From Verrucomicrobiota bacterium (lineage in GTDB: Bacteria; Verrucomicrobiota; Verrucomicrobiia; Chthoniobacterales; SZAS-18), in NCBI GenBank assembly GCA_019241085.1, contig JAFAXH010000100.1:1-64000 (forward strand): 64,000 nt of DNA, given 5' to 3'. Of this stretch, positions 1 to 64,000 are shown in pieces. Position 1 is the stretch's first letter. Each line of letters starts with the position of its first letter. The notes beneath the pieces are model-generated. The model saw nothing but the letters and a program-made list of their open reading frames with translations. It did no database searches and had not been told where the DNA came from. Made by a program: the position numbers and the translations under genes.

Positions 1-818
1 AGGTTGTCCGCCGCCATCGGCAGGCGCGCTTCCAACGCATTTTTCACCTGCCCGGCGCGATACGGCTCGACCGTGCGCACGGCCAGCCCATGCACGCCGT
101 CGCCAAGTCCGTAGAGTTCCTGGCCCAAAAAAAGCGGGACGAAAATAATCTCGGAATCATACAAAAATCGGCCGCTGGAAAAGATGCCGGTGATCGTGAC
201 TTCGGTCGGCGTGATGACGCTCTTGATGTCGGCGATTTCCTGCTTCGCCGCGGCGCCTTCTTTTTTTTCCAATTCGTCGAGCTTGGTCATCAGCTCGTTG
301 AGGTTGCCCGGCGAATAGAGCGTCAGCTTGTCGCCGACCTCGGCGCCGAGACTGCGCGCAAGTTCCTTGCCGATGACAACGCTGTTGCCTTCGAGGTCGA
401 ACTTGCCGCTCTCGACGCATTGCGCGATGTCGCTGATGCGCATCTCGGCGGCGGGATCGACGGCGCGAATTTTTGGCGCAACGCGCCGGCCGGAATTTTC
501 CTTTTGAATCTCCGCCACTACGGGGCCAAAAACGAACGGCGCGGCGGCTTCCACCTCGGGCGTCTGCTTCACCTTCGGCAACAGCTCGCGCCATTCGTCG
601 AGAATGCCGCCGTCCTTGGCGATGACGATGTGCGCGTCGAAGCCGACGATCTTCTTTTTCAACTCCAGATCGAAGCCGCTCATCACCGAGATGACGACGA
701 TCATGACCATGATGCCGAGCGTGACGCCGAGCACAGAGATGAGCGTGATGATGGAAAGAAACGTGCGCCGCGGCTTCAAGTAGCGCAGCGCGAGGAACAG
801 GCTGAAGGAACGGTTCAC
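1..818 (-). CDS. LolC/LolE-family lipoprotein-releasing permease (3' part outside window)
   Basis: The reverse strand reads without a stop from a GTG at 818 to the window edge, about 272 residues. The N-terminus (FLALRYLKPRRTFLSIITL, then a hydrophobic helix with GVTLGIMVMIVVISVMSGFD) is the hallmark of LolC/LolE inner-membrane permeases, followed by a periplasmic MacB_PCD-type domain. The family works with the LolD ATPase to release lipoproteins from the inner membrane toward LolA. The C-terminal three-helix FtsX domain would lie to the left, outside the window. The gene follows lysS on the same strand across a repeat element. The GTG start has no clear ribosome-binding site, but it gives the normal family N-terminus. 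Confidence 0.85.
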   Translation of the reverse strand, partial: MNRSFSLFLALRYLKPRRTFLSIITLISVLGVTLGIMVMIVVISVMSGFDLELKKKIVGFDAHIVIAKDGGILDEWRELLPKVKQTPEVEAAAPFVFGPVVAEIQKENSGRRVAPKIRAVDPAAEMRISDIAQCVESGKFDLEGNSVVIGKELARSLGAEVGDKLTLYSPGNLNELMTKLDELEKKEGAAAKQEIADIKSVITPTEVTITGIFSSGRFLYDSEIIFVPLFLGQELYGLGDGVHGLAVRTVEPYRAGQVKNALEARLPMAADN

Positions 819-829
819 GCGGAGAAAAA

Positions 830-969
830 AAGTTCTAAGCTCGAAGCTCTAAGTTCTAAACAAGTTCAAAGCTCGAAGTTCCAAACAAGCTCGAAGCTCA
901 AAAACGACAGTAGCAATACGACTTCCCATTTTCGCTTTGAACTTCGGGCTTGTTTCGAGCTTAGAACTT
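830..969. repeat. Palindromic interspersed element with 16-bp perfect terminal inverted repeats
   Basis: AAGTTCTAAGCTCGAA at 830-845 is the exact reverse complement of 954-969. The interior repeats variants of the same words (AAGCTCGAAG, AAGTTC). The element fills the lysS/permease spacer, and its right arm supplies the lysS stop codon. It has no coding capacity. It resembles a non-autonomous MITE or REP-like unit. Confidence 0.75.
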
Positions 970-2809
970 AGTGCTTCGAGCTTCCCGGCGCAGCCGGGCG
1001 CAGGTGCGGAAACAGGATGATGTCGCGGATCGACTCCGCGCCGGTGAGCAGCATGAGCAAACGATCAATGCCAATGCCAATGCCGCCGGCGGAGGGCATG
1101 CCGTGTTCGAGCGCGAGCAGGAAATCTTCGTCCACGCTTTGCGTCTCCTCGCCCGCTTGCGCGAGCAGGCGCGCGCGCTGCACGTCGGGATCGTTCAGCT
1201 CGCTGTAGCCGGGCGCGATTTCCTGGCCGTTGATGATGAGTTCAAACACATCGACCAGCGCCGGGTCGGCGGCGTTTTGTTTCGCCAGCGGCACGAGTTC
1301 CTTTGGCAAATGCGTGACGAACAGCGGGTCGAACGTTTTTTCTTCGACGAGTTTTTCAAATACCTGCTGCGTGACTTCGTGCTCCTCCATGCGGTCGCGG
1401 ATTTCCAAGTCGAGCCGTTCGCGCGCGTGCGTCACACGCTCGGCGGGCGAGAGCGCGAACCAGCCGGGCGCGACGCTCTCGATCAAATCGTGATAGCGCG
1501 CGCGACGCCATGGCCGCGCGAGGTTAATGATCTTTTCTTGTGTTAATTTCTCCAATGCTTCTTTCGACGCAGAAAAGTCGTTCGCAACTTCTTTTAACAA
1601 CTTGTGCCAAGGCTCAATATCGCGAATAACAATCCGCTCTTCTGATTCTGGTTGATTGCGGATTTCTTCCTTTGCAAAAGCGACGTCAACCATTCCACGC
1701 TTAACCAAATCGAGAGCTTTCGTGGCGACGAGATGCGCAGGTTGAGTGTCTAAAGCTTTCAACAAACCACGAAGTTCGTCGGGCAATCCTTGAACAGTTT
1801 CTCCAAACCAACTTTCAAACACTTCCACCTTCTTGACCTTCATTGTTTCCCTAAAAATTCTTTCAAACTCTCCTTCGAATCGCCGAACTGCACGCCGTAT
1901 GGCTACTTCAGTTTCAGCCCTACGATTATGTGTAATCTGAAGCGTGCCCAAGATGGTCTGTGCGAGATAACAAATAAGCTCCTCGACTAACTCCGCCATC
2001 TGCTCGAAATCGGCGAACGCCCAATACGCTTCGAGCATCGTGAACTCCGGGTTGTGCCGGCGGCTCAAGCCTTCGTTGCGAAAGTTGCGGCCGATTTCAA
2101 ACACCTTCGGAAAGCCGCCGACGAGCAGGCGCTTCAAATAAAGCTCGAGCGCGATGCGCAGATAAAATTGCGTGCCGAGCGCATTGTGGTGCGTGACGAA
2201 CGGCCGCGCCGCCGCGCCGCCGGCGACCGGCTGCATCATCGGCGTCTCGACTTCCAAAAATCCGCGCGCGTGGAAAAAATCGCGGATCGCGCGGAGGACT
2301 TTGCTGCGGGTGAGAAAAATTTCGCGCGAGCGTGCGTTGGCGACGAGGTCGAGGTAGCGCTGGCGGTAGCGCGCCTCCACGTCGGCGAGGCCGTGCCACT
2401 TGTCGGGCAACGGCCGCAGCGCCTTGCCGAGAATCTGGAACTCGCGCACGCGCACGGTCGGCTCGCCGGTTTTCGTCGTGAAACCCTCGCCTTCGACGCC
2501 GACGAAATCGCCGATGTCGAGCAAGGCGAAAAGCTCCGCCTGCGCGGGCGTCAGATTTTTCGCATTCAAATAAATCTGGATGCGCCCCGTGAGATCGCTG
2601 AGATCGAGAAAATGCGATTTGCCAAAATCGCGGTGTGCCGTGACCCGGCCGGCGGCGCGCAACGCCCTGCCTTCCGCAAACGCCGCGCGCACTTCGGCGA
2701 CCGCGCCATCGACGGCGAAGCGCGCGCCGAACGGATCGACGCCGTGCGCGCGCACCGCGTCGAGTTTGCGGCGGCGTTCGGCCAGGAGCTTGTCGGCGGA
2801 GTCTTCCAT
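968..2809 (-). CDS. lysS: Lysine--tRNA ligase (class II) with a ~130-residue insertion
   Basis: Class II LysRS, which charges tRNA-Lys. It has an N-terminal OB-fold anticodon domain (about residues 45-130), motif 2 around FRNEGLSRRHNPEFTMLEAY, and motif 3 GIGIGIDRLLML near the C-terminus. At 613 residues it is about 110-120 longer than usual. The excess is one block at about residues 295-425 (nt ~1536-1927), between VEELICYLAQTILG and INLARPWRR, where family members have a short beta-turn. The block is clearly AT-richer than the rest of the gene yet fully in frame. The ATG at 2809 was preferred over a 24-codon upstream extension because MEDSADKLLAERRRKL is the usual family start. The end overlaps a repeat arm. 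Confidence 0.95.
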   Translation of the reverse strand: MEDSADKLLAERRRKLDAVRAHGVDPFGARFAVDGAVAEVRAAFAEGRALRAAGRVTAHRDFGKSHFLDLSDLTGRIQIYLNAKNLTPAQAELFALLDIGDFVGVEGEGFTTKTGEPTVRVREFQILGKALRPLPDKWHGLADVEARYRQRYLDLVANARSREIFLTRSKVLRAIRDFFHARGFLEVETPMMQPVAGGAAARPFVTHHNALGTQFYLRIALELYLKRLLVGGFPKVFEIGRNFRNEGLSRRHNPEFTMLEAYWAFADFEQMAELVEELICYLAQTILGTLQITHNRRAETEVAIRRAVRRFEGEFERIFRETMKVKKVEVFESWFGETVQGLPDELRGLLKALDTQPAHLVATKALDLVKRGMVDVAFAKEEIRNQPESEERIVIRDIEPWHKLLKEVANDFSASKEALEKLTQEKIINLARPWRRARYHDLIESVAPGWFALSPAERVTHARERLDLEIRDRMEEHEVTQQVFEKLVEEKTFDPLFVTHLPKELVPLAKQNAADPALVDVFELIINGQEIAPGYSELNDPDVQRARLLAQAGEETQSVDEDFLLALEHGMPSAGGIGIGIDRLLMLLTGAESIRDIILFPHLRPAAPGSSKH

Positions 2810-2878
2810 GAGGAAAAAAGCGGGCGGGCAATCTGCGCTGCCCGCCGTTGCTTTGTCAACGCCGGCAGGCCGTGCCGT

Positions 2879-2928
2879 CAAAAAACAATCCCGCCGTCGC
2901 GCACGCCCGAGGCGCCCGCGACGGCGGG
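2879..2928 (-). terminator. Rho-independent terminator after the HTH gene
   Basis: On the minus strand, CCCGCCGTCGCG (2928-2917) pairs perfectly with CGCGACGGCGGG (2901-2890), a 12-bp stem. It is followed by ATTGTTTTTTG. The position, just past the HTH gene stop and before lysS, fits termination of the HTH transcript. Confidence 0.75.
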
Positions 2929-2997
2929 ATGAATGATTAACGGATGACCATCGAGCCGTCGCACGAGCGGCGGCATCGACCGGTCACATTTTAGTGA

Positions 2998-3426
2998 TTA
3001 GCGACGGCCGCGCGCTTTGCTGGCAGCGGCGCCGGCAGCGGGTGGCGCGCTCGCGGCGGCCTTCAAGCCGCGACGACCGCGGGCCGCGGCAGCTTCCGGG
3101 CTGGGGCCTTCGATTTCCACCGGGGCGCCGGCTTTGGTCTGTTGATACAACGTGGCCAGACCGCGCACGAACTCGGACCGATGGTTGAGATATTTCAGCA
3201 TCAGCAGTTCATCGCGCAACCGTTCCTGGTCGCCAGCCGGCAGGTATTTGTCCTGCACGAGCCACTTGACCAGTTTCGAGATGAGCTGATCGCTCGGGAG
3301 CCGCTGGCTGTTCTCGATTTTAATCCAGCCGGGTGTGGAAACGAAACCCTGCGCGCCGACCGCTTCCTGGGAAAGGAGCAGCTTTTTGCGCAATGCTTTG
3401 AGACGTTGTCCTAGGTTAGTATTCAT
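2998..3426 (-). CDS. Small helix-turn-helix (XRE-like) DNA-binding protein with Ala/Arg/Gly-rich tail
   Basis: 142 residues. The N-terminus (LGQRLKALRKKLLLSQEAVG, then TPGWIKIENSQRLPS) follows the pattern of an XRE-type helix-turn-helix, with the second helix region less typical. A helical middle (about residues 45-95) is followed by a basic Ala/Gly/Arg-rich tail (about 105-142) that could bind DNA non-specifically. The targets are unknown. Upstream are two direct copies of TTGTTAGGG, a candidate autoregulatory site. A strong terminator follows the gene, so it is probably transcribed alone. It could be a transcription factor or a nucleoid-associated protein. Confidence 0.7.
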   Translation of the reverse strand: MNTNLGQRLKALRKKLLLSQEAVGAQGFVSTPGWIKIENSQRLPSDQLISKLVKWLVQDKYLPAGDQERLRDELLMLKYLNHRSEFVRGLATLYQQTKAGAPVEIEGPSPEAAAARGRRGLKAAASAPPAAGAAASKARGRR

Positions 3427-3786
3427 TCTTGTTAGGGTGTGTTTTTGTTAGGGCAACCGCGCCAAGTGGATAACACGGCGACGGTTGGGTTAAGCACATT
3501 GGATACTATTCTGAATAAACCCGCAAGCGGGAATTGTAAATTTTTGTAAATTTTTTTATCCCCGGCTTGCCGGGCTTTCGACGCAAGACAAATCTTCTCC
3601 CGTTCGGGGCCGACAACCGCAGGGCAGGAAAATCGCGGTTGCGTCTAGTCCGCGGGCGATGGCATGTTCCCTGGCCCGCGCCGCGCGGGCGGGAGTTCAG
3701 CTTCTCTCGCCGCGCCGACGAGTGGCACCCTGTTAGCCTTACCTGCCGGCTGCGTCAGCGGCTGCGCGCTGCTCATTTTTTGCTCC
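3427..3786. other. Divergent intergenic region between the HTH gene and leuC
   Basis: 360 bp without a convincing gene. It holds AT-rich blocks (around 3500-3560), two small GC-rich hairpins (CCCGCAAGCGGG near 3521 and CCCGGCTTGCCGGG near 3562), and the TTGTTAGGG direct repeats next to the HTH start. Promoters for both divergent genes must lie here, but no -35/-10 pair is clear enough to call. An in-frame 41-codon upstream extension of leuC is not family-like and was rejected. Confidence 0.6.
3429..3453. promoter_or_regulatory. Direct repeat TTGTTAGGG x2 upstream of the HTH gene
   Basis: TTGTTAGGG occurs at 3429-3437 and again at 3445-3453, a 16-bp offset, directly upstream of the HTH gene's ATG (3426). 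Tandem sites at this position suggest an operator for autoregulation. The function is inferred from position only. Confidence 0.35.
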
Positions 3787-5157
3787 ATGACACTCACGGA
3801 AACCATCCTCGCTCGCGCCAGCGGCCGGCGGCACGTCGCGCCCGGCGAAAATGTCTGGGTCCAGGCGGACCTGCTCCTCACGCACGACGTGTGCGGGCCG
3901 GGCACCATCGGCGTTTTTCACCGCGAATTCGGCCGCGACGCCAAAGTCTGGGACCGGCAGAAAATCGTCATCATTCCCGACCATTATATTTTTACCGCCG
4001 ACAGCTTGAGCAATCGGAACGTGGACATCCTGCGCGACTTCGTGCGCGAGCAGGGGCTGCCGTATTTCTATGACGTGATCGACGATCCGCAGGGGCACTG
4101 GAAATTCGACGCCTCGCGCGGCCAGCTCAAGCGCCAGTATGGCGGCCGTTTCGCAGGCGTCTGCCACACGGCGATGCCGGAAAAAGGGCACGTCCGCCCC
4201 GGCGAAGTGCTCTTTGGCACTGACTCGCACACCTGCATGGCGGGCGCGTTCGGCGAATTCGCCACGGGCATCGGCAACACCGATGCGGGCTTTGTCATGG
4301 GCACCGGCAAGCTGTTGCTCAAAGTGCCGGAGACGATGCGTTTTTATTTAGAAGGCGAACTGCCGCGCGGCGTCATGGCCAAGGACGTGATCCTGCACGT
4401 CATCGGCGCCATCGGCTTCGATGGCGCGACCTATCGCGCGATGCAATGGGACGGCCCCGGCGCGAGCGCGTTGAGCATCGACGACCGCATGACGATTGCC
4501 AACATGGCCATCGAAGCCGGCGGCAAGAACGGCATCTTCGCCGCGGACCAAAAGACGTTCGATTTCGTGGACGCCCGCTGCCGCGCCAACGGCACGAAGG
4601 CCGACTACCAGCCGGCCGTCGCGGAAGGCGAGCAAAAGTTTGTTTACGACGAAAAATTCGATCTCTCGAAACTCGAGCCGACCGTCGCGATGCACCCGGA
4701 CCCCGGCAATCGCGCGCTGGCCAAAACGCTCGGCCACATTCATCTCGACCGCGCCTACATCGGAAGCTGCACCGGCGGCAAGACGAGCGACTTCCTCGCG
4801 TTTGCCGAAGTGGTCAAAGGCCGGCGCGTGGCCATCGACACCTTTGGCGTGCCAGCGACGCCGCAAGTCGTGGACGATTTGCACAAGGCGCAGCTCGGCG
4901 GCCAAAGCGCGTGGTCCGTGCTGGAATCAGCGGGCGTGCAGATGACGGAGAACGCCAGTTGCGCCGCCTGCCTCGGCGGGCCGGCTGACACGTTTGGCCG
5001 GGTGAATAAGCCGGGCCTGAATTGCATCAGCGCGACGAACCGCAATTTCCCCGGCCGCATGGGCAACAAGGAGAGCAAGGTTTTCCTCGCCAGCCCCTAC
5101 ACGGTCGCCGCCAGCGCCTTGACCGGACGCATCACCGATCCGCGGGAGTTTTTGTAA
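3787..5157 (+). CDS. leuC: 3-isopropylmalate dehydratase large subunit
   Basis: Aconitase-family 4Fe-4S hydro-lyase that interconverts 2- and 3-isopropylmalate in leucine biosynthesis, together with LeuD. 456 residues. Cluster ligands are visible in YIGSCTGGKTSDF and in SCAACLGGPADTFG. FGTDSHTCMAGAFGEFATG and NRNFPGRMG are conserved active-site stretches. The size and motif spacing match the shorter LeuC/homoaconitase-like clade, so the homoaconitase branch cannot be excluded; the adjacent leuD and the absence of lysine-AAA genes favour leucine. The ATG at 3787 (MTLTETILARASG) is the family start. leuD follows after one small lipoprotein gene, probably in one operon. Confidence 0.93.
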   Translation: MTLTETILARASGRRHVAPGENVWVQADLLLTHDVCGPGTIGVFHREFGRDAKVWDRQKIVIIPDHYIFTADSLSNRNVDILRDFVREQGLPYFYDVIDDPQGHWKFDASRGQLKRQYGGRFAGVCHTAMPEKGHVRPGEVLFGTDSHTCMAGAFGEFATGIGNTDAGFVMGTGKLLLKVPETMRFYLEGELPRGVMAKDVILHVIGAIGFDGATYRAMQWDGPGASALSIDDRMTIANMAIEAGGKNGIFAADQKTFDFVDARCRANGTKADYQPAVAEGEQKFVYDEKFDLSKLEPTVAMHPDPGNRALAKTLGHIHLDRAYIGSCTGGKTSDFLAFAEVVKGRRVAIDTFGVPATPQVVDDLHKAQLGGQSAWSVLESAGVQMTENASCAACLGGPADTFGRVNKPGLNCISATNRNFPGRMGNKESKVFLASPYTVAASALTGRITDPREFL

Positions 5158-5178
5158 AAGAAAAATCCGAGTCCCGCC

Positions 5179-5808
5179 GTGCGCGTCCACCGTCAACCGC
5201 CAGCCGGAGCTTCGCCCGTGGACAACGTCGCCGCCGTCTCCACCGCCAGGACGCGTCCTGGCAAAGTGGTTGCCGCCGCTGCCGCCAAAGCCGCAGCGGC
5301 GTTCCTGCTGCTTGGCGCCATCAGCAGTTGCAAATTGCCTGCGCCGTTTGGCGCTCGCACTCAGCCGTCGGCGCCAGCCGCAAACACCGGCAACAATAAT
5401 GGCGGTGTTCCTTATAAAGTCGTGGCGGAGACCACGCCGTTCTTCAAGATCGGTCCGCAGCAGGCCAATGGCCCGGACCTCAGCTTGAAACGCGACACCC
5501 GCCTGAGCTTGCTCAAGCACAGTTTCGGCTACAGCCAGGTGCGACTCGAGGACGGCCAGACCGGGATGGTGGGCAACGAAGACATCCGCGCACTCACCCC
5601 GCAGGAAATCGCCGCGCTCGCGCCACCGCCATCCACGCAAACGCCGCCGGGCCGGTCGCCGCTCTTCGGCGCCACGAACCCGCCGCGCCGTCCGCGCTTT
5701 CACGGCCCCGCGCTGCCGATCCCGCCGGACTCACAGGAGCCAAGCCTGCCCACGCCGGACGCTTCGCCGACGCCGCGACCGGGGCCGACTCCGAAATTTC
5801 GTTTTTAA
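5179..5808 (+). CDS. Putative lipoprotein with SH3-like segment and Pro-rich tail
   Basis: 209 residues from a GTG at 5179; a second in-frame GTG at 5218 would remove 13 residues. An Ala-rich hydrophobic stretch ends in LLLGAISSC, a plausible lipobox, so the mature protein is probably membrane-anchored. The middle (about 78-140: PFFKIGPQ...SLLKHSFGYSQVRLEDGQTG) resembles a bacterial SH3-like domain that reads out a surface property. The C-terminal 60 residues are Pro-rich and likely disordered. It sits between leuC and leuD with gaps of about 20 bp, an odd place for an envelope protein. Its function is unknown. Confidence 0.7.
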   Translation: MRVHRQPPAGASPVDNVAAVSTARTRPGKVVAAAAAKAAAAFLLLGAISSCKLPAPFGARTQPSAPAANTGNNNGGVPYKVVAETTPFFKIGPQQANGPDLSLKRDTRLSLLKHSFGYSQVRLEDGQTGMVGNEDIRALTPQEIAALAPPPSTQTPPGRSPLFGATNPPRRPRFHGPALPIPPDSQEPSLPTPDASPTPRPGPTPKFRF

Positions 5809-5826
5809 CTCCCAACCCTTTTTAAC

Positions 5827-6387
5827 ATGGCATCACCCACGCGTCTTACCGGTCCAGTTTATGTGGTCAACGACAACATCGACACCGACCAGATCATCCC
5901 CGCCGAATACCTGACTCTCGTGCCGACGAATCCCGACGAATACGAGAAGCTCGGCAGCTACGCGATGTGCGGGCTGCCCAACGCGCTCTACCCGACGCGC
6001 TTCGTGCCCGCCGATGAAATGAAGACGCCGTATCCCATCGTCATCGCCGGCCGCAATTTCGGTTGCGGCTCCTCGCGTGAACACGCGCCCATCGCGCTCG
6101 GTGCGGCGGGCGCGCAAGCTGTGGTGGCCGCGACTTACGCCCGCATTTTTTTCCGCAACTGCGTCGCCACCGGCGAACTGTTCCCGTTTGAGTCGGCAAC
6201 GCCGCTAAACGAGGAATTTCAAACCGGCGACGAGGCGACGCTCGACTTCGAGCACGAGACGCTGACCCGCAGCCGCGACGGTCGCGTGTTCCACTTGAAA
6301 CCGCTCGGCGAAGTGCGGCCAGTGGTGGAAGCCGGCGGGATTTTCAACTACGCCCGCCAGAGCGGCATGATTGCCGCCCAAGCGTAA
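5827..6387 (+). CDS. leuD: 3-isopropylmalate dehydratase small subunit
   Basis: LeuD swivel-domain subunit, partner of LeuC. 186 residues. It contains NDNIDTDQIIPAEYL near residue 20, the substrate-loop position YLTL, and the signature GRNFGCGSSREHAP near residue 80. The ATG at 5827 gives a standard N-terminus. The gene is 18 bp downstream of the small lipoprotein gene and closes the leuC-lipoprotein-leuD unit. Palindromic repeats follow before the convergent peptidase gene. Confidence 0.94.
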   Translation: MASPTRLTGPVYVVNDNIDTDQIIPAEYLTLVPTNPDEYEKLGSYAMCGLPNALYPTRFVPADEMKTPYPIVIAGRNFGCGSSREHAPIALGAAGAQAVVAATYARIFFRNCVATGELFPFESATPLNEEFQTGDEATLDFEHETLTRSRDGRVFHLKPLGEVRPVVEAGGIFNYARQSGMIAAQA

Positions 6388-6399
6388 GCGCAGTTAGGA

Positions 6400-6462
6400 G
6401 CGTTTCGCCGAAACGCCCCATTATCGGTGGTGGGAAAATTCGGACGGCTCGGCGAGCCGTCC
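6400..6462. repeat. Two adjacent palindromes in the leuD / peptidase convergent spacer
   Basis: GCGTTTCGCCGAAACGC (6400-6416) is an 8-bp-stem palindrome. GGACGGCTCG (6442-6451) pairs with CGAGCCGTCC (6453-6462). Both form tight GC-rich hairpins between convergent genes and could act as bidirectional terminators, although there is no T-tract. They look like REP-type palindromes. Confidence 0.6.
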
Positions 6463-6473
6463 CTACCGTGACT

Positions 6474-8969
6474 TCAGCCGCCGCCGAGCAAGAGGTTGAG
6501 CGCGGCTTCGGCGTTGATTAATCCGAAGCCATCCACCGGCGTGTAACCCGTGCCGATGTTGTTGCGGAAAACGCCGCCGTTGGCCGCGTTCGGACGCGCG
6601 CCACGCTGGGTCGAGCTGGTCGTCGCACTGACCGTGGCGCCCGCCAGGGCATCGGCGCTGTTGCCGCCGCTGCTGGTGCTCTTCAAGTCGCGGTCAATCC
6701 CGAAGGAGAGCGTTCCGCCGGAAGGGAAGTTGCTGAACGTCAGCAGGAGCTGGGTGGGTATCGTCACGGCAGACCGGCCGCGACCGGTGACGATGCCCTT
6801 CAACTGCGCCGACACGCCGGGGCTTGCGCCGCCGGTCACGCTGCCGACGGTGAACGGCTGCCCCGTGCTGAGGCTCGGATCGAATTTCAACCCGGCGGGA
6901 TTCAGATCAATCGTCAACGTCTTCAGCACCGTGCCGGCATTGCCGTTGTAGCTGATGGTGAAGAACGCATTGCTGAACGCCGACTGGTTGCTGTCGTCGC
7001 CGCTGGCCGTCACCAAGATGTTGCCGTCGCGGTCGCCGAGCGTCGCCTCGGAGAATGCCGGATCGAGATCGTGCGTCGGCGCGCTCGTCTGGAGCAGACC
7101 GCGCACCCGCGCGGCGCTCAGCGAGCCGGAGCCGCCGCCGGCTTGCAACAAAAGCGCGGCGACACCCGCGGCATGCGGAGCCGCGGCACTGGTGCCGAAG
7201 AAGTTCGGGAAGCCGTCGTTGTCAGTATCCGTGTCGCTCAGCGCACCCGCCGGGAAAAAGCTGGTATCGACGCCATCCGGCGCCGCGATTGTTGGCTGCG
7301 CGCGCACTTCCGGCGTGCCCAGACGATTGCCGGCGGCATCAAAGTAAATCGTCACCGGCCCGATGGACGTGAAGCTCTCGGGCGCCGTCAGATCGTAGTA
7401 AGCGTAAGCCGCAACGGCATCGACATTGCGCGCGCCCGTGTGACCGAAAAGCGTCGGCACATTGGTCTGCAAATACGTGCCCGTGACCGACCCATCCGTT
7501 TCCACGATGTAGCGGAAATGCTCCGCGTCGCCGCTGCCGCCCGCCCGGCGGGTGAGGACAATTTGGTAAACCGTGTCCTTACCGTTCTGAGACAAAGGCA
7601 GATTGGCGAAATTCAGCGCCTGGCCGGTGGCAAAGGAATTGTCCGTGCCGCTGAGATCGGGCAGATAATTTCCGTTGGCGTCAAACACCAGGATGTTGAA
7701 ATCCGACGTCATCCGGCTGGCGTCGAACGGATCGTTCCATTGAAAATCGACAAACGCATCGTTGCCGGACACCGTGACGTTCTGCACGATGGTCGGCTGA
7801 AAGCCGTAGGCCGCGAAGTTGTGGAACCCGCCCGCGGTCAATTCGTCCGGCACTTGGTTGAGCCGCAAATTATTTCGCGCGATGCCGATGCCATTGCGCA
7901 CGCCGTTGTCGTCCAGCGGCGAGAAATCCGCCTCGTAGCCCAGGCCGGCGTCGTTGCCGGCGGCGGAATAAAATATCACCTGCCGGCCGGGCAGATCGGT
8001 GCGCGTCACGGTGTCATCCGCCGCGCGGGCCACGATGCTGTCGGAGAAAAACGGTTCGTCGGGAAAGCCGATGTCATCGACGATCACGTCGCAGTGCGCG
8101 TTGGGATCGGTGCGCAGCCGGGTGATCGCGTCGGCAAAAACCGCCTGCGTCGGTCCCGCCGTGGCAAACGCCAGCGCGGCGTCGGGCGCCACGTCGTGGA
8201 CGATTTGCAACATCCCGCGGCCTTCGTCCACGTTGGTCGAATCGTTGGGGTCGCCTTCGGTCAGGACAAACACCGGCGTCGTGCGGCCCGCCGGATTGCC
8301 CGCGCCCGGCAGATCGTCCGCCGCCACGTCGGCAGAGGCGTGCGGGGAAGTAAGATCAAAGCTGTCGGAAATCACGCCCACCGTGATGCCGCGTCCGGTG
8401 AAGCCGCGGCCGTTCACCACGTCGCTGCGGATCACACCCACGCCCTGACTCGTGGCCGCGCCGACCCGGCGCCACGGCCTTTGCGCGAGCGCGACCGACT
8501 GCACGCCCGCCGCGCGCGCGGCCTCCGCAGCCTGGCCGGACGGCAGATAGGCGCTCAACACGCCGTGCGGCGCGCCGGTGCCGGCGCGGCCGGGATGATG
8601 GGCAAAGACTTGCGCGCCGAGCGCGGTCATTTGCCGGCTGACCTCCGTGGCCGGCACCGTGCCATTTAGGTAAACATTCACGACCACGCGACCGGCAGCG
8701 TCCACTTGCGCGCGGCGATGCGTGGCGAGCAGGTGATTGCGCACGGCTTCGTCGCGTTGCGCCGGCGGCAGCGTCGCCGTCTCGGTCGCACGCCAGCGCG
8801 CGAGCTGGCGCAGGCCGTGGCCGAGATTCGGCGGCGCCACGGCGTCATCGTTGGTTTGAGCGTGCAGCCGGGGAGCGGCGACCGGGAGCGAGAGCAACAA
8901 CGCGGCGGCAGCGGCACGAAGGGCGCGGCCGGCAAATTTTAGACGACGCAAGGAGGAAGGCAGCAACAT
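6474..8969 (-). CDS. Secreted S8-type (subtilase-fold) peptidase with Asp/Glu/Ser instead of Asp/His/Ser
   Basis: 831 residues. Residues 1-38 form a Sec signal peptide (hydrophobic AAAALLLSLPVAAPRLHAQ). The peptidase domain shows the Asp motif GITVGVISDSFD (D202) and the Ser motif FGTSAAAPHAAGVAALLLQ (S594). Where classical subtilases have HGTHVAG, this protein has DEGRGMLQIVHDVAP, placing Glu249 at the His position. DVIVDDIGF supplies Asp at the likely oxyanion position. Both substitutions resemble sedolisins. A beta-rich region follows, ending in DGFGLINAEAALNLL. No autotransporter barrel is visible. It is divergent from the SDR gene. Family assignment is firm; the catalytic reading is inference. 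Confidence 0.85.
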   Translation of the reverse strand: MLLPSSLRRLKFAGRALRAAAAALLLSLPVAAPRLHAQTNDDAVAPPNLGHGLRQLARWRATETATLPPAQRDEAVRNHLLATHRRAQVDAAGRVVVNVYLNGTVPATEVSRQMTALGAQVFAHHPGRAGTGAPHGVLSAYLPSGQAAEAARAAGVQSVALAQRPWRRVGAATSQGVGVIRSDVVNGRGFTGRGITVGVISDSFDLTSPHASADVAADDLPGAGNPAGRTTPVFVLTEGDPNDSTNVDEGRGMLQIVHDVAPDAALAFATAGPTQAVFADAITRLRTDPNAHCDVIVDDIGFPDEPFFSDSIVARAADDTVTRTDLPGRQVIFYSAAGNDAGLGYEADFSPLDDNGVRNGIGIARNNLRLNQVPDELTAGGFHNFAAYGFQPTIVQNVTVSGNDAFVDFQWNDPFDASRMTSDFNILVFDANGNYLPDLSGTDNSFATGQALNFANLPLSQNGKDTVYQIVLTRRAGGSGDAEHFRYIVETDGSVTGTYLQTNVPTLFGHTGARNVDAVAAYAYYDLTAPESFTSIGPVTIYFDAAGNRLGTPEVRAQPTIAAPDGVDTSFFPAGALSDTDTDNDGFPNFFGTSAAAPHAAGVAALLLQAGGGSGSLSAARVRGLLQTSAPTHDLDPAFSEATLGDRDGNILVTASGDDSNQSAFSNAFFTISYNGNAGTVLKTLTIDLNPAGLKFDPSLSTGQPFTVGSVTGGASPGVSAQLKGIVTGRGRSAVTIPTQLLLTFSNFPSGGTLSFGIDRDLKSTSSGGNSADALAGATVSATTSSTQRGARPNAANGGVFRNNIGTGYTPVDGFGLINAEAALNLLLGGG

Positions 8970-9251
8970 AATTGGGCGTGAGGTTCTTGACGGTGCGCTG
9001 CGACAAAATGCCGCCGGCCGCACCGGATGGGCAGTTCACGAATTGAACCAGCGAACCTTGCCGCGGTTGCGGCGTCGAAGGCCGATTTCTCGTCGGGAAC
9101 CGCGGACATTCTAGAGCACAAGCCGCCTTGATGCGACGAAAAATCTGCCGCGTCCGCTGCCATCCAACAACGCAGAAATCCACCCTGACGCACCGGCTTG
9201 CCGAGTGGCACGCTGAACGCCAGACTGACGGCGCAACTTCCTCCCCGATCA

Positions 9252-10148
9252 ATGAACGCTCCCGCCTCCGCTGCCACCGACCCACCCATGCACGGACGCG
9301 TGTGCCTCATCACCGGCGGCACTTCCGGCATCGGCCGGGAAGCCGCGCTGGCGCTGGCCGACTTGGGCGCGACAGTGCTCATCGTCGGCCGCGATGCGAG
9401 CCGGGGCGAGGCGGTCGTGAACGAGGCGCGGCAGCGTCGTGGTGGCGGCAACAGCGGCGGGAGGGTGGATTTCCTGGCAGCGGATTTTTCCTCGCTGGCC
9501 GCCGTGCGCGCGCTGGCAGCCGAGGTGCGAGCGCGGCACGAGCGGTTGCACGTTTTGTTAAACAACGCCGGCGGGGTCAGCGGCCAGCGGCGGCTGACGG
9601 TCGATGGCATCGAGCGGACGTTCGCCGTCAATCATCTCGCCACGTTCGTCCTGACCCAGGAACTGCTCCCGCTGCTGCGAGCGAGCGCGCCGGCGCGGGT
9701 CGTCACGGTGTCGTCGGAGGCGCACCGGATGTTGCCGACGCTCGATTTCGACAACCTGCAAGGCGAGCAACGTTACAAGATGTTCCGCGCCTACGCCGTC
9801 TCCAAGCTGGCCAACGTGCTCTTTACCTACGAACTCGCGCGGCGTCTGGCCGGCAGCGGCGTGACGGCCAATTGCCTGCACCCCGGCGTCGTCCGCACGG
9901 GCATCTGGGGTCCGACGCGCGGCGTGCTCGGCGTCCTGACCGCGCTGGCCAAGCCGTTCATGCTCTCAGCGCAACGCGGCGCGCGGCCGTTGGTGAAACT
10001 GGCCGGCGATCCAGCACTGGCAGCAACGACCGGACGTTATTTCTTGAAAGAAAAAGAAGCGCCTTCTTCGCCGGTCACCTACGACACCGCGGTGGCGGCG
10101 CGGCTGTGGGAAGTCAGCGTCGCGCTCGCCGCGCAAAGCGAAAAATAA
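9252..10148 (+). CDS. Short-chain dehydrogenase/reductase (retinol-dehydrogenase-like)
   Basis: 298 residues. Classical SDR Rossmann fold with TGGTSGIG (residues 21-28) for cofactor binding, NNAGG near 104, catalytic Ser in VTVSSEAH (about 154) and Y181-AVS-K185. HPGVVRTGIWG is typical of the WWOX/retinol-dehydrogenase-like group of NADP-dependent enzymes. The substrate is not predictable. The start is set at the ATG at 9252; a second ATG 12 codons downstream (MHGRVCLITGG) is also possible. It converges on the kinase gene with 21 bp between stops. Confidence 0.88.
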   Translation: MNAPASAATDPPMHGRVCLITGGTSGIGREAALALADLGATVLIVGRDASRGEAVVNEARQRRGGGNSGGRVDFLAADFSSLAAVRALAAEVRARHERLHVLLNNAGGVSGQRRLTVDGIERTFAVNHLATFVLTQELLPLLRASAPARVVTVSSEAHRMLPTLDFDNLQGEQRYKMFRAYAVSKLANVLFTYELARRLAGSGVTANCLHPGVVRTGIWGPTRGVLGVLTALAKPFMLSAQRGARPLVKLAGDPALAATTGRYFLKEKEAPSSPVTYDTAVAARLWEVSVALAAQSEK

Positions 10149-10169
10149 ACCGTCGTCTTGCCTGCCCGC

Positions 10170-13139
10170 TCACGGCGCGACGCTGCCCGGCGGCGCTTGC
10201 AGCAAGCGCTGAAACCGCGCGTCGCCGCGCACCGCGGCCCACTCGGGACGCAAGCGGAGGTCGTGAATCGAAAAGCCGTTCCACTCGTTGACCGGCTCGG
10301 CCAGCAAGTGCGCCAGCAGCGTCAGCGTGGCATCGGCCTCGCCCAGCAACGCGTGCATCCTGGCCAGCCGCAGAGTGACCGAGGAACCGGTCACGGCGTC
10401 GTGCGATTCCGGGCAAAGTTTTTCGGCATAATCGCCCTCCCCCAGCGCGGCGTCGCGCCAGCCGAGCGCGGCGTAGAGCACGCCGAGGTCGGCGTGACGC
10501 AGCGCGTCGCCAGGCGCCGCGCGCACCGCGGCCTCGTAATAGTCGCGCACCGAAGCAAACGCGTTTTGCGCCGTCGCCGCCTCCCTGGCCGCCGTCGATT
10601 GGACACCAGCCGCCGCCGCGGTCGCGCTCCCTTGGAGATGCACCAGGCCGAGGAGAAAATCCCGGTGAAACGGCGCGCCCGAGCCGAGCGGATACTCGGT
10701 GCGCGCGCTCTCGCGCAACCAGCGTTCCGCCGCGGCGAGGTCGCCCGTCAGCAGCGCGACATCGGAACGCAGAAACGTGACCAATCCCTCGGGATCTTCG
10801 TGCGGTGGCGCCGCGGCGAGCGCGATGCGCAGAGGCTGCAAATCGCCGCGCCAATGATAATCGACGGTCGCGCGTCCGAGCTTTTTTTCCCAGGAATCCG
10901 GCGAAAGCTGCAAGCCGCGCTCGTAGGCCGCCGCCGCCGCCGGCCAGTCGCGTTTGTCGAGATAAAAACGGGCCAGCGCCTCGGCGGAAGCGAGCGAGCG
11001 GGGATCGAGCATGCTGGCGCGCTGATAGCCGGCGAGCGCTTCGTCCCAATGGCCTTGCCGCCGCCGGATGTTGGCCACGACCCGCGGCACGTCGGCGTCG
11101 CCCGGCAGCGCGCGGGCGGCCAGCGCCAGCTCGGCGAGCGCACGGTCGAAATCGCGCTCGCCCCAATAGAAACAATAAGCCAGCGCGAGGTGCGCCTCGC
11201 CGAGGTTCGGTTGCAGCCGCAGCGCCTCCGCGGCGGCGGCGCGGGCGGCGGCGCGGCGGGCCGCGGTCGGCTCGTAGTTGAACGCGATGCGGCTGCGGAT
11301 CTGCGAAAGCTGCGCGTAGGCCAGGGCGAACTTCGGATCGAGCGCGACGGCGCCCTCGAAGAGCCGCTCGGCCGTCTGCCAGTCGGCGAGCAAAATGTCG
11401 GGCCGATTTTGAAAATCGCGTCCGCGCAGGAACAGCACGTAGGCTTCCGCGTTGTCGGTCGGGCGCGCGGCCAGGCTCGCTTTTTCCTCTGGGCTGAGCG
11501 TCGCGCGCAACGCGCTGGCGATCTCGCGCGCCAGCTCGCTTTGCAGCGTCAGCGCGTCGGTCAATTCCCGATCATACGTCTCCGCCCAGACGTGGCGGTC
11601 GTCGCGCGCGTCGATGAGCTGCACGGTCACGCGCACCCGGCTGCCGGCGCGGCGCACGGTGCCCTCGAGCACGTGGGCGACGCCGAGCGCGCGGGCGATC
11701 TGGCGGACGTTGTGCGCGGTGTCGCCGCGATACGCGAGCACCGAGGTGCGCGAGATGACTTTCAGATCGCCGATCTTCGACAAGCTCGTGAGCACGTCGT
11801 CCTGAATGCCGTCGGCGAAAAAGGCGTTCTCTTTATCGTCGCTCAGGTTGGTGAACGGCAGCACCGCGATGCTCTTCTCGGGCACCGTCGGCGACCGCTC
11901 CAGCCCGGTCGTCCCGTCCCCGCGCCGGACGTGGGCATTCCAGTAATAAAATCCCGCCCCGCCACCTGCGGCCAGCAACAGCAGGAGCGCGCCCGCCACC
12001 TCCATCGGCCCGCCAAAACCCGAGTGCCGACGCCGGTGCCGGCGTGGCGTGGGCGACAACAGCCACGAACCGCGCACCGGCGACGCATCCCCGTCGTCGT
12101 CAGCATTCGACGCCAGTTCCAGACGGCAGCGGCGCAGCATCTCCACCAGCGCATACGGCGTTTGCGGGCGGTCGGCGGGATCGACGGCGAGCATGGCTTC
12201 CAGCAATTCCACGACCGGCTCCGGCACGCGCGCGATCTCCAGTTGTGCGAGCGGCAGGCGCGCGCGTTCCTGCTGAAAGCGGATTTCCTCCAGCGAACGG
12301 CCCGGAAAGGGCAGGCTGCCCGTGAGCAGGAACCAGAACGTGACGCCGAGCGAAAAAATGTCCGACCGCGCGTCGAGTGGCTCGTCGCCGCCCGCGCCCT
12401 CGAATTGCTCCGGGCTGGCGTAGTGCGGCGTGCCGAGAAAATTTCCGTGACCCGTCAGTTCGCCCGGATCGGTCACGGCTTTGGCCAGGCCGAAATCGAT
12501 CACCTTGACCAGCACATCGTCGCGCGCGTCGGCGTTGCTGCCCAGATAAACGGTGGAAGACGACCCGCCCGGGGTCGGCGACACGCAATGGCGTTCCATC
12601 TGCGTGCCGGCGAGCAGCATCAGATTGGCCGGCTTCAGGTCGCGATGCACGAGGCCGTGCTGGCTGGCGGCCACGAGCGCACGCGCCACCTGCGTGACGA
12701 TTTCCAAAGACAGCAGCACCGGCAGCGGCCCGAGCCGCGCGACGCGCGAGGCGAGCGTCTCGCCCTCGATGAATTCCATCGCGTAAAAACACTCGCCGTC
12801 CGCCCGCTCACCGAGGTGAAACACGCTCGCGACATTCGGATGCCGCAACTGCGCCGCCGCCCGCGCCTCGCGCAGAAACCGCGGCTTGGCCTGCGGATGC
12901 TTGCGCAGCAGCGCGGCGCTAATGACCTTCAGCGCGACGACGCACTCCAGCCGGGTGTCACGCGCCTTGTAGGTCACCCCCATCGTCCCGCGGCCGAGTT
13001 CCCAAGGCCGGCCATTGTCGCCGCGCACGAGCACTTCATAATGCTCGAAACGCCGGTCCATCGCCGAGTCGTCCTCCGCCGCTGGCGGCAACGGCGGCAA
13101 TTCCCCGACCGCAGGCAAAGATGGAGGATCGGCAGCCAT
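10170..13139 (-). CDS. Membrane Ser/Thr protein kinase with TolB-like and TPR domains
   Basis: 989 residues. The kinase domain (about 34-330) has a Gly loop at LGRGTMGVTYKA, K71 in VALKV, HRDLKPAN (D167), DFG (D215) and the activation segment GTPHYASPEQ. One predicted transmembrane helix near 380-400 (AGALLLLLAAGGGAGFYYW) leads to a TolB-N/FlgO-like domain (SIAVLPFTNLSDD, then LEGTVRRAGSRVRVTVQL). The C-terminal half carries TPR-type helical repeats. The kinase is cytoplasmic and the repeats would be outside the inner membrane. A Ser/Gly-rich insertion (about residues 179-206) sits between the catalytic loop and DFG. The target is unknown. The ATG at 13139 was chosen over a 15-codon extension. 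Confidence 0.92.
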   Translation of the reverse strand: MAADPPSLPAVGELPPLPPAAEDDSAMDRRFEHYEVLVRGDNGRPWELGRGTMGVTYKARDTRLECVVALKVISAALLRKHPQAKPRFLREARAAAQLRHPNVASVFHLGERADGECFYAMEFIEGETLASRVARLGPLPVLLSLEIVTQVARALVAASQHGLVHRDLKPANLMLLAGTQMERHCVSPTPGGSSSTVYLGSNADARDDVLVKVIDFGLAKAVTDPGELTGHGNFLGTPHYASPEQFEGAGGDEPLDARSDIFSLGVTFWFLLTGSLPFPGRSLEEIRFQQERARLPLAQLEIARVPEPVVELLEAMLAVDPADRPQTPYALVEMLRRCRLELASNADDDGDASPVRGSWLLSPTPRRHRRRHSGFGGPMEVAGALLLLLAAGGGAGFYYWNAHVRRGDGTTGLERSPTVPEKSIAVLPFTNLSDDKENAFFADGIQDDVLTSLSKIGDLKVISRTSVLAYRGDTAHNVRQIARALGVAHVLEGTVRRAGSRVRVTVQLIDARDDRHVWAETYDRELTDALTLQSELAREIASALRATLSPEEKASLAARPTDNAEAYVLFLRGRDFQNRPDILLADWQTAERLFEGAVALDPKFALAYAQLSQIRSRIAFNYEPTAARRAAARAAAAEALRLQPNLGEAHLALAYCFYWGERDFDRALAELALAARALPGDADVPRVVANIRRRQGHWDEALAGYQRASMLDPRSLASAEALARFYLDKRDWPAAAAAYERGLQLSPDSWEKKLGRATVDYHWRGDLQPLRIALAAAPPHEDPEGLVTFLRSDVALLTGDLAAAERWLRESARTEYPLGSGAPFHRDFLLGLVHLQGSATAAAAGVQSTAAREAATAQNAFASVRDYYEAAVRAAPGDALRHADLGVLYAALGWRDAALGEGDYAEKLCPESHDAVTGSSVTLRLARMHALLGEADATLTLLAHLLAEPVNEWNGFSIHDLRLRPEWAAVRGDARFQRLLQAPPGSVAP

Positions 13140-13566
13140 AAACGACAACGCAGGACCGGATTGTATCCTCCGCACCCGCCGCAAGGCGAGTCAAAATCCG
13201 AGCCGCTCCCGCGCGCTGGCCAGAGAACTTTTAAAAGATCAACGAAGGCAATCGGCGGCTGTCAGTTGTTCATGCGCGCGGACGTCGGGCTATCTGGCGT
13301 ATGTGGCAAAACCGCGTGCTTGGTGTAAAAACCACGCTCGCCGCTCTTTTTCCTGTCATCCCGAGCGCAGTCGAGAGCCGGAGCGCAGCGGAGACAGGCG
13401 AAGCCAAACCTCTTGCTGTTTGCCTTGGCTAGCAGCGCGCCGTGAAAGCAATTTGTGCATCCCCCGAGCCAGACAATAACAAGAGGTCCCTCGACTGCGC
13501 TCGGGATGACAAGGTAGGGAGCGCAAGGCGCAAAGCAGCCCGCAATCGAATTTTGGAGGAGTTCTT
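13140..13566. other. Gene-free region upstream of the kinase
   Basis: 427 bp with no supported gene. It holds the kinase promoter region and, from 13354 to 13511, a MITE-like palindrome. Just before its right end is GGAGGAG (13555-13561), a strong ribosome-binding site 5 nt from a TTG codon at 13567. Confidence 0.5.
13354..13511. repeat. MITE-like element with ~22-bp terminal inverted repeats
   Basis: The left arm at 13354-13375 (core TCATCCCGAGCGCAGTCGAG) is the reverse complement of 13490-13511 (core CTCGACTGCGCTCGGGATGA). The 114-bp interior is non-coding, so the element is 158 bp long. Its structure fits a non-autonomous mobile repeat; no transposase is nearby. Confidence 0.7.
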
Positions 13567-14124
13567 TTGCCTTCCGAAGCCCTTCAAAAGGGAAAAGAAG
13601 GCTTCCACAAGGGAAAAGAAAGGCTCCTTTTGGGAAAAGAACGGCTCCTTTTAGGAAAAGAAGCCCTTCGGAAGGGAAAAGGAACACTCCTTTTGGGAAA
13701 AGAAAGGCTTCGGAAAGGAAAAGAAAGGCTCCACAAAGGAAAAGAACCGATCCAAAAAGGAAAAGGAACGCTCCGCAAGGGAAAAGCGAGGCTCCGCAAG
13801 GGAAACGACACGCTTCGGACGGGAAAAGCCGGGCGTCACAAGCCAAGGGGACGGCTCTGGGAACCAAGAAAACGGTGGCGGCTCAGCTTTGAAAGCCGTC
13901 GCCGATGTTCCGCCGGAAGCCGGGGAGGGCCGGCGTCCTCGCCTGCCGCGCCGGGCGTCTCGGCCGGGGCAGCCGCATGGGCGCAGACATGTCTTTTCGC
14001 TTCGAATTGGTGTGTTCCGCGAGACGCGCAATCCGAATTGACGCGCACCCGACGGCAAAATAACTTCTTATCCTGTTCCTGTTTATGCTGCCGCGCCTCC
14101 TCAGCCTGTTCCTGCTCGTCATGA
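13567..14124 (+). CDS. Possible Lys-rich heptapeptide-repeat protein
   Basis: 185-codon ORF starting with TTG behind a near-perfect ribosome-binding site (GGAGGAG, 5-nt spacer). Residues about 6-89 are twelve heptads of the type xLxKGKE, each encoded by one 21-bp repeat unit. The rest is Arg/Ser/Cys-rich with no family resemblance. The last 40 bp overlap the next gene in another frame. No known domain was recognised. If translated it would be a strongly basic, probably helical repeat protein. Alternatively the array is a non-coding tandem repeat whose unit length happens to be a multiple of three. Confidence 0.4.
   Translation: MPSEALQKGKEGFHKGKERLLLGKERLLLGKEALRKGKGTLLLGKERLRKGKERLHKGKEPIQKGKGTLRKGKARLRKGNDTLRTGKAGRHKPRGRLWEPRKRWRLSFESRRRCSAGSRGGPASSPAAPGVSAGAAAWAQTCLFASNWCVPRDAQSELTRTRRQNNFLSCSCLCCRASSACSCSS
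13582..13833. repeat. Tandem repeat: 12 copies of an exact 21-bp period
   Basis: The core GGGAAAAG (or a one-base variant) recurs at 13590, 13611, 13632, 13653, 13674, 13695, 13716, 13737, 13758, 13779, 13800 and 13821, always 21 bp apart. Each core is flanked by variable CTCC/CTTC and AAGG words. There are no unique spacers, which excludes CRISPR. The period preserves reading frame. Confidence 0.9.
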
Positions 14125-14438
14125 CGGCGCTCTTCCCGTCGGGCGCGCTGCTGACAGCCGCAGCACCGCAGGCGGACGTAGCTTCTTCTTCCTGCTGCAC
14201 GCGAGCCGCCGTCAGCCAGCAACGCACCTGCCCCGCTTGTCCCGCCGCGCCGGCGACGACGACGCCGACCACCAACGACTGCCAGCCGTGTTGCGCCGTG
14301 ACTCCGCTGGTCTGGCTGTTCCTGCCGGAACACGCGGCGTTCATCCTTCGCATGGCCAGCGTCCGGTATTTTGACGGCGCCGACTTCTTCTCTTTCCGCA
14401 ACGAACCTCCTTTGCTGCCGCCGCCGAAGTGCGCGTGA
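14085..14438 (+). CDS. Small secreted protein with Cys clusters
   Basis: 117 residues. A signal peptide is clear (MLPRLLSLFLLVMTALFPSG, cleavage near residue 26). The mature part has SSCCTR, CPACP and DCQPCC, then a hydrophobic stretch (TPLVWLFLPEHAAF) and a Pro-rich end. The paired cysteines could bind metal or form disulfides. No family was recognised. The next gene, 92 bp downstream, encodes an even more Cys-rich exported peptide, suggesting a shared metal-related role. There is no strong ribosome-binding site. Confidence 0.6.
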   Translation: MLPRLLSLFLLVMTALFPSGALLTAAAPQADVASSSCCTRAAVSQQRTCPACPAAPATTTPTTNDCQPCCAVTPLVWLFLPEHAAFILRMASVRYFDGADFFSFRNEPPLLPPPKCA

Positions 14439-14530
14439 CTTATCCTCGCATCATAGCTCGCGCGCACCGGTCGATGCGGGCGAGGTCACTTCAACGAACA
14501 ACTCATCAATAGAAGGAACTCATTAAACCA

Positions 14531-14716
14531 ATGAAACCATTCCTACTCATCGCCTCGGCAATCGCAGCCCTCGTGGCGGCGCCGTTCACTGCCAAAGTGA
14601 ACGCGACCTCCACGCCTGCGCCAGCAGCGTCGTGCTGTGGCTGTTGCAACGGCGCCGCGTGCGAGTGCGCGCAATGCACCTGCTGCGATTGCGACGCCTG
14701 CCCGACCTGCAAGTAA
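14531..14716 (+). CDS. Exported metallothionein-like Cys-rich small protein
   Basis: 61 residues, 13 of them Cys, all in the last 27. Residues 1-26 form a signal peptide (KPFLLIASAIAALVAAPFTA). The mature tail runs CCGCC, CECAQC, TCCDCDACPTC, the dense CxC/CC pattern of metal-thiolate proteins. A ribosome-binding site (AGAAGGA) precedes the ATG and a strong terminator follows, so it is a real expressed gene. Most bacterial metallothioneins are cytoplasmic, so an exported one is unusual. The sequence does not match known SmtA-type proteins; metal binding is inferred from composition. Confidence 0.75.
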   Translation: MKPFLLIASAIAALVAAPFTAKVNATSTPAPAASCCGCCNGAACECAQCTCCDCDACPTCK

Positions 14717-14751
14717 GTAAATAGCCGGGCAACGTAGTTAATCACCTTGGA

Positions 14752-14796
14752 GCGCCCGCCGGTATCTCATCATGCCAGCGGGCGTTTTCCTTTTTT
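14752..14796 (+). terminator. Rho-independent terminator after the Cys-rich gene
   Basis: CGCCCGC (14753-14759) pairs with GCGGGCG (14778-14784) and is followed by a T-rich tract (TTTTCCTTTTTT). It lies 36 bp past the stop of the Cys-rich gene. Confidence 0.8.
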
Positions 14797-14834
14797 AAGT
14801 GACAGGCGGACTTCGGCCAGTCGGGGTTGCCGCT

Positions 14835-17800
14835 TCACCAGTCTGTCAACGAAAAGCGGATGATCTCGTCGAGATCGGCCTTGGAGTCGGAGTCGCCGCC
14901 GTAAATAAAGCTGCCGGTGAGATGACGCCAGTCTTCGAGCGACAGTCCGTAGAGATCGCGCGCGATGAAGACTTCCAAGCGAGCGCGCTCGGCAAGATTG
15001 TCAGGAGTTTTAGCAAGTTTCGCGGCGGACGCGGCGAGTTGTTCTCTCTGCTCGAAGCTAAGGGGCGGAACAGGCAGCTCGTAAACATAGAACATATTCA
15101 CCGTCGCTGAGATTTTGCTTCGGATGTAATAATTGAGGAGGAGCGAATTTAGCAACGCCACATGCAGGTGCGCCTCCGCGACGGGAGACTCGACTTGGTT
15201 TAGCTCGGCCTTGTCGATCTCGTAGTGCAGCGGCACGCGGTAGGTAAGTGTATCGGTAAGGATCGTTCCACTCGGCAAGACGGCTGCAATGATAGTCCGT
15301 TCATCCGTTGAACGCCCGACCCGCCGATAAGCTGCCCGAGCGCATTGGTAATCCAACTTGAAATGCTTGCGCGTGAAAATCGCGTCGAGGACAGCTTGGA
15401 GCTCCGGTCGTTTCTTCGGTAATTTTTCGCCATCCAGAGTATCGGCGCCGGAATCACGCACAAAATCGGCAAGGCGTGAAAGTTCCTTGCGGCGTAGTTC
15501 GGCATGAACGGCATCTGCGCTGGCAAAATAGATGTTTGGCGCGTTATCCAGCCGATATTGCGCAATCATCTTTCCCTCAAAAATAGGATACTCGTTGGGA
15601 TTTAGTTCCTTGTGCGTTCGTTTGTGGAAGAAGGCGACATCGTCTTTAGGATGGAGTTCACGACGAAAGATGCAGCCTGTTTCACCTAGAAGGTAATGAT
15701 CGCTCCGAATCTTTGAGCAAAGTTTGTAGTCCGCTTCGGAGCGGAACTCCATGAGTGAAAGATTCTGTGGCGAGAAGCGCCGCATCATCTCGACGCTGAA
15801 TTTGATCGGCGGATCGAAGACGCGCGCTGGGTCGTGAAGGTAGAAACGCGCGTCGAAGGTGTGCCCTTCAGGCGTGGCTTCCCCTTTGCGAACCTTGAAG
15901 AAACTGAATTTGAAGCGGCTATCCACATCTGGAAAAATCTGCGTCGTTTTCTCCACGCCCTCAATCCTTGTAATATAGCCACGATTCTCGAACGAGGTAA
16001 CTTCATCCAGCCTGTGCGTAGTGATAAAAAGGCGTCTTAGCGCGCCGCAGCCTTCATCGGTCTGGATACTGGAAGGCACCAAGAGCGAGAGTTGACCACT
16101 GTTGCGCACAAGCCGGAGATTGTTTTCAATGAAGAGTTTGAAGTAGTTCCAATCGCCGGTGCCCTGATGCTCGAACCGACGGCCGAGGTATTCCTTGTAA
16201 TTAGTGTAATGCTGCTGATAGCTATCCCAACCAGCCCGGAACTCGTCGTCCTCCCGGAGTTTCTTTGCGAACCACTCCTCGAAATCGACGACGCTCATCG
16301 AATACTTGTCGATCTTCGCGAACTCCTTGCGCACCGGCTTCACAGCTTCCCACGGCGGATTGCCGATGATGCCGTCGAAGCCCGGATTCCCCCGCACCGC
16401 GCCGGTGGAGTCGAACCAGCACGGAAAGAACATGAGCGCGAGGAAGGCGGGAGCCTCGGGCAGTTTTTCGCCCTCGAATTGTTCGGCGAGGTTTGCCCGG
16501 AGCTTCTCGCGCAACGCCAGCGCCTGCTCCAGCGGCGCGTGGTCGCTCGGGTCGGCAATGTATGCCTCGCGCAGTTGCGCGAGTTGCTGGAGCGCGTGTT
16601 GGGAATACTCGCCGAGATGAACGGCCTGGCGCGCGGTCTCGACATCGACGAGCGCGTCGGCGCAGAGGAAGTTGAGTTCGAGGTTGGGCAGGATGCGCTG
16701 GGCATCGCCGCTGAGCTGGCGAAAGTTATAGTCAGCCGGGCTGAGCTTGACGGCTTCCTTCCAGACGTTGGTTTTGGCGACTTCGAGCGCGCCGCCGTCC
16801 TTGTCGATGGCGTGGATGTGCCGCAGCAAAATGCGGGCGACGAGCACGCGATTGGAATCGAAGGCGTGGGTTTTGCGAAACTCAGCGCACTGCCGGTAGT
16901 TTGGCGGCATGTCGAAAAGGTCGCCGGGCGCGACGTTCGATTTTTTCAGCCACGCGCAGGCGTGCTCGATGCGCGCGTATTGCGCCCAGATCGTGCGCAG
17001 GACTTTGATCAAAAATCCGCCGCTGCCGGCAGCGGTGTCGGCGATGCGAATGTCGGCGAGCTGCGCCATGAGTTTTCCGGCCTCGGCAAACTCGCAGCGC
17101 TCTTTGTCCACCAGCGCGCAAATGGTTTCCACCAGCGGGGAAAAGAGTGACTCGACCAGGCTGTCGGCCATCGGCGCAGTGATGGGCGCCGGCGTGTAGT
17201 AAATGCCCTCGTCCTTGCGGTTAGCCGCGAGAAACATCTCGTAGCTCTTGCCGAAGATGTCTTCGTTGATGCGGCGGTAGTTGTAATGGACGATGCCGCG
17301 TTTGAAAACGTCATCCCAGCGGGTGAGGCCGAGGGTTTGTTCCAGCGCGCGGGCGAAGCGTTCAAGATTCGCCGGGCTGTGTTCGAGATGATCCCAGATT
17401 TTTTGCTGGAACAGCTCGGTGTCGTAATAAATATCGAAGAAGTCTTCGAACTCGCGGAGGAAGTATTGGACGACGCGATGCGGTCCTTTGGTCTCCCATT
17501 TGTATTTCTGCCGCTCGTATTCGTCTTGAATGAAGCGGTAAGCAACCAGGCCGTGGTCTTCGAGGGTCTTGGCGAAGACGAGCTTGTTGATGAGCAGGAT
17601 GACCAGCTCCGCCGAAGACTCTGGCGGCATGAAAGCTACTTTGTTGAAGACTTGATACCATTCCTTCAAGTCCTCGAAGAACTGGCGGTCAAGCTCAGGC
17701 TTTTCGACATTGTCTTCGATGCGCCGCAGGACATCGAGAAAGCTGCCGGACTCGGCACGGGCGGCGAGCAGATCGGCAAAAGGCAGCCGCGCGAAGTGCT

Positions 17801-18257
17801 CGCCGTTGACCAAGGTATCGCGGGCGCTGAAGAGGTAGGCGTCCTTCAGATCGGTGAGGACGACGTATTCGTGCTGGTGCAGGTATTTTCGCACCTGCAG
17901 GAGGTGTTCCTTGGGCCGCAAGTCGTGACGGCGCAATTCCGTCTCGTTGTAACGGCGGAAGAGGGGCTTCAACTCGACGGGAAGGGTGCCGTTGGTTTCC
18001 GGAAGGAGGAAATCGACGAAACCATCGCCGATGTTGATCTGCGACAGGACGCGCAGGTCCAGGACATCTCGGGCCAGGGCGCGGAACAGGTGCTCGGAGG
18101 CGGTCTCCGGCTTGCTGCGGCGCGAGAGATCGACCACATAATCCTGAATCGGCGGGTAGGCGATGCCTTCCGGGATCGTGATGGCAGCCAGGGCCGTGAG
18201 GTCGATGGCATCGCGGCCGACGAGGCTGCGGAGAGGATCGAGCGGGGCGAGGTTCAA
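14835..18257 (-). CDS. Type IIG restriction enzyme / N6-adenine DNA methyltransferase (Eco57I-like)
   Basis: 1140 residues. One protein carries a putative PD-(D/E)xK nuclease (D82, then E95-L-K97) at the N-terminus, a helical linker, an N6-MTase core with SAM motif I DTAAGSGGFL (about 407-416) and catalytic NPPW (633-636), and a C-terminal specificity region ending in VYELPVPPL. It would cut and methylate the same site; the target sequence is not predictable. No separate R, M or S gene lies nearby. The start is a TTG at 18257 with no ribosome-binding site, so the N-terminus is uncertain by some residues. The specificity half (nt ~15,250-16,100) is AT-richer than the MTase half. Confidence 0.88.
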   Translation of the reverse strand: MNLAPLDPLRSLVGRDAIDLTALAAITIPEGIAYPPIQDYVVDLSRRSKPETASEHLFRALARDVLDLRVLSQINIGDGFVDFLLPETNGTLPVELKPLFRRYNETELRRHDLRPKEHLLQVRKYLHQHEYVVLTDLKDAYLFSARDTLVNGEHFARLPFADLLAARAESGSFLDVLRRIEDNVEKPELDRQFFEDLKEWYQVFNKVAFMPPESSAELVILLINKLVFAKTLEDHGLVAYRFIQDEYERQKYKWETKGPHRVVQYFLREFEDFFDIYYDTELFQQKIWDHLEHSPANLERFARALEQTLGLTRWDDVFKRGIVHYNYRRINEDIFGKSYEMFLAANRKDEGIYYTPAPITAPMADSLVESLFSPLVETICALVDKERCEFAEAGKLMAQLADIRIADTAAGSGGFLIKVLRTIWAQYARIEHACAWLKKSNVAPGDLFDMPPNYRQCAEFRKTHAFDSNRVLVARILLRHIHAIDKDGGALEVAKTNVWKEAVKLSPADYNFRQLSGDAQRILPNLELNFLCADALVDVETARQAVHLGEYSQHALQQLAQLREAYIADPSDHAPLEQALALREKLRANLAEQFEGEKLPEAPAFLALMFFPCWFDSTGAVRGNPGFDGIIGNPPWEAVKPVRKEFAKIDKYSMSVVDFEEWFAKKLREDDEFRAGWDSYQQHYTNYKEYLGRRFEHQGTGDWNYFKLFIENNLRLVRNSGQLSLLVPSSIQTDEGCGALRRLFITTHRLDEVTSFENRGYITRIEGVEKTTQIFPDVDSRFKFSFFKVRKGEATPEGHTFDARFYLHDPARVFDPPIKFSVEMMRRFSPQNLSLMEFRSEADYKLCSKIRSDHYLLGETGCIFRRELHPKDDVAFFHKRTHKELNPNEYPIFEGKMIAQYRLDNAPNIYFASADAVHAELRRKELSRLADFVRDSGADTLDGEKLPKKRPELQAVLDAIFTRKHFKLDYQCARAAYRRVGRSTDERTIIAAVLPSGTILTDTLTYRVPLHYEIDKAELNQVESPVAEAHLHVALLNSLLLNYYIRSKISATVNMFYVYELPVPPLSFEQREQLAASAAKLAKTPDNLAERARLEVFIARDLYGLSLEDWRHLTGSFIYGGDSDSKADLDEIIRFSLTDW

Positions 18258-18407
18258 GGCAATAAAACGGTGGGAAAACAGGGACGATAATGCCGTGCTG
18301 TCAGCGCACCAACATCAGCGGTAGCAGAAAAGCGGAATCGAGACAAAGCGGGATGATGCCTCCTGCGGTCGGACGCTCGATCCTCCCCACGTTTTCGGCG
18401 CACGCCG

Positions 18408-19370
18408 CTACTTCTTCGCTCCGCGTGACGGCGTGCCGGCGGGGATTTCCTCCTCGGTCTTGCGCACGCGCACGGCGTGCGGCTCGGGCTCGATGTGCGA
18501 GCCGAACTCGGTGGCATAGACCTGCGTGAACTCCGCGCCGAAGAGCACGATCTGCGAGGAGTAATACACCCAGAGCAGCGTGGTGATGAGCGCGCTCGCC
18601 GCGCCGTAGGCCGAGCCGGCGTTGCCGCTGCCCAGATAGAGGCCGAGCGCCCATTTGCCGATGAGGAAAAAGAACGTCGTCAGCACCGCGCCGACCCAGA
18701 CATCGCGCCAGCCGATCCTGGCGTCGGGCAGGTATTTGAAAATCATGGCGAAGAGCAGCGTGACGATGACGAGATCGAGCGCGAAATTAATCAACAGCGG
18801 CAGCACGTCGCCGCCGGGAATCCACGCTTTCAAATAATCGCTCAGCCCATGCACGAGGGCGGAACAAGCCATCGACACGAGCAGCAAAAAGCAGACGCCG
18901 CCGACCATCGCGAACGACAGGAATCGCGCGCGGATAAATCCCCACATGCCTCCGCCCGGCTTGGCTTTCACGCCCCAGATCGTGTTGAGGGCATCCTGCA
19001 ACTGGCCGAAGACGCCGCTCGCGCCGAAGAGCGCCACCGCGATGCCGATGATCGTGGCGGCGACGCTCTTGCTGGGCTGGGCCGCGCTGAAGGCGATGTC
19101 TTTGATGACCTGCACGCTGCTGGCGTCCACGAAGTAGCCGAGCTGGCGCAGGATCATGTCCCGCGCGTGCTCGCTGCCGCCGAAGATGAGGCCGAAGATC
19201 GCCAGCAGCACGAGGATGAGCGGGGCGAGGGAAAAGACGGTGTAATACGCCAGCGCCGCGCCGAGCTGCGGCGCCTTGTCGTCGATCCACTGGTTGACGG
19301 TGGTCTTGAGAATTTTCCACACGCGGTCGAGCGCGAAGGTGCTGAGCAAGAAGTCGCTGGTGCTGGCCAT
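18408..19370 (-). CDS. YihY/virulence factor BrkB family membrane protein
   Basis: 320 residues with about six predicted transmembrane helices. The family signature GAALAYYTVFSLAPLILVLL lies near residue 35, with LPDARIGWRDVWVGA and YGAASALITTLLWVYYSSQI later. The function of the family is unsettled; the old RNase BN assignment is not supported. The cytoplasmic tail is charged. The ATG at 19370 was chosen; a long upstream extension on the same frame reads through the intergenic repeat and is not family-like. It is divergent from the cation exchanger gene. Confidence 0.9.
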   Translation of the reverse strand: MASTSDFLLSTFALDRVWKILKTTVNQWIDDKAPQLGAALAYYTVFSLAPLILVLLAIFGLIFGGSEHARDMILRQLGYFVDASSVQVIKDIAFSAAQPSKSVAATIIGIAVALFGASGVFGQLQDALNTIWGVKAKPGGGMWGFIRARFLSFAMVGGVCFLLLVSMACSALVHGLSDYLKAWIPGGDVLPLLINFALDLVIVTLLFAMIFKYLPDARIGWRDVWVGAVLTTFFFLIGKWALGLYLGSGNAGSAYGAASALITTLLWVYYSSQIVLFGAEFTQVYATEFGSHIEPEPHAVRVRKTEEEIPAGTPSRGAKK

Positions 19371-19479
19371 AGTTGAAGGAGCGAACCTGAGGGAAAGAAT
19401 TTCCGTGGTTAGAATCGCAGCGGACGCGGCGTTGGGATGGAACACCTGCGTGTGATGATGCGGCTGAGGGCAGTTTCTC

Positions 19480-19574
19480 AGCTTAATCGTAATCGTAATC
19501 TTAATCCTAGTCTCTGCCGTTGGAGGCAAAAGCTGCGCGCCGCGAGCGCAGAGGATTAGGATTACGATTAAGCT
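19480..19574. repeat. AATC-rich palindromic element, copy 1 of 3
   Basis: AGCTTAATCGTAATC (19480-19494) is the reverse complement of 19560-19574. The arms are made of hexamer variants TAATCG/TAATCT/TAATCC. The centre is short and GC-rich. The same architecture recurs near 45.1 kb and 46.3 kb. It lies between divergent genes. Confidence 0.8.
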
Positions 19575-19619
19575 GCCGGAGAGAGCAGGCCGAATGGCAT
19601 CCTTCTTCTTTATTCTAAA

Positions 19620-20720
19620 ATGATCTTCCGCTTCCTCTTGCTCTTCGTGCCGGTCTCGTTCGTGCTCGGCTACGGTTTGCACGCGGCGCCAAGCTGGGTG
19701 TTTCTCACCGCCGCGCTGGCCATCATTCCCCTCGCCGAATGGGTGCGCCGCGCGACCGAAGCCGTGGCCGAACATCTTGGCCCGGCCATCGGCGGCTTGC
19801 TCAACGTCAGCTTTGGCAACGCGCCGGAACTCATCCTCGCGCTGTTCGTGCTGCGGGCCGGCGAAGGCGAAGTCGTCAAGGCGCAGATCACCGGCTCGAT
19901 CATCGGCAACAGCCTGCTCGGCCTCGGGCTGGCCATCGTCGTCGGCTCGTGGGGCCGGGAAAAACAAACCTTCCGCCGCGAGCGCGCCAGCCTGCTCGGC
20001 AGTTTGCTCATGCTCAGCGTCGTCGCGCTCCTGCTGCCGGCGATCTTTGATTACACCGAGCGCGGATTGTCCGCCGACCGAAGCACGACGGCGGCGCTCG
20101 ACGAACGCCTGAGCCTCGGCGTCGCCGTCGTGCTGATCTTTGTTTATTTTGCCAACCTCGCCTACACGCTCGTCACGCACCGCGACATCTTCGCCGCCGC
20201 GCCGGAAGACGCGGCCGACGCGGCGAAGCACGCGAGCGAGGACGGCTGCAATCGTTGGTCGATGAAAAAATCGCTGGGCATCCTGGCGGGCGCGACGGCG
20301 CTCACGGCGGTCGAAGCCGAGCTGGTCAGCGGCGCGCTGGAATCGACGGCGTACCAGCTCGGGCTGTCCACGTTTTTCCTCGGCGTGACCGTGCTCGCCG
20401 TCGTCGGCAACGCGGCCGAATACGTGTCAGCGCTTTACTTTGCCCGGAAAAATCGCATGGGCCTCGTGATGACGATCACCGTCGGCTCGACCATCCAGAT
20501 CGCGCTGCTCGTCGCGCCGCTGCTGGTCATCGCGTCGTGGCTGTTGGGCAAGCCGATGAACCTCGTCTTTTCCAATCCCATCGAGCTGGCGGCGATTGCG
20601 TCGGTCGCCTTCGTGGTCAACGCCATCGCCAGCGACGGCGAGACGACGTGGTTCGAGGGCGTGCTGCTGCTCGCCGTGTATGTGCTGCTCGCGCTTTGCT
20701 TTTTCTTTATCAAAACGTGA
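19620..20720 (+). CDS. Calcium/proton exchanger (CAX type, CaCA superfamily)
   Basis: 366 residues with about ten to eleven hydrophobic segments. The two inverted alpha-repeats are visible: FGNAPELILALFVLRAGEG near residue 67 and VVGNAAEYVSALYFARKNR near residue 265, carrying the acidic residues that bind cation. An acidic cytosolic loop (AAPEDAADAAKHASEDG) separates the halves. It would export Ca2+ (possibly Mn2+) from the cytoplasm in exchange for protons. The ATG at 19620 gives a complete first helix. The L,D-transpeptidase gene follows after 38 bp on the same strand. Confidence 0.92.
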   Translation: MIFRFLLLFVPVSFVLGYGLHAAPSWVFLTAALAIIPLAEWVRRATEAVAEHLGPAIGGLLNVSFGNAPELILALFVLRAGEGEVVKAQITGSIIGNSLLGLGLAIVVGSWGREKQTFRRERASLLGSLLMLSVVALLLPAIFDYTERGLSADRSTTAALDERLSLGVAVVLIFVYFANLAYTLVTHRDIFAAAPEDAADAAKHASEDGCNRWSMKKSLGILAGATALTAVEAELVSGALESTAYQLGLSTFFLGVTVLAVVGNAAEYVSALYFARKNRMGLVMTITVGSTIQIALLVAPLLVIASWLLGKPMNLVFSNPIELAAIASVAFVVNAIASDGETTWFEGVLLLAVYVLLALCFFFIKT

Positions 20721-20758
20721 CGCCCGGCTAAACACGCGGGCTGCTTTTTTTTCCATCC

Positions 20759-21844
20759 ATGACTCCCGCTTTTCGCCCGTCGGTTTTTCTTTCCCTCCTC
20801 GCTTTCTGCTGCTGCGCCCTGCTCGCGCTCACCGGCTGCGGCAGCCATCCACCTCAGACCGCAGCAGCCAACGGCGGTTTCGCCCGCACCCGTGGTCATC
20901 ACCGCGGCAGCAGTGAGGGAATCACACCTGCCACTGCCAATGCCTTTGCTTCCATCGAAGCCGCCACACAGCTCCAGGTCTTTCTCGACAAGGAAAATTT
21001 CGGCCCCGGCAAGATCGACGGGCGCGGCGGCGAGTTCACCCGCAAAGCCCTCGCCCGCTACGGCCGCGCGCACGGCCTCGGCGCGAACTTGACCACCGCC
21101 GACGCCGACCTCGCCCGCCGCGTGCCCGGCCTCGCGAACACCCGCGCCTTCACCGATTACACCGTCACCGCCGCCGACGCCGCGCAGATCGGCACCATCC
21201 CCGACAGCCGCGCCGAGCAGGGCAAAGCGCGGTCGCTGCCTTACACAAGTTTGCTCGAACTGCTCGGCGAAAAATTCCACGCCGAACGCGCCTTTCTCCA
21301 GAAACTCAATCCCGGCAAGAACCTCGCCTCCCTGCGCGTCGGCGACACCGTGCGCGTGCCCGCCGTGGACGCGCCGCTCGACGTGCCCGCGTTGCCGCAA
21401 CACGGCAGGCTCCTCGCGCCAAAACCGCAGTTCGCCAGCCGCACGGTGAAGATCAACACGCGCGAAAAACTCCTCGACCTGTTCGACGCCGACGGCCGCC
21501 TGCTGGCCACCTTCCCCATCACGCCCGGCTCCGCCGCGCTGCCCGCGCCTCCCGGCACCTGGAAGATCGTGAACATGGCCAGCCTGCCCTATTTTCGTTA
21601 CGACGAGAGCATGCTCAACTACGGCGTGCGCAGTGACAATTTCGTCAACCTGCCGCCCGGCCCGAACTCGCCCGTCGGCGTGCTCTGGATGGGTTTGAAC
21701 AAACCCGGCATCGGCCTGCACGGCACGAACAATCCCGAAACCATCGGCCGCGCCGCCAGCCACGGCTGCATCCGCCTGGCGAATTGGGACGCCGTGAAAC
21801 TGAGCGGCATGGTGACGCAAGGCATGACCGTGCGGATCGACTGA
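20759..21844 (+). CDS. L,D-transpeptidase lipoprotein with PG-binding and LysM-like segments
   Basis: 361 residues. The lipobox LLALTGC follows a hydrophobic signal. Next come a peptidoglycan-binding-1-like helical unit (LQVFLDKENFGPGKIDGRGG), a LysM-like segment (LNPGKNLASLRVGDTVRVP) and a C-terminal YkuD domain with HGTNNP (H321) and SHGCIRLANWD (H335, C337). YkuD enzymes make 3-3 peptide crosslinks or attach proteins to peptidoglycan, with Cys as nucleophile. The predicted site is the periplasm, membrane-anchored. The ATG at 20759 is directly supported by the signal peptide. Confidence 0.93.
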   Translation: MTPAFRPSVFLSLLAFCCCALLALTGCGSHPPQTAAANGGFARTRGHHRGSSEGITPATANAFASIEAATQLQVFLDKENFGPGKIDGRGGEFTRKALARYGRAHGLGANLTTADADLARRVPGLANTRAFTDYTVTAADAAQIGTIPDSRAEQGKARSLPYTSLLELLGEKFHAERAFLQKLNPGKNLASLRVGDTVRVPAVDAPLDVPALPQHGRLLAPKPQFASRTVKINTREKLLDLFDADGRLLATFPITPGSAALPAPPGTWKIVNMASLPYFRYDESMLNYGVRSDNFVNLPPGPNSPVGVLWMGLNKPGIGLHGTNNPETIGRAASHGCIRLANWDAVKLSGMVTQGMTVRID

Positions 21845-21940
21845 GCTTCGTGCGCCGACTGTGATGCGCCGTTCGCACAATACTTTTCACGCGGTCGAAC
21901 AAATTGGGCATTTCAGCAATCAGGTTTTACTCGAATGCCT

Positions 21941-21997
21941 TCTCTGAAAATTGGTGAGGACTCCGATTTATACGAATAAAACCCAACTTTTCAGAGA
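21941..21997. promoter_or_regulatory. Inverted repeat upstream of the SIR2-like gene
   Basis: TCTCTGAAAATTGG (21941-21954) and CCAACTTTTCAGAGA (21983-21997) are complementary apart from one inserted base. They flank an AT-rich 28-bp loop and end 37 bp before the SIR2-like ATG. This could be an operator, a transcript hairpin, or the scar of the insertion that brought the gene. Confidence 0.4.
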
Positions 21998-22034
21998 CAC
22001 TTTCAATTCTCATATTTTAAGTTAGGTGGCTTCC

Positions 22035-23045
22035 ATGTCGTCTCATCTTTTTACAGTCCAAGACGAGATTAAGACTGCCAAATTTGGCCGTCCGCATGTC
22101 GTTATTCTCGGCGCCGGTGCCAGTCTCGCAGCATTCCCGAACGGTGACCGCAACGGTCACAGACTGCCCTTGATTAAAAATTTTGTCGAAGTCGTCGGAC
22201 TTACAGCTTTGCTTGCTCAAAACAATGTCAATCCTCCATACGATAACTTTGAGGGGATTTATTCGGACATCGCCATCGATCCCGACAAGGCTGCGTTACG
22301 GTCAGACATTGAGCAGCGGGTCTATGATTACTTTGCTGCTTTGGAGCTTCCCGACACACCGACTCTCTACGATCACCTCATTCTCAGTCTGCGCCCGAAA
22401 GACGTGATAGCTACTTTCAACTGGGATCCTTTTCTATGGCAGGCTGCCGCACGCAACTACCATTTCGGCAAGGTTCCTTGCCTATTGTTCTTGCACGGCA
22501 ACATCGCGATTGGTTACTGCCCTGATTGCAAGGTGATGCTTGGCCGTCACCAACATTGCTCGCGATGCGGACAGCCTGTAGCTGCGTCGCCGCTACTGTA
22601 TCCCGTTAAGCAGAAGAACTATCAATCCGACCCGGCCATCGCAGGACACTGGCGCACTCTTGTGCGTGCGCTCGAAAAGGCTTGGACGATCACTTTCTTT
22701 GGATATGGCGCACCCTCAACCGACGTCGAGGCGGTTAAACTACTTAAGAATGCCTGGGGCGACGTAGAGAAGCGCAATCTTGAGGAGATAGAGATTATCG
22801 ACATTCGCACAGAAGAAGACCTACTCGCGACTTGGGAGCCGTTTATCCACACTCACCACTATAAGATTGGCACATCATTTTACGACTCTTATATCGGCAG
22901 ACACCCGCGAAGGAGCTGCGAAGCTTTGTGGGCGCGCCTCATGGAATGCCTGTTTCCAGAAGGAACCAACATTCCGGCAAACGCCGATTTCGACGAACTT
23001 TATGATTGGTTTCAACCACGAATTGACGCGGAGAACGGCACATAA
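22035..23045 (+). CDS. SIR2-like (NAD-binding) protein with zinc ribbon, probably horizontally acquired
   Basis: 336 residues. Sirtuin-type motifs in order: VVILGAGAS (NAD Gly loop, about 22-30), TFNWD (TxNxD-like), FLHGN with the likely catalytic His (154), a zinc pair C162-PD-C165 and C175-SR-C178, and FFGYGAPSTDVEAV near the end of the fold. Sirtuins deacylate with NAD; many bacterial SIR2-like proteins instead destroy NAD in anti-phage defence. Codon and base composition is clearly AT-richer than neighbours. The ATG at 22035 was chosen because AGGTGG sits 5 nt before it; an in-frame GTG at 22026 lies inside that site. A decayed vapBC pair follows. Confidence 0.75.
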   Translation: MSSHLFTVQDEIKTAKFGRPHVVILGAGASLAAFPNGDRNGHRLPLIKNFVEVVGLTALLAQNNVNPPYDNFEGIYSDIAIDPDKAALRSDIEQRVYDYFAALELPDTPTLYDHLILSLRPKDVIATFNWDPFLWQAAARNYHFGKVPCLLFLHGNIAIGYCPDCKVMLGRHQHCSRCGQPVAASPLLYPVKQKNYQSDPAIAGHWRTLVRALEKAWTITFFGYGAPSTDVEAVKLLKNAWGDVEKRNLEEIEIIDIRTEEDLLATWEPFIHTHHYKIGTSFYDSYIGRHPRRSCEALWARLMECLFPEGTNIPANADFDELYDWFQPRIDAENGT

Positions 23046-23075
23046 CCCTGCGATGACGTTAACCGACTCCGCGTG

Positions 23076-23273
23076 TCACGCCATGTGCTTACAAACCGCC
23101 GCCACCTTGCCACCGCGCCGCAGCAAATGGACGGCCTTGGCGAGCACGGCTTGGCAGGTGTGGAGCGGCGCCGCCAGGCGGTCCGCTTGTTCCCGCGCCC
23201 AGGCATGATGCGTCTCCGTGCGGACGAGCAAGGCCACCAACGGGCCGGCATCGACAAGGATGGTCTCGCTCAC
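23076..23273 (-). pseudogene. vapC: Truncated VapC-type PIN-domain toxin
   Basis: 65 codons from a GTG overlapping the upstream antitoxin stop (GTGA). ETILVDAGPLVALLVR is the PIN-domain start with the first catalytic Asp (D8), and HHAWAREQADRL is typical VapC. The frame stops after LLRRGGKVAAVCKHMA, about half the normal ~130 residues, so the later acidic residues needed for RNase activity are missing. The upstream antitoxin is also broken. Both look like a dead toxin-antitoxin module. Confidence 0.75.
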
Positions 23274-23515
23274 CGGCCGAAATCATCCAGATAGTGCGGA
23301 TTCGACGCCAAGTCGTTCGGCCCTGCAAAGCGTCCGATGAATTCGCTGGCTGCGATGGCCAAGCATTTGCCGGCACCTCCTTGGTCACTGCCCACGGGAA
23401 GCGTTTGTTCCAAAGCTTCCTGCACGATTTTTTCGGGCGCGATTCACCGGCGTTCCGCTTCACGTTGCAGGCGCTCGGCGAGCGGGTCAGGAAGCTGGAC
23501 GGAAAGCGTGCTCAT
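23270..23515 (-). pseudogene. vapB: Antitoxin remnant (VapB-like) with an internal TGA
   Basis: From an ATG at 23515 the frame reads MSTLSVQLPDPLAERLQREA, then has a TGA at codon 24, then continues in the same frame (IAPEKIVQEALEQTLP...) to a second stop 57 codons later. That second stop overlaps the toxin GTG. Joined, the 81-codon product matches a ribbon-helix-helix antitoxin. The TGA differs by one base from GGA, the glycine expected there, so this is most simply a nonsense mutation. Confidence 0.7.
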
Positions 23516-23886
23516 TAAAGGAAACGCTAACGGGTGAGGGTTGAACGAGCAATCGTCTTCTTGCGTTGGTCCTCATGCGCAGACTCCGTTTCCCAGCCAC
23601 TGGTGCGCGAAATTCGCTTAACCCAGAGATTGCGCGTTTAATCCCTTTCGACAGGCTGCTGTTGCCCTGTTGCCGCGGGCTTTCGTGCCCTCGGCGAGCG
23701 AGTCCGACGGATTCAAAATCAAGCGGTCGCTCGCCAGTTCACTTCCGGCTACAATCTCTGCTCAGGATGGCGACGACCTGACCCGCGCGACGGAGGACGC
23801 CGGCGCGATTGCACTCCCGTCCGTGCAGTCGCCGGTTGCGAATCAGAGCGCGCCGCTGGAACGCCTTCTCATTCATCACCTGCCTA
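23516..23886. other. Gene-free region upstream of the amidase
   Basis: 371 bp with no ORF that resembles a protein and no strong palindrome. The amidase promoter and perhaps the antitoxin promoter lie here. No -35/-10 pair was convincing. A 26-codon in-frame upstream extension of the amidase was rejected because the lipoprotein signal begins at 23887. Confidence 0.4.
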
Positions 23887-25200
23887 ATGAACCGCCGCAT
23901 CCGCACTCTTGCTCCCGGTCTTCTGCCCATCCTCATCGCCAGCCTGTGCTCCAGCGGCTGCGCGATACAGCAACATCACGCGGCGCGCGATCCGCAGCGA
24001 ACCGAGGCGTTCATTTCTTATCGGCCCGCAGCGGCGAGGGAGAACGGTCGGCTGCGCCTGGCGGTGAAGGACCTCATCGACACGCAGGGCGAGGTGACCA
24101 CGGCCGGCTCGGAGTTTTTAGCCAAACACAGCGCGCCTGCCGCGCGCGACGCGGCGTGCCTGCGCATCGCGCGGGAGCGTGGCGTGGTCTTCGTGGGAAA
24201 AACCAACCTGACCGAGCTGGCGGTCGGTGTTTCCGGGGTGAACAAATATTTTGGCACGCCGCACAACCCGCTCAATCCGCAGCTCCACTTAATCCCCGGC
24301 GGCTCTTCCAGCGGCTCCGCGGTGGCGGTGGCAGCCGGCTTGGCGGACGTGGCGTTCGGCACCGACACGGCTGGCTCCATCCGGGTGCCAGCGGCTTGCT
24401 GCGGCGTGGCGGGGTTGAAGACGACGTTCGGATTGATCCCGCTTGACGGCGTGTATCCGATCGCGCCGAATCAACTCGACACGGTCGGCCCGCTGGCGCG
24501 GAACGTGGACGGGCTGGTGCGGGGCATGGACTTGTTGCAAAGCGGGTTTGCCGGGCGCTATCAGGGGAGCGCCAAGCCCGCGGCGGGCCGGATCACGGTG
24601 GGGCGGCTTTACCTCGATGGCACGGACCCGAAGATTGACGAGGCGGTGGACGCGGCGCTGGCTCGCGCGGGCTTCCGCGTGGTGAAGTTTGGGCAGGATT
24701 TTCGGGTGAAGTGGGAGCAGGCCCAGCGGGACGGCCGGACGGTGGCGGAGGCCAACGCGTGGGTTTATGACCAGAAGTTCAAGGGCGAATCCGGCGTGAC
24801 CGCGCGGACGAAGGCGGTCGTGTTCCTAGGCGAGCGGCAGTTCAAGGTGAACCTGCGCGATGCCCTGCGTCGGCGCGCCGCGTGGCAGGCGGAACTGCGG
24901 CGGCGCTTGCAACAGGTGAATTTCATCGCCCTGCCGACGCTCCAGAGCCTGCCGCGCAAGGTGCCTCCCTTTGGCGGAACGCCCGCGTTCGAGGCGATCA
25001 TCCTCGGGTCGCAAAACACGGCGGCGGTGAACCTCGGCGGCAACCCGGCGCTGGCCCTGCCCGTGCCCATCGACAACCCCGACGTGCCGCTCACCAGCGT
25101 GCAACTCATCGGGCCAATGCGCGGCGAGGCCGCCCTCCTGCACGCGGGCCGCTTGATCGAGAGAAGTTCGGCGGCGGGGAACAATCTTCCGCGGCAATGA
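23887..25200 (+). CDS. Lipoprotein amidase (amidase-signature family)
   Basis: 437 residues. A signal peptide ends in LCSSGC, a lipobox. The amidase signature enzyme triad is visible: K61 in LAVKDLID, the cis-Ser in PGGSSSGSAVAVAAG (about 140) and the nucleophile S164 in GTDTAGSIRVPAA. These enzymes hydrolyse carboxamides; the substrate here is unknown. Periplasmic lipoprotein forms are uncommon compared with cytoplasmic GatA-like members. A TPR lipid-side protein follows 85 bp downstream on the same strand. The ATG at 23887 is set by the signal peptide. Confidence 0.88.
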   Translation: MNRRIRTLAPGLLPILIASLCSSGCAIQQHHAARDPQRTEAFISYRPAAARENGRLRLAVKDLIDTQGEVTTAGSEFLAKHSAPAARDAACLRIARERGVVFVGKTNLTELAVGVSGVNKYFGTPHNPLNPQLHLIPGGSSSGSAVAVAAGLADVAFGTDTAGSIRVPAACCGVAGLKTTFGLIPLDGVYPIAPNQLDTVGPLARNVDGLVRGMDLLQSGFAGRYQGSAKPAAGRITVGRLYLDGTDPKIDEAVDAALARAGFRVVKFGQDFRVKWEQAQRDGRTVAEANAWVYDQKFKGESGVTARTKAVVFLGERQFKVNLRDALRRRAAWQAELRRRLQQVNFIALPTLQSLPRKVPPFGGTPAFEAIILGSQNTAAVNLGGNPALALPVPIDNPDVPLTSVQLIGPMRGEAALLHAGRLIERSSAAGNNLPRQ

Positions 25201-25285
25201 TGACCTCGCCGCGCTTGTCTGCGGAGGGAGAGAATGGGCGTTGGGAAAATCAGTCAGCGCACGCGCGGGGCGCGTATTTGATTTT

Positions 25286-26062
25286 ATGAAAGCAACCTTT
25301 GCCGCCCTCCTGCTCCTGCTGTGCAGCATTCTGGCGAGCCGGGCGCAACAGCCGCCGCCGCCGCAGGAGTCCACCGACGCGCTGGTGAAGGCGGGTGATG
25401 TCTTTGACCAGAAATGGGAACCTGCAGAGGCGCTCAAGTTTTACCTGCCCGCCGAAAAGCAGGAGCCTAGGAATGTGCGGCTGCTCACGCGCATCGCCCG
25501 GCAATACCGGCACCTGATGCAGGATGCGTCGGGGAAAACGGAGAAGCTGCGGTTGGGGCGCATCTCGCTCGACTACGCGCAACGCGCCGCCGCCTCGGGG
25601 CCGAATGACGCGGAGGCGCAGCTTTCGCCCGCGATTTCGCTGGGCAAAATGCTGCCCTTGATGGGTTCCAAAGAACAGGTGGACGCCTCGCCGCGCATCC
25701 GGACCTCGGTGGACCAGGCGCTCAAGCTCGACCCGCGCAACGACCTCGCCTGGCACATCCTGGGACGCTGGAACCGCGTGCTGGCCGAGGTGAGCAGCGT
25801 GAAGCGCGCACTGGCCGGGATGGTTTATGGAAATCTGCCCCCAGGCTCGAACGAGGAGGCCGAGCGCGACCTGCTCAAGGCCATCGCGATCAACCCCAAC
25901 CGGCCGATGCACCACATCGAACTGGGGCGCATCTACGTGCAGATGGGGCGGAAGGACGAGGCCCGACGCGCCATTAACAAAGGGTTGGCAATGTCGAGCG
26001 TGGACAAAGACGACGAAGAAATGAAAAGTTTCGGACGCGAGACGCTGGCAAAGTTGCACTGA
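25286..26062 (+). CDS. Exported TPR-repeat protein
   Basis: 258 residues. The signal peptide (KATFAALLLLLCSILASRAQ) is followed by a Pro-rich linker and TPR helices: ALVKAGDVFDQKWEPAEALK, then RTSVDQALKLDPRNDLAWHI and AERDLLKAIAINPNRPMHHI. The spacing of repeats resembles the RMD1/FAM82-like TPR family seen in bacteria. It is likely a periplasmic scaffold; its partner is unknown. The ATG at 25286 was chosen over a 15-codon extension. It converges on the asparagine synthase-like gene with 22 bp between stops. Confidence 0.8.
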   Translation: MKATFAALLLLLCSILASRAQQPPPPQESTDALVKAGDVFDQKWEPAEALKFYLPAEKQEPRNVRLLTRIARQYRHLMQDASGKTEKLRLGRISLDYAQRAAASGPNDAEAQLSPAISLGKMLPLMGSKEQVDASPRIRTSVDQALKLDPRNDLAWHILGRWNRVLAEVSSVKRALAGMVYGNLPPGSNEEAERDLLKAIAINPNRPMHHIELGRIYVQMGRKDEARRAINKGLAMSSVDKDDEEMKSFGRETLAKLH

Positions 26063-26084
26063 TCCCTTTTGCGGCAACTGACAA

Positions 26085-28091
26085 TCAACTCGGTATTGGA
26101 GCAGAAACTGCGGCCGCAGTTGCAGGCGACCACGTGGGAAGGTCGGCCAGTCCGCCGCCCATGTAAGTGTGGTGCCAGAGCTGCGTCGCCACGACCGCGG
26201 CGAGACCGAATTCGACGGACAGCCGCGGCAGCGAATTCGGGCGCATCTGCCGGAATTCGGTGCGCCAGCGCCGCACCTCGGTCGCATCGAAATAGCCCGT
26301 GCGCCGCAGCGATTCGTCGCTGAGAAGTTGTCCGACGAAGGGCGGCTCCGGGTCCAGGTGGAACGAGTCGAGCGGCGCGCGGAAAATCACCTTGTGCCGG
26401 CGCGCGATGCTGAGCGGCACCCAGCGTTCGGCCAGGAGCCGCAGGAGCCGTTTGTCGCGGAAGCCGTGCAGCTTCCAGCGCGGGTCGAGCTTGGCGGTGA
26501 AGTTGAAAACTTCCTCGTCGAGAAATGGATAACGCACCTCGACCGACGAGTGCATCGCCACGCGGTCGCCTTTCGCTTGGAGCAGATGCCCGGCGAGGAG
26601 GACGCGGCCCGCGATCCAGACGCCGCGGTTGATCGGGTGCCAGCGTTTGGCGCGCTCGACCGGAAAGCCGAGATCGCCCCAAGGATGCTCGCGCTCCATC
26701 ACTTCGCGCATGCCTTGGCCATAGAAACGCAGCTTGGAAAGCGCGAGCAGGCCGAAGGCGTCCACCCAGGCGTTCGGCCCGCCGATGGATTCTTCCACCC
26801 GCCGCCGCCAGTCGGTGGAAAAATGCGGAATGTTCTTAAACCGCAGAAACGCACGGCGAGCGCGATCGCTGAGGTGCAAGCCCGGGATCACGTCGAGCGC
26901 ACCCACGATCTTCGCCGCCTTATACCACGGATAACCGACGAGCCATTCGTCCGCGCCTTCGCCGGTGAGCACGACTTTTTGGCCGTTCATGTGCACCTTG
27001 CGCGCGAGCTGCAGGAGCGCGGCGCAGGAGGTATCGACGACCGGCGCCTCGGCCGCCTGGATTAGCTCGGGGTAAGTCGTCAGCGTGTCTTCGTGGCGGA
27101 AATCCTGCACGATGGGCGGCTTGGTGCCGACGTGCCGCGCGGTCAGGCTGGCGGCGTCGAGCTCGTCGAGGTCCGGCGCGTCAACCCGGACCGTGTAGGT
27201 ATTGATCGCCGGTCCCTTGAGCTTGCAGGAAAGGGCGACGATCATGCTCGAGTCCACGCCGCCGGAAAGGTAGGCGCCGACCGGCACATCGGCGCGCAGG
27301 CGCTCTTCGACGGCCTGCATCAGCACGCGCTCGAAGTCGTCCACCAGCTTTTGCTCGTTTTCACCGCGCTCCTCGTCGCCGGCGTCCGGGAAATCCATCT
27401 GCCAATACGCCCGCTCGGCGATGACTTCCGCCTTCACGCCGCCCGCTTCCGTGCCCGGCGTAATAGCCAAAAAATGTGCCGGCGGCAGGCATTGCACGCC
27501 CTCGAAACAGGTCACGGGTCCCGGCAGCGCGGAAAAGGTGAAGACGTGATCCAGTCCGCGCCGGTCCGGCCGCGCCGGGACCAGGCCGGAGGCGAGCAGA
27601 CCTTTGATCTCCGAGGCGAACAGCAGCCAATCGCCCTGGCGGCTCCAATACAGCGGCGCGATGCCGAAGCGATCGCGCCCGAGCTGGAGCACGCGCCGGC
27701 GCGCGTCCCAGAGCGCGATGGCGAACTGTCCGCGCAGCCGGTCCCACATGCCTTCCTGATATTCTTCCCACAGGTGGGGAATGATTTCGGTGTCGCAATG
27801 TTTCACCAGCCGATGCCCGCGCGCCTCCAGCTCCGCGCGCCGTTCCAGGTGGTCGAACAACTCGCCGTTGAAGACCGCGAACACGGTGCGGTCCTCGTTG
27901 AATACCGGCTGTTGCCCGTCGGCCAGGCCCACGATGGCGAGCCGCCGCGAGCCGAGCGCCAGCCCGGGGCGTTGGAAGTAGCCTTCCTCGTCCGGGCCGC
28001 GGTGGGTGAGGGCGCGCGTCATCCCTTCGACGACGCCGTCGGGAACGGGCCGCTGCCCGGCGAGATCAATGATGCCTGCGATGCCGCACAT
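26085..28091 (-). CDS. Asparagine synthase (glutamine-hydrolysing) family protein
   Basis: 668 residues. An N-terminal class II glutaminase domain starts with the catalytic Cys2 (MCGIAGIIDLAG, then THRGPDEEGYF). The C-terminal ATP-pyrophosphatase domain has GAYLSGGVDSSMIVALS and LTGEGADEWLVGYPWYK. The family makes asparagine from aspartate, but members beside biosynthetic clusters often amidate other carboxylates. It is divergent from the PKS gene with a 248-bp shared upstream region, so co-regulation is plausible. The function could be ordinary asparagine supply or tailoring of the cluster product. Confidence 0.9.
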   Translation of the reverse strand: MCGIAGIIDLAGQRPVPDGVVEGMTRALTHRGPDEEGYFQRPGLALGSRRLAIVGLADGQQPVFNEDRTVFAVFNGELFDHLERRAELEARGHRLVKHCDTEIIPHLWEEYQEGMWDRLRGQFAIALWDARRRVLQLGRDRFGIAPLYWSRQGDWLLFASEIKGLLASGLVPARPDRRGLDHVFTFSALPGPVTCFEGVQCLPPAHFLAITPGTEAGGVKAEVIAERAYWQMDFPDAGDEERGENEQKLVDDFERVLMQAVEERLRADVPVGAYLSGGVDSSMIVALSCKLKGPAINTYTVRVDAPDLDELDAASLTARHVGTKPPIVQDFRHEDTLTTYPELIQAAEAPVVDTSCAALLQLARKVHMNGQKVVLTGEGADEWLVGYPWYKAAKIVGALDVIPGLHLSDRARRAFLRFKNIPHFSTDWRRRVEESIGGPNAWVDAFGLLALSKLRFYGQGMREVMEREHPWGDLGFPVERAKRWHPINRGVWIAGRVLLAGHLLQAKGDRVAMHSSVEVRYPFLDEEVFNFTAKLDPRWKLHGFRDKRLLRLLAERWVPLSIARRHKVIFRAPLDSFHLDPEPPFVGQLLSDESLRRTGYFDATEVRRWRTEFRQMRPNSLPRLSVEFGLAAVVATQLWHHTYMGGGLADLPTWSPATAAAVSAPIPS

Positions 28092-28339
28092 AAGATTTTC
28101 TCTCTACTTCGGCGCTCGCCTGGTGCGCAACCGCTTCCAGTTCACCCGCGATTTGGATTGAACAAAAACGCGCGGCGTTTCGTCCGGAATTTTCCGGTCA
28201 AACGAAACCGTCATGCTATCAAAATCATGGCGTTGATTTGAACCTTGCGGTCACGATTGCAGGGAGCGCTTGCCATCCCGGCCTTTCGATTGAACTTTCC
28301 CGCCCAGTTCTCTCCCATTTAATTTCCCTTCTTTGTCCA

Positions 28340-31300
28340 ATGCCTAAAGACCGCATCGCCATCGTCGGAATCGGCTGCCGCTTTCCCGGGGGAGTCCATG
28401 ACGCGGAAGCCTTTTGGAAACTGCTCGTCGAAGGTCGCGAAGCCGTGAACGAGGTGCCGGGGGACCGTTGGAACGTCGAGCGTTACTTCGACCCGGAGCC
28501 TGGGATCGTGGGCAAGACGTTTGCCAAGCGCGGCGGATTCCTGGAGCAGATTGACCAGTTTGACCCGCAGTTCTTCGGCATCTCGCCGCGGGAAGCTCCC
28601 TACGTGGACCCCCAGCATCGGCTGCTGTTGGAAACGGCCTGGGAGGCGATCGAAGACGCCGGGATGGTGCTCGATTTTGAAAAAGGGACCGACCTCGGCG
28701 TCTTCGTGGGCATCTCCCACAACGACTACCAGGGCATCCAGAGCACGGCTCACGATCTCCAAGGGGTCAGCCCGCACTCGCCCACCGGCTCCGCGCATTC
28801 CATCGCGGCGAACCGCATCTCCTATTGCCTGAACCTGCGTGGCCCGAGCGTGGCGATGGACACCGCCTGCTCCTCCGCGCTGACGGCCGTTCACGCCGCG
28901 TGCGAGCACATCCGGGCCGGGCGCGGCGACATGGCGCTGGCCGGCGGCGTCACGATCATGATCACGCCGGGCGGCTTCATCGGCTTTTCCCAGGCCGGAA
29001 TGCTCTCGCCGGAGGGACGCTGCGCGGCGTTTGACGCCTCGGCGAGCGGCTTCGTGCGCGGTGAAGGCGTTGGCATGGTGCTGCTGAAACGGCTCTCGCG
29101 GGCCATCGCAGACGGTGATCCGATCCAGGGCGTGATCGTCGGCACGTCCATCAACCAGGACGGCCATACCAATGGCATCATGCTCCCCAGCCCGGAGGCG
29201 CAGGCGCGGCTCGTGCGGGAAGCGTGCGCGGACGCCGGCATCGCGCCCTCCGCGGTGGGTTTCGTGGAGGCCCACGGCACGGGCACCGCGGTCGGCGACC
29301 CCATTGAAGCCCACGCGCTCGCCGAGGCGCTCTGTGATGACGAACGCACGGAGCCGTTGCCCATCGGCTCGTGCAAAACCAATCTCGGGCACCTGGAAAC
29401 CGCCGCCGGCGTGGCCGGCTTGGTCAAGGCCGCGCTGGTGCTCAAACACCGCCAGATTCCGCCGAGCCTTCACTTCACGACGCCCAGCCCGCACATTGAC
29501 TTCGAGAAATTGAAGCTGCGCGTCCCGACGGAGCTTGAGCCCTTCCCGGAGACCGCCTCCGGCGGGGAGCGCATGGCCGGGGTGAACTCCTTCGGCTTCG
29601 GCGGCGCGAACGCTCACGTCGTCCTCGCCGAGCCGCCCCATTCGCACGCCAATCACCACGGTCGCGAATACCCCGAGCGCCCGTGGCCGGTCGTTTTCTC
29701 CGCGCGCTCCGAGGAAGCGTTGCGCAACGGGGCGGGGAAGCTTGCCGCGTGGCTCGCCGAGCGCGAGCACCTCAACGGTTCCTCGCCGTTGTTGCCCGAC
29801 CTCACCTACACGCTGGGAGCGCGCCGGAACCACCACGCGCACCGGCTCACGCTCGTCGCCCACACGATGGCGGACGTGGTCGCAGAACTCGAAAAAGTTG
29901 CGCTCAAGCAAGACCCCGCGCAGACCCGCCTTGCCTTCACACCGCGCCCGGAGCACGCCCCGCGCATTGCTTTCGTGATGAGCGGACAGGGTCCGCAATG
30001 GTGGGGCATGGGCCGCGAACTCATGGCGCACGAGCCGGTTTTTCGCCGCGTCATCGAACGCTGCGACGCCGCCATGCGCGGCCACGTGCGCTTCTCGTTG
30101 TTGGAGGAACTGACCCGCTCGGAGGACGCCTCGCAGATGCACCGCACGGAGGTCGCGCAGCCCGCGATTTTCGCGATGCAGGTCGCCCTTGCCGAGCTTT
30201 GGAAATCGTGGGGCGTCACGCCTGCCGCCGTGGTCGGCCATTCGGTCGGGGAGATCGCCGCGGCGTGTGTCGCGGGGGTGTTTTCCCTGGAGGAAGGCGC
30301 GCGGATCATCGCCCTCCGGGCGCGGTTCATGGAGAATTGCGCCCGCGGCGAAGGGGCCATGCTCGCGGTCGGCCTCGACGAGGAGGAAGCCCGTGCGCTC
30401 ATCGCCCGGCACGACCGCACGGTAACGGTCGCCGCGTTCAACGGCCCCCGGTCGCTCACGCTGGCGGGCCCACGAGTTTCTCTGGAGGCGATGCTCGCCG
30501 AACTGGAACCGCAGGGCGTTTTCGCCCGGCTCGTGAAGGTGGACCACCCGTTCCACCATCCGCTGATGGGACCGGCGGCCGACCAGCTCGAAACCGTGCT
30601 TGCCGACCTCGCGCCACAGCCGGGGAACGTGCCGTTTTTCTCCACCGTCACCGGCGCGCGGCAGCCCGGCGAGGCGTGCGACGCGGCGCACTGGGGCCGC
30701 GGCATCCGCCAGCCGGTCCAGTTCGCCCCGGCGGTCGGCGCGCTCGCGGAATTCGGCGTGGACATCTGGCTGGAAATCGGCGCGCACCCCGCGCTGGTCC
30801 ATTCCATCCAGGAAAGTCTCGGCGGACGCGGGAGTGGCGCGAAGGCACCCGTCTTCGCTTCCGTCCGACGCGAACGGGAATTGGAATCCGCGCTGGAAAC
30901 CGCGCTGGACCTGCATCGCGCCGGGGTCATGCTCGACTTTGCGGCGATGACGCCCTCGCGGCAGCTTCTCCCCCTGCCGGCTTACGCTTGGGAGCGTGCC
31001 CGCTGGTGGCACGAGTCGCGGGACTGGCGCGAAAGTCGTCTCGCCCCCGGTGGCCGGGGTCTGCTGGAGGCGCGCCTGCCACGGGCAACACCGACGTGGG
31101 TTACCTGCCTGGACGCCCGGCACATGGCGTTCCTCAAGGATCACAAGGTGGACAGCCACGTCATCTTCCCCGCCGCGGCGTTCGTGGAAATGGCGCTGGA
31201 GGCCGGCGCGCAGCTTTTCGAGGGCCGCCCCTTCGCGGTTGAGGACTTCGAAATCCGCAAACCCCTGCTCCTGCCCGACCCGGCGTCCAGCGTTCAACTG

Positions 31301-34300
31301 GAACTTTCCTATTCCCCGACCGAACGCACCTTCGTCATCCAGAGCCGGATGGAAAACAGTTCGGCGTGGTCGCTCCACGTCGTCGGCTCGCTGCGGGGCG
31401 AGCGCACGGATTCCGCCTTCGCCGCGTCGCGCTGGGAGGGTGGCCACCCGGCCGGCACGCAGACGGTGGAAGTTGAGGGCTTCTACCAGCACATGAGCGA
31501 CCTGGGGCTGCGCTACGGCGAAGAGTTCAAGTCCGTGCGTGAACTTGCTGCTGGCGCCGGCCGTTCCGCCGGGCGCGTCGCGTTGTCCGAAGCGGTGGCC
31601 CCTCGCGCGGGAGAGTATGCCTTGCATCCGGTGCTGCTCGACGGCGCGCTCCACGTTTTTTCCGCCGGGGCGGCAACGGTGGAGGACCGTCACGCGCGGA
31701 TGAAGCTGCCGGTGCGGTTCGCACGTATTTTGTTCCTGCGCCCGCCCGGCGCCGCTGCCCAGGTCCGCGCCGACGTGCGCGATTTCAACGACGATTTCCT
31801 GGAAGGCGATCTTGCCCTTTACGATGAAGCCGGTGCCCCGTGCGTGCTGGTTGACGGCTTCCGCGCGATCAGCGTCGCGGGCGTGCGCCGGGCTGGCGGC
31901 GCTTCGGGCGGCTTGGATGGTTTGACCTACCATGTCGCCTGGGAGCGGACTCCCACCGCCGATCTTCCCGCCGTGACCGCGCCCGTGCCTTTGGGGCAAC
32001 TACGAGCCAGTGCGCAGCACGCGCTCGACGAAGTGATCGCCACGCGTGGCCGCGACGTGCTGGAAAGCGCGATGGCCGCGGACGACGACTTGGCCGCGGC
32101 GCACATCGCGCAAGGGCTGCGCGAGATGGGCGTGACGCCCGGTTCGGTGTTCACAGCCGATTCGCTGGGGATCGCGGAGCCAATGCGCCTCGTGTTCGAG
32201 CGGATGCTCGCGAAACTCACGAAGCGTCGCTGGTTTACCCAGACCAAAAAAGGTTTCCGACCGACGGTGGCTTTCACCAAAGCCGCGGATTCTGCACCGA
32301 AAGCGCTACGCACCAACCTTGCCGAATTTCCCGGCCACTTCCCCGAAGCTCTGCTCTGCGCCGGCAACGCCGCGGAACTCGGTCCGATTTTGCGCGGGGA
32401 AAAAGACGCCGTGCAGGTGCTCTTCACCGGCGCCGGGGCGGAGATGCTGGAACATTTCTATTCCGACGGCCTGATCACCAGCCACTGGCTCGCCGCCATC
32501 GCTGCCGCCGTGACTGAGGCTGCGCGCGCTCTGCCCGAGGGCCGCGGCCTGCGCATCCTGGAAATCGGCGCGGGCACCGGCGGACTCACCGCGCACCTGC
32601 TGCCGTTGCTCGAACGCGGACTGCACGCCTACACGTTCACCGACGTTTCCGCCGGGTTTTTCTCAGCCGCCGCGCAGAAGCTGGCCACGTTTCCGGAGGT
32701 CGAGTTCAAGGTGTTTGATCTTGAACGCCCGGGCACCGAGCAAGAGTTCCAAGCGGACTCTTACGATTTCATCATCGGCACCAATGTGCTCCACGCCGTC
32801 GCGGACGTGCGCGCCACCACGCGCCATTTGCACGCCCTGCTCGCGCCGGGCGGCAGCTTCATGTTCATCGACACCGCGACGCCGCAGCTTTGGACGGAAA
32901 CCGTCTTCGGCCTGACGCCAGGCTGGTGGCGGTTCACCGACCGCGACCTGCGCCCGGAGCAACCCTTGCTCGGACGTCCGCAGTGGGAAAGTGTGCTGCG
33001 CGACGTCGGCTTCGCCGAAACGGCCGCTCTGCCCGGCATCAACGGGCCCGAGGGTGAAGGCCAGTTCGCCGTGCTAGCGCGCAAACCCTGGCGCGATGCG
33101 GATTTCGCGTCTGAAGAGTCCGCCGCCGAGGCGCCGCCCGTGGAATCGTCCTGGCTGGTTTTCGCCGACGAGTCCGGCGTCGGTAACGCCCTCGCCGCGC
33201 GCTTGCGTCGGGCGGGCGCGCGGTGCCGTGTCGCGCGCCGCGGCGGCCGGTATGCCGCAGGGGAGAATGACACGTTCACTCTGCGCGCGGATGTTCCGGC
33301 GGACTGGCGCAAACTGCTCGCTGCGTGCGCGGAGACGCCGCCCGAACGGATCGCCTACCTTTGGCCGCTGGATGCGCCCGCTGATCCCGGGGCCGACTCT
33401 GCGATGGGCACTGATGCGCTCCTCCACTTGGCGCAGGCGCTAGGGCGCGAGCTGCCGACGGCGAAGCTGCGGTTCGATCTCATCACGCGTGGCGCGCAAC
33501 CGGTCGGTCGCGACGCCCTGCCGACCGCCGTCGCCCAGGCGCCGGCGCTTGGGATGTTCCGGGTCATACTCAACGAACATCCGAGCTTTACCTGCCGCGC
33601 CATCGACCTTTCGCCGAAGCCTTCTGCGGCGGATGAACGCACCCTCTGGCACGAACTCCTCCGCGAGGATGCCACTGAGCGCGAAGTCGCTTTCCGCGGC
33701 GAAGCTCGTTACGCCCAGCGGCTCGATCGCGGCATCGCCACGCGGGAGCAGTCGCTCGATCCGGCGGTGCCGTTGCGGCTGGAATCCCGCGACCGCGGGC
33801 ATCTCGACGCCGTGCGCTTTGCGCCGTTCACGGTGCCGGCGTGTGAGCCCGGGCAGGTGCTCATCGACGTGCAGGCGGCGGGCATGAATTTCCGCGACGT
33901 GCTCAAGGCGCTCGCACTTTATCCCGGTGAAGCGCCCGACGCCCGCATCTTCGGCGACGAGGTCGGCGGCATCGTTCGCGCCGTCGGTGAAGGTGTCACG
34001 CACGTCCAGCCCGGCGACCGCGTTTTCGGACTCGCGGTGTTTGGCCTCGCCACGCAAACGCTCGCCCGCGGTGGCGACGTGCGCCGCATTCCGGCCGGTC
34101 TTTCCTTCGAGGAAGCGGCAACGCTGCCGGTGGTGTTCATGACCGCTTGGCACGCGCTGCAAAACGTCGCGCGCGTGCGGCCGGGCGAGCGGGTGCTCAT
34201 CCATGCCGGTGCTGGTGGCGTCGGCATGGCCGCCGTGCAGATCGCCCAGCATTTTGGCGCGGAGGTGATCGCCAGCGCCGGCAGTCCGGCCAAGCGCGCC

Positions 34301-36046
34301 CTGCTGGAAACGCTCGGCGTGCGGCACGTCATCGACTCGCGGCGCGGCGATTTCGCGGAAGCGGTGCTGGAACTGACGAACCGGCGCGGCGTGGACGTGG
34401 TGCTCAACGCGCTCGCCGGCGAGGCGATCCCGATGGGGCTTTCGTGCCTCGCGGAATTCGGCCGCTTCATCGAGATTGGCAAGCGCGACATTTACCAAAA
34501 CTCGCGCATCCCGCTCTGGCCATTGCGGCGCAACGCTTCATTCCACGTCGTCGCGATGGACTCCGTCTTCCACGGCGACGAGGAGCTGACACGCGGCATG
34601 CTGGCGGAGATCGCCAAGCTGGTGGAAAAAGGCGCGCTGCGTCCGCTGCCGTTCCGCGCGTTCCCGGCGTGTCGGGTGGACGCGGCGTTCCGGTTGATGG
34701 CCAGCGGCAAGCACATCGGCAAGGTCGTCGTCGCGTTTCCTGAGTCATTCATGGCGCGCCGGGGTGAGCCGTTGGCGCCGGGGTTTGAGGTCAAACCGGA
34801 CGGCACCTACCTCATCACCGGGGCGCTTGGCGGTTTCGGCAAGGTGCTCGCGAGCTGGTTGGTGGAACGCGGTGCGCGTCACCTCGTGCTCACCAGTCGC
34901 AGCGGGGCTTCGACGCCGGAAGCCGAGGATTTTGTCCATCGCCTGCGCAAGCGCGACGTGGAAGTGCGCGTCGCCCGGGCGGACATCGGCTCGGCGAAAG
35001 ATGTCGCGACGCTCTTCGCGCAGATCCGCGCGGATGGCCGGCCGCTGCACGGCGTCTTCCATCTCGCGATGGTCCTCGACGACGCGCCGCTCGCCGATCT
35101 CACGCCGGAGCGGATGGAGCGCGTGCTCGCGCCGAAGGCCCGCGGCGCCTGGTTGCTGCACGAGGCCACGCGCGAGTTGGCAACACTCGACTGCTTTGTC
35201 ATGTTCTCGTCGGTTTCGAGCATCTTCGGCAACGCCGCGCAGGGAAATTACAGCGCGGCGAACGCGTTCCTCGATTCCCTTGCCCACCATCGGCAGGCGC
35301 TCGGGTTGCCGGCGCTCGCGATCAATTGGGGCGTGCTCGGCGACGAAGGCTACGTGGCCCGCAACGAGCGGGTCGGCGAATTCCTCGCCAAGCAGGGCAC
35401 GCTGGCGCTCTCGCCCGGCGAGGTCACCGCGTTGCTCGAAAAGTTCCTCCGGGCCGGCACCGCGCAGGCGATGGCGATCCGCGTGGACTGGGCGAAGTGG
35501 CGCGCGATTTTCCGCAGCATGGGCGAAAACCCGCTGCTGGAGCGCATCTTCGCCTCGGTCGAAAGCCAGGAAACCGGCGGCACCAAGACCAGCGATTGGC
35601 GCGCCCGCATCGAAGCCGCCGCCCCGGCGGCAAAGGAAGCGGTCATCGCGAACGCGGTGCGCGAAGTCGTCGGCTCCGTGCTGCGGGTAAAACCGGACAG
35701 CCTGCGTGACGATCAACCCTTGACCGACCTCGGACTGGATTCGCTGATGGGCGTCGAAATCGAATCGTCGCTGGAAGCCGCCGTCGGCGTGGCATTGCCC
35801 CCGACGAGCCTGATGCGGGCGCGAACCATCGGCCAAATCGCCACCCTGATCGCCAGTCACCTGGGCGGCGGTGCGCCGGTCGCCGGTGTCGCTGCCGCGG
35901 CCCCCGTGGCCGAAGCGGCTGCTCCGGTGTCGCCCTCGACCGGTGCGCTTGCCGGGGCGGTGGATCTGGAGGCGCTCTCCGACGCGGAACTCGATCGCCT
36001 GCTCGGCGACGTGCCGGCGACCGAAAGCAGCAGCGCGGCCCGGTGA
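28340..36046 (+). CDS. Highly reducing type I polyketide synthase, KS-AT-DH-MT-psiKR-ER-KR-ACP
   Basis: 2568 residues, one complete module. KS: C177 (DTACSSAL), H312 (EAHGTGT), H351 (KTNLGHLE). AT: S635 in GHSVGE and HPFH at 736-739, the malonyl-type signature. DH: H935 in KDHKVDSHVIFP and D1101 in LLDGALH; the usual Gly after the His is Ser. C-methyltransferase: LEIGAGTGG near 1408. Non-catalytic KR half about 1590-1800. ER about 1810-2120 with HAGAGGVGMAAVQIAQ. KR: TGALGGFG near 2159, S2291, Y2304 and an LDD motif of the B type. ACP: S2468 in LGLDSLMG. No thioesterase. An Ala-rich tail ends in DLEALSDAELDRLL, possibly a docking helix. This architecture is that of iterative fungal-type HR-PKSs and mycobacterial lipid synthases. 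Expected product: methyl-branched acyl chain. Confidence 0.95.
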   Translation: MPKDRIAIVGIGCRFPGGVHDAEAFWKLLVEGREAVNEVPGDRWNVERYFDPEPGIVGKTFAKRGGFLEQIDQFDPQFFGISPREAPYVDPQHRLLLETAWEAIEDAGMVLDFEKGTDLGVFVGISHNDYQGIQSTAHDLQGVSPHSPTGSAHSIAANRISYCLNLRGPSVAMDTACSSALTAVHAACEHIRAGRGDMALAGGVTIMITPGGFIGFSQAGMLSPEGRCAAFDASASGFVRGEGVGMVLLKRLSRAIADGDPIQGVIVGTSINQDGHTNGIMLPSPEAQARLVREACADAGIAPSAVGFVEAHGTGTAVGDPIEAHALAEALCDDERTEPLPIGSCKTNLGHLETAAGVAGLVKAALVLKHRQIPPSLHFTTPSPHIDFEKLKLRVPTELEPFPETASGGERMAGVNSFGFGGANAHVVLAEPPHSHANHHGREYPERPWPVVFSARSEEALRNGAGKLAAWLAEREHLNGSSPLLPDLTYTLGARRNHHAHRLTLVAHTMADVVAELEKVALKQDPAQTRLAFTPRPEHAPRIAFVMSGQGPQWWGMGRELMAHEPVFRRVIERCDAAMRGHVRFSLLEELTRSEDASQMHRTEVAQPAIFAMQVALAELWKSWGVTPAAVVGHSVGEIAAACVAGVFSLEEGARIIALRARFMENCARGEGAMLAVGLDEEEARALIARHDRTVTVAAFNGPRSLTLAGPRVSLEAMLAELEPQGVFARLVKVDHPFHHPLMGPAADQLETVLADLAPQPGNVPFFSTVTGARQPGEACDAAHWGRGIRQPVQFAPAVGALAEFGVDIWLEIGAHPALVHSIQESLGGRGSGAKAPVFASVRRERELESALETALDLHRAGVMLDFAAMTPSRQLLPLPAYAWERARWWHESRDWRESRLAPGGRGLLEARLPRATPTWVTCLDARHMAFLKDHKVDSHVIFPAAAFVEMALEAGAQLFEGRPFAVEDFEIRKPLLLPDPASSVQLELSYSPTERTFVIQSRMENSSAWSLHVVGSLRGERTDSAFAASRWEGGHPAGTQTVEVEGFYQHMSDLGLRYGEEFKSVRELAAGAGRSAGRVALSEAVAPRAGEYALHPVLLDGALHVFSAGAATVEDRHARMKLPVRFARILFLRPPGAAAQVRADVRDFNDDFLEGDLALYDEAGAPCVLVDGFRAISVAGVRRAGGASGGLDGLTYHVAWERTPTADLPAVTAPVPLGQLRASAQHALDEVIATRGRDVLESAMAADDDLAAAHIAQGLREMGVTPGSVFTADSLGIAEPMRLVFERMLAKLTKRRWFTQTKKGFRPTVAFTKAADSAPKALRTNLAEFPGHFPEALLCAGNAAELGPILRGEKDAVQVLFTGAGAEMLEHFYSDGLITSHWLAAIAAAVTEAARALPEGRGLRILEIGAGTGGLTAHLLPLLERGLHAYTFTDVSAGFFSAAAQKLATFPEVEFKVFDLERPGTEQEFQADSYDFIIGTNVLHAVADVRATTRHLHALLAPGGSFMFIDTATPQLWTETVFGLTPGWWRFTDRDLRPEQPLLGRPQWESVLRDVGFAETAALPGINGPEGEGQFAVLARKPWRDADFASEESAAEAPPVESSWLVFADESGVGNALAARLRRAGARCRVARRGGRYAAGENDTFTLRADVPADWRKLLAACAETPPERIAYLWPLDAPADPGADSAMGTDALLHLAQALGRELPTAKLRFDLITRGAQPVGRDALPTAVAQAPALGMFRVILNEHPSFTCRAIDLSPKPSAADERTLWHELLREDATEREVAFRGEARYAQRLDRGIATREQSLDPAVPLRLESRDRGHLDAVRFAPFTVPACEPGQVLIDVQAAGMNFRDVLKALALYPGEAPDARIFGDEVGGIVRAVGEGVTHVQPGDRVFGLAVFGLATQTLARGGDVRRIPAGLSFEEAATLPVVFMTAWHALQNVARVRPGERVLIHAGAGGVGMAAVQIAQHFGAEVIASAGSPAKRALLETLGVRHVIDSRRGDFAEAVLELTNRRGVDVVLNALAGEAIPMGLSCLAEFGRFIEIGKRDIYQNSRIPLWPLRRNASFHVVAMDSVFHGDEELTRGMLAEIAKLVEKGALRPLPFRAFPACRVDAAFRLMASGKHIGKVVVAFPESFMARRGEPLAPGFEVKPDGTYLITGALGGFGKVLASWLVERGARHLVLTSRSGASTPEAEDFVHRLRKRDVEVRVARADIGSAKDVATLFAQIRADGRPLHGVFHLAMVLDDAPLADLTPERMERVLAPKARGAWLLHEATRELATLDCFVMFSSVSSIFGNAAQGNYSAANAFLDSLAHHRQALGLPALAINWGVLGDEGYVARNERVGEFLAKQGTLALSPGEVTALLEKFLRAGTAQAMAIRVDWAKWRAIFRSMGENPLLERIFASVESQETGGTKTSDWRARIEAAAPAAKEAVIANAVREVVGSVLRVKPDSLRDDQPLTDLGLDSLMGVEIESSLEAAVGVALPPTSLMRARTIGQIATLIASHLGGGAPVAGVAAAAPVAEAAAPVSPSTGALAGAVDLEALSDAELDRLLGDVPATESSSAAR

Positions 36047-36066
36047 GCGCGGGCTGACGACACGGC

Positions 36067-37398
36067 ATGTCCAGCGAAAAGCGTGCGCGGTTAAAGCAGT
36101 GGCTGGAAAGCGGCGAGGCGCGGTTGGAGCCGCTCGCCTTTCCGCAGCGCGAGCTTTCGGAAGCGACCCCGGTCCTGTTGGGAGATTCGGCGAACCACAT
36201 TTGCAGTCTGATCACGCTCCACGGACGCCTCACGTCCCAGGATTGCGAGAACATCATGCTGCGCGTGGTCGAGCGGCAGGAGGCCCTGCGCACCTCGCTC
36301 CTGCCCGGCCGGGACGGAGCGTTGCAGATGATCCGCCGGAGTGTCAGCGAGCCGAATCTCCGCTTCAGCGATTTGCCTGCGACGGAAGAACTCGAAGCGC
36401 GGGCGCAGGAGGTATTTCGTGAACCGTTCGACCTCGTGGGAGGTCCGCTTTATCGCGCGGAAATCATGCGGCGCGGACCGAAGGATCTCGTGTTCGCCTT
36501 CTCCATCCACCACGCCGTCGCCGATGGCTGGTCGCTCGGCATTCTGGTGCGGGAACTCGCCCACGCCTACGCGCAAAAGCTCCTCGGCCGCTGGGCCAAA
36601 TCGCTCCCGCCGGTGGCGCTGACTTACTCGGCGTGGGGCGCGACGGAACGCGCCGCCTGGCAGCCGGTGGAATTGGAGCGTTGCGCCGCGTTTTGGAAAA
36701 CGACGCTCGCCGGCGCCAGCCGACTGTTCCCGGCGCAGCCCGACTCGCCGCCGGGCTTGGATCGCTGGGTCACCGAACTGCCGGAGAAACTCCCGGGTGC
36801 GGTGCGCGCGCTCGCCAAGCGCACTGGCGCCACGCTTTTCTCCACGTTGCTCACGGCTTTTCAAATCGCCCTCTGGCGCTGGCGCGGCGCGGAGGACATC
36901 GTCGTCGGCACGCCGGTGGCAAATCGCCAAAATCCCGCGGCGCGGGAAACGATCGGTTACTTCGCCGGCGTCGTGCCTTTGCGCGGGCAAGTGGAACGCG
37001 ACCGCACGTTCGCGGAAAGCCTGCGCGCCGCGCACGAGACGAGCATGGACGCCTTTGCCCACGCGATGCCTTTTGCGGAGTTGATGCGCGCCGTCGGCGA
37101 TGCGCCCGCGCCCGGGCATCACCCGGTGTTCGACGTGCGCTTTGCCTTGCAAAATCACCCGGTCCCGGACATCACGCTGCCCATGCTCTCGGCGCGGTTG
37201 CGAATGCGCTCCACCGGCACGGCGCGGTTTCACTTGGGCTGCGAGATCACCGAGCGCGGCTCGGCGATGGAAGTCGTCTGGCTGTCGCGGCCGTCGCTAT
37301 TTTCTCGCGATGACATCGCGGACCTCGCGCGTATCTTCCATGCGGTGCTGGCGGGCGCCTGTCGCTCGGCGGAGAGCCGCATTCTGAGTATCGTTTAA
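36067..37398 (+). CDS. Stand-alone condensation-domain acyltransferase
   Basis: 443 residues, a single NRPS-condensation/PapA-type fold. H148-H149-AVA-D153-G154 is the HHxxxDG catalytic motif. The N-terminal PLAFPQREL and the later LFSTLLTAFQIALWRW and FAGVVPLRGQ segments follow the fold through its second half. No adenylation or carrier domain is attached. Such free-standing enzymes transfer an acyl chain from a carrier protein to an alcohol or amine. Starting 20 bp after the PKS, which lacks a thioesterase, it is the best candidate for product release and esterification or amidation. Confidence 0.9.
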   Translation: MSSEKRARLKQWLESGEARLEPLAFPQRELSEATPVLLGDSANHICSLITLHGRLTSQDCENIMLRVVERQEALRTSLLPGRDGALQMIRRSVSEPNLRFSDLPATEELEARAQEVFREPFDLVGGPLYRAEIMRRGPKDLVFAFSIHHAVADGWSLGILVRELAHAYAQKLLGRWAKSLPPVALTYSAWGATERAAWQPVELERCAAFWKTTLAGASRLFPAQPDSPPGLDRWVTELPEKLPGAVRALAKRTGATLFSTLLTAFQIALWRWRGAEDIVVGTPVANRQNPAARETIGYFAGVVPLRGQVERDRTFAESLRAAHETSMDAFAHAMPFAELMRAVGDAPAPGHHPVFDVRFALQNHPVPDITLPMLSARLRMRSTGTARFHLGCEITERGSAMEVVWLSRPSLFSRDDIADLARIFHAVLAGACRSAESRILSIV

Positions 37399-37416
37399 AA
37401 CCGTTTTCTGAATTCC

Positions 37417-38406
37417 ATGCAGACGATCACCCTGGCTGAAATGCCGGAGCCGGCTTACGACGACGACGCTGACCAACCGCATTGGATCAGCCGGCTGGCG
37501 TTTCCGATTCTCTCGCTCGTGCTCCTGGCGGTCGAGGCGCTGCTTTGGCTGGCGTTGCGAGGCGGTCATTACTGGCTGGCCGTGCCGTTCGTCCTGGTCG
37601 CGGGTCACATCATGCACGGCCAACTGATTGGGTTCCACGAAGCGTCGCACGGTTTGCTGCGAAAGAGGCGCTGGATAAACGAACTGGACGGCGTGCTCCT
37701 AGGTCTTTTTTCTTTCACCAGCTTCAGCCTGTATCGGGCCGCTCACCAGACGCACCACATGCATCTGAGCACGGAGCGGGACGAGGAGTTCTGGCCGTTC
37801 GTGCAACCCAAGGCTCCCCGGTGGTTGCGCGTGCTGGCGGCCTGTCTGGAACTGACGCTCGGCCTTTTCTTCACGCCCTGCATTTTCCTGCGGACCTTCC
37901 TGCGCGCCGGCTCGCCGATTCGCAGTCGCAAGGTGCGCCGCCGGATCTGGCTGGAACTGGCGCTGATGGTCGTGATGTGGTGCGCTCTCGCGACGGCGGT
38001 GGCCTGGCTTGGGATCTGGAAATATTTCCTGTGGATGCTCGTGGTGCCGGAGATCATCGCGGGCAACCTGCAAAGCTGGCGCCGCTACATTGAACATGTC
38101 GGCATGACTGGCTCGACGCCGAACAGCGCCACGCGCAGCATCATCCCGCGCGGCCCGCTCGGGCATCTCTTCGCGTTCACTCTGCTCCACGAACCCTATC
38201 ACGGCGTGCATCATCAACGCGCCGGCCTGCCGCACGCGGAGATACCGCGGTTCGCTGCCTCGCTCCTGCCGCAATCGCCCGAGGAACGGCCGCCTTTCCC
38301 CAGTTACCGTGCGGCGTTGCTGGACCTCCTGCGCTGCCTCCCGGACCCGCGCGTCGGCCCGCAATGGAACAGCATCGCTTCGTCCTCGTCCTCGTCCAAG
38401 GGGTAA
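37417..38406 (+). CDS. Membrane fatty-acid desaturase-family protein
   Basis: 329 residues, with about four transmembrane helices (30-48, 52-70, 90-105, 180-210). The three histidine boxes of the di-iron family are HEASH (74-78), HQTHH (110-114) and HEPYHGVHHQ (258-267). These enzymes desaturate or hydroxylate acyl chains or carotenoid-like substrates in the membrane. The Ser-rich C-terminus is probably disordered. It lies 18 bp after the acyltransferase gene and likely modifies the PKS product or its conjugate. Hydroxylase versus desaturase cannot be told from the sequence alone. Confidence 0.88.
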   Translation: MQTITLAEMPEPAYDDDADQPHWISRLAFPILSLVLLAVEALLWLALRGGHYWLAVPFVLVAGHIMHGQLIGFHEASHGLLRKRRWINELDGVLLGLFSFTSFSLYRAAHQTHHMHLSTERDEEFWPFVQPKAPRWLRVLAACLELTLGLFFTPCIFLRTFLRAGSPIRSRKVRRRIWLELALMVVMWCALATAVAWLGIWKYFLWMLVVPEIIAGNLQSWRRYIEHVGMTGSTPNSATRSIIPRGPLGHLFAFTLLHEPYHGVHHQRAGLPHAEIPRFAASLLPQSPEERPPFPSYRAALLDLLRCLPDPRVGPQWNSIASSSSSSKG

Positions 38407-38433
38407 AAACTCTGGTCGCCTTTCGCCTCGCTC

Positions 38434-39171
38434 ATGTCGCCCGCCGCTCCTGATCGCTCCCACGACAAGAAAGCGCCGGTGTTCGAGGCGCGTGGGTTGA
38501 AAAAAGAATACGACGACGGCCAGGTGCAGGCGTTGCGCGGCGTGGATTTCCAAATTTTCGGCGGCGAGTTTGTCGCCATCACGGGACCGAGCGGCTGCGG
38601 GAAAACGACGCTGCTCCAACTGCTCGGCGCGCTCGATCAGCCGAGCGCCGGAACGCTCACCTACCGCGGCACCTCGCTTGCGGTGATGCCCGACCTGGCG
38701 GCGTATCGGGCGCGCGAGATCGGGTTCATTTTCCAAGCTTTCCACCTGCTCCCGACCTTCACCGCGGAAGAAAACGTGCAGATGCCGATGTTTGAAACCG
38801 GGCGACCGATTTCGGAACGCCGGGAGCGAGCCGCGACGCTGCTGAAATCCGTCGGCCTGGAGCATCGGCTCCGCCACTTTCCCTCCAAACTCTCCGGCGG
38901 CGAGCGGCAGCGCGTGGCCATCGCGCGCTCGCTGGCGAACGGCCCCGGCGTCCTGCTGGCCGACGAACCGACCGGCAATCTCGACAGCGAAAACGCGCAC
39001 GCCATTCTCGACTTGCTCTCGCGGCTGCACGAGGAGCAAGCGATGACCCTGGTGCTCGTGACGCACGACATGACCGTCGCTCGGCGGGCCTCGCGCGCGA
39101 TCCAAATGCACGACGGCCGCGTCGTTTTCGATGGCGATCCCGCGCAACTTCCCACGATTTCCGCGATATGA
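38434..39171 (+). CDS. MacB/LolD-type ABC transporter ATP-binding protein
   Basis: 245 residues. Walker A GPSGCGKTT, signature LSGGERQRVAIARSLA, Walker B VLLADEPTGNLDSE and the H-loop VTHD are intact. The QALRGVDFQIFGGEFVAITG start is characteristic of the MacB/LolD/FtsE group that drives FtsX-type permeases mechanically. Its stop overlaps the permease start by ATGA, so the pair is translationally coupled. The location within the PKS operon points to moving the lipid product or a carrier across the periplasm. Confidence 0.93.
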   Translation: MSPAAPDRSHDKKAPVFEARGLKKEYDDGQVQALRGVDFQIFGGEFVAITGPSGCGKTTLLQLLGALDQPSAGTLTYRGTSLAVMPDLAAYRAREIGFIFQAFHLLPTFTAEENVQMPMFETGRPISERRERAATLLKSVGLEHRLRHFPSKLSGGERQRVAIARSLANGPGVLLADEPTGNLDSENAHAILDLLSRLHEEQAMTLVLVTHDMTVARRASRAIQMHDGRVVFDGDPAQLPTISAI

Positions 39172-40283
39172 CTTTTTTCATCGTTGTTCTGCGAGGACTG
39201 CTCCGCCGCCCGGTCCGCACCGGGCTGACGCTCGTCGGTATTTCCATCGGCATCGGCGCGGTGGTGGCGCTCGTCGGCATGTCGCGCGGCTTTGAATCCA
39301 GTTGGACCGCCGGCATGAAGTCGCGCGGCACCGACATCGTCGTCAACAGCATGGGTTCGTCGTTGACCCCCAAGCCGTTTCCCGCCTCCGTGCGCGACCG
39401 CATCACGCAGCTCCCCGGCATCGCCGCGACGAGCACACTCCTGGTGGAACTCATGGGCATCGAGAACAGCGAGATGATGATCGTCTCGGCGCGGGAGTGG
39501 GGGGGATTTGCCTGGGATAATCTCAAAGTGATCTCCGGACGGCTCCCGCACGACGCGGCGGAACGGGCCGTGGTGCTCGGCACAACCGCAGCCGAGATGC
39601 TTCACAAAAAGGTGGGTGATCCGCTCCAGATCGAGACGGAGGAGCTTTCCGTCGTCGGCATCGTGGACGGCGGCGCCGTGGTGGAAAACGGCGCCGTCAT
39701 CCTTTCTCTCTCGCTGTTGCAGGAGATCATGGGCACTGCGGGCAAGATCAACATCATCGACGTGCGGGTGAAGCCCGGCACCGACGAAACCGCCATGCGG
39801 CGGCTCTGCGACGAGATCACGCAGCGCATCCCCGAGGCGCGCGCCGAAGCGGCCGGCGAGCACATTCGCTCTTCGCAGGGTTACCGCATCATCAACGCCA
39901 TGAGCTGGGGCACGTCGCTGCTCGCGGTGCTGGTGGGCGTGCTCGGCGTGATGAACACGATGCTGATGACGGTTTTTGAGCGGAAGCAGGAGATTTCCAT
40001 TTTGCTCGCCATCGGCTGGCGACGCTCGCGCATCGTGCGCCTGATTTTGTGGGAATCCGCGCTGCTCGGTTTCTTCGGCGGCGTGGTTGGCGTCATCCTT
40101 GGCGTCGTTGGGATGCAAGTGCTGGAGCGGACGCCAGCCATCCGCGGTCTTCTGCAGCCTGACCTGAGTCCCAGCCTCATGGCGCTGGCCGTCGCCATCG
40201 CCGTGGTCGTCGGGATTCTCAGCGGACTTTATCCCGCGTGGCGCTCCTCCCGGCTCCATCCCGGTGCGGCGTTGCAGGGCTGA
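39168..40283 (+). CDS. FtsX/MacB-type ABC transporter permease
   Basis: 371 residues. A first helix (about 15-40, RTGLTLVGISIGIGAVVALVG) is followed by a MacB-type periplasmic domain and a C-terminal FtsX domain with three helices, including NAMSWGTSLLAVLVGVLGVM and QEISILLAIGWRRSRI, the coupling helix that touches the ATPase. LolC/E and MacB use this plan to extract lipoproteins or export substrates. It overlaps the ATPase gene by 4 bp. A LolA-like carrier gene is 45 bp downstream, so the set mimics LolCD-LolA. Confidence 0.92.
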   Translation: MTFFIVVLRGLLRRPVRTGLTLVGISIGIGAVVALVGMSRGFESSWTAGMKSRGTDIVVNSMGSSLTPKPFPASVRDRITQLPGIAATSTLLVELMGIENSEMMIVSAREWGGFAWDNLKVISGRLPHDAAERAVVLGTTAAEMLHKKVGDPLQIETEELSVVGIVDGGAVVENGAVILSLSLLQEIMGTAGKINIIDVRVKPGTDETAMRRLCDEITQRIPEARAEAAGEHIRSSQGYRIINAMSWGTSLLAVLVGVLGVMNTMLMTVFERKQEISILLAIGWRRSRIVRLILWESALLGFFGGVVGVILGVVGMQVLERTPAIRGLLQPDLSPSLMALAVAIAVVVGILSGLYPAWRSSRLHPGAALQG

Positions 40284-40328
40284 AGTTTTCGGCACCGCCG
40301 GAGGCCGTGGGCACGGCGAATTCATCCT

Positions 40329-41141
40329 ATGCGATTGTTTTTTCTTCGCTTCCACCAAGTTATCGTCGCCTGCCTGGGATTTTGTCTGCTGGCTTCGGCC
40401 GCGTGCGCGGAATCCGAACCTGCGGCAACCGTGTCTGCGACCGACCTCGCCGCGCGCCTCAGCGCGAAGCAGCAGGATGGCAGCGCTTATGTGCGCATGC
40501 GTCTGCAAACACGCGGCGGCGCTTTTCAAGTTCAGGGCAAATCCCGCTCCACGCGCGGGAGCACCGAGGTGATTTACCAGGTGCTCTGGCCGAAGGAGCG
40601 CAAAGGGGAATCGGTGCTCCTGCGACGTTCCGGGAACGGCGCGGCCAGCGGCGCTTACTTCAATCCGCCCAATACCACCCGTTCCCTCGATGCCGGGCAG
40701 TTGCGTGAGCCATTCTTCGGCAGCGACCTCGCTTACGAAGACCTGATCGAAAACTTCTTTGCGTGGGATCAGCAAAGCTTGGTTGGCACCGAGACCGTGG
40801 ATAACGTCCCGTGCCAGATACTTGAATCGAAACCCGGCAAGGGTGGAAGCTCCATCTACACCAGTGTCCGCTCCTGGGTGGACACGCGCCGGATGGTCCC
40901 GCTGCGGGTAGAGAAATACGCTGGCTCCGGCAAGCTCGTCCGCCGGATTGACACCACCCGCGTCGTTACCGATGACAAAGGCCGCGCCATCCCAGCAAAT
41001 CTCACGGTGCGCGGTCCCGACGGAGATTCTGTCACTGAACTCAACGGCGGGAAGATCACGCACGCGATTAGCTTCACCGACGCGGAATTTACCGCGGAGG
41101 GAATCAAGCAAACGGTCATCCCTCGCGGCTCGCCCGAGTAG
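40329..41141 (+). CDS. Periplasmic LolA-like lipid/lipoprotein carrier
   Basis: 270 residues. A signal peptide (VIVACLGFCLLASAACAESE) is followed by a LolA-like half-barrel: an amphipathic beta stretch (YVRMRLQTRGGAFQVQGKS), then YQVLWPKERKGESVLLRRSG, which matches the outer-membrane lipoprotein-sorting-like family. CQILESKPGK and ISFTDAEF lie near the end. Such proteins hold an acyl chain in a greasy cavity while crossing the periplasm. Together with the ABC pair it completes a Lol-type route beside the PKS. Confidence 0.82.
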   Translation: MRLFFLRFHQVIVACLGFCLLASAACAESEPAATVSATDLAARLSAKQQDGSAYVRMRLQTRGGAFQVQGKSRSTRGSTEVIYQVLWPKERKGESVLLRRSGNGAASGAYFNPPNTTRSLDAGQLREPFFGSDLAYEDLIENFFAWDQQSLVGTETVDNVPCQILESKPGKGGSSIYTSVRSWVDTRRMVPLRVEKYAGSGKLVRRIDTTRVVTDDKGRAIPANLTVRGPDGDSVTELNGGKITHAISFTDAEFTAEGIKQTVIPRGSPE

Positions 41142-41202
41142 CAGGTGATCTCTGCTTCAAAGCACTTGCGAGTGTGCGCGTCGAAGTAGCCGCTGCGATA
41201 GC

Positions 41203-42540
41203 ATGAGACTGCACTCTCCCAGAGAATCGTATCTTTGGCTCAAAGCTCTTTGGGACCATCGCCGCACCCAACGTCTCTCGCGCACCCAGCTTGAAGCGGA
41301 ACAACGCGCCAAGTTTCGCCGCCTGGTCTCCTTCATTTACCAGCACTCGCCCTACTATCGCGCTCTCATCAAGACGCACGGGCTTGATCCCCTCACCTGC
41401 CTGCCCACCGATTTTCCCATCCTCACCAAGAGTGATGTGATCGAGCATTTCAACGAGATCATTACGGATCGCACCATCACCCGCCGCGACATTGCCGAGT
41501 TTCTTTCTCGCTCACGCGATCCCGAGGAGCTATTCCGCGGCCGTTACCATGTGCTCCATACCTCCGGCACCTCCGGCACGGTGGGTTACTACCTCTTCTC
41601 TCACAAAGCATGGATCAAAGGCGCCAGCAATCCGATTCGCGTTTCCTCGTTGCGCCTGCGCCGCAAGGTCGCTTACATCGCCGCCACTCGTGGTCATTTC
41701 GCAGGCGTCAGCCTTGTCCTCGCCGGCAATGACGGCACCAATCGCTTGTTTCACAACGTCCGCACCTTCGACGTAGGCCAGCCACTCTCGCAGATTATCC
41801 GGGAGTTAAACCAATTTCAGCCCGAAGCCATTTCAGGTTACGCCACCATCCTGCGACAGTTAGCCGAAGCTCAGGAACGCGGCGAGCTTCGCATTTCTCC
41901 CACTCACATCGGCAACGGCGGCGAAGCTTTGCTCCCCGAGGTAAAAGCCTACCTGGAGCGTGTCTTTCGCGTCCCGGCCCTCAACAGCTATGCTTCCAGC
42001 GAGCATCTGGTCATGGGCCTCAATCTACCGGGCACCGATGGTCTCCATTTGTTGGAAGACGACTTGATCTTTGAACTACGCCCGGACTGCACCTGCATCA
42101 CCAATCTCTTCAATGAGGTCCTCCCACTCATTCGCTATCGGATGGACGACGTCCTCATCCCCGATACCTCCAACCACAGTCCATACCCTTACACCAAGGT
42201 TCAAGAAGTGATCGGCCGCCGTGAGCACTCCCTCGCCTTTACCAATGAGCATGGACAGGAGGATTTCATCCACCCCATCGTAATCGTGGAGTTGATCATC
42301 CCCGGACTAAAGGCCTGGCAAGTTGTTCTAGAAAGCAAAACACGTTTCCGGTTCCGCGCCTGCTTCAACTCTAACCTAACTAAGCAAGAACATCAGGAAA
42401 CACAAAAACACCTCTGCGCCAAGCTAGACGCCATCCTCGCCGAGAAAGAAATGCGCAACGTTGCCTTCACGCTGGAGCCGGTGGACTCCCTGCCCATCGA
42501 CGCAGCGACCGGCAAGTTTCGCCTCGTCCTGCGCGCATAG
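41203..42540 (+). CDS. PaaK/CapK-like adenylate-forming ligase
   Basis: 445 residues. The phosphate loop HTSGTSGTVGYY (about 118-129), SSEHLVMGL and YRMDDVLIPDT are ANL-superfamily marks; the overall pattern follows the phenylacetate-CoA ligase / CapK group rather than long-chain acyl-CoA synthetases. It would activate a carboxylic acid with ATP, as a CoA thioester or by direct transfer. It ends the cluster, 61 bp after the LolA-like gene, and could load a starter acid onto the PKS or activate the acceptor. Base composition is slightly AT-richer than the PKS. Confidence 0.85.
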   Translation: MRLHSPRESYLWLKALWDHRRTQRLSRTQLEAEQRAKFRRLVSFIYQHSPYYRALIKTHGLDPLTCLPTDFPILTKSDVIEHFNEIITDRTITRRDIAEFLSRSRDPEELFRGRYHVLHTSGTSGTVGYYLFSHKAWIKGASNPIRVSSLRLRRKVAYIAATRGHFAGVSLVLAGNDGTNRLFHNVRTFDVGQPLSQIIRELNQFQPEAISGYATILRQLAEAQERGELRISPTHIGNGGEALLPEVKAYLERVFRVPALNSYASSEHLVMGLNLPGTDGLHLLEDDLIFELRPDCTCITNLFNEVLPLIRYRMDDVLIPDTSNHSPYPYTKVQEVIGRREHSLAFTNEHGQEDFIHPIVIVELIIPGLKAWQVVLESKTRFRFRACFNSNLTKQEHQETQKHLCAKLDAILAEKEMRNVAFTLEPVDSLPIDAATGKFRLVLRA

Positions 42541-42676
42541 GCGCCGGATGCATGACTCGTCGCTCAGGCTCTTCGAAAAAGCCGCCGGCATCGAGCGCGG
42601 TCACGGTGAAGCTGGTAGGAGAAACTCCGCCCCCTGCCAGCTTTCCACACTCTGTTACTTCACCAACTTCGTCCGC

Positions 42677-42940
42677 CTACCGCGGAGCCGCCGTCGTCGT
42701 AGTGGTCGTCGTTTGCCCCGTCGAAACTGCCGTCTCGTCATGGTGACGATGGAACAGCCGATGTTGCTCCCGCGGCTCATCCTCGTGACGATGGAAGAGC
42801 CGGTGATGATGCCGCCGCGGCACCGTTTCTGTGGTCGTAGTAGTAGTGGACGCTGCCGTAGTCGTGGCAGCGGTTTGGCCGAATGCGGCCGTTGAGCCGA
42901 GAGCGACAACGGCCAACAGAGCGAGTGCGGTCTTTTTCAT
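42677..42940 (-). CDS. Small secreted His/Thr-rich protein
   Basis: 87 residues. A signal peptide (MKKTALALLAVVALGSTAAF, cleavage after GQ) is followed by Thr runs flanking a His-rich core in which HRLFHRHEDE recurs as HRLFHRHHDE, an internal duplication also visible at DNA level. Clustered histidines suggest metal (Ni, Cu, Zn) or acid binding in the periplasm. No family was recognised. The ATG at 42940 is set by the signal peptide; a longer upstream frame is not protein-like. It converges on the PaaK-like gene. Confidence 0.7.
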   Translation of the reverse strand: MKKTALALLAVVALGSTAAFGQTAATTTAASTTTTTTETVPRRHHHRLFHRHEDEPREQHRLFHRHHDETAVSTGQTTTTTTTAAPR

Positions 42941-43358
42941 GGGAATGTTTTTTGAGCTGAAATTGAGAGTGAAAGCAGCCCGGTGGGACCGGATGCACTT
43001 ACTATTGGTGCTCATCACAAAATCGGCTCGTCTCTCTTGGGAGGTTTTATTGGGGAGACAAAATAGCATTCCGCGCTCGCGACGCGGTCCGCCCGGTTGA
43101 GCTATTACAGACAGGCCTGTGGCATGGATAAGCGGGAGGTGGACTCCGAACAAACCGCTGCGGGAAATCTGACAAACGCTCGAAGGCAGTTTTGATGAAC
43201 AGTTCAGGACATCAAATCCTATAACGCTCAACGCAAGCGGATGAAGCAACAATCATTGTCCTCCCATGCTCCACTGCACGTGGGTTGCGGAGAGCTTTGG
43301 CACAATGATGCAAGTGATGGGTGAATTCCTCCGCTCTCGGAAAACAGATAAGAAGAGG
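42941..43358. other. Gene-free region between the His-rich gene and tRNA-Phe
   Basis: 418 bp, more AT-rich than coding DNA, with no protein-like ORF and no long palindrome. It must hold the His-rich gene promoter and, at the tRNA end, the tRNA-Phe 3' flank. No riboswitch or ncRNA fold could be recognised by eye. Confidence 0.4.
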
Positions 43359-43431
<73 letters not shown>

Positions 43432-43538
43432 GTTTGGGAACAAAAAAATCACCGCACTCCGCGCGATCCGACTGCGCCGCGGCGGAGGGGAATCATGCGC
43501 GCGCGGTGCGGGAGCGCAAGGGGGAATCGGGAAATTTT

Positions 43539-44636
43539 TCAACCGCCCGAAAAACGCAGGCGCAACCGGCTCTCGTCCGTCAGTTCCCAGACCGGGCCGG
43601 CGGGCGGGGCATCGAGCCAGTCGAGGTGCGTGGTGGTGATGAGTTGTTGCGCGCCGGCGGGCAGGGCGGCGAGTAGGGCGTTGCGCCGAGCGGGGTCGAG
43701 TTCGCCGAAGATGTCGTCAAAGAGCAACAGCGGCGGCGTTTTCCAGACGGCTTCGAGCAGGCTGGCTTGGGCGAGTTTCAAGGCCAGCGCCACGGTGCGC
43801 TGCTGGCCTTCGCTGGCAAATTCCGCGGCGGCGCGATCGGCGAGCGTCAGGCAAAGATCGTCGCGGTGCGGGCCGACGAGAGTTTGCCGCAGGCGCGTTT
43901 CTTCGGCGCGGGAGGCGTGCAACGCGGCAGTGAAATCCTCCGCGCCACCGTTGTTATCGCCGCGGATGCCCGACTCGTAGCGCAGGCCGAGCGTGGGATC
44001 GTCGCCGGCGCTGATGGCGGTCTGCGCACCCACGGCCCAAGGCGTCAGCTCGGCGACGAGGCTGCGGCGCAGGCTGGTGAGCAGCGTGCCGGCCTCGACG
44101 AGCGGCACGTCGTAGGCGGCGATCTCGCGCCGGCGGTCGGGCGCGGTTTTCAACAGTCGATTGCGCGAGCGCAGCGCCCGCTCGTAGGCGCGCAGGTTGA
44201 CGCGATACAGCGGCTCGATCTGCGCGCCGAGAAAGTCGAGAAACCGACGGCGCGTCTCGCCGGAGCCGCGGACGAGTTCGAGATCGCTGTTGCCCAGATA
44301 GACGAGCCGGGCGAGGCGCAGGTATTCATTCGCGCGGGATTGTTCGACTGCATCCAGCTCCAGCTTTTTGCGTTCGGGACTGTAAAGGAAACGCAGCTCG
44401 CGCCCGCCGTAGCTGCCGGCTAGGGCAAAGCCGCCGCTCGGCGCATTCCAGCGCACCAGCGGCGCGAGCGTGCTGCCGGCGCGCGGCGACGCCAAGCGCA
44501 ACAGCACGCAGGCGGCTTCGAGGATCGACGTTTTTCCCTGCGCGTTCGGGCCAACGAAAAACTGTGCGCCGGGTGTGATTTCCACCCGCAGGAACGGGAA
44601 GCAGCGGAAGTCGCGGAGTTCGAGCCGGAGAAGCAT
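43539..44636 (-). CDS. recF: DNA replication and repair protein RecF
   Basis: 365 residues. SMC-like ATPase that binds DNA gaps and helps load RecA with RecO and RecR. The Walker A loop GPNAQGKTSILEA lies near residue 31, the signature SEGQQRTVALALKLAQ near 270, and Walker B LLLFDDIFGELDPARR near 300. The ATG at 44636 gives the classical MLLRLELRDFRCF start. A small lipoprotein gene is 26 bp upstream on the same strand. dnaN is 8.4 kb away on the other strand, so the usual dnaA-dnaN-recF order is broken. Confidence 0.95.
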   Translation of the reverse strand: MLLRLELRDFRCFPFLRVEITPGAQFFVGPNAQGKTSILEAACVLLRLASPRAGSTLAPLVRWNAPSGGFALAGSYGGRELRFLYSPERKKLELDAVEQSRANEYLRLARLVYLGNSDLELVRGSGETRRRFLDFLGAQIEPLYRVNLRAYERALRSRNRLLKTAPDRRREIAAYDVPLVEAGTLLTSLRRSLVAELTPWAVGAQTAISAGDDPTLGLRYESGIRGDNNGGAEDFTAALHASRAEETRLRQTLVGPHRDDLCLTLADRAAAEFASEGQQRTVALALKLAQASLLEAVWKTPPLLLFDDIFGELDPARRNALLAALPAGAQQLITTTHLDWLDAPPAGPVWELTDESRLRLRFSGG

Positions 44637-44662
44637 TCCGCGGTCGGCAAGGCGCGCGCGAA

Positions 44663-45007
44663 TTACTCGTGCTTGGCCGGCTTGCCGGCGTCGTCGTGCT
44701 GCTCCGGCGCAGCGCGGTTGGGCGTTTCGTGTTTGAACGAAGCATTCGGGTGCGCGTGCGGATCGGTATCCTGGCCTTCGCGGCTTTCCTCCTCCGGCGG
44801 TGCGATCTCGGTGCCCTGGCTGTCGGTGAAACGCGTGCCGCTGCCGTCGAGCCAATGCACGTTGCGATCCTTGCTCGCTTCCTTGCCGGAGCCGTGGCCA
44901 TACCAGAGCGCCGGTTCGCCGGCGGGATGGCGTTCACAAGCGGCGGTGAGGATCAGCGAAAGGCCGAGCAGCGGACCGGCGACGAGGAAGCAGATGGGGC
45001 GGAGCAT
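44663..45007 (-). CDS. Small putative lipoprotein
   Basis: 114 residues. The signal segment LVAGPLLGLSLILTAAC fits a lipobox (TAAC). The mature part is hydrophilic, with GEPALWYGHGSGKEASKDRN, then an acidic/Pro/His-rich end that is probably disordered. No domain was recognised. It lies 26 bp upstream of recF on the same strand, likely one transcript, which is unexpected for an envelope protein. The ATG at 45007 was chosen from the signal peptide. Confidence 0.65.
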   Translation of the reverse strand: MLRPICFLVAGPLLGLSLILTAACERHPAGEPALWYGHGSGKEASKDRNVHWLDGSGTRFTDSQGTEIAPPEEESREGQDTDPHAHPNASFKHETPNRAAPEQHDDAGKPAKHE

Positions 45008-45090
45008 GGCGTGTGATAGTTGGCGCGGTTTTTTGTGTAAAGCGGGATGAGACGAGGTTGTCAATTCCGACGTGCAAGCATCTTCGATGG

Positions 45091-45207
45091 CTTCATCGTA
45101 ACCGTAATCCTAATCGTAATCTTAATCGTAATCTTCTGCGCTTGCGGCGCGTGTTCCTTGGCCTCCGGCGGCAGAGACTAAGATTAAGATTACGATTAGG
45201 ATGAAGC
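45091..45207. repeat. AATC-rich palindromic element, copy 2 of 3
   Basis: CCTAATCGTAATCTTAATC (45109-45127) is the exact reverse complement of 45182-45200. The outer bases (CTTCAT / ATGAAG) extend the arms imperfectly. The GC-rich centre differs from the other two copies. It sits between the lipoprotein gene and queD. Confidence 0.85.
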
Positions 45208-45280
45208 TGCTTGGGGCGAGGAGGCAGTCACTGTGAATTACGAGTTAAACGCGGTGGATGCGTGGGCGAGAGCTAATTAG

Positions 45281-45643
45281 TTAATCGCCGCGATAGATGC
45301 AACGGGCCGTGGGCGTTTCGTGAATCACGATTTCGCACAAGCCGGGACAGTGCGGCTGGAGCCGTTGCCAGAACCAGGCGGCCATAAGTTCGATGGTCGG
45401 ATTTTCCAAGCCGGGAATAGCGTTCAAATACGCGTGGTCGAGCTGGGCGAGCAATGGTTTCATCGCGCGGGAAATTTCGGCGTGATCGTAAAACCAGCCG
45501 GTCGCCGGATCGACCTCGCCTTCGACGCTGATCTCAATCTTAAAGCTGTGCCCGTGCAGTTGCCCGCACTTGTGGCCGGCGGGAACTTTCGGCAGCGTCT
45601 GGGCGGACTCGAAGCGGAAGTCTTTGGTCAAGCGCACGCGCAT
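45281..45643 (-). CDS. queD: 6-carboxytetrahydropterin synthase (QueD)
   Basis: 120 residues. Second step of queuosine precursor synthesis: dihydroneopterin triphosphate to 6-carboxytetrahydropterin. The motif GHKCGQLHGHSF holds the catalytic Cys26 and zinc ligands H30 and H32; QLDHAYLN holds the Asp-His pair and HETPTARC the late Glu. At the first zinc-ligand position (FESAQ) there is Gln where Escherichia coli QueD has His. queE starts 13 bp upstream on the same strand, so the two are coupled. Confidence 0.92.
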   Translation of the reverse strand: MRVRLTKDFRFESAQTLPKVPAGHKCGQLHGHSFKIEISVEGEVDPATGWFYDHAEISRAMKPLLAQLDHAYLNAIPGLENPTIELMAAWFWQRLQPHCPGLCEIVIHETPTARCIYRGD

Positions 45644-45656
45644 ATCGCGAAAAAAT

Positions 45657-46307
45657 TCACACGCCTTTCGCCGTCGGTTCCCAGATGAATTTGTGCAGCT
45701 GAAGCTGGAAGCGCACGGGCAGCTTGTCGGCGAGCAGCCACTCGACAATCGCGCGCGGCTCGATGCGGCCGAACACGGGCGAAAACAGCACGCAGCCGCA
45801 ACGCGCGGCGAGGTCGTGCGCGCGCACGGCGTCGCGGCTCCAGTCGTAATCTTCGCGGCTGCCGATGACGCATTTGACCTCGTCGCGTTTCGTCAGGTGC
45901 GCGATGTTTTCCAGCCGGTTGCGCGCGCACTCACCGCTCGACGGCGTCTTCAAATCCATGATGCGATGGACGCGCGGATCGACCGGGGCAATGTCGTGCG
46001 CGCCGCTGGTTTCGAGCAGCACGGTTTTGCCGGCGTCGCAGAGCGCGGTCATCAGCGGCAGCACGTTTTTTTGCAAAAGCGGCTCGCCGCCGGTGATCTC
46101 GACGAGCGGACAATCGTAGGCGAGCACGGCGTCGAGGATTTCCGGTAGCGGCCGTTTGTCGCCTTTGTAAAAGGCGTAGGCCGTGTCGCAATACGTGCAG
46201 CGCAGATCGCAGAACGTCAGCCGCACGAAGACGCAGGGCAGTCCGGCCCAAGTGCTCTCGCCTTGGATGGACTGGTAGATTTCGTTGACGGTGAGGGTCG
46301 GAGTCAC
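45657..46307 (-). CDS. queE: 7-carboxy-7-deazaguanine synthase (QueE)
   Basis: 216 residues. Radical-SAM enzyme converting 6-carboxytetrahydropterin to 7-carboxy-7-deazaguanine, the step after QueD. FCDLRCTYCDTAY holds the CxxxCxxC 4Fe-4S motif and EITGGEPLLQ the SAM-binding GGE(P) motif. IYQSIQGEST is the conserved N-terminal substrate loop. The start is a GTG at 46307. No queC or queF is in the window. An AATC-rich repeat lies just upstream. Confidence 0.93.
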   Translation of the reverse strand: MTPTLTVNEIYQSIQGESTWAGLPCVFVRLTFCDLRCTYCDTAYAFYKGDKRPLPEILDAVLAYDCPLVEITGGEPLLQKNVLPLMTALCDAGKTVLLETSGAHDIAPVDPRVHRIMDLKTPSSGECARNRLENIAHLTKRDEVKCVIGSREDYDWSRDAVRAHDLAARCGCVLFSPVFGRIEPRAIVEWLLADKLPVRFQLQLHKFIWEPTAKGV

Positions 46308-46317
46308 GGCCCGAAAA

Positions 46318-46416
46318 GCTTAATCCTAATCGTCATCTTAATCCTCCGGTTTTGTCACGCTAGCGCGACGCATGCCTCCGGCGGGACTAGGATTAAGATG
46401 ACGATTACGATTAAGC
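46318..46416. repeat. AATC-rich palindromic element, copy 3 of 3
   Basis: The arms 46319-46345 and 46389-46415 are 27 bp long and complementary with one mismatched pair (core AATCGTCATCTTAATCCT). The centre contains GCTAGCGCGAC. It is placed between queE and the delta-60 repeat gene, again intergenic. Confidence 0.85.
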
Positions 46417-46450
46417 CTTTCGGAAAAAAGCAGTCCGGTGCCGCATTGCG

Positions 46451-48118
46451 TCACTGAACGCCCGCCGGAGCCGGGAACAGGTCGCCGAGCGCAAAGGGCG
46501 TGTCGTTTAACAAACGCACTGTCGAGCCGGGGAAGAAGCCGGTATCGCCCGAGACGGCCTTGCGGTCGGCGCGCGTGGTGCCGATGAGCAAATTGGGGAA
46601 TTGCAGAGGCGTCGAGACCGTCGCGATGTCCGGCACGAGGACGATCTGCTGCACGGCGTTGGCGACTTGCTGCGCGTCGCGCGGCACGGCGGCGGGGTCG
46701 GAGAAAGCGGTGTTGTCCACGAAGAAGGTCTGGTCGATGACGCCGTTGGCCAGCAGGCGGCCGAGATACTGGTGCGGCTCGCCGTTGAGCATATCAAAAT
46801 TGCCGCCGACGAGGATGCGCCCATCGGGTTGCACGCGGATCGCATAGACTGCGGTCGGCGGCAGGCCGGGGGGCGAACTCTGCATGACGCCCGCGGCGTC
46901 GAGGAAGTCCGGGTCGAGCGAGCCGTCCGGGAGCAGGCGCGCGAGGTTGGTGCGCGATTGGGCGTTGACGGTTTGAAAATCGCCGCCGACGAGCACCTTG
47001 CCGTCGCGCTGCACGGTGACGGCGAGCGCCCGTTCGTCGATGCTCACCGAGAACGACGGGTCCAGCGTGCCGTCGGCGTTCAGGCGGATGAGCTTGGAAG
47101 CTCTGGTCTTGCCCAGCACCGTGAACGTGCCCGCGACATAAACGCGGCCATTCGCCAGCCCGGTGTCCGGGTCCACGTCCTCGGCGAGCGAGAACACCAT
47201 GCCGTCGAAACCGGTGCCGAGATTTTGGTTAAACGTTTCGTCATTCGTGCCGTCGTCGTTGAGCTGCGCGAGCCGGGGATGCTTCTTTTTATTGATGGTG
47301 GTGAACGCTCCGCCGACGAGCACTTGTCCGCCGCCCGTGGTGCGGCGCAGCAACGCATAGACGCCGCCATCGGTGCCGCCGTTTCTGTAAACGTTGATGT
47401 TGAATGGATCCGTATCCACCGGTTTCAACGTCGTCGGATCGGTGTCAAGCGTGGACGGCGTGCCGCCATTGGGCGCCAGCCGGCCGAGGTTCAGAGTCGC
47501 CGTGCGGCGGCCTTTGATTACTTTTACCGAGGTGGGATTCGCCGGCGGGCGGCCAAAGAGTCCGCCGATGATGATCCGTCCGTCGTTGCGCACGTCGAGC
47601 GCGTAGATGATGCGGGCGTTGTCCGCGCCGAAACCGAGCGGATCGCTCGTCAGCCCGCTGAAGGTAGGGTCGATGGTGCCCGGCTCAAAGGTCGCGGTCG
47701 TCGCATTGCCGGTGGCTGGGTCCGTGAAAGTGATGGTCGTTTCCTCGAGAAACACGCGGAACAGCGTGCCAAGATCGCCGGCGATGATCGCCTCGTAGGT
47801 GGTCAGGTTGCCATCGGCGTCGTATTGCGGCTGGAGCGCCAGCGCGTAGGTGGTGAAGCCGTTGTTTGTCAACGCCACCGTCCTGCCGCCCGTGCCCGGC
47901 GCCGAGTCGGGGCCTTGGTAACGGTAGCCGGTCGTCTTGGTGGGATCGTTGGGGTCAACCACCACGCCGGGGTTGAACGTCGTGTCGATCTGACCGGCGC
48001 TTTGCGCCAGCGCGTGGCTGCTGCAAAACAGCGAGACGCAGCCGGCTGCCGCCACGGCCGTCAGAGAAAAACCGCGCGGGAAGCGGGAAGCGAACGGGGA
48101 AAAAAGGCGCGAAGTCAT
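46451..48118 (-). CDS. Secreted delta-60 repeat protein
   Basis: 555 residues. A signal peptide (FSLTAVAAAGCVSLFCSSHALAQ) precedes repeated units of the delta-60 type: YALDVRNDGRIIIGGLF, AVTVQRDGKVLVGGDFQTV, AIRVQPDGRILVGGNFDML, each followed by an LxxDGxxDxxF segment. They form blades of a beta-propeller-like fold. Proteins of this type are large, exported and frequent in Verrucomicrobiota and Deltaproteobacteria; their function is unknown. No anchor or sorting domain is evident at the C-terminus. The ATG at 48118 is set by the signal peptide. Confidence 0.85.
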   Translation of the reverse strand: MTSRLFSPFASRFPRGFSLTAVAAAGCVSLFCSSHALAQSAGQIDTTFNPGVVVDPNDPTKTTGYRYQGPDSAPGTGGRTVALTNNGFTTYALALQPQYDADGNLTTYEAIIAGDLGTLFRVFLEETTITFTDPATGNATTATFEPGTIDPTFSGLTSDPLGFGADNARIIYALDVRNDGRIIIGGLFGRPPANPTSVKVIKGRRTATLNLGRLAPNGGTPSTLDTDPTTLKPVDTDPFNINVYRNGGTDGGVYALLRRTTGGGQVLVGGAFTTINKKKHPRLAQLNDDGTNDETFNQNLGTGFDGMVFSLAEDVDPDTGLANGRVYVAGTFTVLGKTRASKLIRLNADGTLDPSFSVSIDERALAVTVQRDGKVLVGGDFQTVNAQSRTNLARLLPDGSLDPDFLDAAGVMQSSPPGLPPTAVYAIRVQPDGRILVGGNFDMLNGEPHQYLGRLLANGVIDQTFFVDNTAFSDPAAVPRDAQQVANAVQQIVLVPDIATVSTPLQFPNLLIGTTRADRKAVSGDTGFFPGSTVRLLNDTPFALGDLFPAPAGVQ

Positions 48119-48321
48119 GGAATCGGATGCGAGGGTAAGGGAGCCGCCCGACGCTGCAAGCTCATATTTTTGGAAAAAGCCAGTCCGCCGCGGGCCAGCG
48201 CCGGCCTTCCCGCTTGCGCTCCGCCGGGGAAGCGAGGCAGGGTGGCCGGATTGAAAATCATAAACCCGCGCCCGCTGCGGCGGTTGCGGGCGCGCCCCCG
48301 CCGTCCTTGCAAAAATTTCCC

Positions 48322-49155
48322 ATGACACTTTCCGCTCCGGCCACTTCAGCCAATCGCATCGACGCCGCGTTCGCCCGGCTGCGCGCCGCGGGTCGCTGCG
48401 GCTTCATGGCGTATCTCGCCGCGGGCGATCCTGATTTGGAACGCACCGCGGGACTCGTCCTCGCGCTCGAACGCGCCGGCGTCGATTTCGTGGAACTCGG
48501 CGTCCCCTTCTCCGACCCGCTGGCCGACGGCATCGTCAACCAGCTCGCCGCCGCCCGCGCCCTGCGCGCCGGCGCCACCCTGCCGGGCGTGCTCGCCTGC
48601 GTGCGCGCCTTGCGCCAGCAGACGCAGGTGCCGCTCGTGCTCTATACTTACATGAACCCGGTCTATGCCTACGGCTTCGAGCGCTTCGAGCGCGACGCCG
48701 CCGGGGCCGGCGTGGACGGCTTGCTCCTGCTCGACCTGCCGCCCGACGAGGCCGCGCGCAACGCCGAGCTGCGTCGCGACCATGCAGACAATGGCGCGAT
48801 GAAAATGATCCGCCTCATCGCGCCGACCACGCCGCCCGCGCGGCTGCGCGACATCGCCGCGGCGGGCGAAGGTTTTCTATACTACGTCTCGCGCGAAGGC
48901 GTCACCGGCGAACGGCAGGAATTGAGCGCCAGCCTCGCCGCGCAGGTCGCCGCCATCCGCGCCGTCAGCGCCCTGCCGGTCGCCGTCGGCTTCGGCATTT
49001 CCACGCCGGAACAAGCCGCCGCCGTCGCGCGCTCGGCGGACGCCGTGGTCGTTGGCAGCGCGATTGTCCGCCAGATCGGCGAGCACGGCGCGGACCCGGA
49101 TTTGCCGGGCGTCATCGAGCGTTTTGTCCGCCCGCTCGTAGATGCGATCCACTAG
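48322..49155 (+). CDS. trpA: Tryptophan synthase alpha subunit
   Basis: 277 residues. TIM-barrel enzyme cleaving indole-3-glycerol phosphate to indole. FVELGVPFSDPLADG contains the catalytic Glu and Asp; VPLVLYTYMNPVYAYG, GLLLLDLPPDEA and PVAVGFGIST complete the barrel motifs. In place of the common ADGPxIQ the protein reads ADGIVNQ, a tolerated variation. trpB is not in the window. The ATG at 48322 matches family starts. The stop is directly followed by a palindromic repeat, then dapF. Confidence 0.94.
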   Translation: MTLSAPATSANRIDAAFARLRAAGRCGFMAYLAAGDPDLERTAGLVLALERAGVDFVELGVPFSDPLADGIVNQLAAARALRAGATLPGVLACVRALRQQTQVPLVLYTYMNPVYAYGFERFERDAAGAGVDGLLLLDLPPDEAARNAELRRDHADNGAMKMIRLIAPTTPPARLRDIAAAGEGFLYYVSREGVTGERQELSASLAAQVAAIRAVSALPVAVGFGISTPEQAAAVARSADAVVVGSAIVRQIGEHGADPDLPGVIERFVRPLVDAIH

Positions 49156-49263
49156 GTGGATCGCGCGCTCCGTCGCGCGATGAATTGGCGCGAATGCGCC
49201 CATTTGATTAGAAGTCAGGCAGCTTGCGCTGCAAATCATCGCGCGGCGGAGCGCGCGATCCAC
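49156..49263. repeat. Palindromic element with 28-bp inverted arms after trpA
   Basis: Arms 49156-49183 and 49236-49263 (core GGATCGCGCGCTCCG) are complementary with one mismatch. The loop also holds two small hairpins (GGCGCGAATGCGCC and GCAGCTTGCGCTGC). It starts at the last base of the trpA stop and could end its transcript, but it has the form of an interspersed REP/MITE unit. Confidence 0.8.
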
Positions 49264-49270
49264 CAACTAA

Positions 49271-49311
49271 AAAAATCCGCGTTTCCTCCGCGCCAATCCG
49301 TGGCTAATTAG
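49271..49311. repeat. Interspersed repeat, copy 1 of 2
   Basis: The stretch with core ATCCGCGTTTCCTCCGCG followed by GGCTAATTAG has a near-identical inverted partner at 56979-57018 with three mismatches. Both copies sit in short spacers next to gene starts (dapF) or ends (the HtrA gene). Confidence 0.7.
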
Positions 49312-49326
49312 ACAACCCATCCGCCC

Positions 49327-50178
49327 ATGCAAAAACTCGCATTCGCCAAAATGAACGGCGCCGGCAATGACTTCGTCCTGCTCGACAACCGCGCCAGCCA
49401 CCTCGCGCTCGACCGCGCGGCCGTCGCCCGGCTGTGCGACCGGCATCGCGGCGTCGGCGCCGACGGCGTCTTGATCGTCGAGCCGCCCGCGATTGACGGG
49501 CCGCGCGCGCACTATCGGATGCGTTATTACAACGCCGACGGCGGCGAGGTCGAGATGTGCGGCAACGGCGCGCGCTGTTTCGCGCGGTTCGCCGCGCACC
49601 TCGACGCGGGCGGCAACGGCGCGAGCCGCGAGCGCCACGGCGAATTGGCTTTTCAAACCATCGCCGGCGTCATCCACGCGCGGATCGAAGGCGAGGAGGT
49701 CGCGCTCGTCATGAGCCAACCCAAGGACGGTCGCGACGTGAGCGGCCTCATCGTGGCGGAGGAAATTCTCGCCCGCCTCGCGTTTCTAAATACCGGCGTG
49801 CCGCACGTCGTTGCCCAAGTCGCCGACACCGAAAAAGTGGACGTGCCGCGGCTCGGCGCGGCCTTGCGTTACCACGAAGAATTTGCGCCCGCGGGCACGA
49901 ACGCCAATTTCATGCAATGGCTCGGCCCGCGCGAGATTCGCGTCCGCACCTACGAACGCGGCGTCGAGGGCGAGACGCTCGCGTGCGGCACCGGCTGCGT
50001 GGCGAGCGCGCTCATTTTTGCCGAAACCAACAGCCTCGCCGCCGGCCCGGTCGCCGTGCAGGTGCGCGGCGGCGACACGTTGCGCGTCGGCTTTCAACGC
50101 ACGGGGCCGTTTGCATTTGAAAATGTGACGCTCACAGGCCCAGCGGACTTTGTGTTCCATGGCGAGATCGCGGTGTGA
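49327..50178 (+). CDS. dapF: Diaminopimelate epimerase
   Basis: 283 residues. Cofactor-free epimerase converting LL- to meso-diaminopimelate for peptidoglycan and lysine. The two catalytic cysteines are in EMCGNGARC and ACGTGCVAS; KMNGAGNDFVLLDN is the family start and LNTGVPHVV the substrate loop. dapA and dapB follow on the same strand, making a dapF-dapA-dapB unit. The ATG at 49327 is firm. Confidence 0.96.
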   Translation: MQKLAFAKMNGAGNDFVLLDNRASHLALDRAAVARLCDRHRGVGADGVLIVEPPAIDGPRAHYRMRYYNADGGEVEMCGNGARCFARFAAHLDAGGNGASRERHGELAFQTIAGVIHARIEGEEVALVMSQPKDGRDVSGLIVAEEILARLAFLNTGVPHVVAQVADTEKVDVPRLGAALRYHEEFAPAGTNANFMQWLGPREIRVRTYERGVEGETLACGTGCVASALIFAETNSLAAGPVAVQVRGGDTLRVGFQRTGPFAFENVTLTGPADFVFHGEIAV

Positions 50179-50234
50179 TTTTCTTTTTTCTGCGCCGGCT
50201 CGCTCCAAAAAAATCTCGTTAATTTTTTCACCTT

Positions 50235-51119
50235 ATGTTCCGAGGCACCTACACGGCGCTGGTCACTCCATTCACCCACGGGCAACTCGACGAAGACGCG
50301 CTCGCCGCGCACGTCGAACGCCAGATCGCCGCTGGCGTGGACGGCGTTTGCCCCGTCGGCACGACCGGCGAATCGCCCACGGTCACGCACGCCGAACACG
50401 TCCGCGCCGTCGAGATCGCCGTCGCCACGGCGCGCGGCCGTTGCCAGGTCATCGCCGGCGCCGGCTCGAACTCGACTGCGCACGCGCTGGAGCTTTTGCA
50501 CGCTGTCGAGGAAGCCGGCGCCGACGGCGCGCTCATCGTCACGCCGTATTACAACAAGCCGTCGCAGGAAGGGCTGTTCCGCCATTTCTGGACGCTCGCG
50601 CTGGCGACGAAATTGCCGATCGTGCTCTACAGCGTGCCCGCCCGTTGCGTGGTGGAAATCGGCGTGGAAACCGCCGCGCGTCTGGCCAGGGAATGCGCCA
50701 ACATCGTGGCCATCAAGGAAGCCGGCGGCAACGTGGATCGCGTCAGCCAACTGCGCGCGGCGCTGCCGGCGGGTTTTCCGATTCTCTGCGGTTGCGACGA
50801 GCTGAATCTGCCGATGCTCGCCGCCGGCGCGGACGGCGTGGTCAGCGTGGCGTCGAATCTCATTCCCCAGGAAATCGGCGACCTCGTCCGCGCCTTCGCC
50901 CGCGGCAAGCACGATCTCGCGCAGCACCTGCACGCGAAATATTACGCGCTCTGCAAAGACCTTTTCATCGACCCAAATCCCGTGCCGGTGAAAACCGCCA
51001 TGCTGCTCGCCGGCCTGCTGCCCAGCGACGAAGTGCGCCTGCCGTTGGTTCCCATGAGCAAGGAAAATTTGGCGCGGTTGAAAGCGACGCTCGCCGCGGC
51101 CGATTTGCTGCCAGGTTGA
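50235..51119 (+). CDS. dapA: 4-hydroxy-tetrahydrodipicolinate synthase
   Basis: 294 residues. Class I aldolase condensing pyruvate with aspartate-semialdehyde. PVGTTGESPTVTHAEH holds the substrate-binding motif, YYNKPSQEGLFRHF the Tyr of the proton relay, and IVAIKEAGGN the Schiff-base Lys. It is 56 bp after dapF. The C-terminal PVKTAMLLAGLL is typical. A feedback-sensitive type cannot be judged by eye. Confidence 0.96.
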   Translation: MFRGTYTALVTPFTHGQLDEDALAAHVERQIAAGVDGVCPVGTTGESPTVTHAEHVRAVEIAVATARGRCQVIAGAGSNSTAHALELLHAVEEAGADGALIVTPYYNKPSQEGLFRHFWTLALATKLPIVLYSVPARCVVEIGVETAARLARECANIVAIKEAGGNVDRVSQLRAALPAGFPILCGCDELNLPMLAAGADGVVSVASNLIPQEIGDLVRAFARGKHDLAQHLHAKYYALCKDLFIDPNPVPVKTAMLLAGLLPSDEVRLPLVPMSKENLARLKATLAAADLLPG

Positions 51120-51156
51120 GTTCACGCCTGCCGGATTGGAAGGAAGTGATCGAACC

Positions 51157-51921
51157 ATGAGCAGCGCACTTTCCATCGCGCTCCTCGGCGCGAGCGGCCG
51201 CATGGGCCAGGCGATCCGCGCGTGCGTCGCGCGCGAGCCGGCTGCGTGGAACATCGTCGCGGAAATCGGCCGCGGCGACGATCCCGCCGATGCGGCTGCC
51301 GCCAACACTGACGCCGTGTTCATCGACTTCTCGCTGCCCGACGCCACGCCCGCCGTGCTCCGCGCCGCGCGCGCGCTGCGTCGCCCGCTCGTGCTCGGCA
51401 CCACCGGACACGACGCGGCGGCGCGGAGCGAGATCGCGGAGACGGCTGAGACGGTGCCGATTGTCTTTGCGGCGAACTTCAGCGTCGGCGTGAACACGCT
51501 CTTCTGGCTCACGCGCAAAGCGGCGGAAATCCTCGGCGCCGATTTCGATTTGGAAGTCGTCGAGGTGCATCATCGGTTGAAAAAAGACGCGCCGAGCGGC
51601 ACCGCCCGCCGCCTGGCGGAAATCCTCGCCGCCGCCCGCGGACTTTCCGTTGAAAACGACCTGCGCCACGGCCGCGCCGGACTCGTCGGCCAGCGTCCTC
51701 CGGGCGAGATTGGCATCCACGCCGTGCGCGGCGGCGATGTGGTCGGCGAACACACCGTTTTTTTCGCCGGCCTCGGCGAGCGTTTGGAACTGACGCACCG
51801 CGCGACCAACCGCGAAACCTTCGCCGCCGGCGCGCTGCGCGCCGCGCGCTGGCTGCGCGCGCCCGACCGCGCGCCGGGCCTCTACGACATGGAAGACGTG
51901 CTCGGTTTGAAAAATCTATGA
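51157..51921 (+). CDS. dapB: 4-hydroxy-tetrahydrodipicolinate reductase
   Basis: 254 residues. NAD(P)H-dependent reductase following DapA. The Rossmann loop is LLGASGRMGQAI, the cofactor region GTTGHDAAA, and the substrate motif EVHHRLKKDAPSGTA with the catalytic His/Lys. GGDVVGEHTVFF is conserved. An AGGAAGTGA ribosome-binding stretch precedes the ATG at 51157. The stop overlaps the next gene by ATGA. Confidence 0.95.
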   Translation: MSSALSIALLGASGRMGQAIRACVAREPAAWNIVAEIGRGDDPADAAAANTDAVFIDFSLPDATPAVLRAARALRRPLVLGTTGHDAAARSEIAETAETVPIVFAANFSVGVNTLFWLTRKAAEILGADFDLEVVEVHHRLKKDAPSGTARRLAEILAAARGLSVENDLRHGRAGLVGQRPPGEIGIHAVRGGDVVGEHTVFFAGLGERLELTHRATNRETFAAGALRAARWLRAPDRAPGLYDMEDVLGLKNL

Positions 51922-52379
51922 AGCCCCTCGCCCGCCGCCTTGCGCTCACGTTTCTCGCCGCGTCGCTTTTGCCGCTGCCGCCGGCTGCCTTCGCGCAGAC
52001 TCCTGCCGCGACGCCGCCCGCGACGCAACCCGCCGACACTGCCGCCGGCCAGGCTGCCGCCGAGCAGTGGCTCGCGCTCGTGGACGCGGGCGATTACGCC
52101 GGCAGTTGGCGCGCGGCGGCGAGCTATTTCCAAGGCGCCGTGGACGAGGCGAAGTGGACCGCCTCCATCGGCCCGGTGCGTCAGCCCTTGGGCAAGATGC
52201 TCACCCGCAAGCTGCTCGTGGCGCGTTTCTCCAGCCAGATGCCCGGCGCGCCCGACGGACGTTACGTTTTCCTGCAATTTCAGACGGACTTTGAAAACAA
52301 GAAGACAGCGGTCGAAACCGTCGTGCCCATGCTCGACCGAGATGGTCACTGGAGAGTCTCCGGCTATTACGTCCGCTGA
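51918..52379 (+). CDS. DUF4019 family exported protein
   Basis: 153 residues. Signal peptide (LTFLAASLLPLPPAAFAQ), a Pro/Ala linker, then the DUF4019 domain: AEQWLALVDAGDYAGSW, EAKWTASIGPVRQPLG and VFLQFQTDFENKKTA, ending in DGHWRVSGYYVR. The family function is unknown; the fold resembles NTF2-like small domains. It overlaps dapB by 4 bp, so is translated with it, and folK overlaps its last 38 bp in another frame. Confidence 0.82.
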   Translation: MKPLARRLALTFLAASLLPLPPAAFAQTPAATPPATQPADTAAGQAAAEQWLALVDAGDYAGSWRAAASYFQGAVDEAKWTASIGPVRQPLGKMLTRKLLVARFSSQMPGAPDGRYVFLQFQTDFENKKTAVETVVPMLDRDGHWRVSGYYVR

Positions 52380-52914
52380 GTCAACGCCCGCCGGCATCGC
52401 GCTCGGCTCGAATCTCGGCGACCGGCTGGAAAATCTGCGCCGCGCCCGCGCGCTGCTGTGCGCGTTGCCCGGAGTGCGCGCGGGAAGCTGCGAGTCCGCG
52501 CCGGTCTTTGAAACCGCGCCGGTAGGTTGCGAACCGGGCGCGGCGGATTTTTTTAACACCGTCGTCGCCGTCCAGATCGACCCGTCGGTCGCGCCGCAAA
52601 ATTTCCTGGCTCGTCTCCGCGCCATTGAAATTCAACTCGGCCGGCCCGCGGAAAACCTGCGCGCGCGCAACGTCTCCCGCGTCATCGACCTCGACCTGCT
52701 CTACCTCGGCGACAGCGTGCTCGCGACGCCGACGCTCACGCTGCCGCATCCGCGCGTGAGCCAGCGCCGGTTCGTGCTCGCGCCGCTCGCCGCGTTGCGT
52801 CCCCACCTCATCCTGCCCGGCCAGCGCGCCAACGTCGCGGCGTTGCTCGCAGCGCTCGGGCCGGCGGAGACCGACGATGCCGCCGCCGTGCGCCTGGTCG
52901 CCGCGCATTGGTGA
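52342..52914 (+). CDS. folK: 2-amino-4-hydroxy-6-hydroxymethyldihydropteridine pyrophosphokinase (HPPK)
   Basis: 190 residues. Folate pathway enzyme transferring pyrophosphate from ATP to the pterin. IALGSNLGDRLENLRRA is the family start, FETAPVG and FFNTVVAVQ follow, and RVIDLDLLYLGD and LPHPRVSQRRFVLAPLAALRP hold the metal-binding Asp pair and the closing loop. The only reasonable ATG (52342) puts the first 13 codons inside the DUF4019 gene, so translation is probably coupled; a non-ATG start later is possible. Confidence 0.9.
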   Translation: MVTGESPAITSAESTPAGIALGSNLGDRLENLRRARALLCALPGVRAGSCESAPVFETAPVGCEPGAADFFNTVVAVQIDPSVAPQNFLARLRAIEIQLGRPAENLRARNVSRVIDLDLLYLGDSVLATPTLTLPHPRVSQRRFVLAPLAALRPHLILPGQRANVAALLAALGPAETDDAAAVRLVAAHW

Positions 52915-53024
52915 AAGACGCGACAAACCGTCGCCGAGACGATTTCTGCTCTGGACGCCGCCGCAGGCTTCGCGGATAAATGCAACGGTCCAATTGTTCT
53001 CTTCCCCTTTCTCCTCCGTTCGCC

Positions 53025-54122
53025 ATGAAATTCATCCTCAGTAAGGAAAAACTTCTCGAAGGTCTCCAGCAGGTGCAGAGCGTGGTCAGCACGCGCACCA
53101 CGCTGCCGATTCTTTCCAACGTCCTGCTGCAAGCCAGGGATGGTCACGTCACGTTGACGACCACCGATCTCGACGTGGGCGTGCGCGGCACTATCGAGGC
53201 GCAGATCGAGGAGGAGGGCGCCACGACGCTGCCGGCGCGCCGGCTTTTCAGCATCATCCGCGAGCTGCCCTCGGGCGAGATCAAGTTCGAGAGCGACGGC
53301 AAGAACGTCGCGTCGATCACCAGCGGCCACAGCTTTTTCAAAGTCCTCGGGCTGCCGGAGGACGAATTCCCGCCGTTGCCGAAATTTGAGAACGCCAAGA
53401 CCTACGCGCTGCAACAAAGCGCGCTGAAGGATGCGTTGAAGAAAACGAGCTTCGCCATCTCCACGGACGAGACGCGCTACGTGCTCAACGGCGTGCTCTG
53501 CTCCTTGCGCGACAACAAGCTCGTGCTCGTGGCCACCGATGGCCGGCGTCTGGCGATGGTCGATCTCGATTTGCCGATGGACGCCGAGCAGGAGACCAGC
53601 GTGATCGTGCCGGCCAAGGCCATCAACGAACTCAGCCGGCTCCTGCGCGACGAGGGCGAGGTGACGATGCGCCTCGGCGCCAATCAGGTGGCGTTTGAAC
53701 TCAACGGCACCCTGCTCATTTCCAAGCTCATCGAAGGCAACTATCCGAACTACAAACAGGTCATCCCGAGCGAGACCAAGGAGCGCATCAGCCTCGAGCG
53801 CGAGACGTTCCTGAACGCCGTCAAGCGCGTGGCGTTGCTGACCAGCGAGAAGTCGAATTCGGTGAAGCTGATGTTCACCAAAGACAACGTCGATATCGCC
53901 GCGAACAGCCCCGAGATCGGCGAAGCCAGGGAGAGCGTGCCGATCAAATACGGCGGGCGCGAATTTTCCATCGCCTTCAATCCCGAGTTCCTCATGGCGC
54001 CCTTGCGCGCGCTGAGCAACGACGAGGTGTTCCTGGAGTTGATCGACGAGATGAGCCCCGGCGTCGTGAAGGTCAACGCGCCGTTCCTCTACGTGCTCAT
54101 GCCGATGCGGATCAGTTATTGA
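53025..54122 (+). CDS. dnaN: DNA polymerase III beta sliding clamp
   Basis: 365 residues. Three clamp domains: SKEKLLEGLQQVQSVVSTRT with LPILSNVLLQA, then FAISTDETRYVLNGVLCSL, then PVNP-like AFNPEFLMAPLRAL and the end VLMPMRISY. It encircles DNA as a dimer and tethers the polymerase. The ATG at 53025 was chosen from the MKFILSK start; a 15-codon extension is not family-like. dnaA, recF and gyrB are not adjacent, so this is not the usual oriC neighbourhood. Confidence 0.97.
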   Translation: MKFILSKEKLLEGLQQVQSVVSTRTTLPILSNVLLQARDGHVTLTTTDLDVGVRGTIEAQIEEEGATTLPARRLFSIIRELPSGEIKFESDGKNVASITSGHSFFKVLGLPEDEFPPLPKFENAKTYALQQSALKDALKKTSFAISTDETRYVLNGVLCSLRDNKLVLVATDGRRLAMVDLDLPMDAEQETSVIVPAKAINELSRLLRDEGEVTMRLGANQVAFELNGTLLISKLIEGNYPNYKQVIPSETKERISLERETFLNAVKRVALLTSEKSNSVKLMFTKDNVDIAANSPEIGEARESVPIKYGGREFSIAFNPEFLMAPLRALSNDEVFLELIDEMSPGVVKVNAPFLYVLMPMRISY

Positions 54123-54238
54123 GCGCGGCGGGCGGTCAATCGCTACAGCCGGCGGTTTTCCGGTTGCGCCCGCGGATTTTTCTTTTAGCCTTGCCACCCG
54201 CAGCCTTTTCCGAAGAAAGGCCGCGACATCCCGCAAAC

Positions 54239-54320
54239 GCTCTCGTGGCGGAACTGGCAGACGCGCACGGCTCAGGACCGTGTGGGGCGACCCGTGGAGG
54301 TTCAAATCCTCTCGAGAGCA
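54239..54320 (+). tRNA. tRNA-Leu (anticodon CAG)
   Basis: 82 nt, class II. Acceptor stem GCTCTCG/CGAGAGC, anticodon stem CACGG/CCGTG with loop CTCAGGA (anticodon CAG), a long variable arm (TGGGGCGACCC region), and T loop GGTTCAAATCC. The discriminator is A and CCA is not encoded. A short T-rich tract (CTCTTTTTCC) follows and may help termination. Confidence 0.95.
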
Positions 54321-54539
54321 CTCTTTTTCCGGCTCCTGCCTTCTGGGAACCGGTTGCGTATGTCGCTGAATGCCAGCGGCGCAGGAAAATTTTCTTGCGA
54401 AAATCTCAAGCCCGCCTCGCGTGGAGCGTGCGAATCTGGCTTTAACGACAGGTTTTATCTTTCTCTGCAAAGCCGCTTGGCCAGCCAGAGAAGCCTGTCT
54501 CCTAACTCAGTTTAACTACTACTAGGAGGTTACTAGCTT

Positions 54540-54689
54540 ATGCTTTGGACAATCGCAGTTATTCTATTGGTCCTCTGGGCGGTCGGTTTGGTGAGCAGCT
54601 ACACCATTGGCGGATTCATCCACATCCTCCTGGTGATCGCTATCATCGTGATCCTGCTGCAAATCATCAACGGCCGGCGCGCGCTCTAG
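54540..54689 (+). CDS. Lmo0937-family small membrane protein
   Basis: 49 residues. Two hydrophobic helices (LWTIAVILLVLWAVGLVS and FIHILLVIAIIVILLQII) joined by a short loop and ending in NGRRAL, which matches the small DUF5670/Lmo0937 family. A perfect ribosome-binding site AGGAGGT lies 9-10 nt before the ATG, the strongest in this window. A CsbD-type stress gene follows, so a general stress role is plausible. Confidence 0.85.
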   Translation: MLWTIAVILLVLWAVGLVSSYTIGGFIHILLVIAIIVILLQIINGRRAL

Positions 54690-54773
54690 CTGCCGCCGCC
54701 ACTAACTATCGCCAGGTCGGCGGTTCGCTCCGTCGTTTAATCTCTTACAAACAACCCAGACAAACCCCACGCT

Positions 54774-54959
54774 ATGACTGAATCATCCATCAAAGGCAAC
54801 TGGCACGAGTTGAAAGGCAAGCTGAAACAAAAATATGGTCAACTGACCGATGACGACCTCACCTTCACCGAAGGCAAGGAGGAGGAGATGATGGGCCGCC
54901 TGCAGCAAAAACTCGGCCAGACGAAGGAGCAACTCCGCGACGAGATCAGCAAGCTCTGA
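54774..54959 (+). CDS. CsbD-family general stress protein
   Basis: 61 residues. IKGNWHELKGKLKQKYGQLTDDDL is the CsbD signature, followed by GRLQQKLGQTKEQLRDEI. Highly charged, probably a helical bundle in the cytoplasm. CsbD is a sigma-B-controlled stress protein of Bacillus; its biochemical role is unknown. It is 84 bp after the Lmo0937-type gene and ends at a strong terminator, so the two probably share a transcript. Confidence 0.92.
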   Translation: MTESSIKGNWHELKGKLKQKYGQLTDDDLTFTEGKEEEMMGRLQQKLGQTKEQLRDEISKL

Positions 54960-54995
54960 TCGGGACGCGTTGCCGCTTTCTTCCTGTCCTTCCCC

Positions 54996-55042
54996 GCGCC
55001 CGCCAGACTGGTCGCAAGATCGGTTGGCGGGCGCTTTGTTTT
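54996..55042 (+). terminator. Rho-independent terminator after the CsbD gene
   Basis: GCGCCCGCCA (54996-55005) pairs perfectly with TGGCGGGCGC (55025-55034) and is followed by TTTGTTTT. It lies 36 bp past the CsbD stop and is immediately followed by another palindrome. Confidence 0.85.
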
Positions 55043-55108
55043 GGAGGGCGGCGCTTTGTCGCCGCCGAAGAAGCGAAAGAAAACGGCGGCGACAAAGCGC
55101 CACCCTCC
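55043..55108. repeat. Palindromic element with 24-bp arms
   Basis: Arms 55043-55066 and 55085-55108 (core GGCGCTTTGTCGCCGCC) are complementary with one mismatch around an 18-bp loop. It lies between the CsbD terminator and the convergent cyclo-ligase stop, and could also end the minus-strand transcript. The form is that of an interspersed REP-type unit. Confidence 0.8.
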
Positions 55109-55109
55109 T

Positions 55110-55673
55110 TTAATCCGTCAGCACCTCGCCCACGGCGGCATCGTGCGCCTCCAACGGCAGCGACGGCAGGAGTTGAAAATCAAAACAAAGCCCAACGGTA
55201 TGCGCGCGGAAATCCGGCTCCGCCAACAGCCGGTCGTAAAACCCGCCGCCGCGGCCCAGACGGCTGCCGGCGGCGGTGAACGCCAGACCGGGAATCAGCG
55301 CGAGGCCGATCTCCGCCAGCGCCGTCGTCGGCGCGTCGGACGCCGGCTCGCGCAAGCCCCAGCGGATTGGCCGCAGCTCGTGCGCCGGCGCGCTCACCGC
55401 GCACGCCACCAGCCGCCGGCCGTCCATGCGTGGATAAAAAACGTGCTTGTCCGCGAGCTTCGTGCCGTCGAGCCAGAGCTGGTCCAAATCCGGCTCCACG
55501 CTCAGCGGCGCGAATAACAAAACGCTCTGCGCCGCGCGCCAGCGTTCCGTTGCGAGCAGCCGCGCCAGCAACCGCGCGGTGCGTTCCTGCCGTGCCGCCG
55601 GCGGCAGGTTGGCCAGCCGCGCGCGCATCCGGGCGCGCAACTCGTTTTTCGCCTCGGAGGGTCCGGGCATCAT
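55110..55673 (-). CDS. 5-formyltetrahydrofolate cyclo-ligase
   Basis: 187 residues. ATP-dependent conversion of 5-formyl-THF to 5,10-methenyl-THF. The signature LGRGGGFYDRLLA lies near residue 138, KNELRARMRARLANLP is the usual N-terminal helix, and IPGLAFTAAGSRLG is the nucleotide-loop region. A second Met at codon 2 makes the exact start (55673 or 55670) ambiguous. It is 44 bp downstream of lysC on the same strand. Confidence 0.93.
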   Translation of the reverse strand: MMPGPSEAKNELRARMRARLANLPPAARQERTARLLARLLATERWRAAQSVLLFAPLSVEPDLDQLWLDGTKLADKHVFYPRMDGRRLVACAVSAPAHELRPIRWGLREPASDAPTTALAEIGLALIPGLAFTAAGSRLGRGGGFYDRLLAEPDFRAHTVGLCFDFQLLPSLPLEAHDAAVGEVLTD

Positions 55674-55717
55674 GACAGGGAAAAGCTACTCGCTTTCCCG
55701 CCGTCTCCAAACGCCGC

Positions 55718-56947
55718 TTAAACGGTGTAGGCTCCTTCGTTCAATCCAAAATACGCGTGCGTCCGCTGCGTCGCTTCGGCCAGCCGCGACTCATCGAGCA
55801 CCACGGCGATTTTGATTTCCGAAGTCGAGATCATCTGGATGTTGATGCCGCCCTGCCCGAGGCAATCGAACAGCTTTGCCGCGATGCCCGAATGCGAGCG
55901 CATGCCGATGCCGACGACCGAGAGTTTCGCGATGCCATCCTGCGCGCTCATGCCCGCCGCGCCGATGCGCGCGACCACCGGCTCCAAGGTTGCTTGCGCG
56001 CGCGCCAAGTCGTCTTTGTTCAAAGTAAAGGAAACGTCCGTCGCGCCGTGGGCCGAGACGTTTTGCACGATCATGTCGATGACCAGGTGCGCCTCGGCCA
56101 GCGCGTTGAAAATCGCCGCCGCCGTGCCCGGCCGATCCGGCACGCCGGCGACCGTCACTTTGGCCTGGTTTTTCTCCACGCTGATGCCGCGGATGACGAC
56201 GCTTTCCATGCTAGGCGTTTCTTCGACGATCATGGTGCCGGGGTTGTTGTTGAATGAATTGCGAACTTCAAAACGGACGCCGAATTTCTTGGCAAACTCG
56301 ACCGAGCGCGACTGCATGACCTTTGAGCCGCTGCTCGCCATTTCGAGCATTTCCTCATAGGAAATTTCGTCGAGCTTGCGCGCGTCCGGGACCAGCCGTG
56401 GGTCGCACGTATAGACGCCATCGACATCGGTGAAAATCTGGCAAAGGTCGGCGTTGACCGCCGCCGCCAGCGCGATGGCCGTGAGGTCCGAGCCGCCGCG
56501 GCCGAGCGTGGTGATTTGCCCTTCCATCGTCTGCCCCTGGAAGCCAGCCACGATGACAACCGCGCCGTCGTCGAGCAACCGATGCACCTGCTTCGGCGTG
56601 ATGTTGGCGATCTTCGCCTTCGTGTGGACGCCGTCGGTCACGATGCCCGCCTGCGCGCCGGTGAGCGACACCGCGCGCGCCCCCGCCGCGTGCAACGCCA
56701 TGGCCAAGAGCGCGATGGTCGTCTGCTCGCCGGTGGCCAGGAGCACGTCGAGCTCGCGCTCGGGCGGATCGGGCGCGACCTCGCGCGCGAGTTTGATCAA
56801 GCCATCCGTGACACCGCTCATCGCGGAAACCACCACGACCACGCCGTGGCCGGCGCGCTGCGTTTCGATCACGCGCTGCGCAACGCGGCGGATGCGCTCG
56901 GTGTTGCCGACGCTGGTGCCGCCGTATTTCTGGACGAATAGAGCCAC
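55718..56947 (-). CDS. lysC: Aspartate kinase
   Basis: 409 residues. First step from aspartate to lysine, threonine and methionine. KYGGTSVGNTERIRRVA is the N-terminal kinase motif, followed by TTLGRGGSDLTAIALA and TDVDGVYTCDPRLV. Two C-terminal ACT domains (about 265-330, 345-405) usually bind feedback inhibitors: VTVAGVPDRPGTAAAIFNAL and VGIGMRSHSGIAAKLFDCL. It is monofunctional, with no homoserine dehydrogenase part. dapF-dapA-dapB lie 4 kb away on the other strand. Confidence 0.96.
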   Translation of the reverse strand: MALFVQKYGGTSVGNTERIRRVAQRVIETQRAGHGVVVVVSAMSGVTDGLIKLAREVAPDPPERELDVLLATGEQTTIALLAMALHAAGARAVSLTGAQAGIVTDGVHTKAKIANITPKQVHRLLDDGAVVIVAGFQGQTMEGQITTLGRGGSDLTAIALAAAVNADLCQIFTDVDGVYTCDPRLVPDARKLDEISYEEMLEMASSGSKVMQSRSVEFAKKFGVRFEVRNSFNNNPGTMIVEETPSMESVVIRGISVEKNQAKVTVAGVPDRPGTAAAIFNALAEAHLVIDMIVQNVSAHGATDVSFTLNKDDLARAQATLEPVVARIGAAGMSAQDGIAKLSVVGIGMRSHSGIAAKLFDCLGQGGINIQMISTSEIKIAVVLDESRLAEATQRTHAYFGLNEGAYTV

Positions 56948-56978
56948 GGGCTGATTGGGGAAAAGATGGGAGCCATGA

Positions 56979-57018
56979 CTGATTAGCCGCGGATGGACGC
57001 GGAGGAAACGCGGATTTT
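56979..57018. repeat. Interspersed repeat, copy 2 of 2 (inverted relative to 49,271)
   Basis: The plus strand reads CTGATTAGCCGCGGATGG, then CGCGGAGGAAACGCGGAT. It is the reverse complement of the 49271-49311 copy apart from three differences. It sits between lysC and the HtrA-like gene stop. Confidence 0.7.
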
Positions 57019-57027
57019 CAGATTTTT

Positions 57028-58116
57028 TCAGACGGCCTGCTCGGCGGCAGGGCGCAACTCGCGCGGCGTGACGACGAGGAAGAGCTGCTCCGTTCCGCGC
57101 AGGATCATCATCGGCGAGGGCACGTCGATTTCTGCGGCCACGAGGCGCTTGTGCAACTCGTCAATCGTCCCGAGCGGCCGGCCTTTGAAGCCGACGATCA
57201 CGTCGCCTTCGCGCAAGCCCGCCCTCGCCGCTGGACTGCCCGGCTCGATGCTGGCGACGAGCACGCCGCGGTTCGTTTCCAGATGATGAAAACGCACCAC
57301 GCGCGGATGCAGCGGCACGTTCTGCCCGGCGACGCCGATGGACGAACGCCGGATGCGTCCATCTTTGATCAGCCACGCCGCGACGAACTGCGCCGTGTTG
57401 CTGCCGATGGCAAAGCAGATGCCCTGCGCGGGCAGGATGACCGCCGTGTTCACGCCGATGACTTCGCCGGCGGAGTTGAGCAACGGCCCGCCGGAGTTGC
57501 CGGGATTCAGCGCAGCATCGGTCTGGAGGATGTCGTCCATCAACCGCCCGCTCTCCGCCCGCATCGTGCGCCCGAGCGCGGAGACGATGCCGGCGGTGAC
57601 GGTTTGTTGAAAACCATACGGGCTGCCGATGGCGACCGCGATCTGGCCGACGCGCACGCCGGCGGAATCGGCCAGCCGCGCGTGCGGCAGCGTCTCGCGG
57701 CCGGCGTCCAAACGAATGACGGCGAGGTCGGTCTCGGGATCGGTGCCGACGACGCGGGCGGCAAAAACGCGCGCGTCGTGCAGCGTCACCTCCAGCTCGC
57801 GCGCGCCGCGCACGACGTGGGAATTGGTCAGCACAAAACCATCCGGCGTAATGACAAATCCCGAGCCGCTGCCCTGGCCGCGCTGGCCCGCGAGCACCCG
57901 GATGTTGACCACGCTCGGCGCGACGCGGTTGACGACGGCGGCGACGGTTTGCGAATAAGCGTCGAGCAAATGGCCGTCGTAATCTTCGGATGGCACCGCC
58001 GCGGCGGCAGCCGCCGCCGGCGTTGTGGCGTTAACAGAATTCTCTTGCAGGATGGGTGCGAAACGAGGAAGAATTTTCACTTGGTTGCTTTGTTCGTAAG
58101 TAAACGAACTATGCAT
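57028..58116 (-). CDS. HtrA/DegP-like serine protease with PDZ domain (no visible signal peptide)
   Basis: 362 residues. Trypsin-fold S1C peptidase: His in LTNSHVV, Asp in TDLAVIRLD, Ser in ALNPGNSGGPL, with one C-terminal PDZ domain (VLVASIEPGSPAARAGLREG, then DVIVGFKGRPLG). HtrA proteins normally work in the periplasm, yet the N-terminus (an Ala run, then SEDYDGHLLDAYSQ) has no signal peptide or helix. Either it acts in the cytoplasm or the true start differs; a GTG at 58080 would drop 12 residues but adds no signal. It is divergent from an ArsR-type gene with only 47 bp between. Confidence 0.88.
   Translation of the reverse strand: MHSSFTYEQSNQVKILPRFAPILQENSVNATTPAAAAAAAVPSEDYDGHLLDAYSQTVAAVVNRVAPSVVNIRVLAGQRGQGSGSGFVITPDGFVLTNSHVVRGARELEVTLHDARVFAARVVGTDPETDLAVIRLDAGRETLPHARLADSAGVRVGQIAVAIGSPYGFQQTVTAGIVSALGRTMRAESGRLMDDILQTDAALNPGNSGGPLLNSAGEVIGVNTAVILPAQGICFAIGSNTAQFVAAWLIKDGRIRRSSIGVAGQNVPLHPRVVRFHHLETNRGVLVASIEPGSPAARAGLREGDVIVGFKGRPLGTIDELHKRLVAAEIDVPSPMMILRGTEQLFLVVTPRELRPAAEQAV
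58092..58109. promoter_or_regulatory. Dyad GTTCGT-n6-ACGAAC between the protease and ArsR-type genes
   Basis: GTTCGT (58092-58097) and ACGAAC (58104-58109) form a perfect 6-bp dyad. It overlaps the first codons of the HtrA-like frame if that starts at 58116, or lies just upstream if it starts at the GTG at 58080. The divergent regulator 55 bp away could bind it. This is inferred from position only. Confidence 0.3.
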
Positions 58117-58163
58117 ACTTTCGGCCGTTGGATTCCGCCGTCAAGTTGTTGCTCTTACCATTC

Positions 58164-58466
58164 ATGCGCGCGCTTCATCATCCTGACAAAACCGACCTGC
58201 ACCTTGCCGGCGTGCTCTTCGCCTTGAGCGATCCGACGCGGCTGCACATCGTCAAAACCCTGGCGGAAAGCGGCGGCGAGCTGACGTGCGCCGCCGTCCA
58301 GGCGCCGCTCTCAAAATCGGCCTGCTCGCGGCATTGGAAAGTCTTGCGCGAAGCCGGCCTCGTCCAGATGCGACCGCACGGCACGGCGTTTCTAAATTCG
58401 CTCCGACGCCGCGAACTCAACGCCCGTTTCCCCGGCCTGCTCGCCGCCGTGCTGCGCGCGCTTTAA
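58164..58466 (+). CDS. ArsR-family winged-helix regulator
   Basis: 100 residues from the ATG at 58164. LFALSDPTRLHIVKTLAESGGELTC is the ArsR wing-1 region and LSKSACSRHWKVLREAGLV the recognition helix. The metal-binding CxC box of ArsR/SmtB is absent, so it is probably not a classical metal sensor. Its stop overlaps the convergent modC stop by 4 bp. The divergent HtrA-like gene or the molybdate operon are candidate targets. Confidence 0.82.
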   Translation: MRALHHPDKTDLHLAGVLFALSDPTRLHIVKTLAESGGELTCAAVQAPLSKSACSRHWKVLREAGLVQMRPHGTAFLNSLRRRELNARFPGLLAAVLRAL

Positions 58467-59203
58467 CTTGCCGCCGTTTTGAGCACGTAGCGCGGTTCGC
58501 GGGCGGGGACGAACAAATCCCGCGGCGCGCCTTGCGCCAGCACGCGGCCGCGTTCGAGCACGAGCACGTCGTCGCACAGCGCCATCACCTCGTCGGGCGC
58601 GTGGCTGACGTAGAGCATCGGCACGGCGAACTCGTCGCGCACGCGCGCTAGGTAGGGCAGCACGCGCGCCTTGAGCGGCGCGTCGAGTCCGGCGAGCGGC
58701 TCGTCGAGCAACAGAATTTCCGGGTCGGCGAGCAGCGCCCGCGCGAGGGCGACCCGCTGGCGTTCGCCGCTGGAAAGGCTGTTCACGCCCGGCCGGTCGA
58801 GCAAGGGAGTGATCTCGAGCGTTTCAACGACGCTTTCCAAGGTAAATTTCGGTGCGGCCACGCGCGCCGCTCCGCGCTGCCGCGCACGCTGGCCGTAGAG
58901 CACGTTGGCGCGCACGGAAAGATGGGGAAAGAGCGAGCCTTCCTGCGGCACGTAACCGACCCGCCGATGCTCGGGCGGCACCCACGCGCCGGTGGCCGAA
59001 TCCGCCAGCGTGCGCGCGTTCAACTGCACCCGTCCGCAGGCGGGCTGGCGCAGGCCGGCGACGATCTCGATGAGCGTCGTCTTGCCCGCGCCGGAGGAAC
59101 CGAAGAGCGCCGTCACCCGGCCGTGCAGCGTGGCGTTCACCTGCAAATGAAACGCCGCCAGCGGCAGGCGCACGTCGGTCAGGCGCAGGCTCGGGGTTTG
59201 CAT
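58463..59203 (-). CDS. modC: Molybdate ABC transporter ATP-binding protein
   Basis: 246 residues. Walker A GSSGAGKTT, signature LSSGERQRVALARALL and Walker B EILLLDEPLAGLDAPLK are intact. The C-terminal regulatory OB domain of typical ModC (about 100 residues more) is absent, so this is the short form. It forms modA-modB-modC with the two upstream genes. The ATG at 59203 was chosen; an upstream 24-codon extension overlaps modB. Confidence 0.88.
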   Translation of the reverse strand: MQTPSLRLTDVRLPLAAFHLQVNATLHGRVTALFGSSGAGKTTLIEIVAGLRQPACGRVQLNARTLADSATGAWVPPEHRRVGYVPQEGSLFPHLSVRANVLYGQRARQRGAARVAAPKFTLESVVETLEITPLLDRPGVNSLSSGERQRVALARALLADPEILLLDEPLAGLDAPLKARVLPYLARVRDEFAVPMLYVSHAPDEVMALCDDVLVLERGRVLAQGAPRDLFVPAREPRYVLKTAAS

Positions 59204-59217
59204 TTGAAAGGAAAAAT

Positions 59218-59919
59218 TTATCCGTGCGGCAGCGGTGCGAGCGGATCCGCTTTTTTCTTCCGCCGGCCCAGCCACGTTTCCGCCGCCCAGAGCGCCGCGC
59301 CGGCGATGACCACGGAAACGGCGAGCAACCGCAGCGCGGCATCGTCCTGGCCGAGTTGCACCAGGCTATAAATCGAGAGCGCGATCGTCGCCGTCTTGCC
59401 GGGGATGTTGCCGGCGACCATCACCGTCGCGCCAAACTCGCCCAGCGCGCGCGCGAACGCCAGCACCGCGCCGCCGGTCAGTCCCCGCGCGGCGAGTGGC
59501 AGCGTGATGGACAGGAACACTTGCGCGCGGCTGCGCCCGAGCGTGCGAGCGACTTGTTCCAGGCGCACCGGCACTTCTTCAAACGCCACGCGCGCCGCGC
59601 GCACGAAGAGCGGAAAACTCATCACCGCCGTGGCGATGACGACCGCGCGCCAGGTGAACACGATTTCCAAGCCGCAGAATTTTTCCAAAAATCCGCCCAC
59701 CGGTCCGCGCCGGCCGAGCAGCTTGAGCAGGATCAATCCGGTGGCGACCGGCGGCAGCACGAGCGGCAGCGCGACGAGCGTTTCCACCAACGCTTTGCCC
59801 GGCCACGACCGGCGGGCCAGCAGCCACGCCAGCGCGGCGCCGGGCGGCAGGATGAGCAGCGTGCCCAAGGCCGCGGCCCAGAGCGTGAAGCCGATGATCT
59901 GCCAGTCTTCCGCGGTCAT
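59218..59919 (-). CDS. modB: Molybdate ABC transporter permease
   Basis: 233 residues, about five transmembrane helices. The permease loop LGRSRAQVFLSITLPLAARGLTG and FARALGEFGATVMVAGNIPGKT (EAA motif region) are typical of ModB. The C-terminus is short and basic. modC follows after 14 bp and modA precedes by 3 bp. Confidence 0.92.
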   Translation of the reverse strand: MTAEDWQIIGFTLWAAALGTLLILPPGAALAWLLARRSWPGKALVETLVALPLVLPPVATGLILLKLLGRRGPVGGFLEKFCGLEIVFTWRAVVIATAVMSFPLFVRAARVAFEEVPVRLEQVARTLGRSRAQVFLSITLPLAARGLTGGAVLAFARALGEFGATVMVAGNIPGKTATIALSIYSLVQLGQDDAALRLLAVSVVIAGAALWAAETWLGRRKKKADPLAPLPHG

Positions 59920-59922
59920 CCC

Positions 59923-60681
59923 TTACTTGCGCGCGAGAAAGCCGTAGCGCTCGAAAACGTCCCGCGCTTCGTCGCTCTCCAGGAACATCAGCAGCCGGCG
60001 CGCGGCGGCGGGGTCGCGCGAATTTTTCAACGCGGCGAGCGGATAAATGATGCGCGGTTTGTCGGCGTCGAGCGCCTCGTAAACGACGCGCACTTTTTTG
60101 GAAATCAACGCGTCGGTCCGATAGACCGTGCCGGCTTCGACGTTGCCGCTCTCGACGGCGGCGAGGCTGGCGCGCACGTTTTCGGTGACGACCAGTTTCG
60201 GCGCGATGGTTTCCCACAGTCCGAGCCGCGTGAAGTATTGCTTCGTGTAAACGCCGACGGGCACGGAGTTCGGCTCGGCGACGGCGATTTTTTTCACCTC
60301 CGGTTTGGTCAAGTCGGCGGGCGAGTCAATGGCCAGCGCGCTGTCGGCCGGCACGACGATGACGAGCACGTTGCCGACGAGCGGCGCGCGCGTGCCCGCC
60401 GCGAGCAGCCCGGCTTTTTCCAGCTTGTCCATCTGCGCCTCGTCGGCGGAAAAGAACACGTCGGCCGGCGCGCCTTCCTCGATTTGCCGGGCGAGTTGCG
60501 AGCTGGCGCCGAAGTTGAAAAACAACTTGTCGCCGCTCTGCTTTTCATAGCTCGGCGCGAGTTCCTTGAGCACGTCCGTCAGGCTGGCGGCGGCGTGAAC
60601 CGTCAGCTCAGCGGCGGACGCGGCAAAGCTGGCGGCGAGCCAGGCGGCGACGAAGCCGAGGAGCAACGAAAATTTTTTCAT
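59923..60681 (-). CDS. modA: Molybdate-binding periplasmic protein
   Basis: 252 residues. A signal peptide (FSLLLGFVAAWLAASFAASA) is followed by AAASLTDVLKELAPSYEKQSG, the start of the substrate-binding cleft, and NFGASSQLARQIEEGAPAD, with AGTVYRTDAL in the second lobe. ModA captures molybdate or tungstate for the ABC importer. Its start abuts the purL stop on the same strand, so transcription may continue from purL. Confidence 0.93.
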   Translation of the reverse strand: MKKFSLLLGFVAAWLAASFAASAAELTVHAAASLTDVLKELAPSYEKQSGDKLFFNFGASSQLARQIEEGAPADVFFSADEAQMDKLEKAGLLAAGTRAPLVGNVLVIVVPADSALAIDSPADLTKPEVKKIAVAEPNSVPVGVYTKQYFTRLGLWETIAPKLVVTENVRASLAAVESGNVEAGTVYRTDALISKKVRVVYEALDADKPRIIYPLAALKNSRDPAAARRLLMFLESDEARDVFERYGFLARK

Positions 60682-63069
60682 TCAATTCAGTTCGCCGCGA
60701 CCGGCCATGCAGCGCGCGATGGAATGGAACCACGCCTCGTGCAATTCCATCACCGGCCAGCGACACGTCGCGTTGGGCAACTCGATGGCCAGTTCGCCGT
60801 TGCCGGCGGCGGCAACCTTGCCGAGCCGGCGGGCGGGGACGCCGCGCCAGGCGAGCAACGCGAGCGCGGCGGCGGCGTTCGCGGCGGCGGTGCTCACCAC
60901 GACGCGCGATTGCGCTTCGTTGAAGAGCAACGCATCGGCGCGGGTGCCGGTCGGCACGTCGAGCTGCACGTTTGCGCCGAGCGGTCGCGGCGACGCGCCG
61001 ACGCAGCACTCCGCCAGCGCGACGGCCAGCCCGCCTTCGCTGCAATCGTGCGCGCTCTTTATCAAGCCCATGCGGATGAGCGCGCGCAAGGCGTCGTGCA
61101 ACGCCCGCTCGCGCGCGAAGTCGAGCCGCGGCGGCCGGCCGGCTTTGCGGCCGTGCAGCACTTTCAAAAACTGCGAGCCGCCGAGGTCCGCCGCGTCGCC
61201 GAGGTCGCCGAGCAAAAGGATCGCGTCGCCTTCGTTTTTGAACGCCTGCGTGGTCACGTGCCGCTCGTCGTCGATCAAGCCGACCATGCCGACGGTCGGC
61301 GTCGGATCGACCACGCCGCGCGGGCTTTCGTTGTATAAAGAAACGTTGCCGCCTGTGACCGGCGTGCCGAACTCACGGCAGGCTTCGGCGAGACCTTCGA
61401 TGCACTCGCGCATCGCCCAGAAATTTTCCGGTTTGTAAGGATTGCCGAAGTTCAAATTATCCGTCACCGCCAGCGGCACCGCGCCGGAGCAGGCCAGATT
61501 GCGCGCGGCCTCGGCGACGGCGACCTTCGCGCCTTCGCGCGGATCGAGCCGGCAGTAGAGCGCGTTGCAATCGCTCGTCGCGGCGAGGATTTTGTTCGCC
61601 TCGCGCACGTGGAAAACGGCCGCGTCCGAGCCGGGCGCGACGACGCAGCCGGCGCGCACGGTGTGGTCGTATTGCCGCCAGACCCAGTTTTTGGAAGCAA
61701 TCGACGGATGCGCGAGCAACGCGGGGAGCGCCGGCTGCGGATCGGTCGCCGGCATGGTGTCGAGGTCGAGCGGCGGCTCGGGCGGACGCGGCTGCGCTTC
61801 GCGCGCGTAGAGCGGCACTTCGTCGGCGAGCGGCTTGGCGGGGATTTCGGCGACCACGCCCGCCGCGCCGTCGCGCACCCGCATCATGCCGTCGTCGTTG
61901 ACCACGCCGACCTCGGCGTAAGGCAGGTCCCACTTCTCGAAGATGTCGCGCACGGTTTGCTCGCGGCCTTTTTTGACGATGATGAGCATGCGCTCCTGCG
62001 ATTCGCTGAGCAGCGTCTCGTAAGGCGTCATGCCCGGCTCGCGCTTGGGGACTTTGGCCAGATCAATCTCGACGCCCGTGCCGCCGCGGCTCGCTGTTTC
62101 GCACGTCGAGCAGGTCAAGCCCGCTGCGCCCATGTCCTGAATGCCGGCGACCGCGTCGGTGGCGAGCAATTCGAGGCACGCTTCGAGCAGGAGTTTTTCT
62201 TTAAAAGGATCGCCGACTTGCACGGCGGGGCGGTCTTCCTTCGATTCCTCGGTGAGATCGCGCGAGGCAAACGCCGCACCCGCGAGGCCGTCGCGGCCCG
62301 TTTCCGCACCGACGTAAAACACCGGATTGCCCACGCCCTTCGCCGCGCCACGCGCGATCTGTTCGTGCCGCAGGATGCCGAGGCAGAAGACGTTGACGAG
62401 CGGATTGCCCTCGTAGGATTCGTCAAAGTAAATCTCGCCGCCGATGGTGGGGATGCCGATGCAATTGCCGTAGTGCGAAATGCCCGCGACGACGCCGGCG
62501 AAGAGGCGGCGGTTCAGCGCGAGCGCGGCAGCAGCAGGCCCGGAAGGAACGAGGTCCGCAGGCGAAGGATTGACCTCCGAACCGGAAGGATTGGCCGTGG
62601 AAGCCGAATTTTTGATGTCGGTGCCGGAATTTCCGTTTTTTGGCACGGAACGTTGCGCGCAAATCTCGCCAAAGCGCAGCGAGTTCAACGAAAACACCGG
62701 CCGCGCGCCCATCGTGAAGATGTCGCGAATGATGCCGCCGACGCCGGTCGCCGCGCCCTGGAACGGCTCGATGGCGCTCGGGTGATTGTGGCTTTCCATC
62801 TTGAACGCCACCGCCCAGCCGTCGCCGACGTCGATGACGCCCGCGTTTTCCTCGCCTGCCTTGACCAGCACGCGCTCGCCGGTGGTGGGAAATTTCCGCA
62901 GTTCGAGCCGCGAGTTTTTATACGAACAATGCTCGCTCCACATGACCGAGAAGATGCCGAGTTCGGTGAAGTTCGGCGCGCGGCCGAGGATGGTTTCGAT
63001 GCGCGCGAATTCGTCCGGCGTGAGGCCGTGCTTGGCGACGAGGGCGGGAGTGACGGCGGGTTCGGTCAT
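60682..63069 (-). CDS. purL: Phosphoribosylformylglycinamidine synthase subunit PurL, with in-frame insertion
   Basis: 795 residues. ATP-dependent amidation of FGAR to FGAM in purine synthesis; this is the PurL subunit of the PurLQS type, lacking the glutaminase domain. [12 protein letters not shown] is the N-terminal motif, followed by [37 protein letters not shown] and [13 protein letters not shown]. About 45 extra residues (136-184, nt ~62518-62661; Ser/Pro/Asn/Ala-rich) sit between LNSLRFGEI and [15 protein letters not shown], where Bacillus PurL has about five. The ATG at 63069 matches the family; modA follows immediately. Confidence 0.95.
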
Positions 63070-63237
63070 AAGTAACCGCGGGAAATTAGCGCAGGGCGCG
63101 GGCGGACGGAAGCCGGCATTGCAAATCGCGGGAAAACCACGGCTGCGCCGCAAAATTTGCCCGAAAAGAAGTTGTCCGCCCGCGGCGCGGGCGGCTACGT
63201 TATTGGCCCGGTCTGCGAACGCGTGGAAGCCGTGCTT

Positions 63238-64000
63238 ATGGACCCCGAATCATCGCCCGCGCCCGGCCCGTCCGGCGGTTGGAAGGAAGAGGATTGGGAG
63301 GATTTGCTGGACAACATCGAGGAAGGCCGCGTGATCCCGATCGTCGGGCGCGACATGCTGCAAATCACGCCCGCGGGCGGCGCGGAGCCGGTGCCGCTCC
63401 ATCGCTATCTGGCCGAGCGGCTCGCGGAATCGCTCGGGTTGCGGCCGGAGGAGTTGCGGGGCGATTTCACCCTCAGCCACGTCGTCTCGATGGGCTTCGA
63501 GCGGGGCAAGCCTTACAGCTATTTTTGCCGCCGGCTGCTGGAGCTGCTGCGGCCCGGCTCGTTCGAGACGCCCGCGCCGTTGCGGCACCTGGCGGAGATC
63601 ACGCACTTCAATTTGTTTGTCACCACGACGTTCGATTCGCTGCTCGAACAGGCGCTGAATGAAAAACGGCCCGCCGCCGACGGCGACAGCGCGGGCGCGG
63701 AGGTCGGCGTTTACGATCCCAGCCAGCCGGCGGGCCACGCGGACCAGCCGGGCGGCGACCGTGAACTGGACTACGCGCGCAAGCATCCCGGCCGGCCGAT
63801 TGTTTATCACCTCATGGGCCGGCTGGCGGGCAGCTCGGATACGTTTGGGTTGACCGACGAAGACCTGCTCGAATACGTCGGCGCGCTGCAATCGGAGAAC
63901 CGCAAGCCGGAGCGGCTTTTCACGCAGTTTGAAAACAACCACCTGCTCCTGCTGGGCTGCGGGTTCTCGGATTGGCTGGCGCGCTTTTTCCTGCGCGCGG
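63238..64000 (+). CDS. SIR2-like domain protein (C-terminus outside the window)
   Basis: The frame is open from an ATG at 63238 to the edge, 254 residues. Motifs in order: [14 protein letters not shown] (Gly-rich NAD loop position), [19 protein letters not shown] (TxFDxxLE, the TxNxD-like signature), [20 protein letters not shown] (HLMG replaces the HG motif) and [19 protein letters not shown]. This is the SIR2_2-type fold found in bacterial NAD-depleting defence proteins. Any C-terminal effector or sensor domain would lie to the right. GGAAG lies 8 nt before the ATG; an in-frame GTG two codons upstream is also possible. No gene is known beyond the edge, so partners cannot be seen. Confidence 0.7.

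Follow-up and report, generated by a model that had tools for sequence, protein, structure and literature searches.

Positions 28340 to 42540 of the window (here, the whole 64,000-nucleotide stretch of Verrucomicrobiota DNA that was analyzed) carry a large polyketide synthase (PKS) gene followed by genes for a free acyltransferase, a desaturase, a Lol-like exporter, and an adenylating ligase. The question raised by this locus is whether these genes belong to one conserved system and, if so, what that system might make and export. An ORF check found seven intact genes, all on the same strand and spaced, from the PKS to the ligase in turn, by 20, 18, 27, −4, 45, and 61 bp (Table 1), in agreement with a preliminary description of seven one-strand genes with gaps of 18 to 61 bp and one 4-bp overlap. 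The domains listed there for the seven genes agree with our Pfam and NCBIfam results, as does its claim that the PKS lacks a thioesterase (TE), for which these searches gave no match. The PKS frame opens at a TTG at 28238, and homology begins at the ATG at 28340, which is also the start given in the preliminary description. A promoter and terminator scan returned signals no better than those of shuffled sequences.

Table 1. Genes of the cluster and its recurrent neighbors, with positions in the window.
Feature	Position	Strand	Features and supporting matches
HR-PKS	28340..36046	+	2568 aa, KS-AT-DH-CMeT-ER-KR-ACP, without TE; AT motif HPFH (malonyl type); Pfam/NCBIfam
Free condensation-domain acyltransferase (HHxxADGW), proposed release enzyme	36067..37398	+	PF00668, 200.6 bits
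Membrane fatty-acid desaturase/hydroxylase-type di-iron enzyme, three His boxes	37417..38406	+	PF00487 (FA_desaturase)
LolD/MacB-type ABC ATPase	38434..39171	+	ABC_tran; TIGR02211 242 bits, under the 307.75 cutoff
MacB_PCD-FtsX permease	39168..40283	+	PF12704 and PF02687
LolA-like periplasmic carrier	40329..41141	+	PF17131 (LolA_like) 84.6 bits; N-terminal hydrophobic signal stretch
PaaK/F390-synthetase-like adenylating ligase, accessory	41203..42540	+	TIGR02304 86 bits, under the 251.9 cutoff; without a Pfam match
AsnB-type asparagine synthetase, divergent recurrent neighbor	26085..28091	-	TIGR01536, above cutoff
TPR protein, recurrent neighbor	25241..26062	+	Pfam
Amidase-family protein, recurrent neighbor	23809..25200	+	PF01425

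Six of these genes, those for the PKS, acyltransferase, desaturase, ATPase, permease, and LolA-like carrier, make up a conserved cluster. Of 31 loci with sufficient flanking sequence, 24 have the complete set of six in one order on one strand, and in all 31 the PKS lies upstream of the acyltransferase. Acyltransferase orthologs were found in 28 of 213 genomes of the Chthoniobacterales, the order to which the window belongs, and 38 of 210 Verrucomicrobiales genomes carry the cluster, counts that depend on assembly completeness, most loci coming from MAGs. Within the Chthoniobacterales, a clear break separates the true orthologs of the acyltransferase, the most distant of which are 46% identical, from the following matches, mostly in NRPS-sized frames, at about 32% and less; in the fetched surroundings of these orthologs the six genes keep their order nearly everywhere, and the PKS orthologs are 63% to 79% identical. 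When named genomes were scanned, about 60 loci were obtained from the Verrucomicrobiota, among them those of the cultured Verrucomicrobium sp. BvORR034 and BvORR106 and of Chthoniobacter flavus Ellin428 (a draft, with broken PKS frames), and in other phyla identity falls to 26% to 36%. A sample of 388 genomes across the Verrucomicrobiota added four more true orthologs, all inside the class and above 670 bits, with the next match at 267 bits and no orthologs outside the class. The expectation that these genes would co-occur in other genomes is thus borne out, and the cluster is apparently undescribed, as had been suggested: no description was found in the open-access papers searched.

The locus also occurs in variant forms. 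The LolA-like gene precedes the ATPase gene in L072 and L114, with all six genes still together; L088 is without the desaturase; three loci of one clade (L060, L079, and L111) keep the PKS, acyltransferase, and desaturase without an intact adjacent exporter; and L095 retains the PKS and acyltransferase alone. The linked ATPase and permease of one genome (G143) are frameshifted, with a second intact set elsewhere in that genome, and exporters without a PKS occur as second copies. In a PKS tree whose reading is limited by midpoint rooting and by MAG labels, Chthoniobacterales and Verrucomicrobiales loci are intermixed. Together with the scattered occurrence of the cluster, this suggests that it has been exchanged horizontally within the class.

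The permease and acyltransferase also track each other across genomes. With the permease counted at ≥55% identity, the 213 Chthoniobacterales genomes comprise 23 with both genes, 4 with the permease only, 5 with the acyltransferase only, and 181 with neither (Fisher p = 4e-22, a value that overstates certainty because related genomes are not independent). The four permease-only genomes were rejected as counterevidence since the contigs end within or close to their exporter genes; the contig of L167, for example, reads amidase, TPR, AsnB, LolA, FtsX, ABC, and desaturase before it ends. Given this co-occurrence and a six-gene order repeated in 24 of the 31 loci, the grouping of these genes is far beyond chance.

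The Pfam and NCBIfam domains of the PKS (KS, AT, DH, methyltransferase, ER, KR, and ACP) make up a single module, and the catalytic motifs of all seven are present and kept, with few departures, in 47 full-length orthologs, most of which share the malonyl-type HPFH motif of the AT domain. With seven domains and intact active sites, it is a highly reducing type I PKS with a C-methyltransferase (CMeT). Its closest solved chain is the mycocerosic acid synthase Mas (9d2z), and the nearest lipid-PKS equivalog model is mycobacterial Pks2, which it matches at 1272.8 bits against a cutoff of 2400. Mas draws its methyl branches from methylmalonyl-CoA. The sub-cutoff Pks2 score, the extra CMeT, and the malonyl-type AT motif place the cluster PKS outside the Mas/Pks2-type lipid PKSs. 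It is the sole giant ketosynthase protein found in the genome (3.4 Mb, 170 contigs, 87% complete), the other four KS matches lying in reading frames of 423 to 611 aa. Because the CMeT, KR, DH, and ER share one module, domain chemistry would predict a reduced, alpha-methyl-branched chain made iteratively.

How such a chain would leave the PKS is suggested by the neighboring acyltransferase, a single Condensation domain for which PF00668 was the sole Pfam family reported. Its HHxxADGW motif is invariant in two alignments (A1 and A3) and common among 71 orthologs. The nearest solved folds to its predicted model (pLDDT 82) are NRPS C domains, with TM-scores of 0.77 to 0.81 to most of the top ones, and its solved-structure matches are NRPS or PKS-NRPS C domains or C enzymes throughout. 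The HHxxxDG active site and C-domain fold make it a condensation-domain superfamily acyltransferase, a superfamily whose members can form amides as well as esters. Membership in the PapA family was rejected on the strength of the PF00668-only match, with no PapA C-terminal domain reported, the NRPS-type nearest folds, and the lack of PapA among the solved matches; the earlier comparison with mycobacterial Mas-PapA therefore stands as a likeness of working and not as one of membership, the enzyme being an NRPS condensation-domain homolog.

The related locus L175 (genome G030) bears on both release and export. It encodes a 2839-aa PKS (42% identity) with the domain order KS-AT-DH-MT-ER-KR-ACP-TE, directly followed by ATPase (58%), permease (42%), and LolA-like (30%) genes, and it has neither a free acyltransferase nor a desaturase. 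Because the free acyltransferase is missing where the PKS can release its own product, whereas the exporter is retained, the locus supports release of the product by the acyltransferase in the cluster, strengthening a proposal already made in the preliminary description, and likewise supports the view that PKS and exporter are coupled. L175 is the single case of the TE variant, with no further TE-PKS copy among 40 genomes of the family.

Conserved residues extend to the remaining core genes. The desaturase His boxes HEA[ST]HG, HQxHH, and HEP[YF]HGxHH occur in most of 55 orthologs, and Walker A and B motifs, signature, and H-loop are present in 52 ATPase orthologs. MacB, LolC/E, and LolF are the nearest solved proteins to the permease, MacB being nearest of all, and the product of this single permease gene presumably acts as a homodimer. 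The carrier has solved LolA-like relatives, and its orthologs have signal-like N-termini. It is plausible that the three proteins lift a substrate from the inner membrane to the periplasm; MacB/LolD-FtsX transporters also export peptides and drugs. A canonical LolCDE-A set was rejected, the NCBIfam scores being 242 against 307.75 bits for LolD and 61 against 362.45 bits for LolCE. The carrier matches PF17131 only, and a PF03548 LolA protein is encoded elsewhere in the same genome (G000:C110), so the normal Lol set of the genome is not what these genes encode, an identity that had been considered when the cluster was proposed.

The ligase stands outside the conserved block, so that the seven-gene cluster originally proposed contracts to a six-gene core conserved in order. 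No other Chthoniobacterales cluster locus has it, nor does any of the remaining 212 genomes of that order, and its GC content is 54% to 58% against 63% to 70% for most of the cluster, both of which indicate that it is probably a recent acquisition. Rejected as a core gene, it came back as an accessory one through its phylogenetic profile. All 14 Verrucomicrobiales genomes with a ligase homolog carry the cluster, against 38 of 210 overall (Fisher p = 4e-12), and by genus the association is 9/9 versus 13/44 (p = 1e-6), relatedness again inflating certainty. The Verrucomicrobiales ligase is mostly unlinked, surrounded in such genomes by chaperones and unrelated genes with no common partner, and adjoins the PKS in L078/L186, L119/L185, and L190. 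Its adenylation motifs and catalytic C-terminal Lys are conserved. The ligase is best regarded as a partner that the cluster can have or lack. It may activate a starter unit, by analogy with FadD21, the adenylating ligase for the starter in the acyltrehalose/sulfolipid system of M. tuberculosis (PMC4183827).

Other genomes contain further partners that the preliminary description did not mention, and neither a second methyltransferase nor a lipoprotein hydrolase gene was found within the window. The accessory methyltransferase (approximately 370 aa, with at most a weak Pfam methyltransferase match) adjoins the cluster in many loci and is absent from the rest of the window's genome. Its model (pLDDT 77) has a SAM methyltransferase fold, with PKS C-methyltransferase domains among the top matches at low TM-scores of 0.42 to 0.46. 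It occurs in 7 Chthoniobacterales genomes, all acyltransferase-positive, and in 17 acyltransferase-positive and 1 acyltransferase-negative Verrucomicrobiales genomes; its profile is nearly nested, and that of the ligase nested, within the cluster carriers. An alpha/beta-hydrolase of approximately 550 to 600 aa with an N-terminal lipoprotein-like signal is found in about a dozen loci, some copies having a plain GxSxG motif and some lacking it, and in L084, L105, and L113 a 31% relative is inserted between the desaturase and ATPase genes. Four loci encode a chalcone-isomerase-like protein (PF16036). The AsnB, TPR, and amidase neighbors were also not mentioned previously: in 26 named loci, drawn from the two orders, AsnB sits at the corresponding place, and the TPR gene adjoins the cluster in many loci, with TPR and amidase genes on either side elsewhere and on the left in the window.

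Taken as a whole, the six core genes probably make and export a polyketide-derived acyl lipid. In the scheme that follows, we infer the iteration, chain structure, acceptor, order of steps, direction of export, and destination. The single-module PKS would iterate from malonyl-CoA, with full reduction and SAM-dependent methylation along the way, so that a saturated chain with methyl branches builds up on the ACP. The condensation-type acyltransferase would free this chain by passing it to an acceptor with a hydroxyl or amine group, and the membrane desaturase would introduce either a double bond or a hydroxyl. From the inner membrane, the ATPase and permease could then extract the lipid and pass it to the LolA-like carrier, which would ferry it through the periplasm, putatively to the outer membrane. 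In some genomes the adenylating ligase may supply a different starter unit, a second methyltransferase may modify the product, and the lipoprotein alpha/beta-hydrolase may relocate the acyl chain on the periplasmic side. This reading draws on the conserved order, the permease-acyltransferase co-occurrence, the complete PKS active sites with a CMeT, the proximity to Mas and, below cutoff, to Pks2, the L175 sister locus, the lipid-type accessory families (LolA-like, chalcone-isomerase-like, and lipoprotein hydrolase), and the nested or nearly nested ligase and methyltransferase profiles. Against it stand the ability of MacB/LolD-FtsX types to move peptides and drugs and of C domains to make amides, the three loci without an intact adjacent exporter, the frameshifted linked exporter of G143, and the single occurrence of the TE variant.

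Pumps for export or self-protection are common in PKS clusters, and with MacB as the nearest solved protein to the permease, the cluster might instead make a small secreted polyketide (a signal, antibiotic, or pigment), with the MacB-like pair as an ordinary efflux pump assisted by the LolA-like protein. We regard this as unlikely, since the recurrent cluster genes include no MacA-type adaptor or TolC-like channel and have a LolA-like carrier instead, a desaturase and lipid-handling accessory families are present, and conservation across the class, at 63% to 79% PKS identity, is unlike that of most antibiotic clusters. It is less probable still that the PKS chain is joined to proteins or to an amine by N-acylation and that the ABC/LolA set sorts lipoproteins modified in this way. 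That all three exporter proteins are Lol relatives, that AsnB and amidase are recurrent neighbors, and that a lipoprotein hydrolase is often present would fit such a role; however, the permease is one homodimer-type subunit far under the LolCE cutoff (61 versus 362 bits), the carrier belongs to PF17131 and not to PF03548 LolA, which the genome has elsewhere, and the core has no lipoprotein substrate gene.

The least probable explanation, to which we give very little credence, is that a PKS lipid, an unrelated exporter, and a ligase are three separate functions sharing a neighborhood by chance. The clade that keeps the PKS, acyltransferase, and desaturase without an exporter, and the second exporter copies without a PKS, are what it would predict, but the gene order is kept across two orders in a tree that mixes both, the permease and acyltransferase co-occur in Chthoniobacterales, and the order variants L072 and L114 still hold six genes together.

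If the lipid-export reading is correct, the Verrucomicrobiota, which are abundant in soils and freshwater, would have a line of their own for delivering a polyketide lipid to the outer membrane. Mas/PapA-like logic would then have been rebuilt from different protein families, and a LolD/FtsX/LolA-type set would prove able to serve biosynthesis as its private lipid exporter, which bears on the route by which unusual lipids arrive at the outer membrane of Gram-negative bacteria. Since cultured carriers exist, the cluster is open to experiment. The exporter resembles LolCDE-LolA in its ATPase, permease, and carrier classes and in the presumed extraction-and-shuttle mechanism, and differs in falling below the LolD and LolCE NCBIfam cutoffs, in its PF17131 carrier, and in being tied to a PKS. 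The heterocyst glycolipid route uses several Hgl proteins and a DevBCA set with an adaptor. Unlike that system, the cluster unites in one operon a lone PKS, a release enzyme of the condensation type, and a LolA-like carrier. The two are alike in that a lipid made by a type I PKS would be served by an ABC exporter of the DevA/LolD/MacB family directed toward the envelope (HglE PKS and DevBCA exporter; PMC8064123). Aryl polyene clusters likewise send a polyketide-type acyl chain to the outer membrane by an in-cluster dedicated Lol-like system (ApeL, LolA-like; ApeM, RND; ApeN, LolB-like; PMC8253772), but they use type II FAS-like enzymes and an RND pump and have no ABC transporter, type I PKS, CMeT, or C-domain acyltransferase; with no type II KS/ACP set or RND exporter, the present cluster is not one of them.

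Another close parallel is the mycobacterial acyltrehalose/sulfolipid system FadD21-Pks3/4-PapA3-MmpL10-Chp2 (PMC4183827); like it, the cluster would combine a one-module lipid PKS, a free condensation-superfamily acyltransferase, an adenylating starter ligase, and a dedicated exporter. The place of the mycobacterial extracytoplasmic acyl-moving enzyme could be filled by the lipoprotein hydrolase. A more ambitious reading, which we consider less likely than not, is that the cluster arose by convergence as the Gram-negative equivalent of the mycobacterial machinery for polymethyl-branched surface lipids, in which a ligase, a Mas-like PKS, condensation-type release, ABC/LolA in place of MmpL, and the lipoprotein hydrolase as periplasmic transacylase would yield a Verrucomicrobia-specific outer-membrane lipid. 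The cluster belongs to none of the mycobacterial, heterocyst glycolipid, and aryl polyene systems. By their predicted roles its parts match those of the mycobacterial system function by function, with almost every part from another family: a CMeT domain and malonyl-type AT motif versus methylmalonyl-CoA for the methyl groups, an NRPS-C-type acyltransferase versus PapA, a PaaK-like ligase versus FadD, and an ABC/FtsX/LolA exporter versus MmpL, in a host that is a diderm Gram-negative.

The exporter genes also occur apart from the PKS. In genome G143, the second exporter locus (contig C13; see table) lacks a PKS, and the ATPase and permease linked to the cluster on contig C53 are both frameshifted; the intact exporter of C13 may act in trans. 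In one clade (loci L060, L079, and L111), the PKS, acyltransferase, and desaturase are kept and the exporter is reduced to fragments or gone. The PKS of the Chthoniobacter flavus Ellin428 draft (L125/L053) is split over three frame pieces and its acyltransferase is interrupted, reflecting either decay or draft errors. This genome also carries an orphan permease copy (G019:C52) and the accessory methyltransferase (G019:C33).

Features of the window and of other loci
Feature	Location	Strand
Amidase, TPR, desaturase remnant, intact ATPase, permease, methyltransferase, LolA	L166:5818-12747 (G143:C13)	
Classical LolA (PF03548)	G000:C110:19867-20403 (L164)	
Eco57I-type restriction-modification methylase, 1140 aa	window 14835-18257	(-)
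PKS with fused thioesterase, then directly ATPase, permease, LolA-like genes	L175:370-11482 (G030:C125)	

Between the ligase and RecF, window positions 42541-43538 (approximately 1 kb, low GC) hold no convincing gene, consistent with an insertion scar. No accessory-gene remnants were found there. Elsewhere in the same genome, the classical LolA adjoins an RND/MMPL-type exporter candidate and an inositol-phosphatase-like frame, both judged by eye, and this is perhaps another lipid-export locus. At L175, neither acyltransferase nor desaturase lies beside the thioesterase-fused PKS, and this locus is possibly a thioesterase-released sister system.
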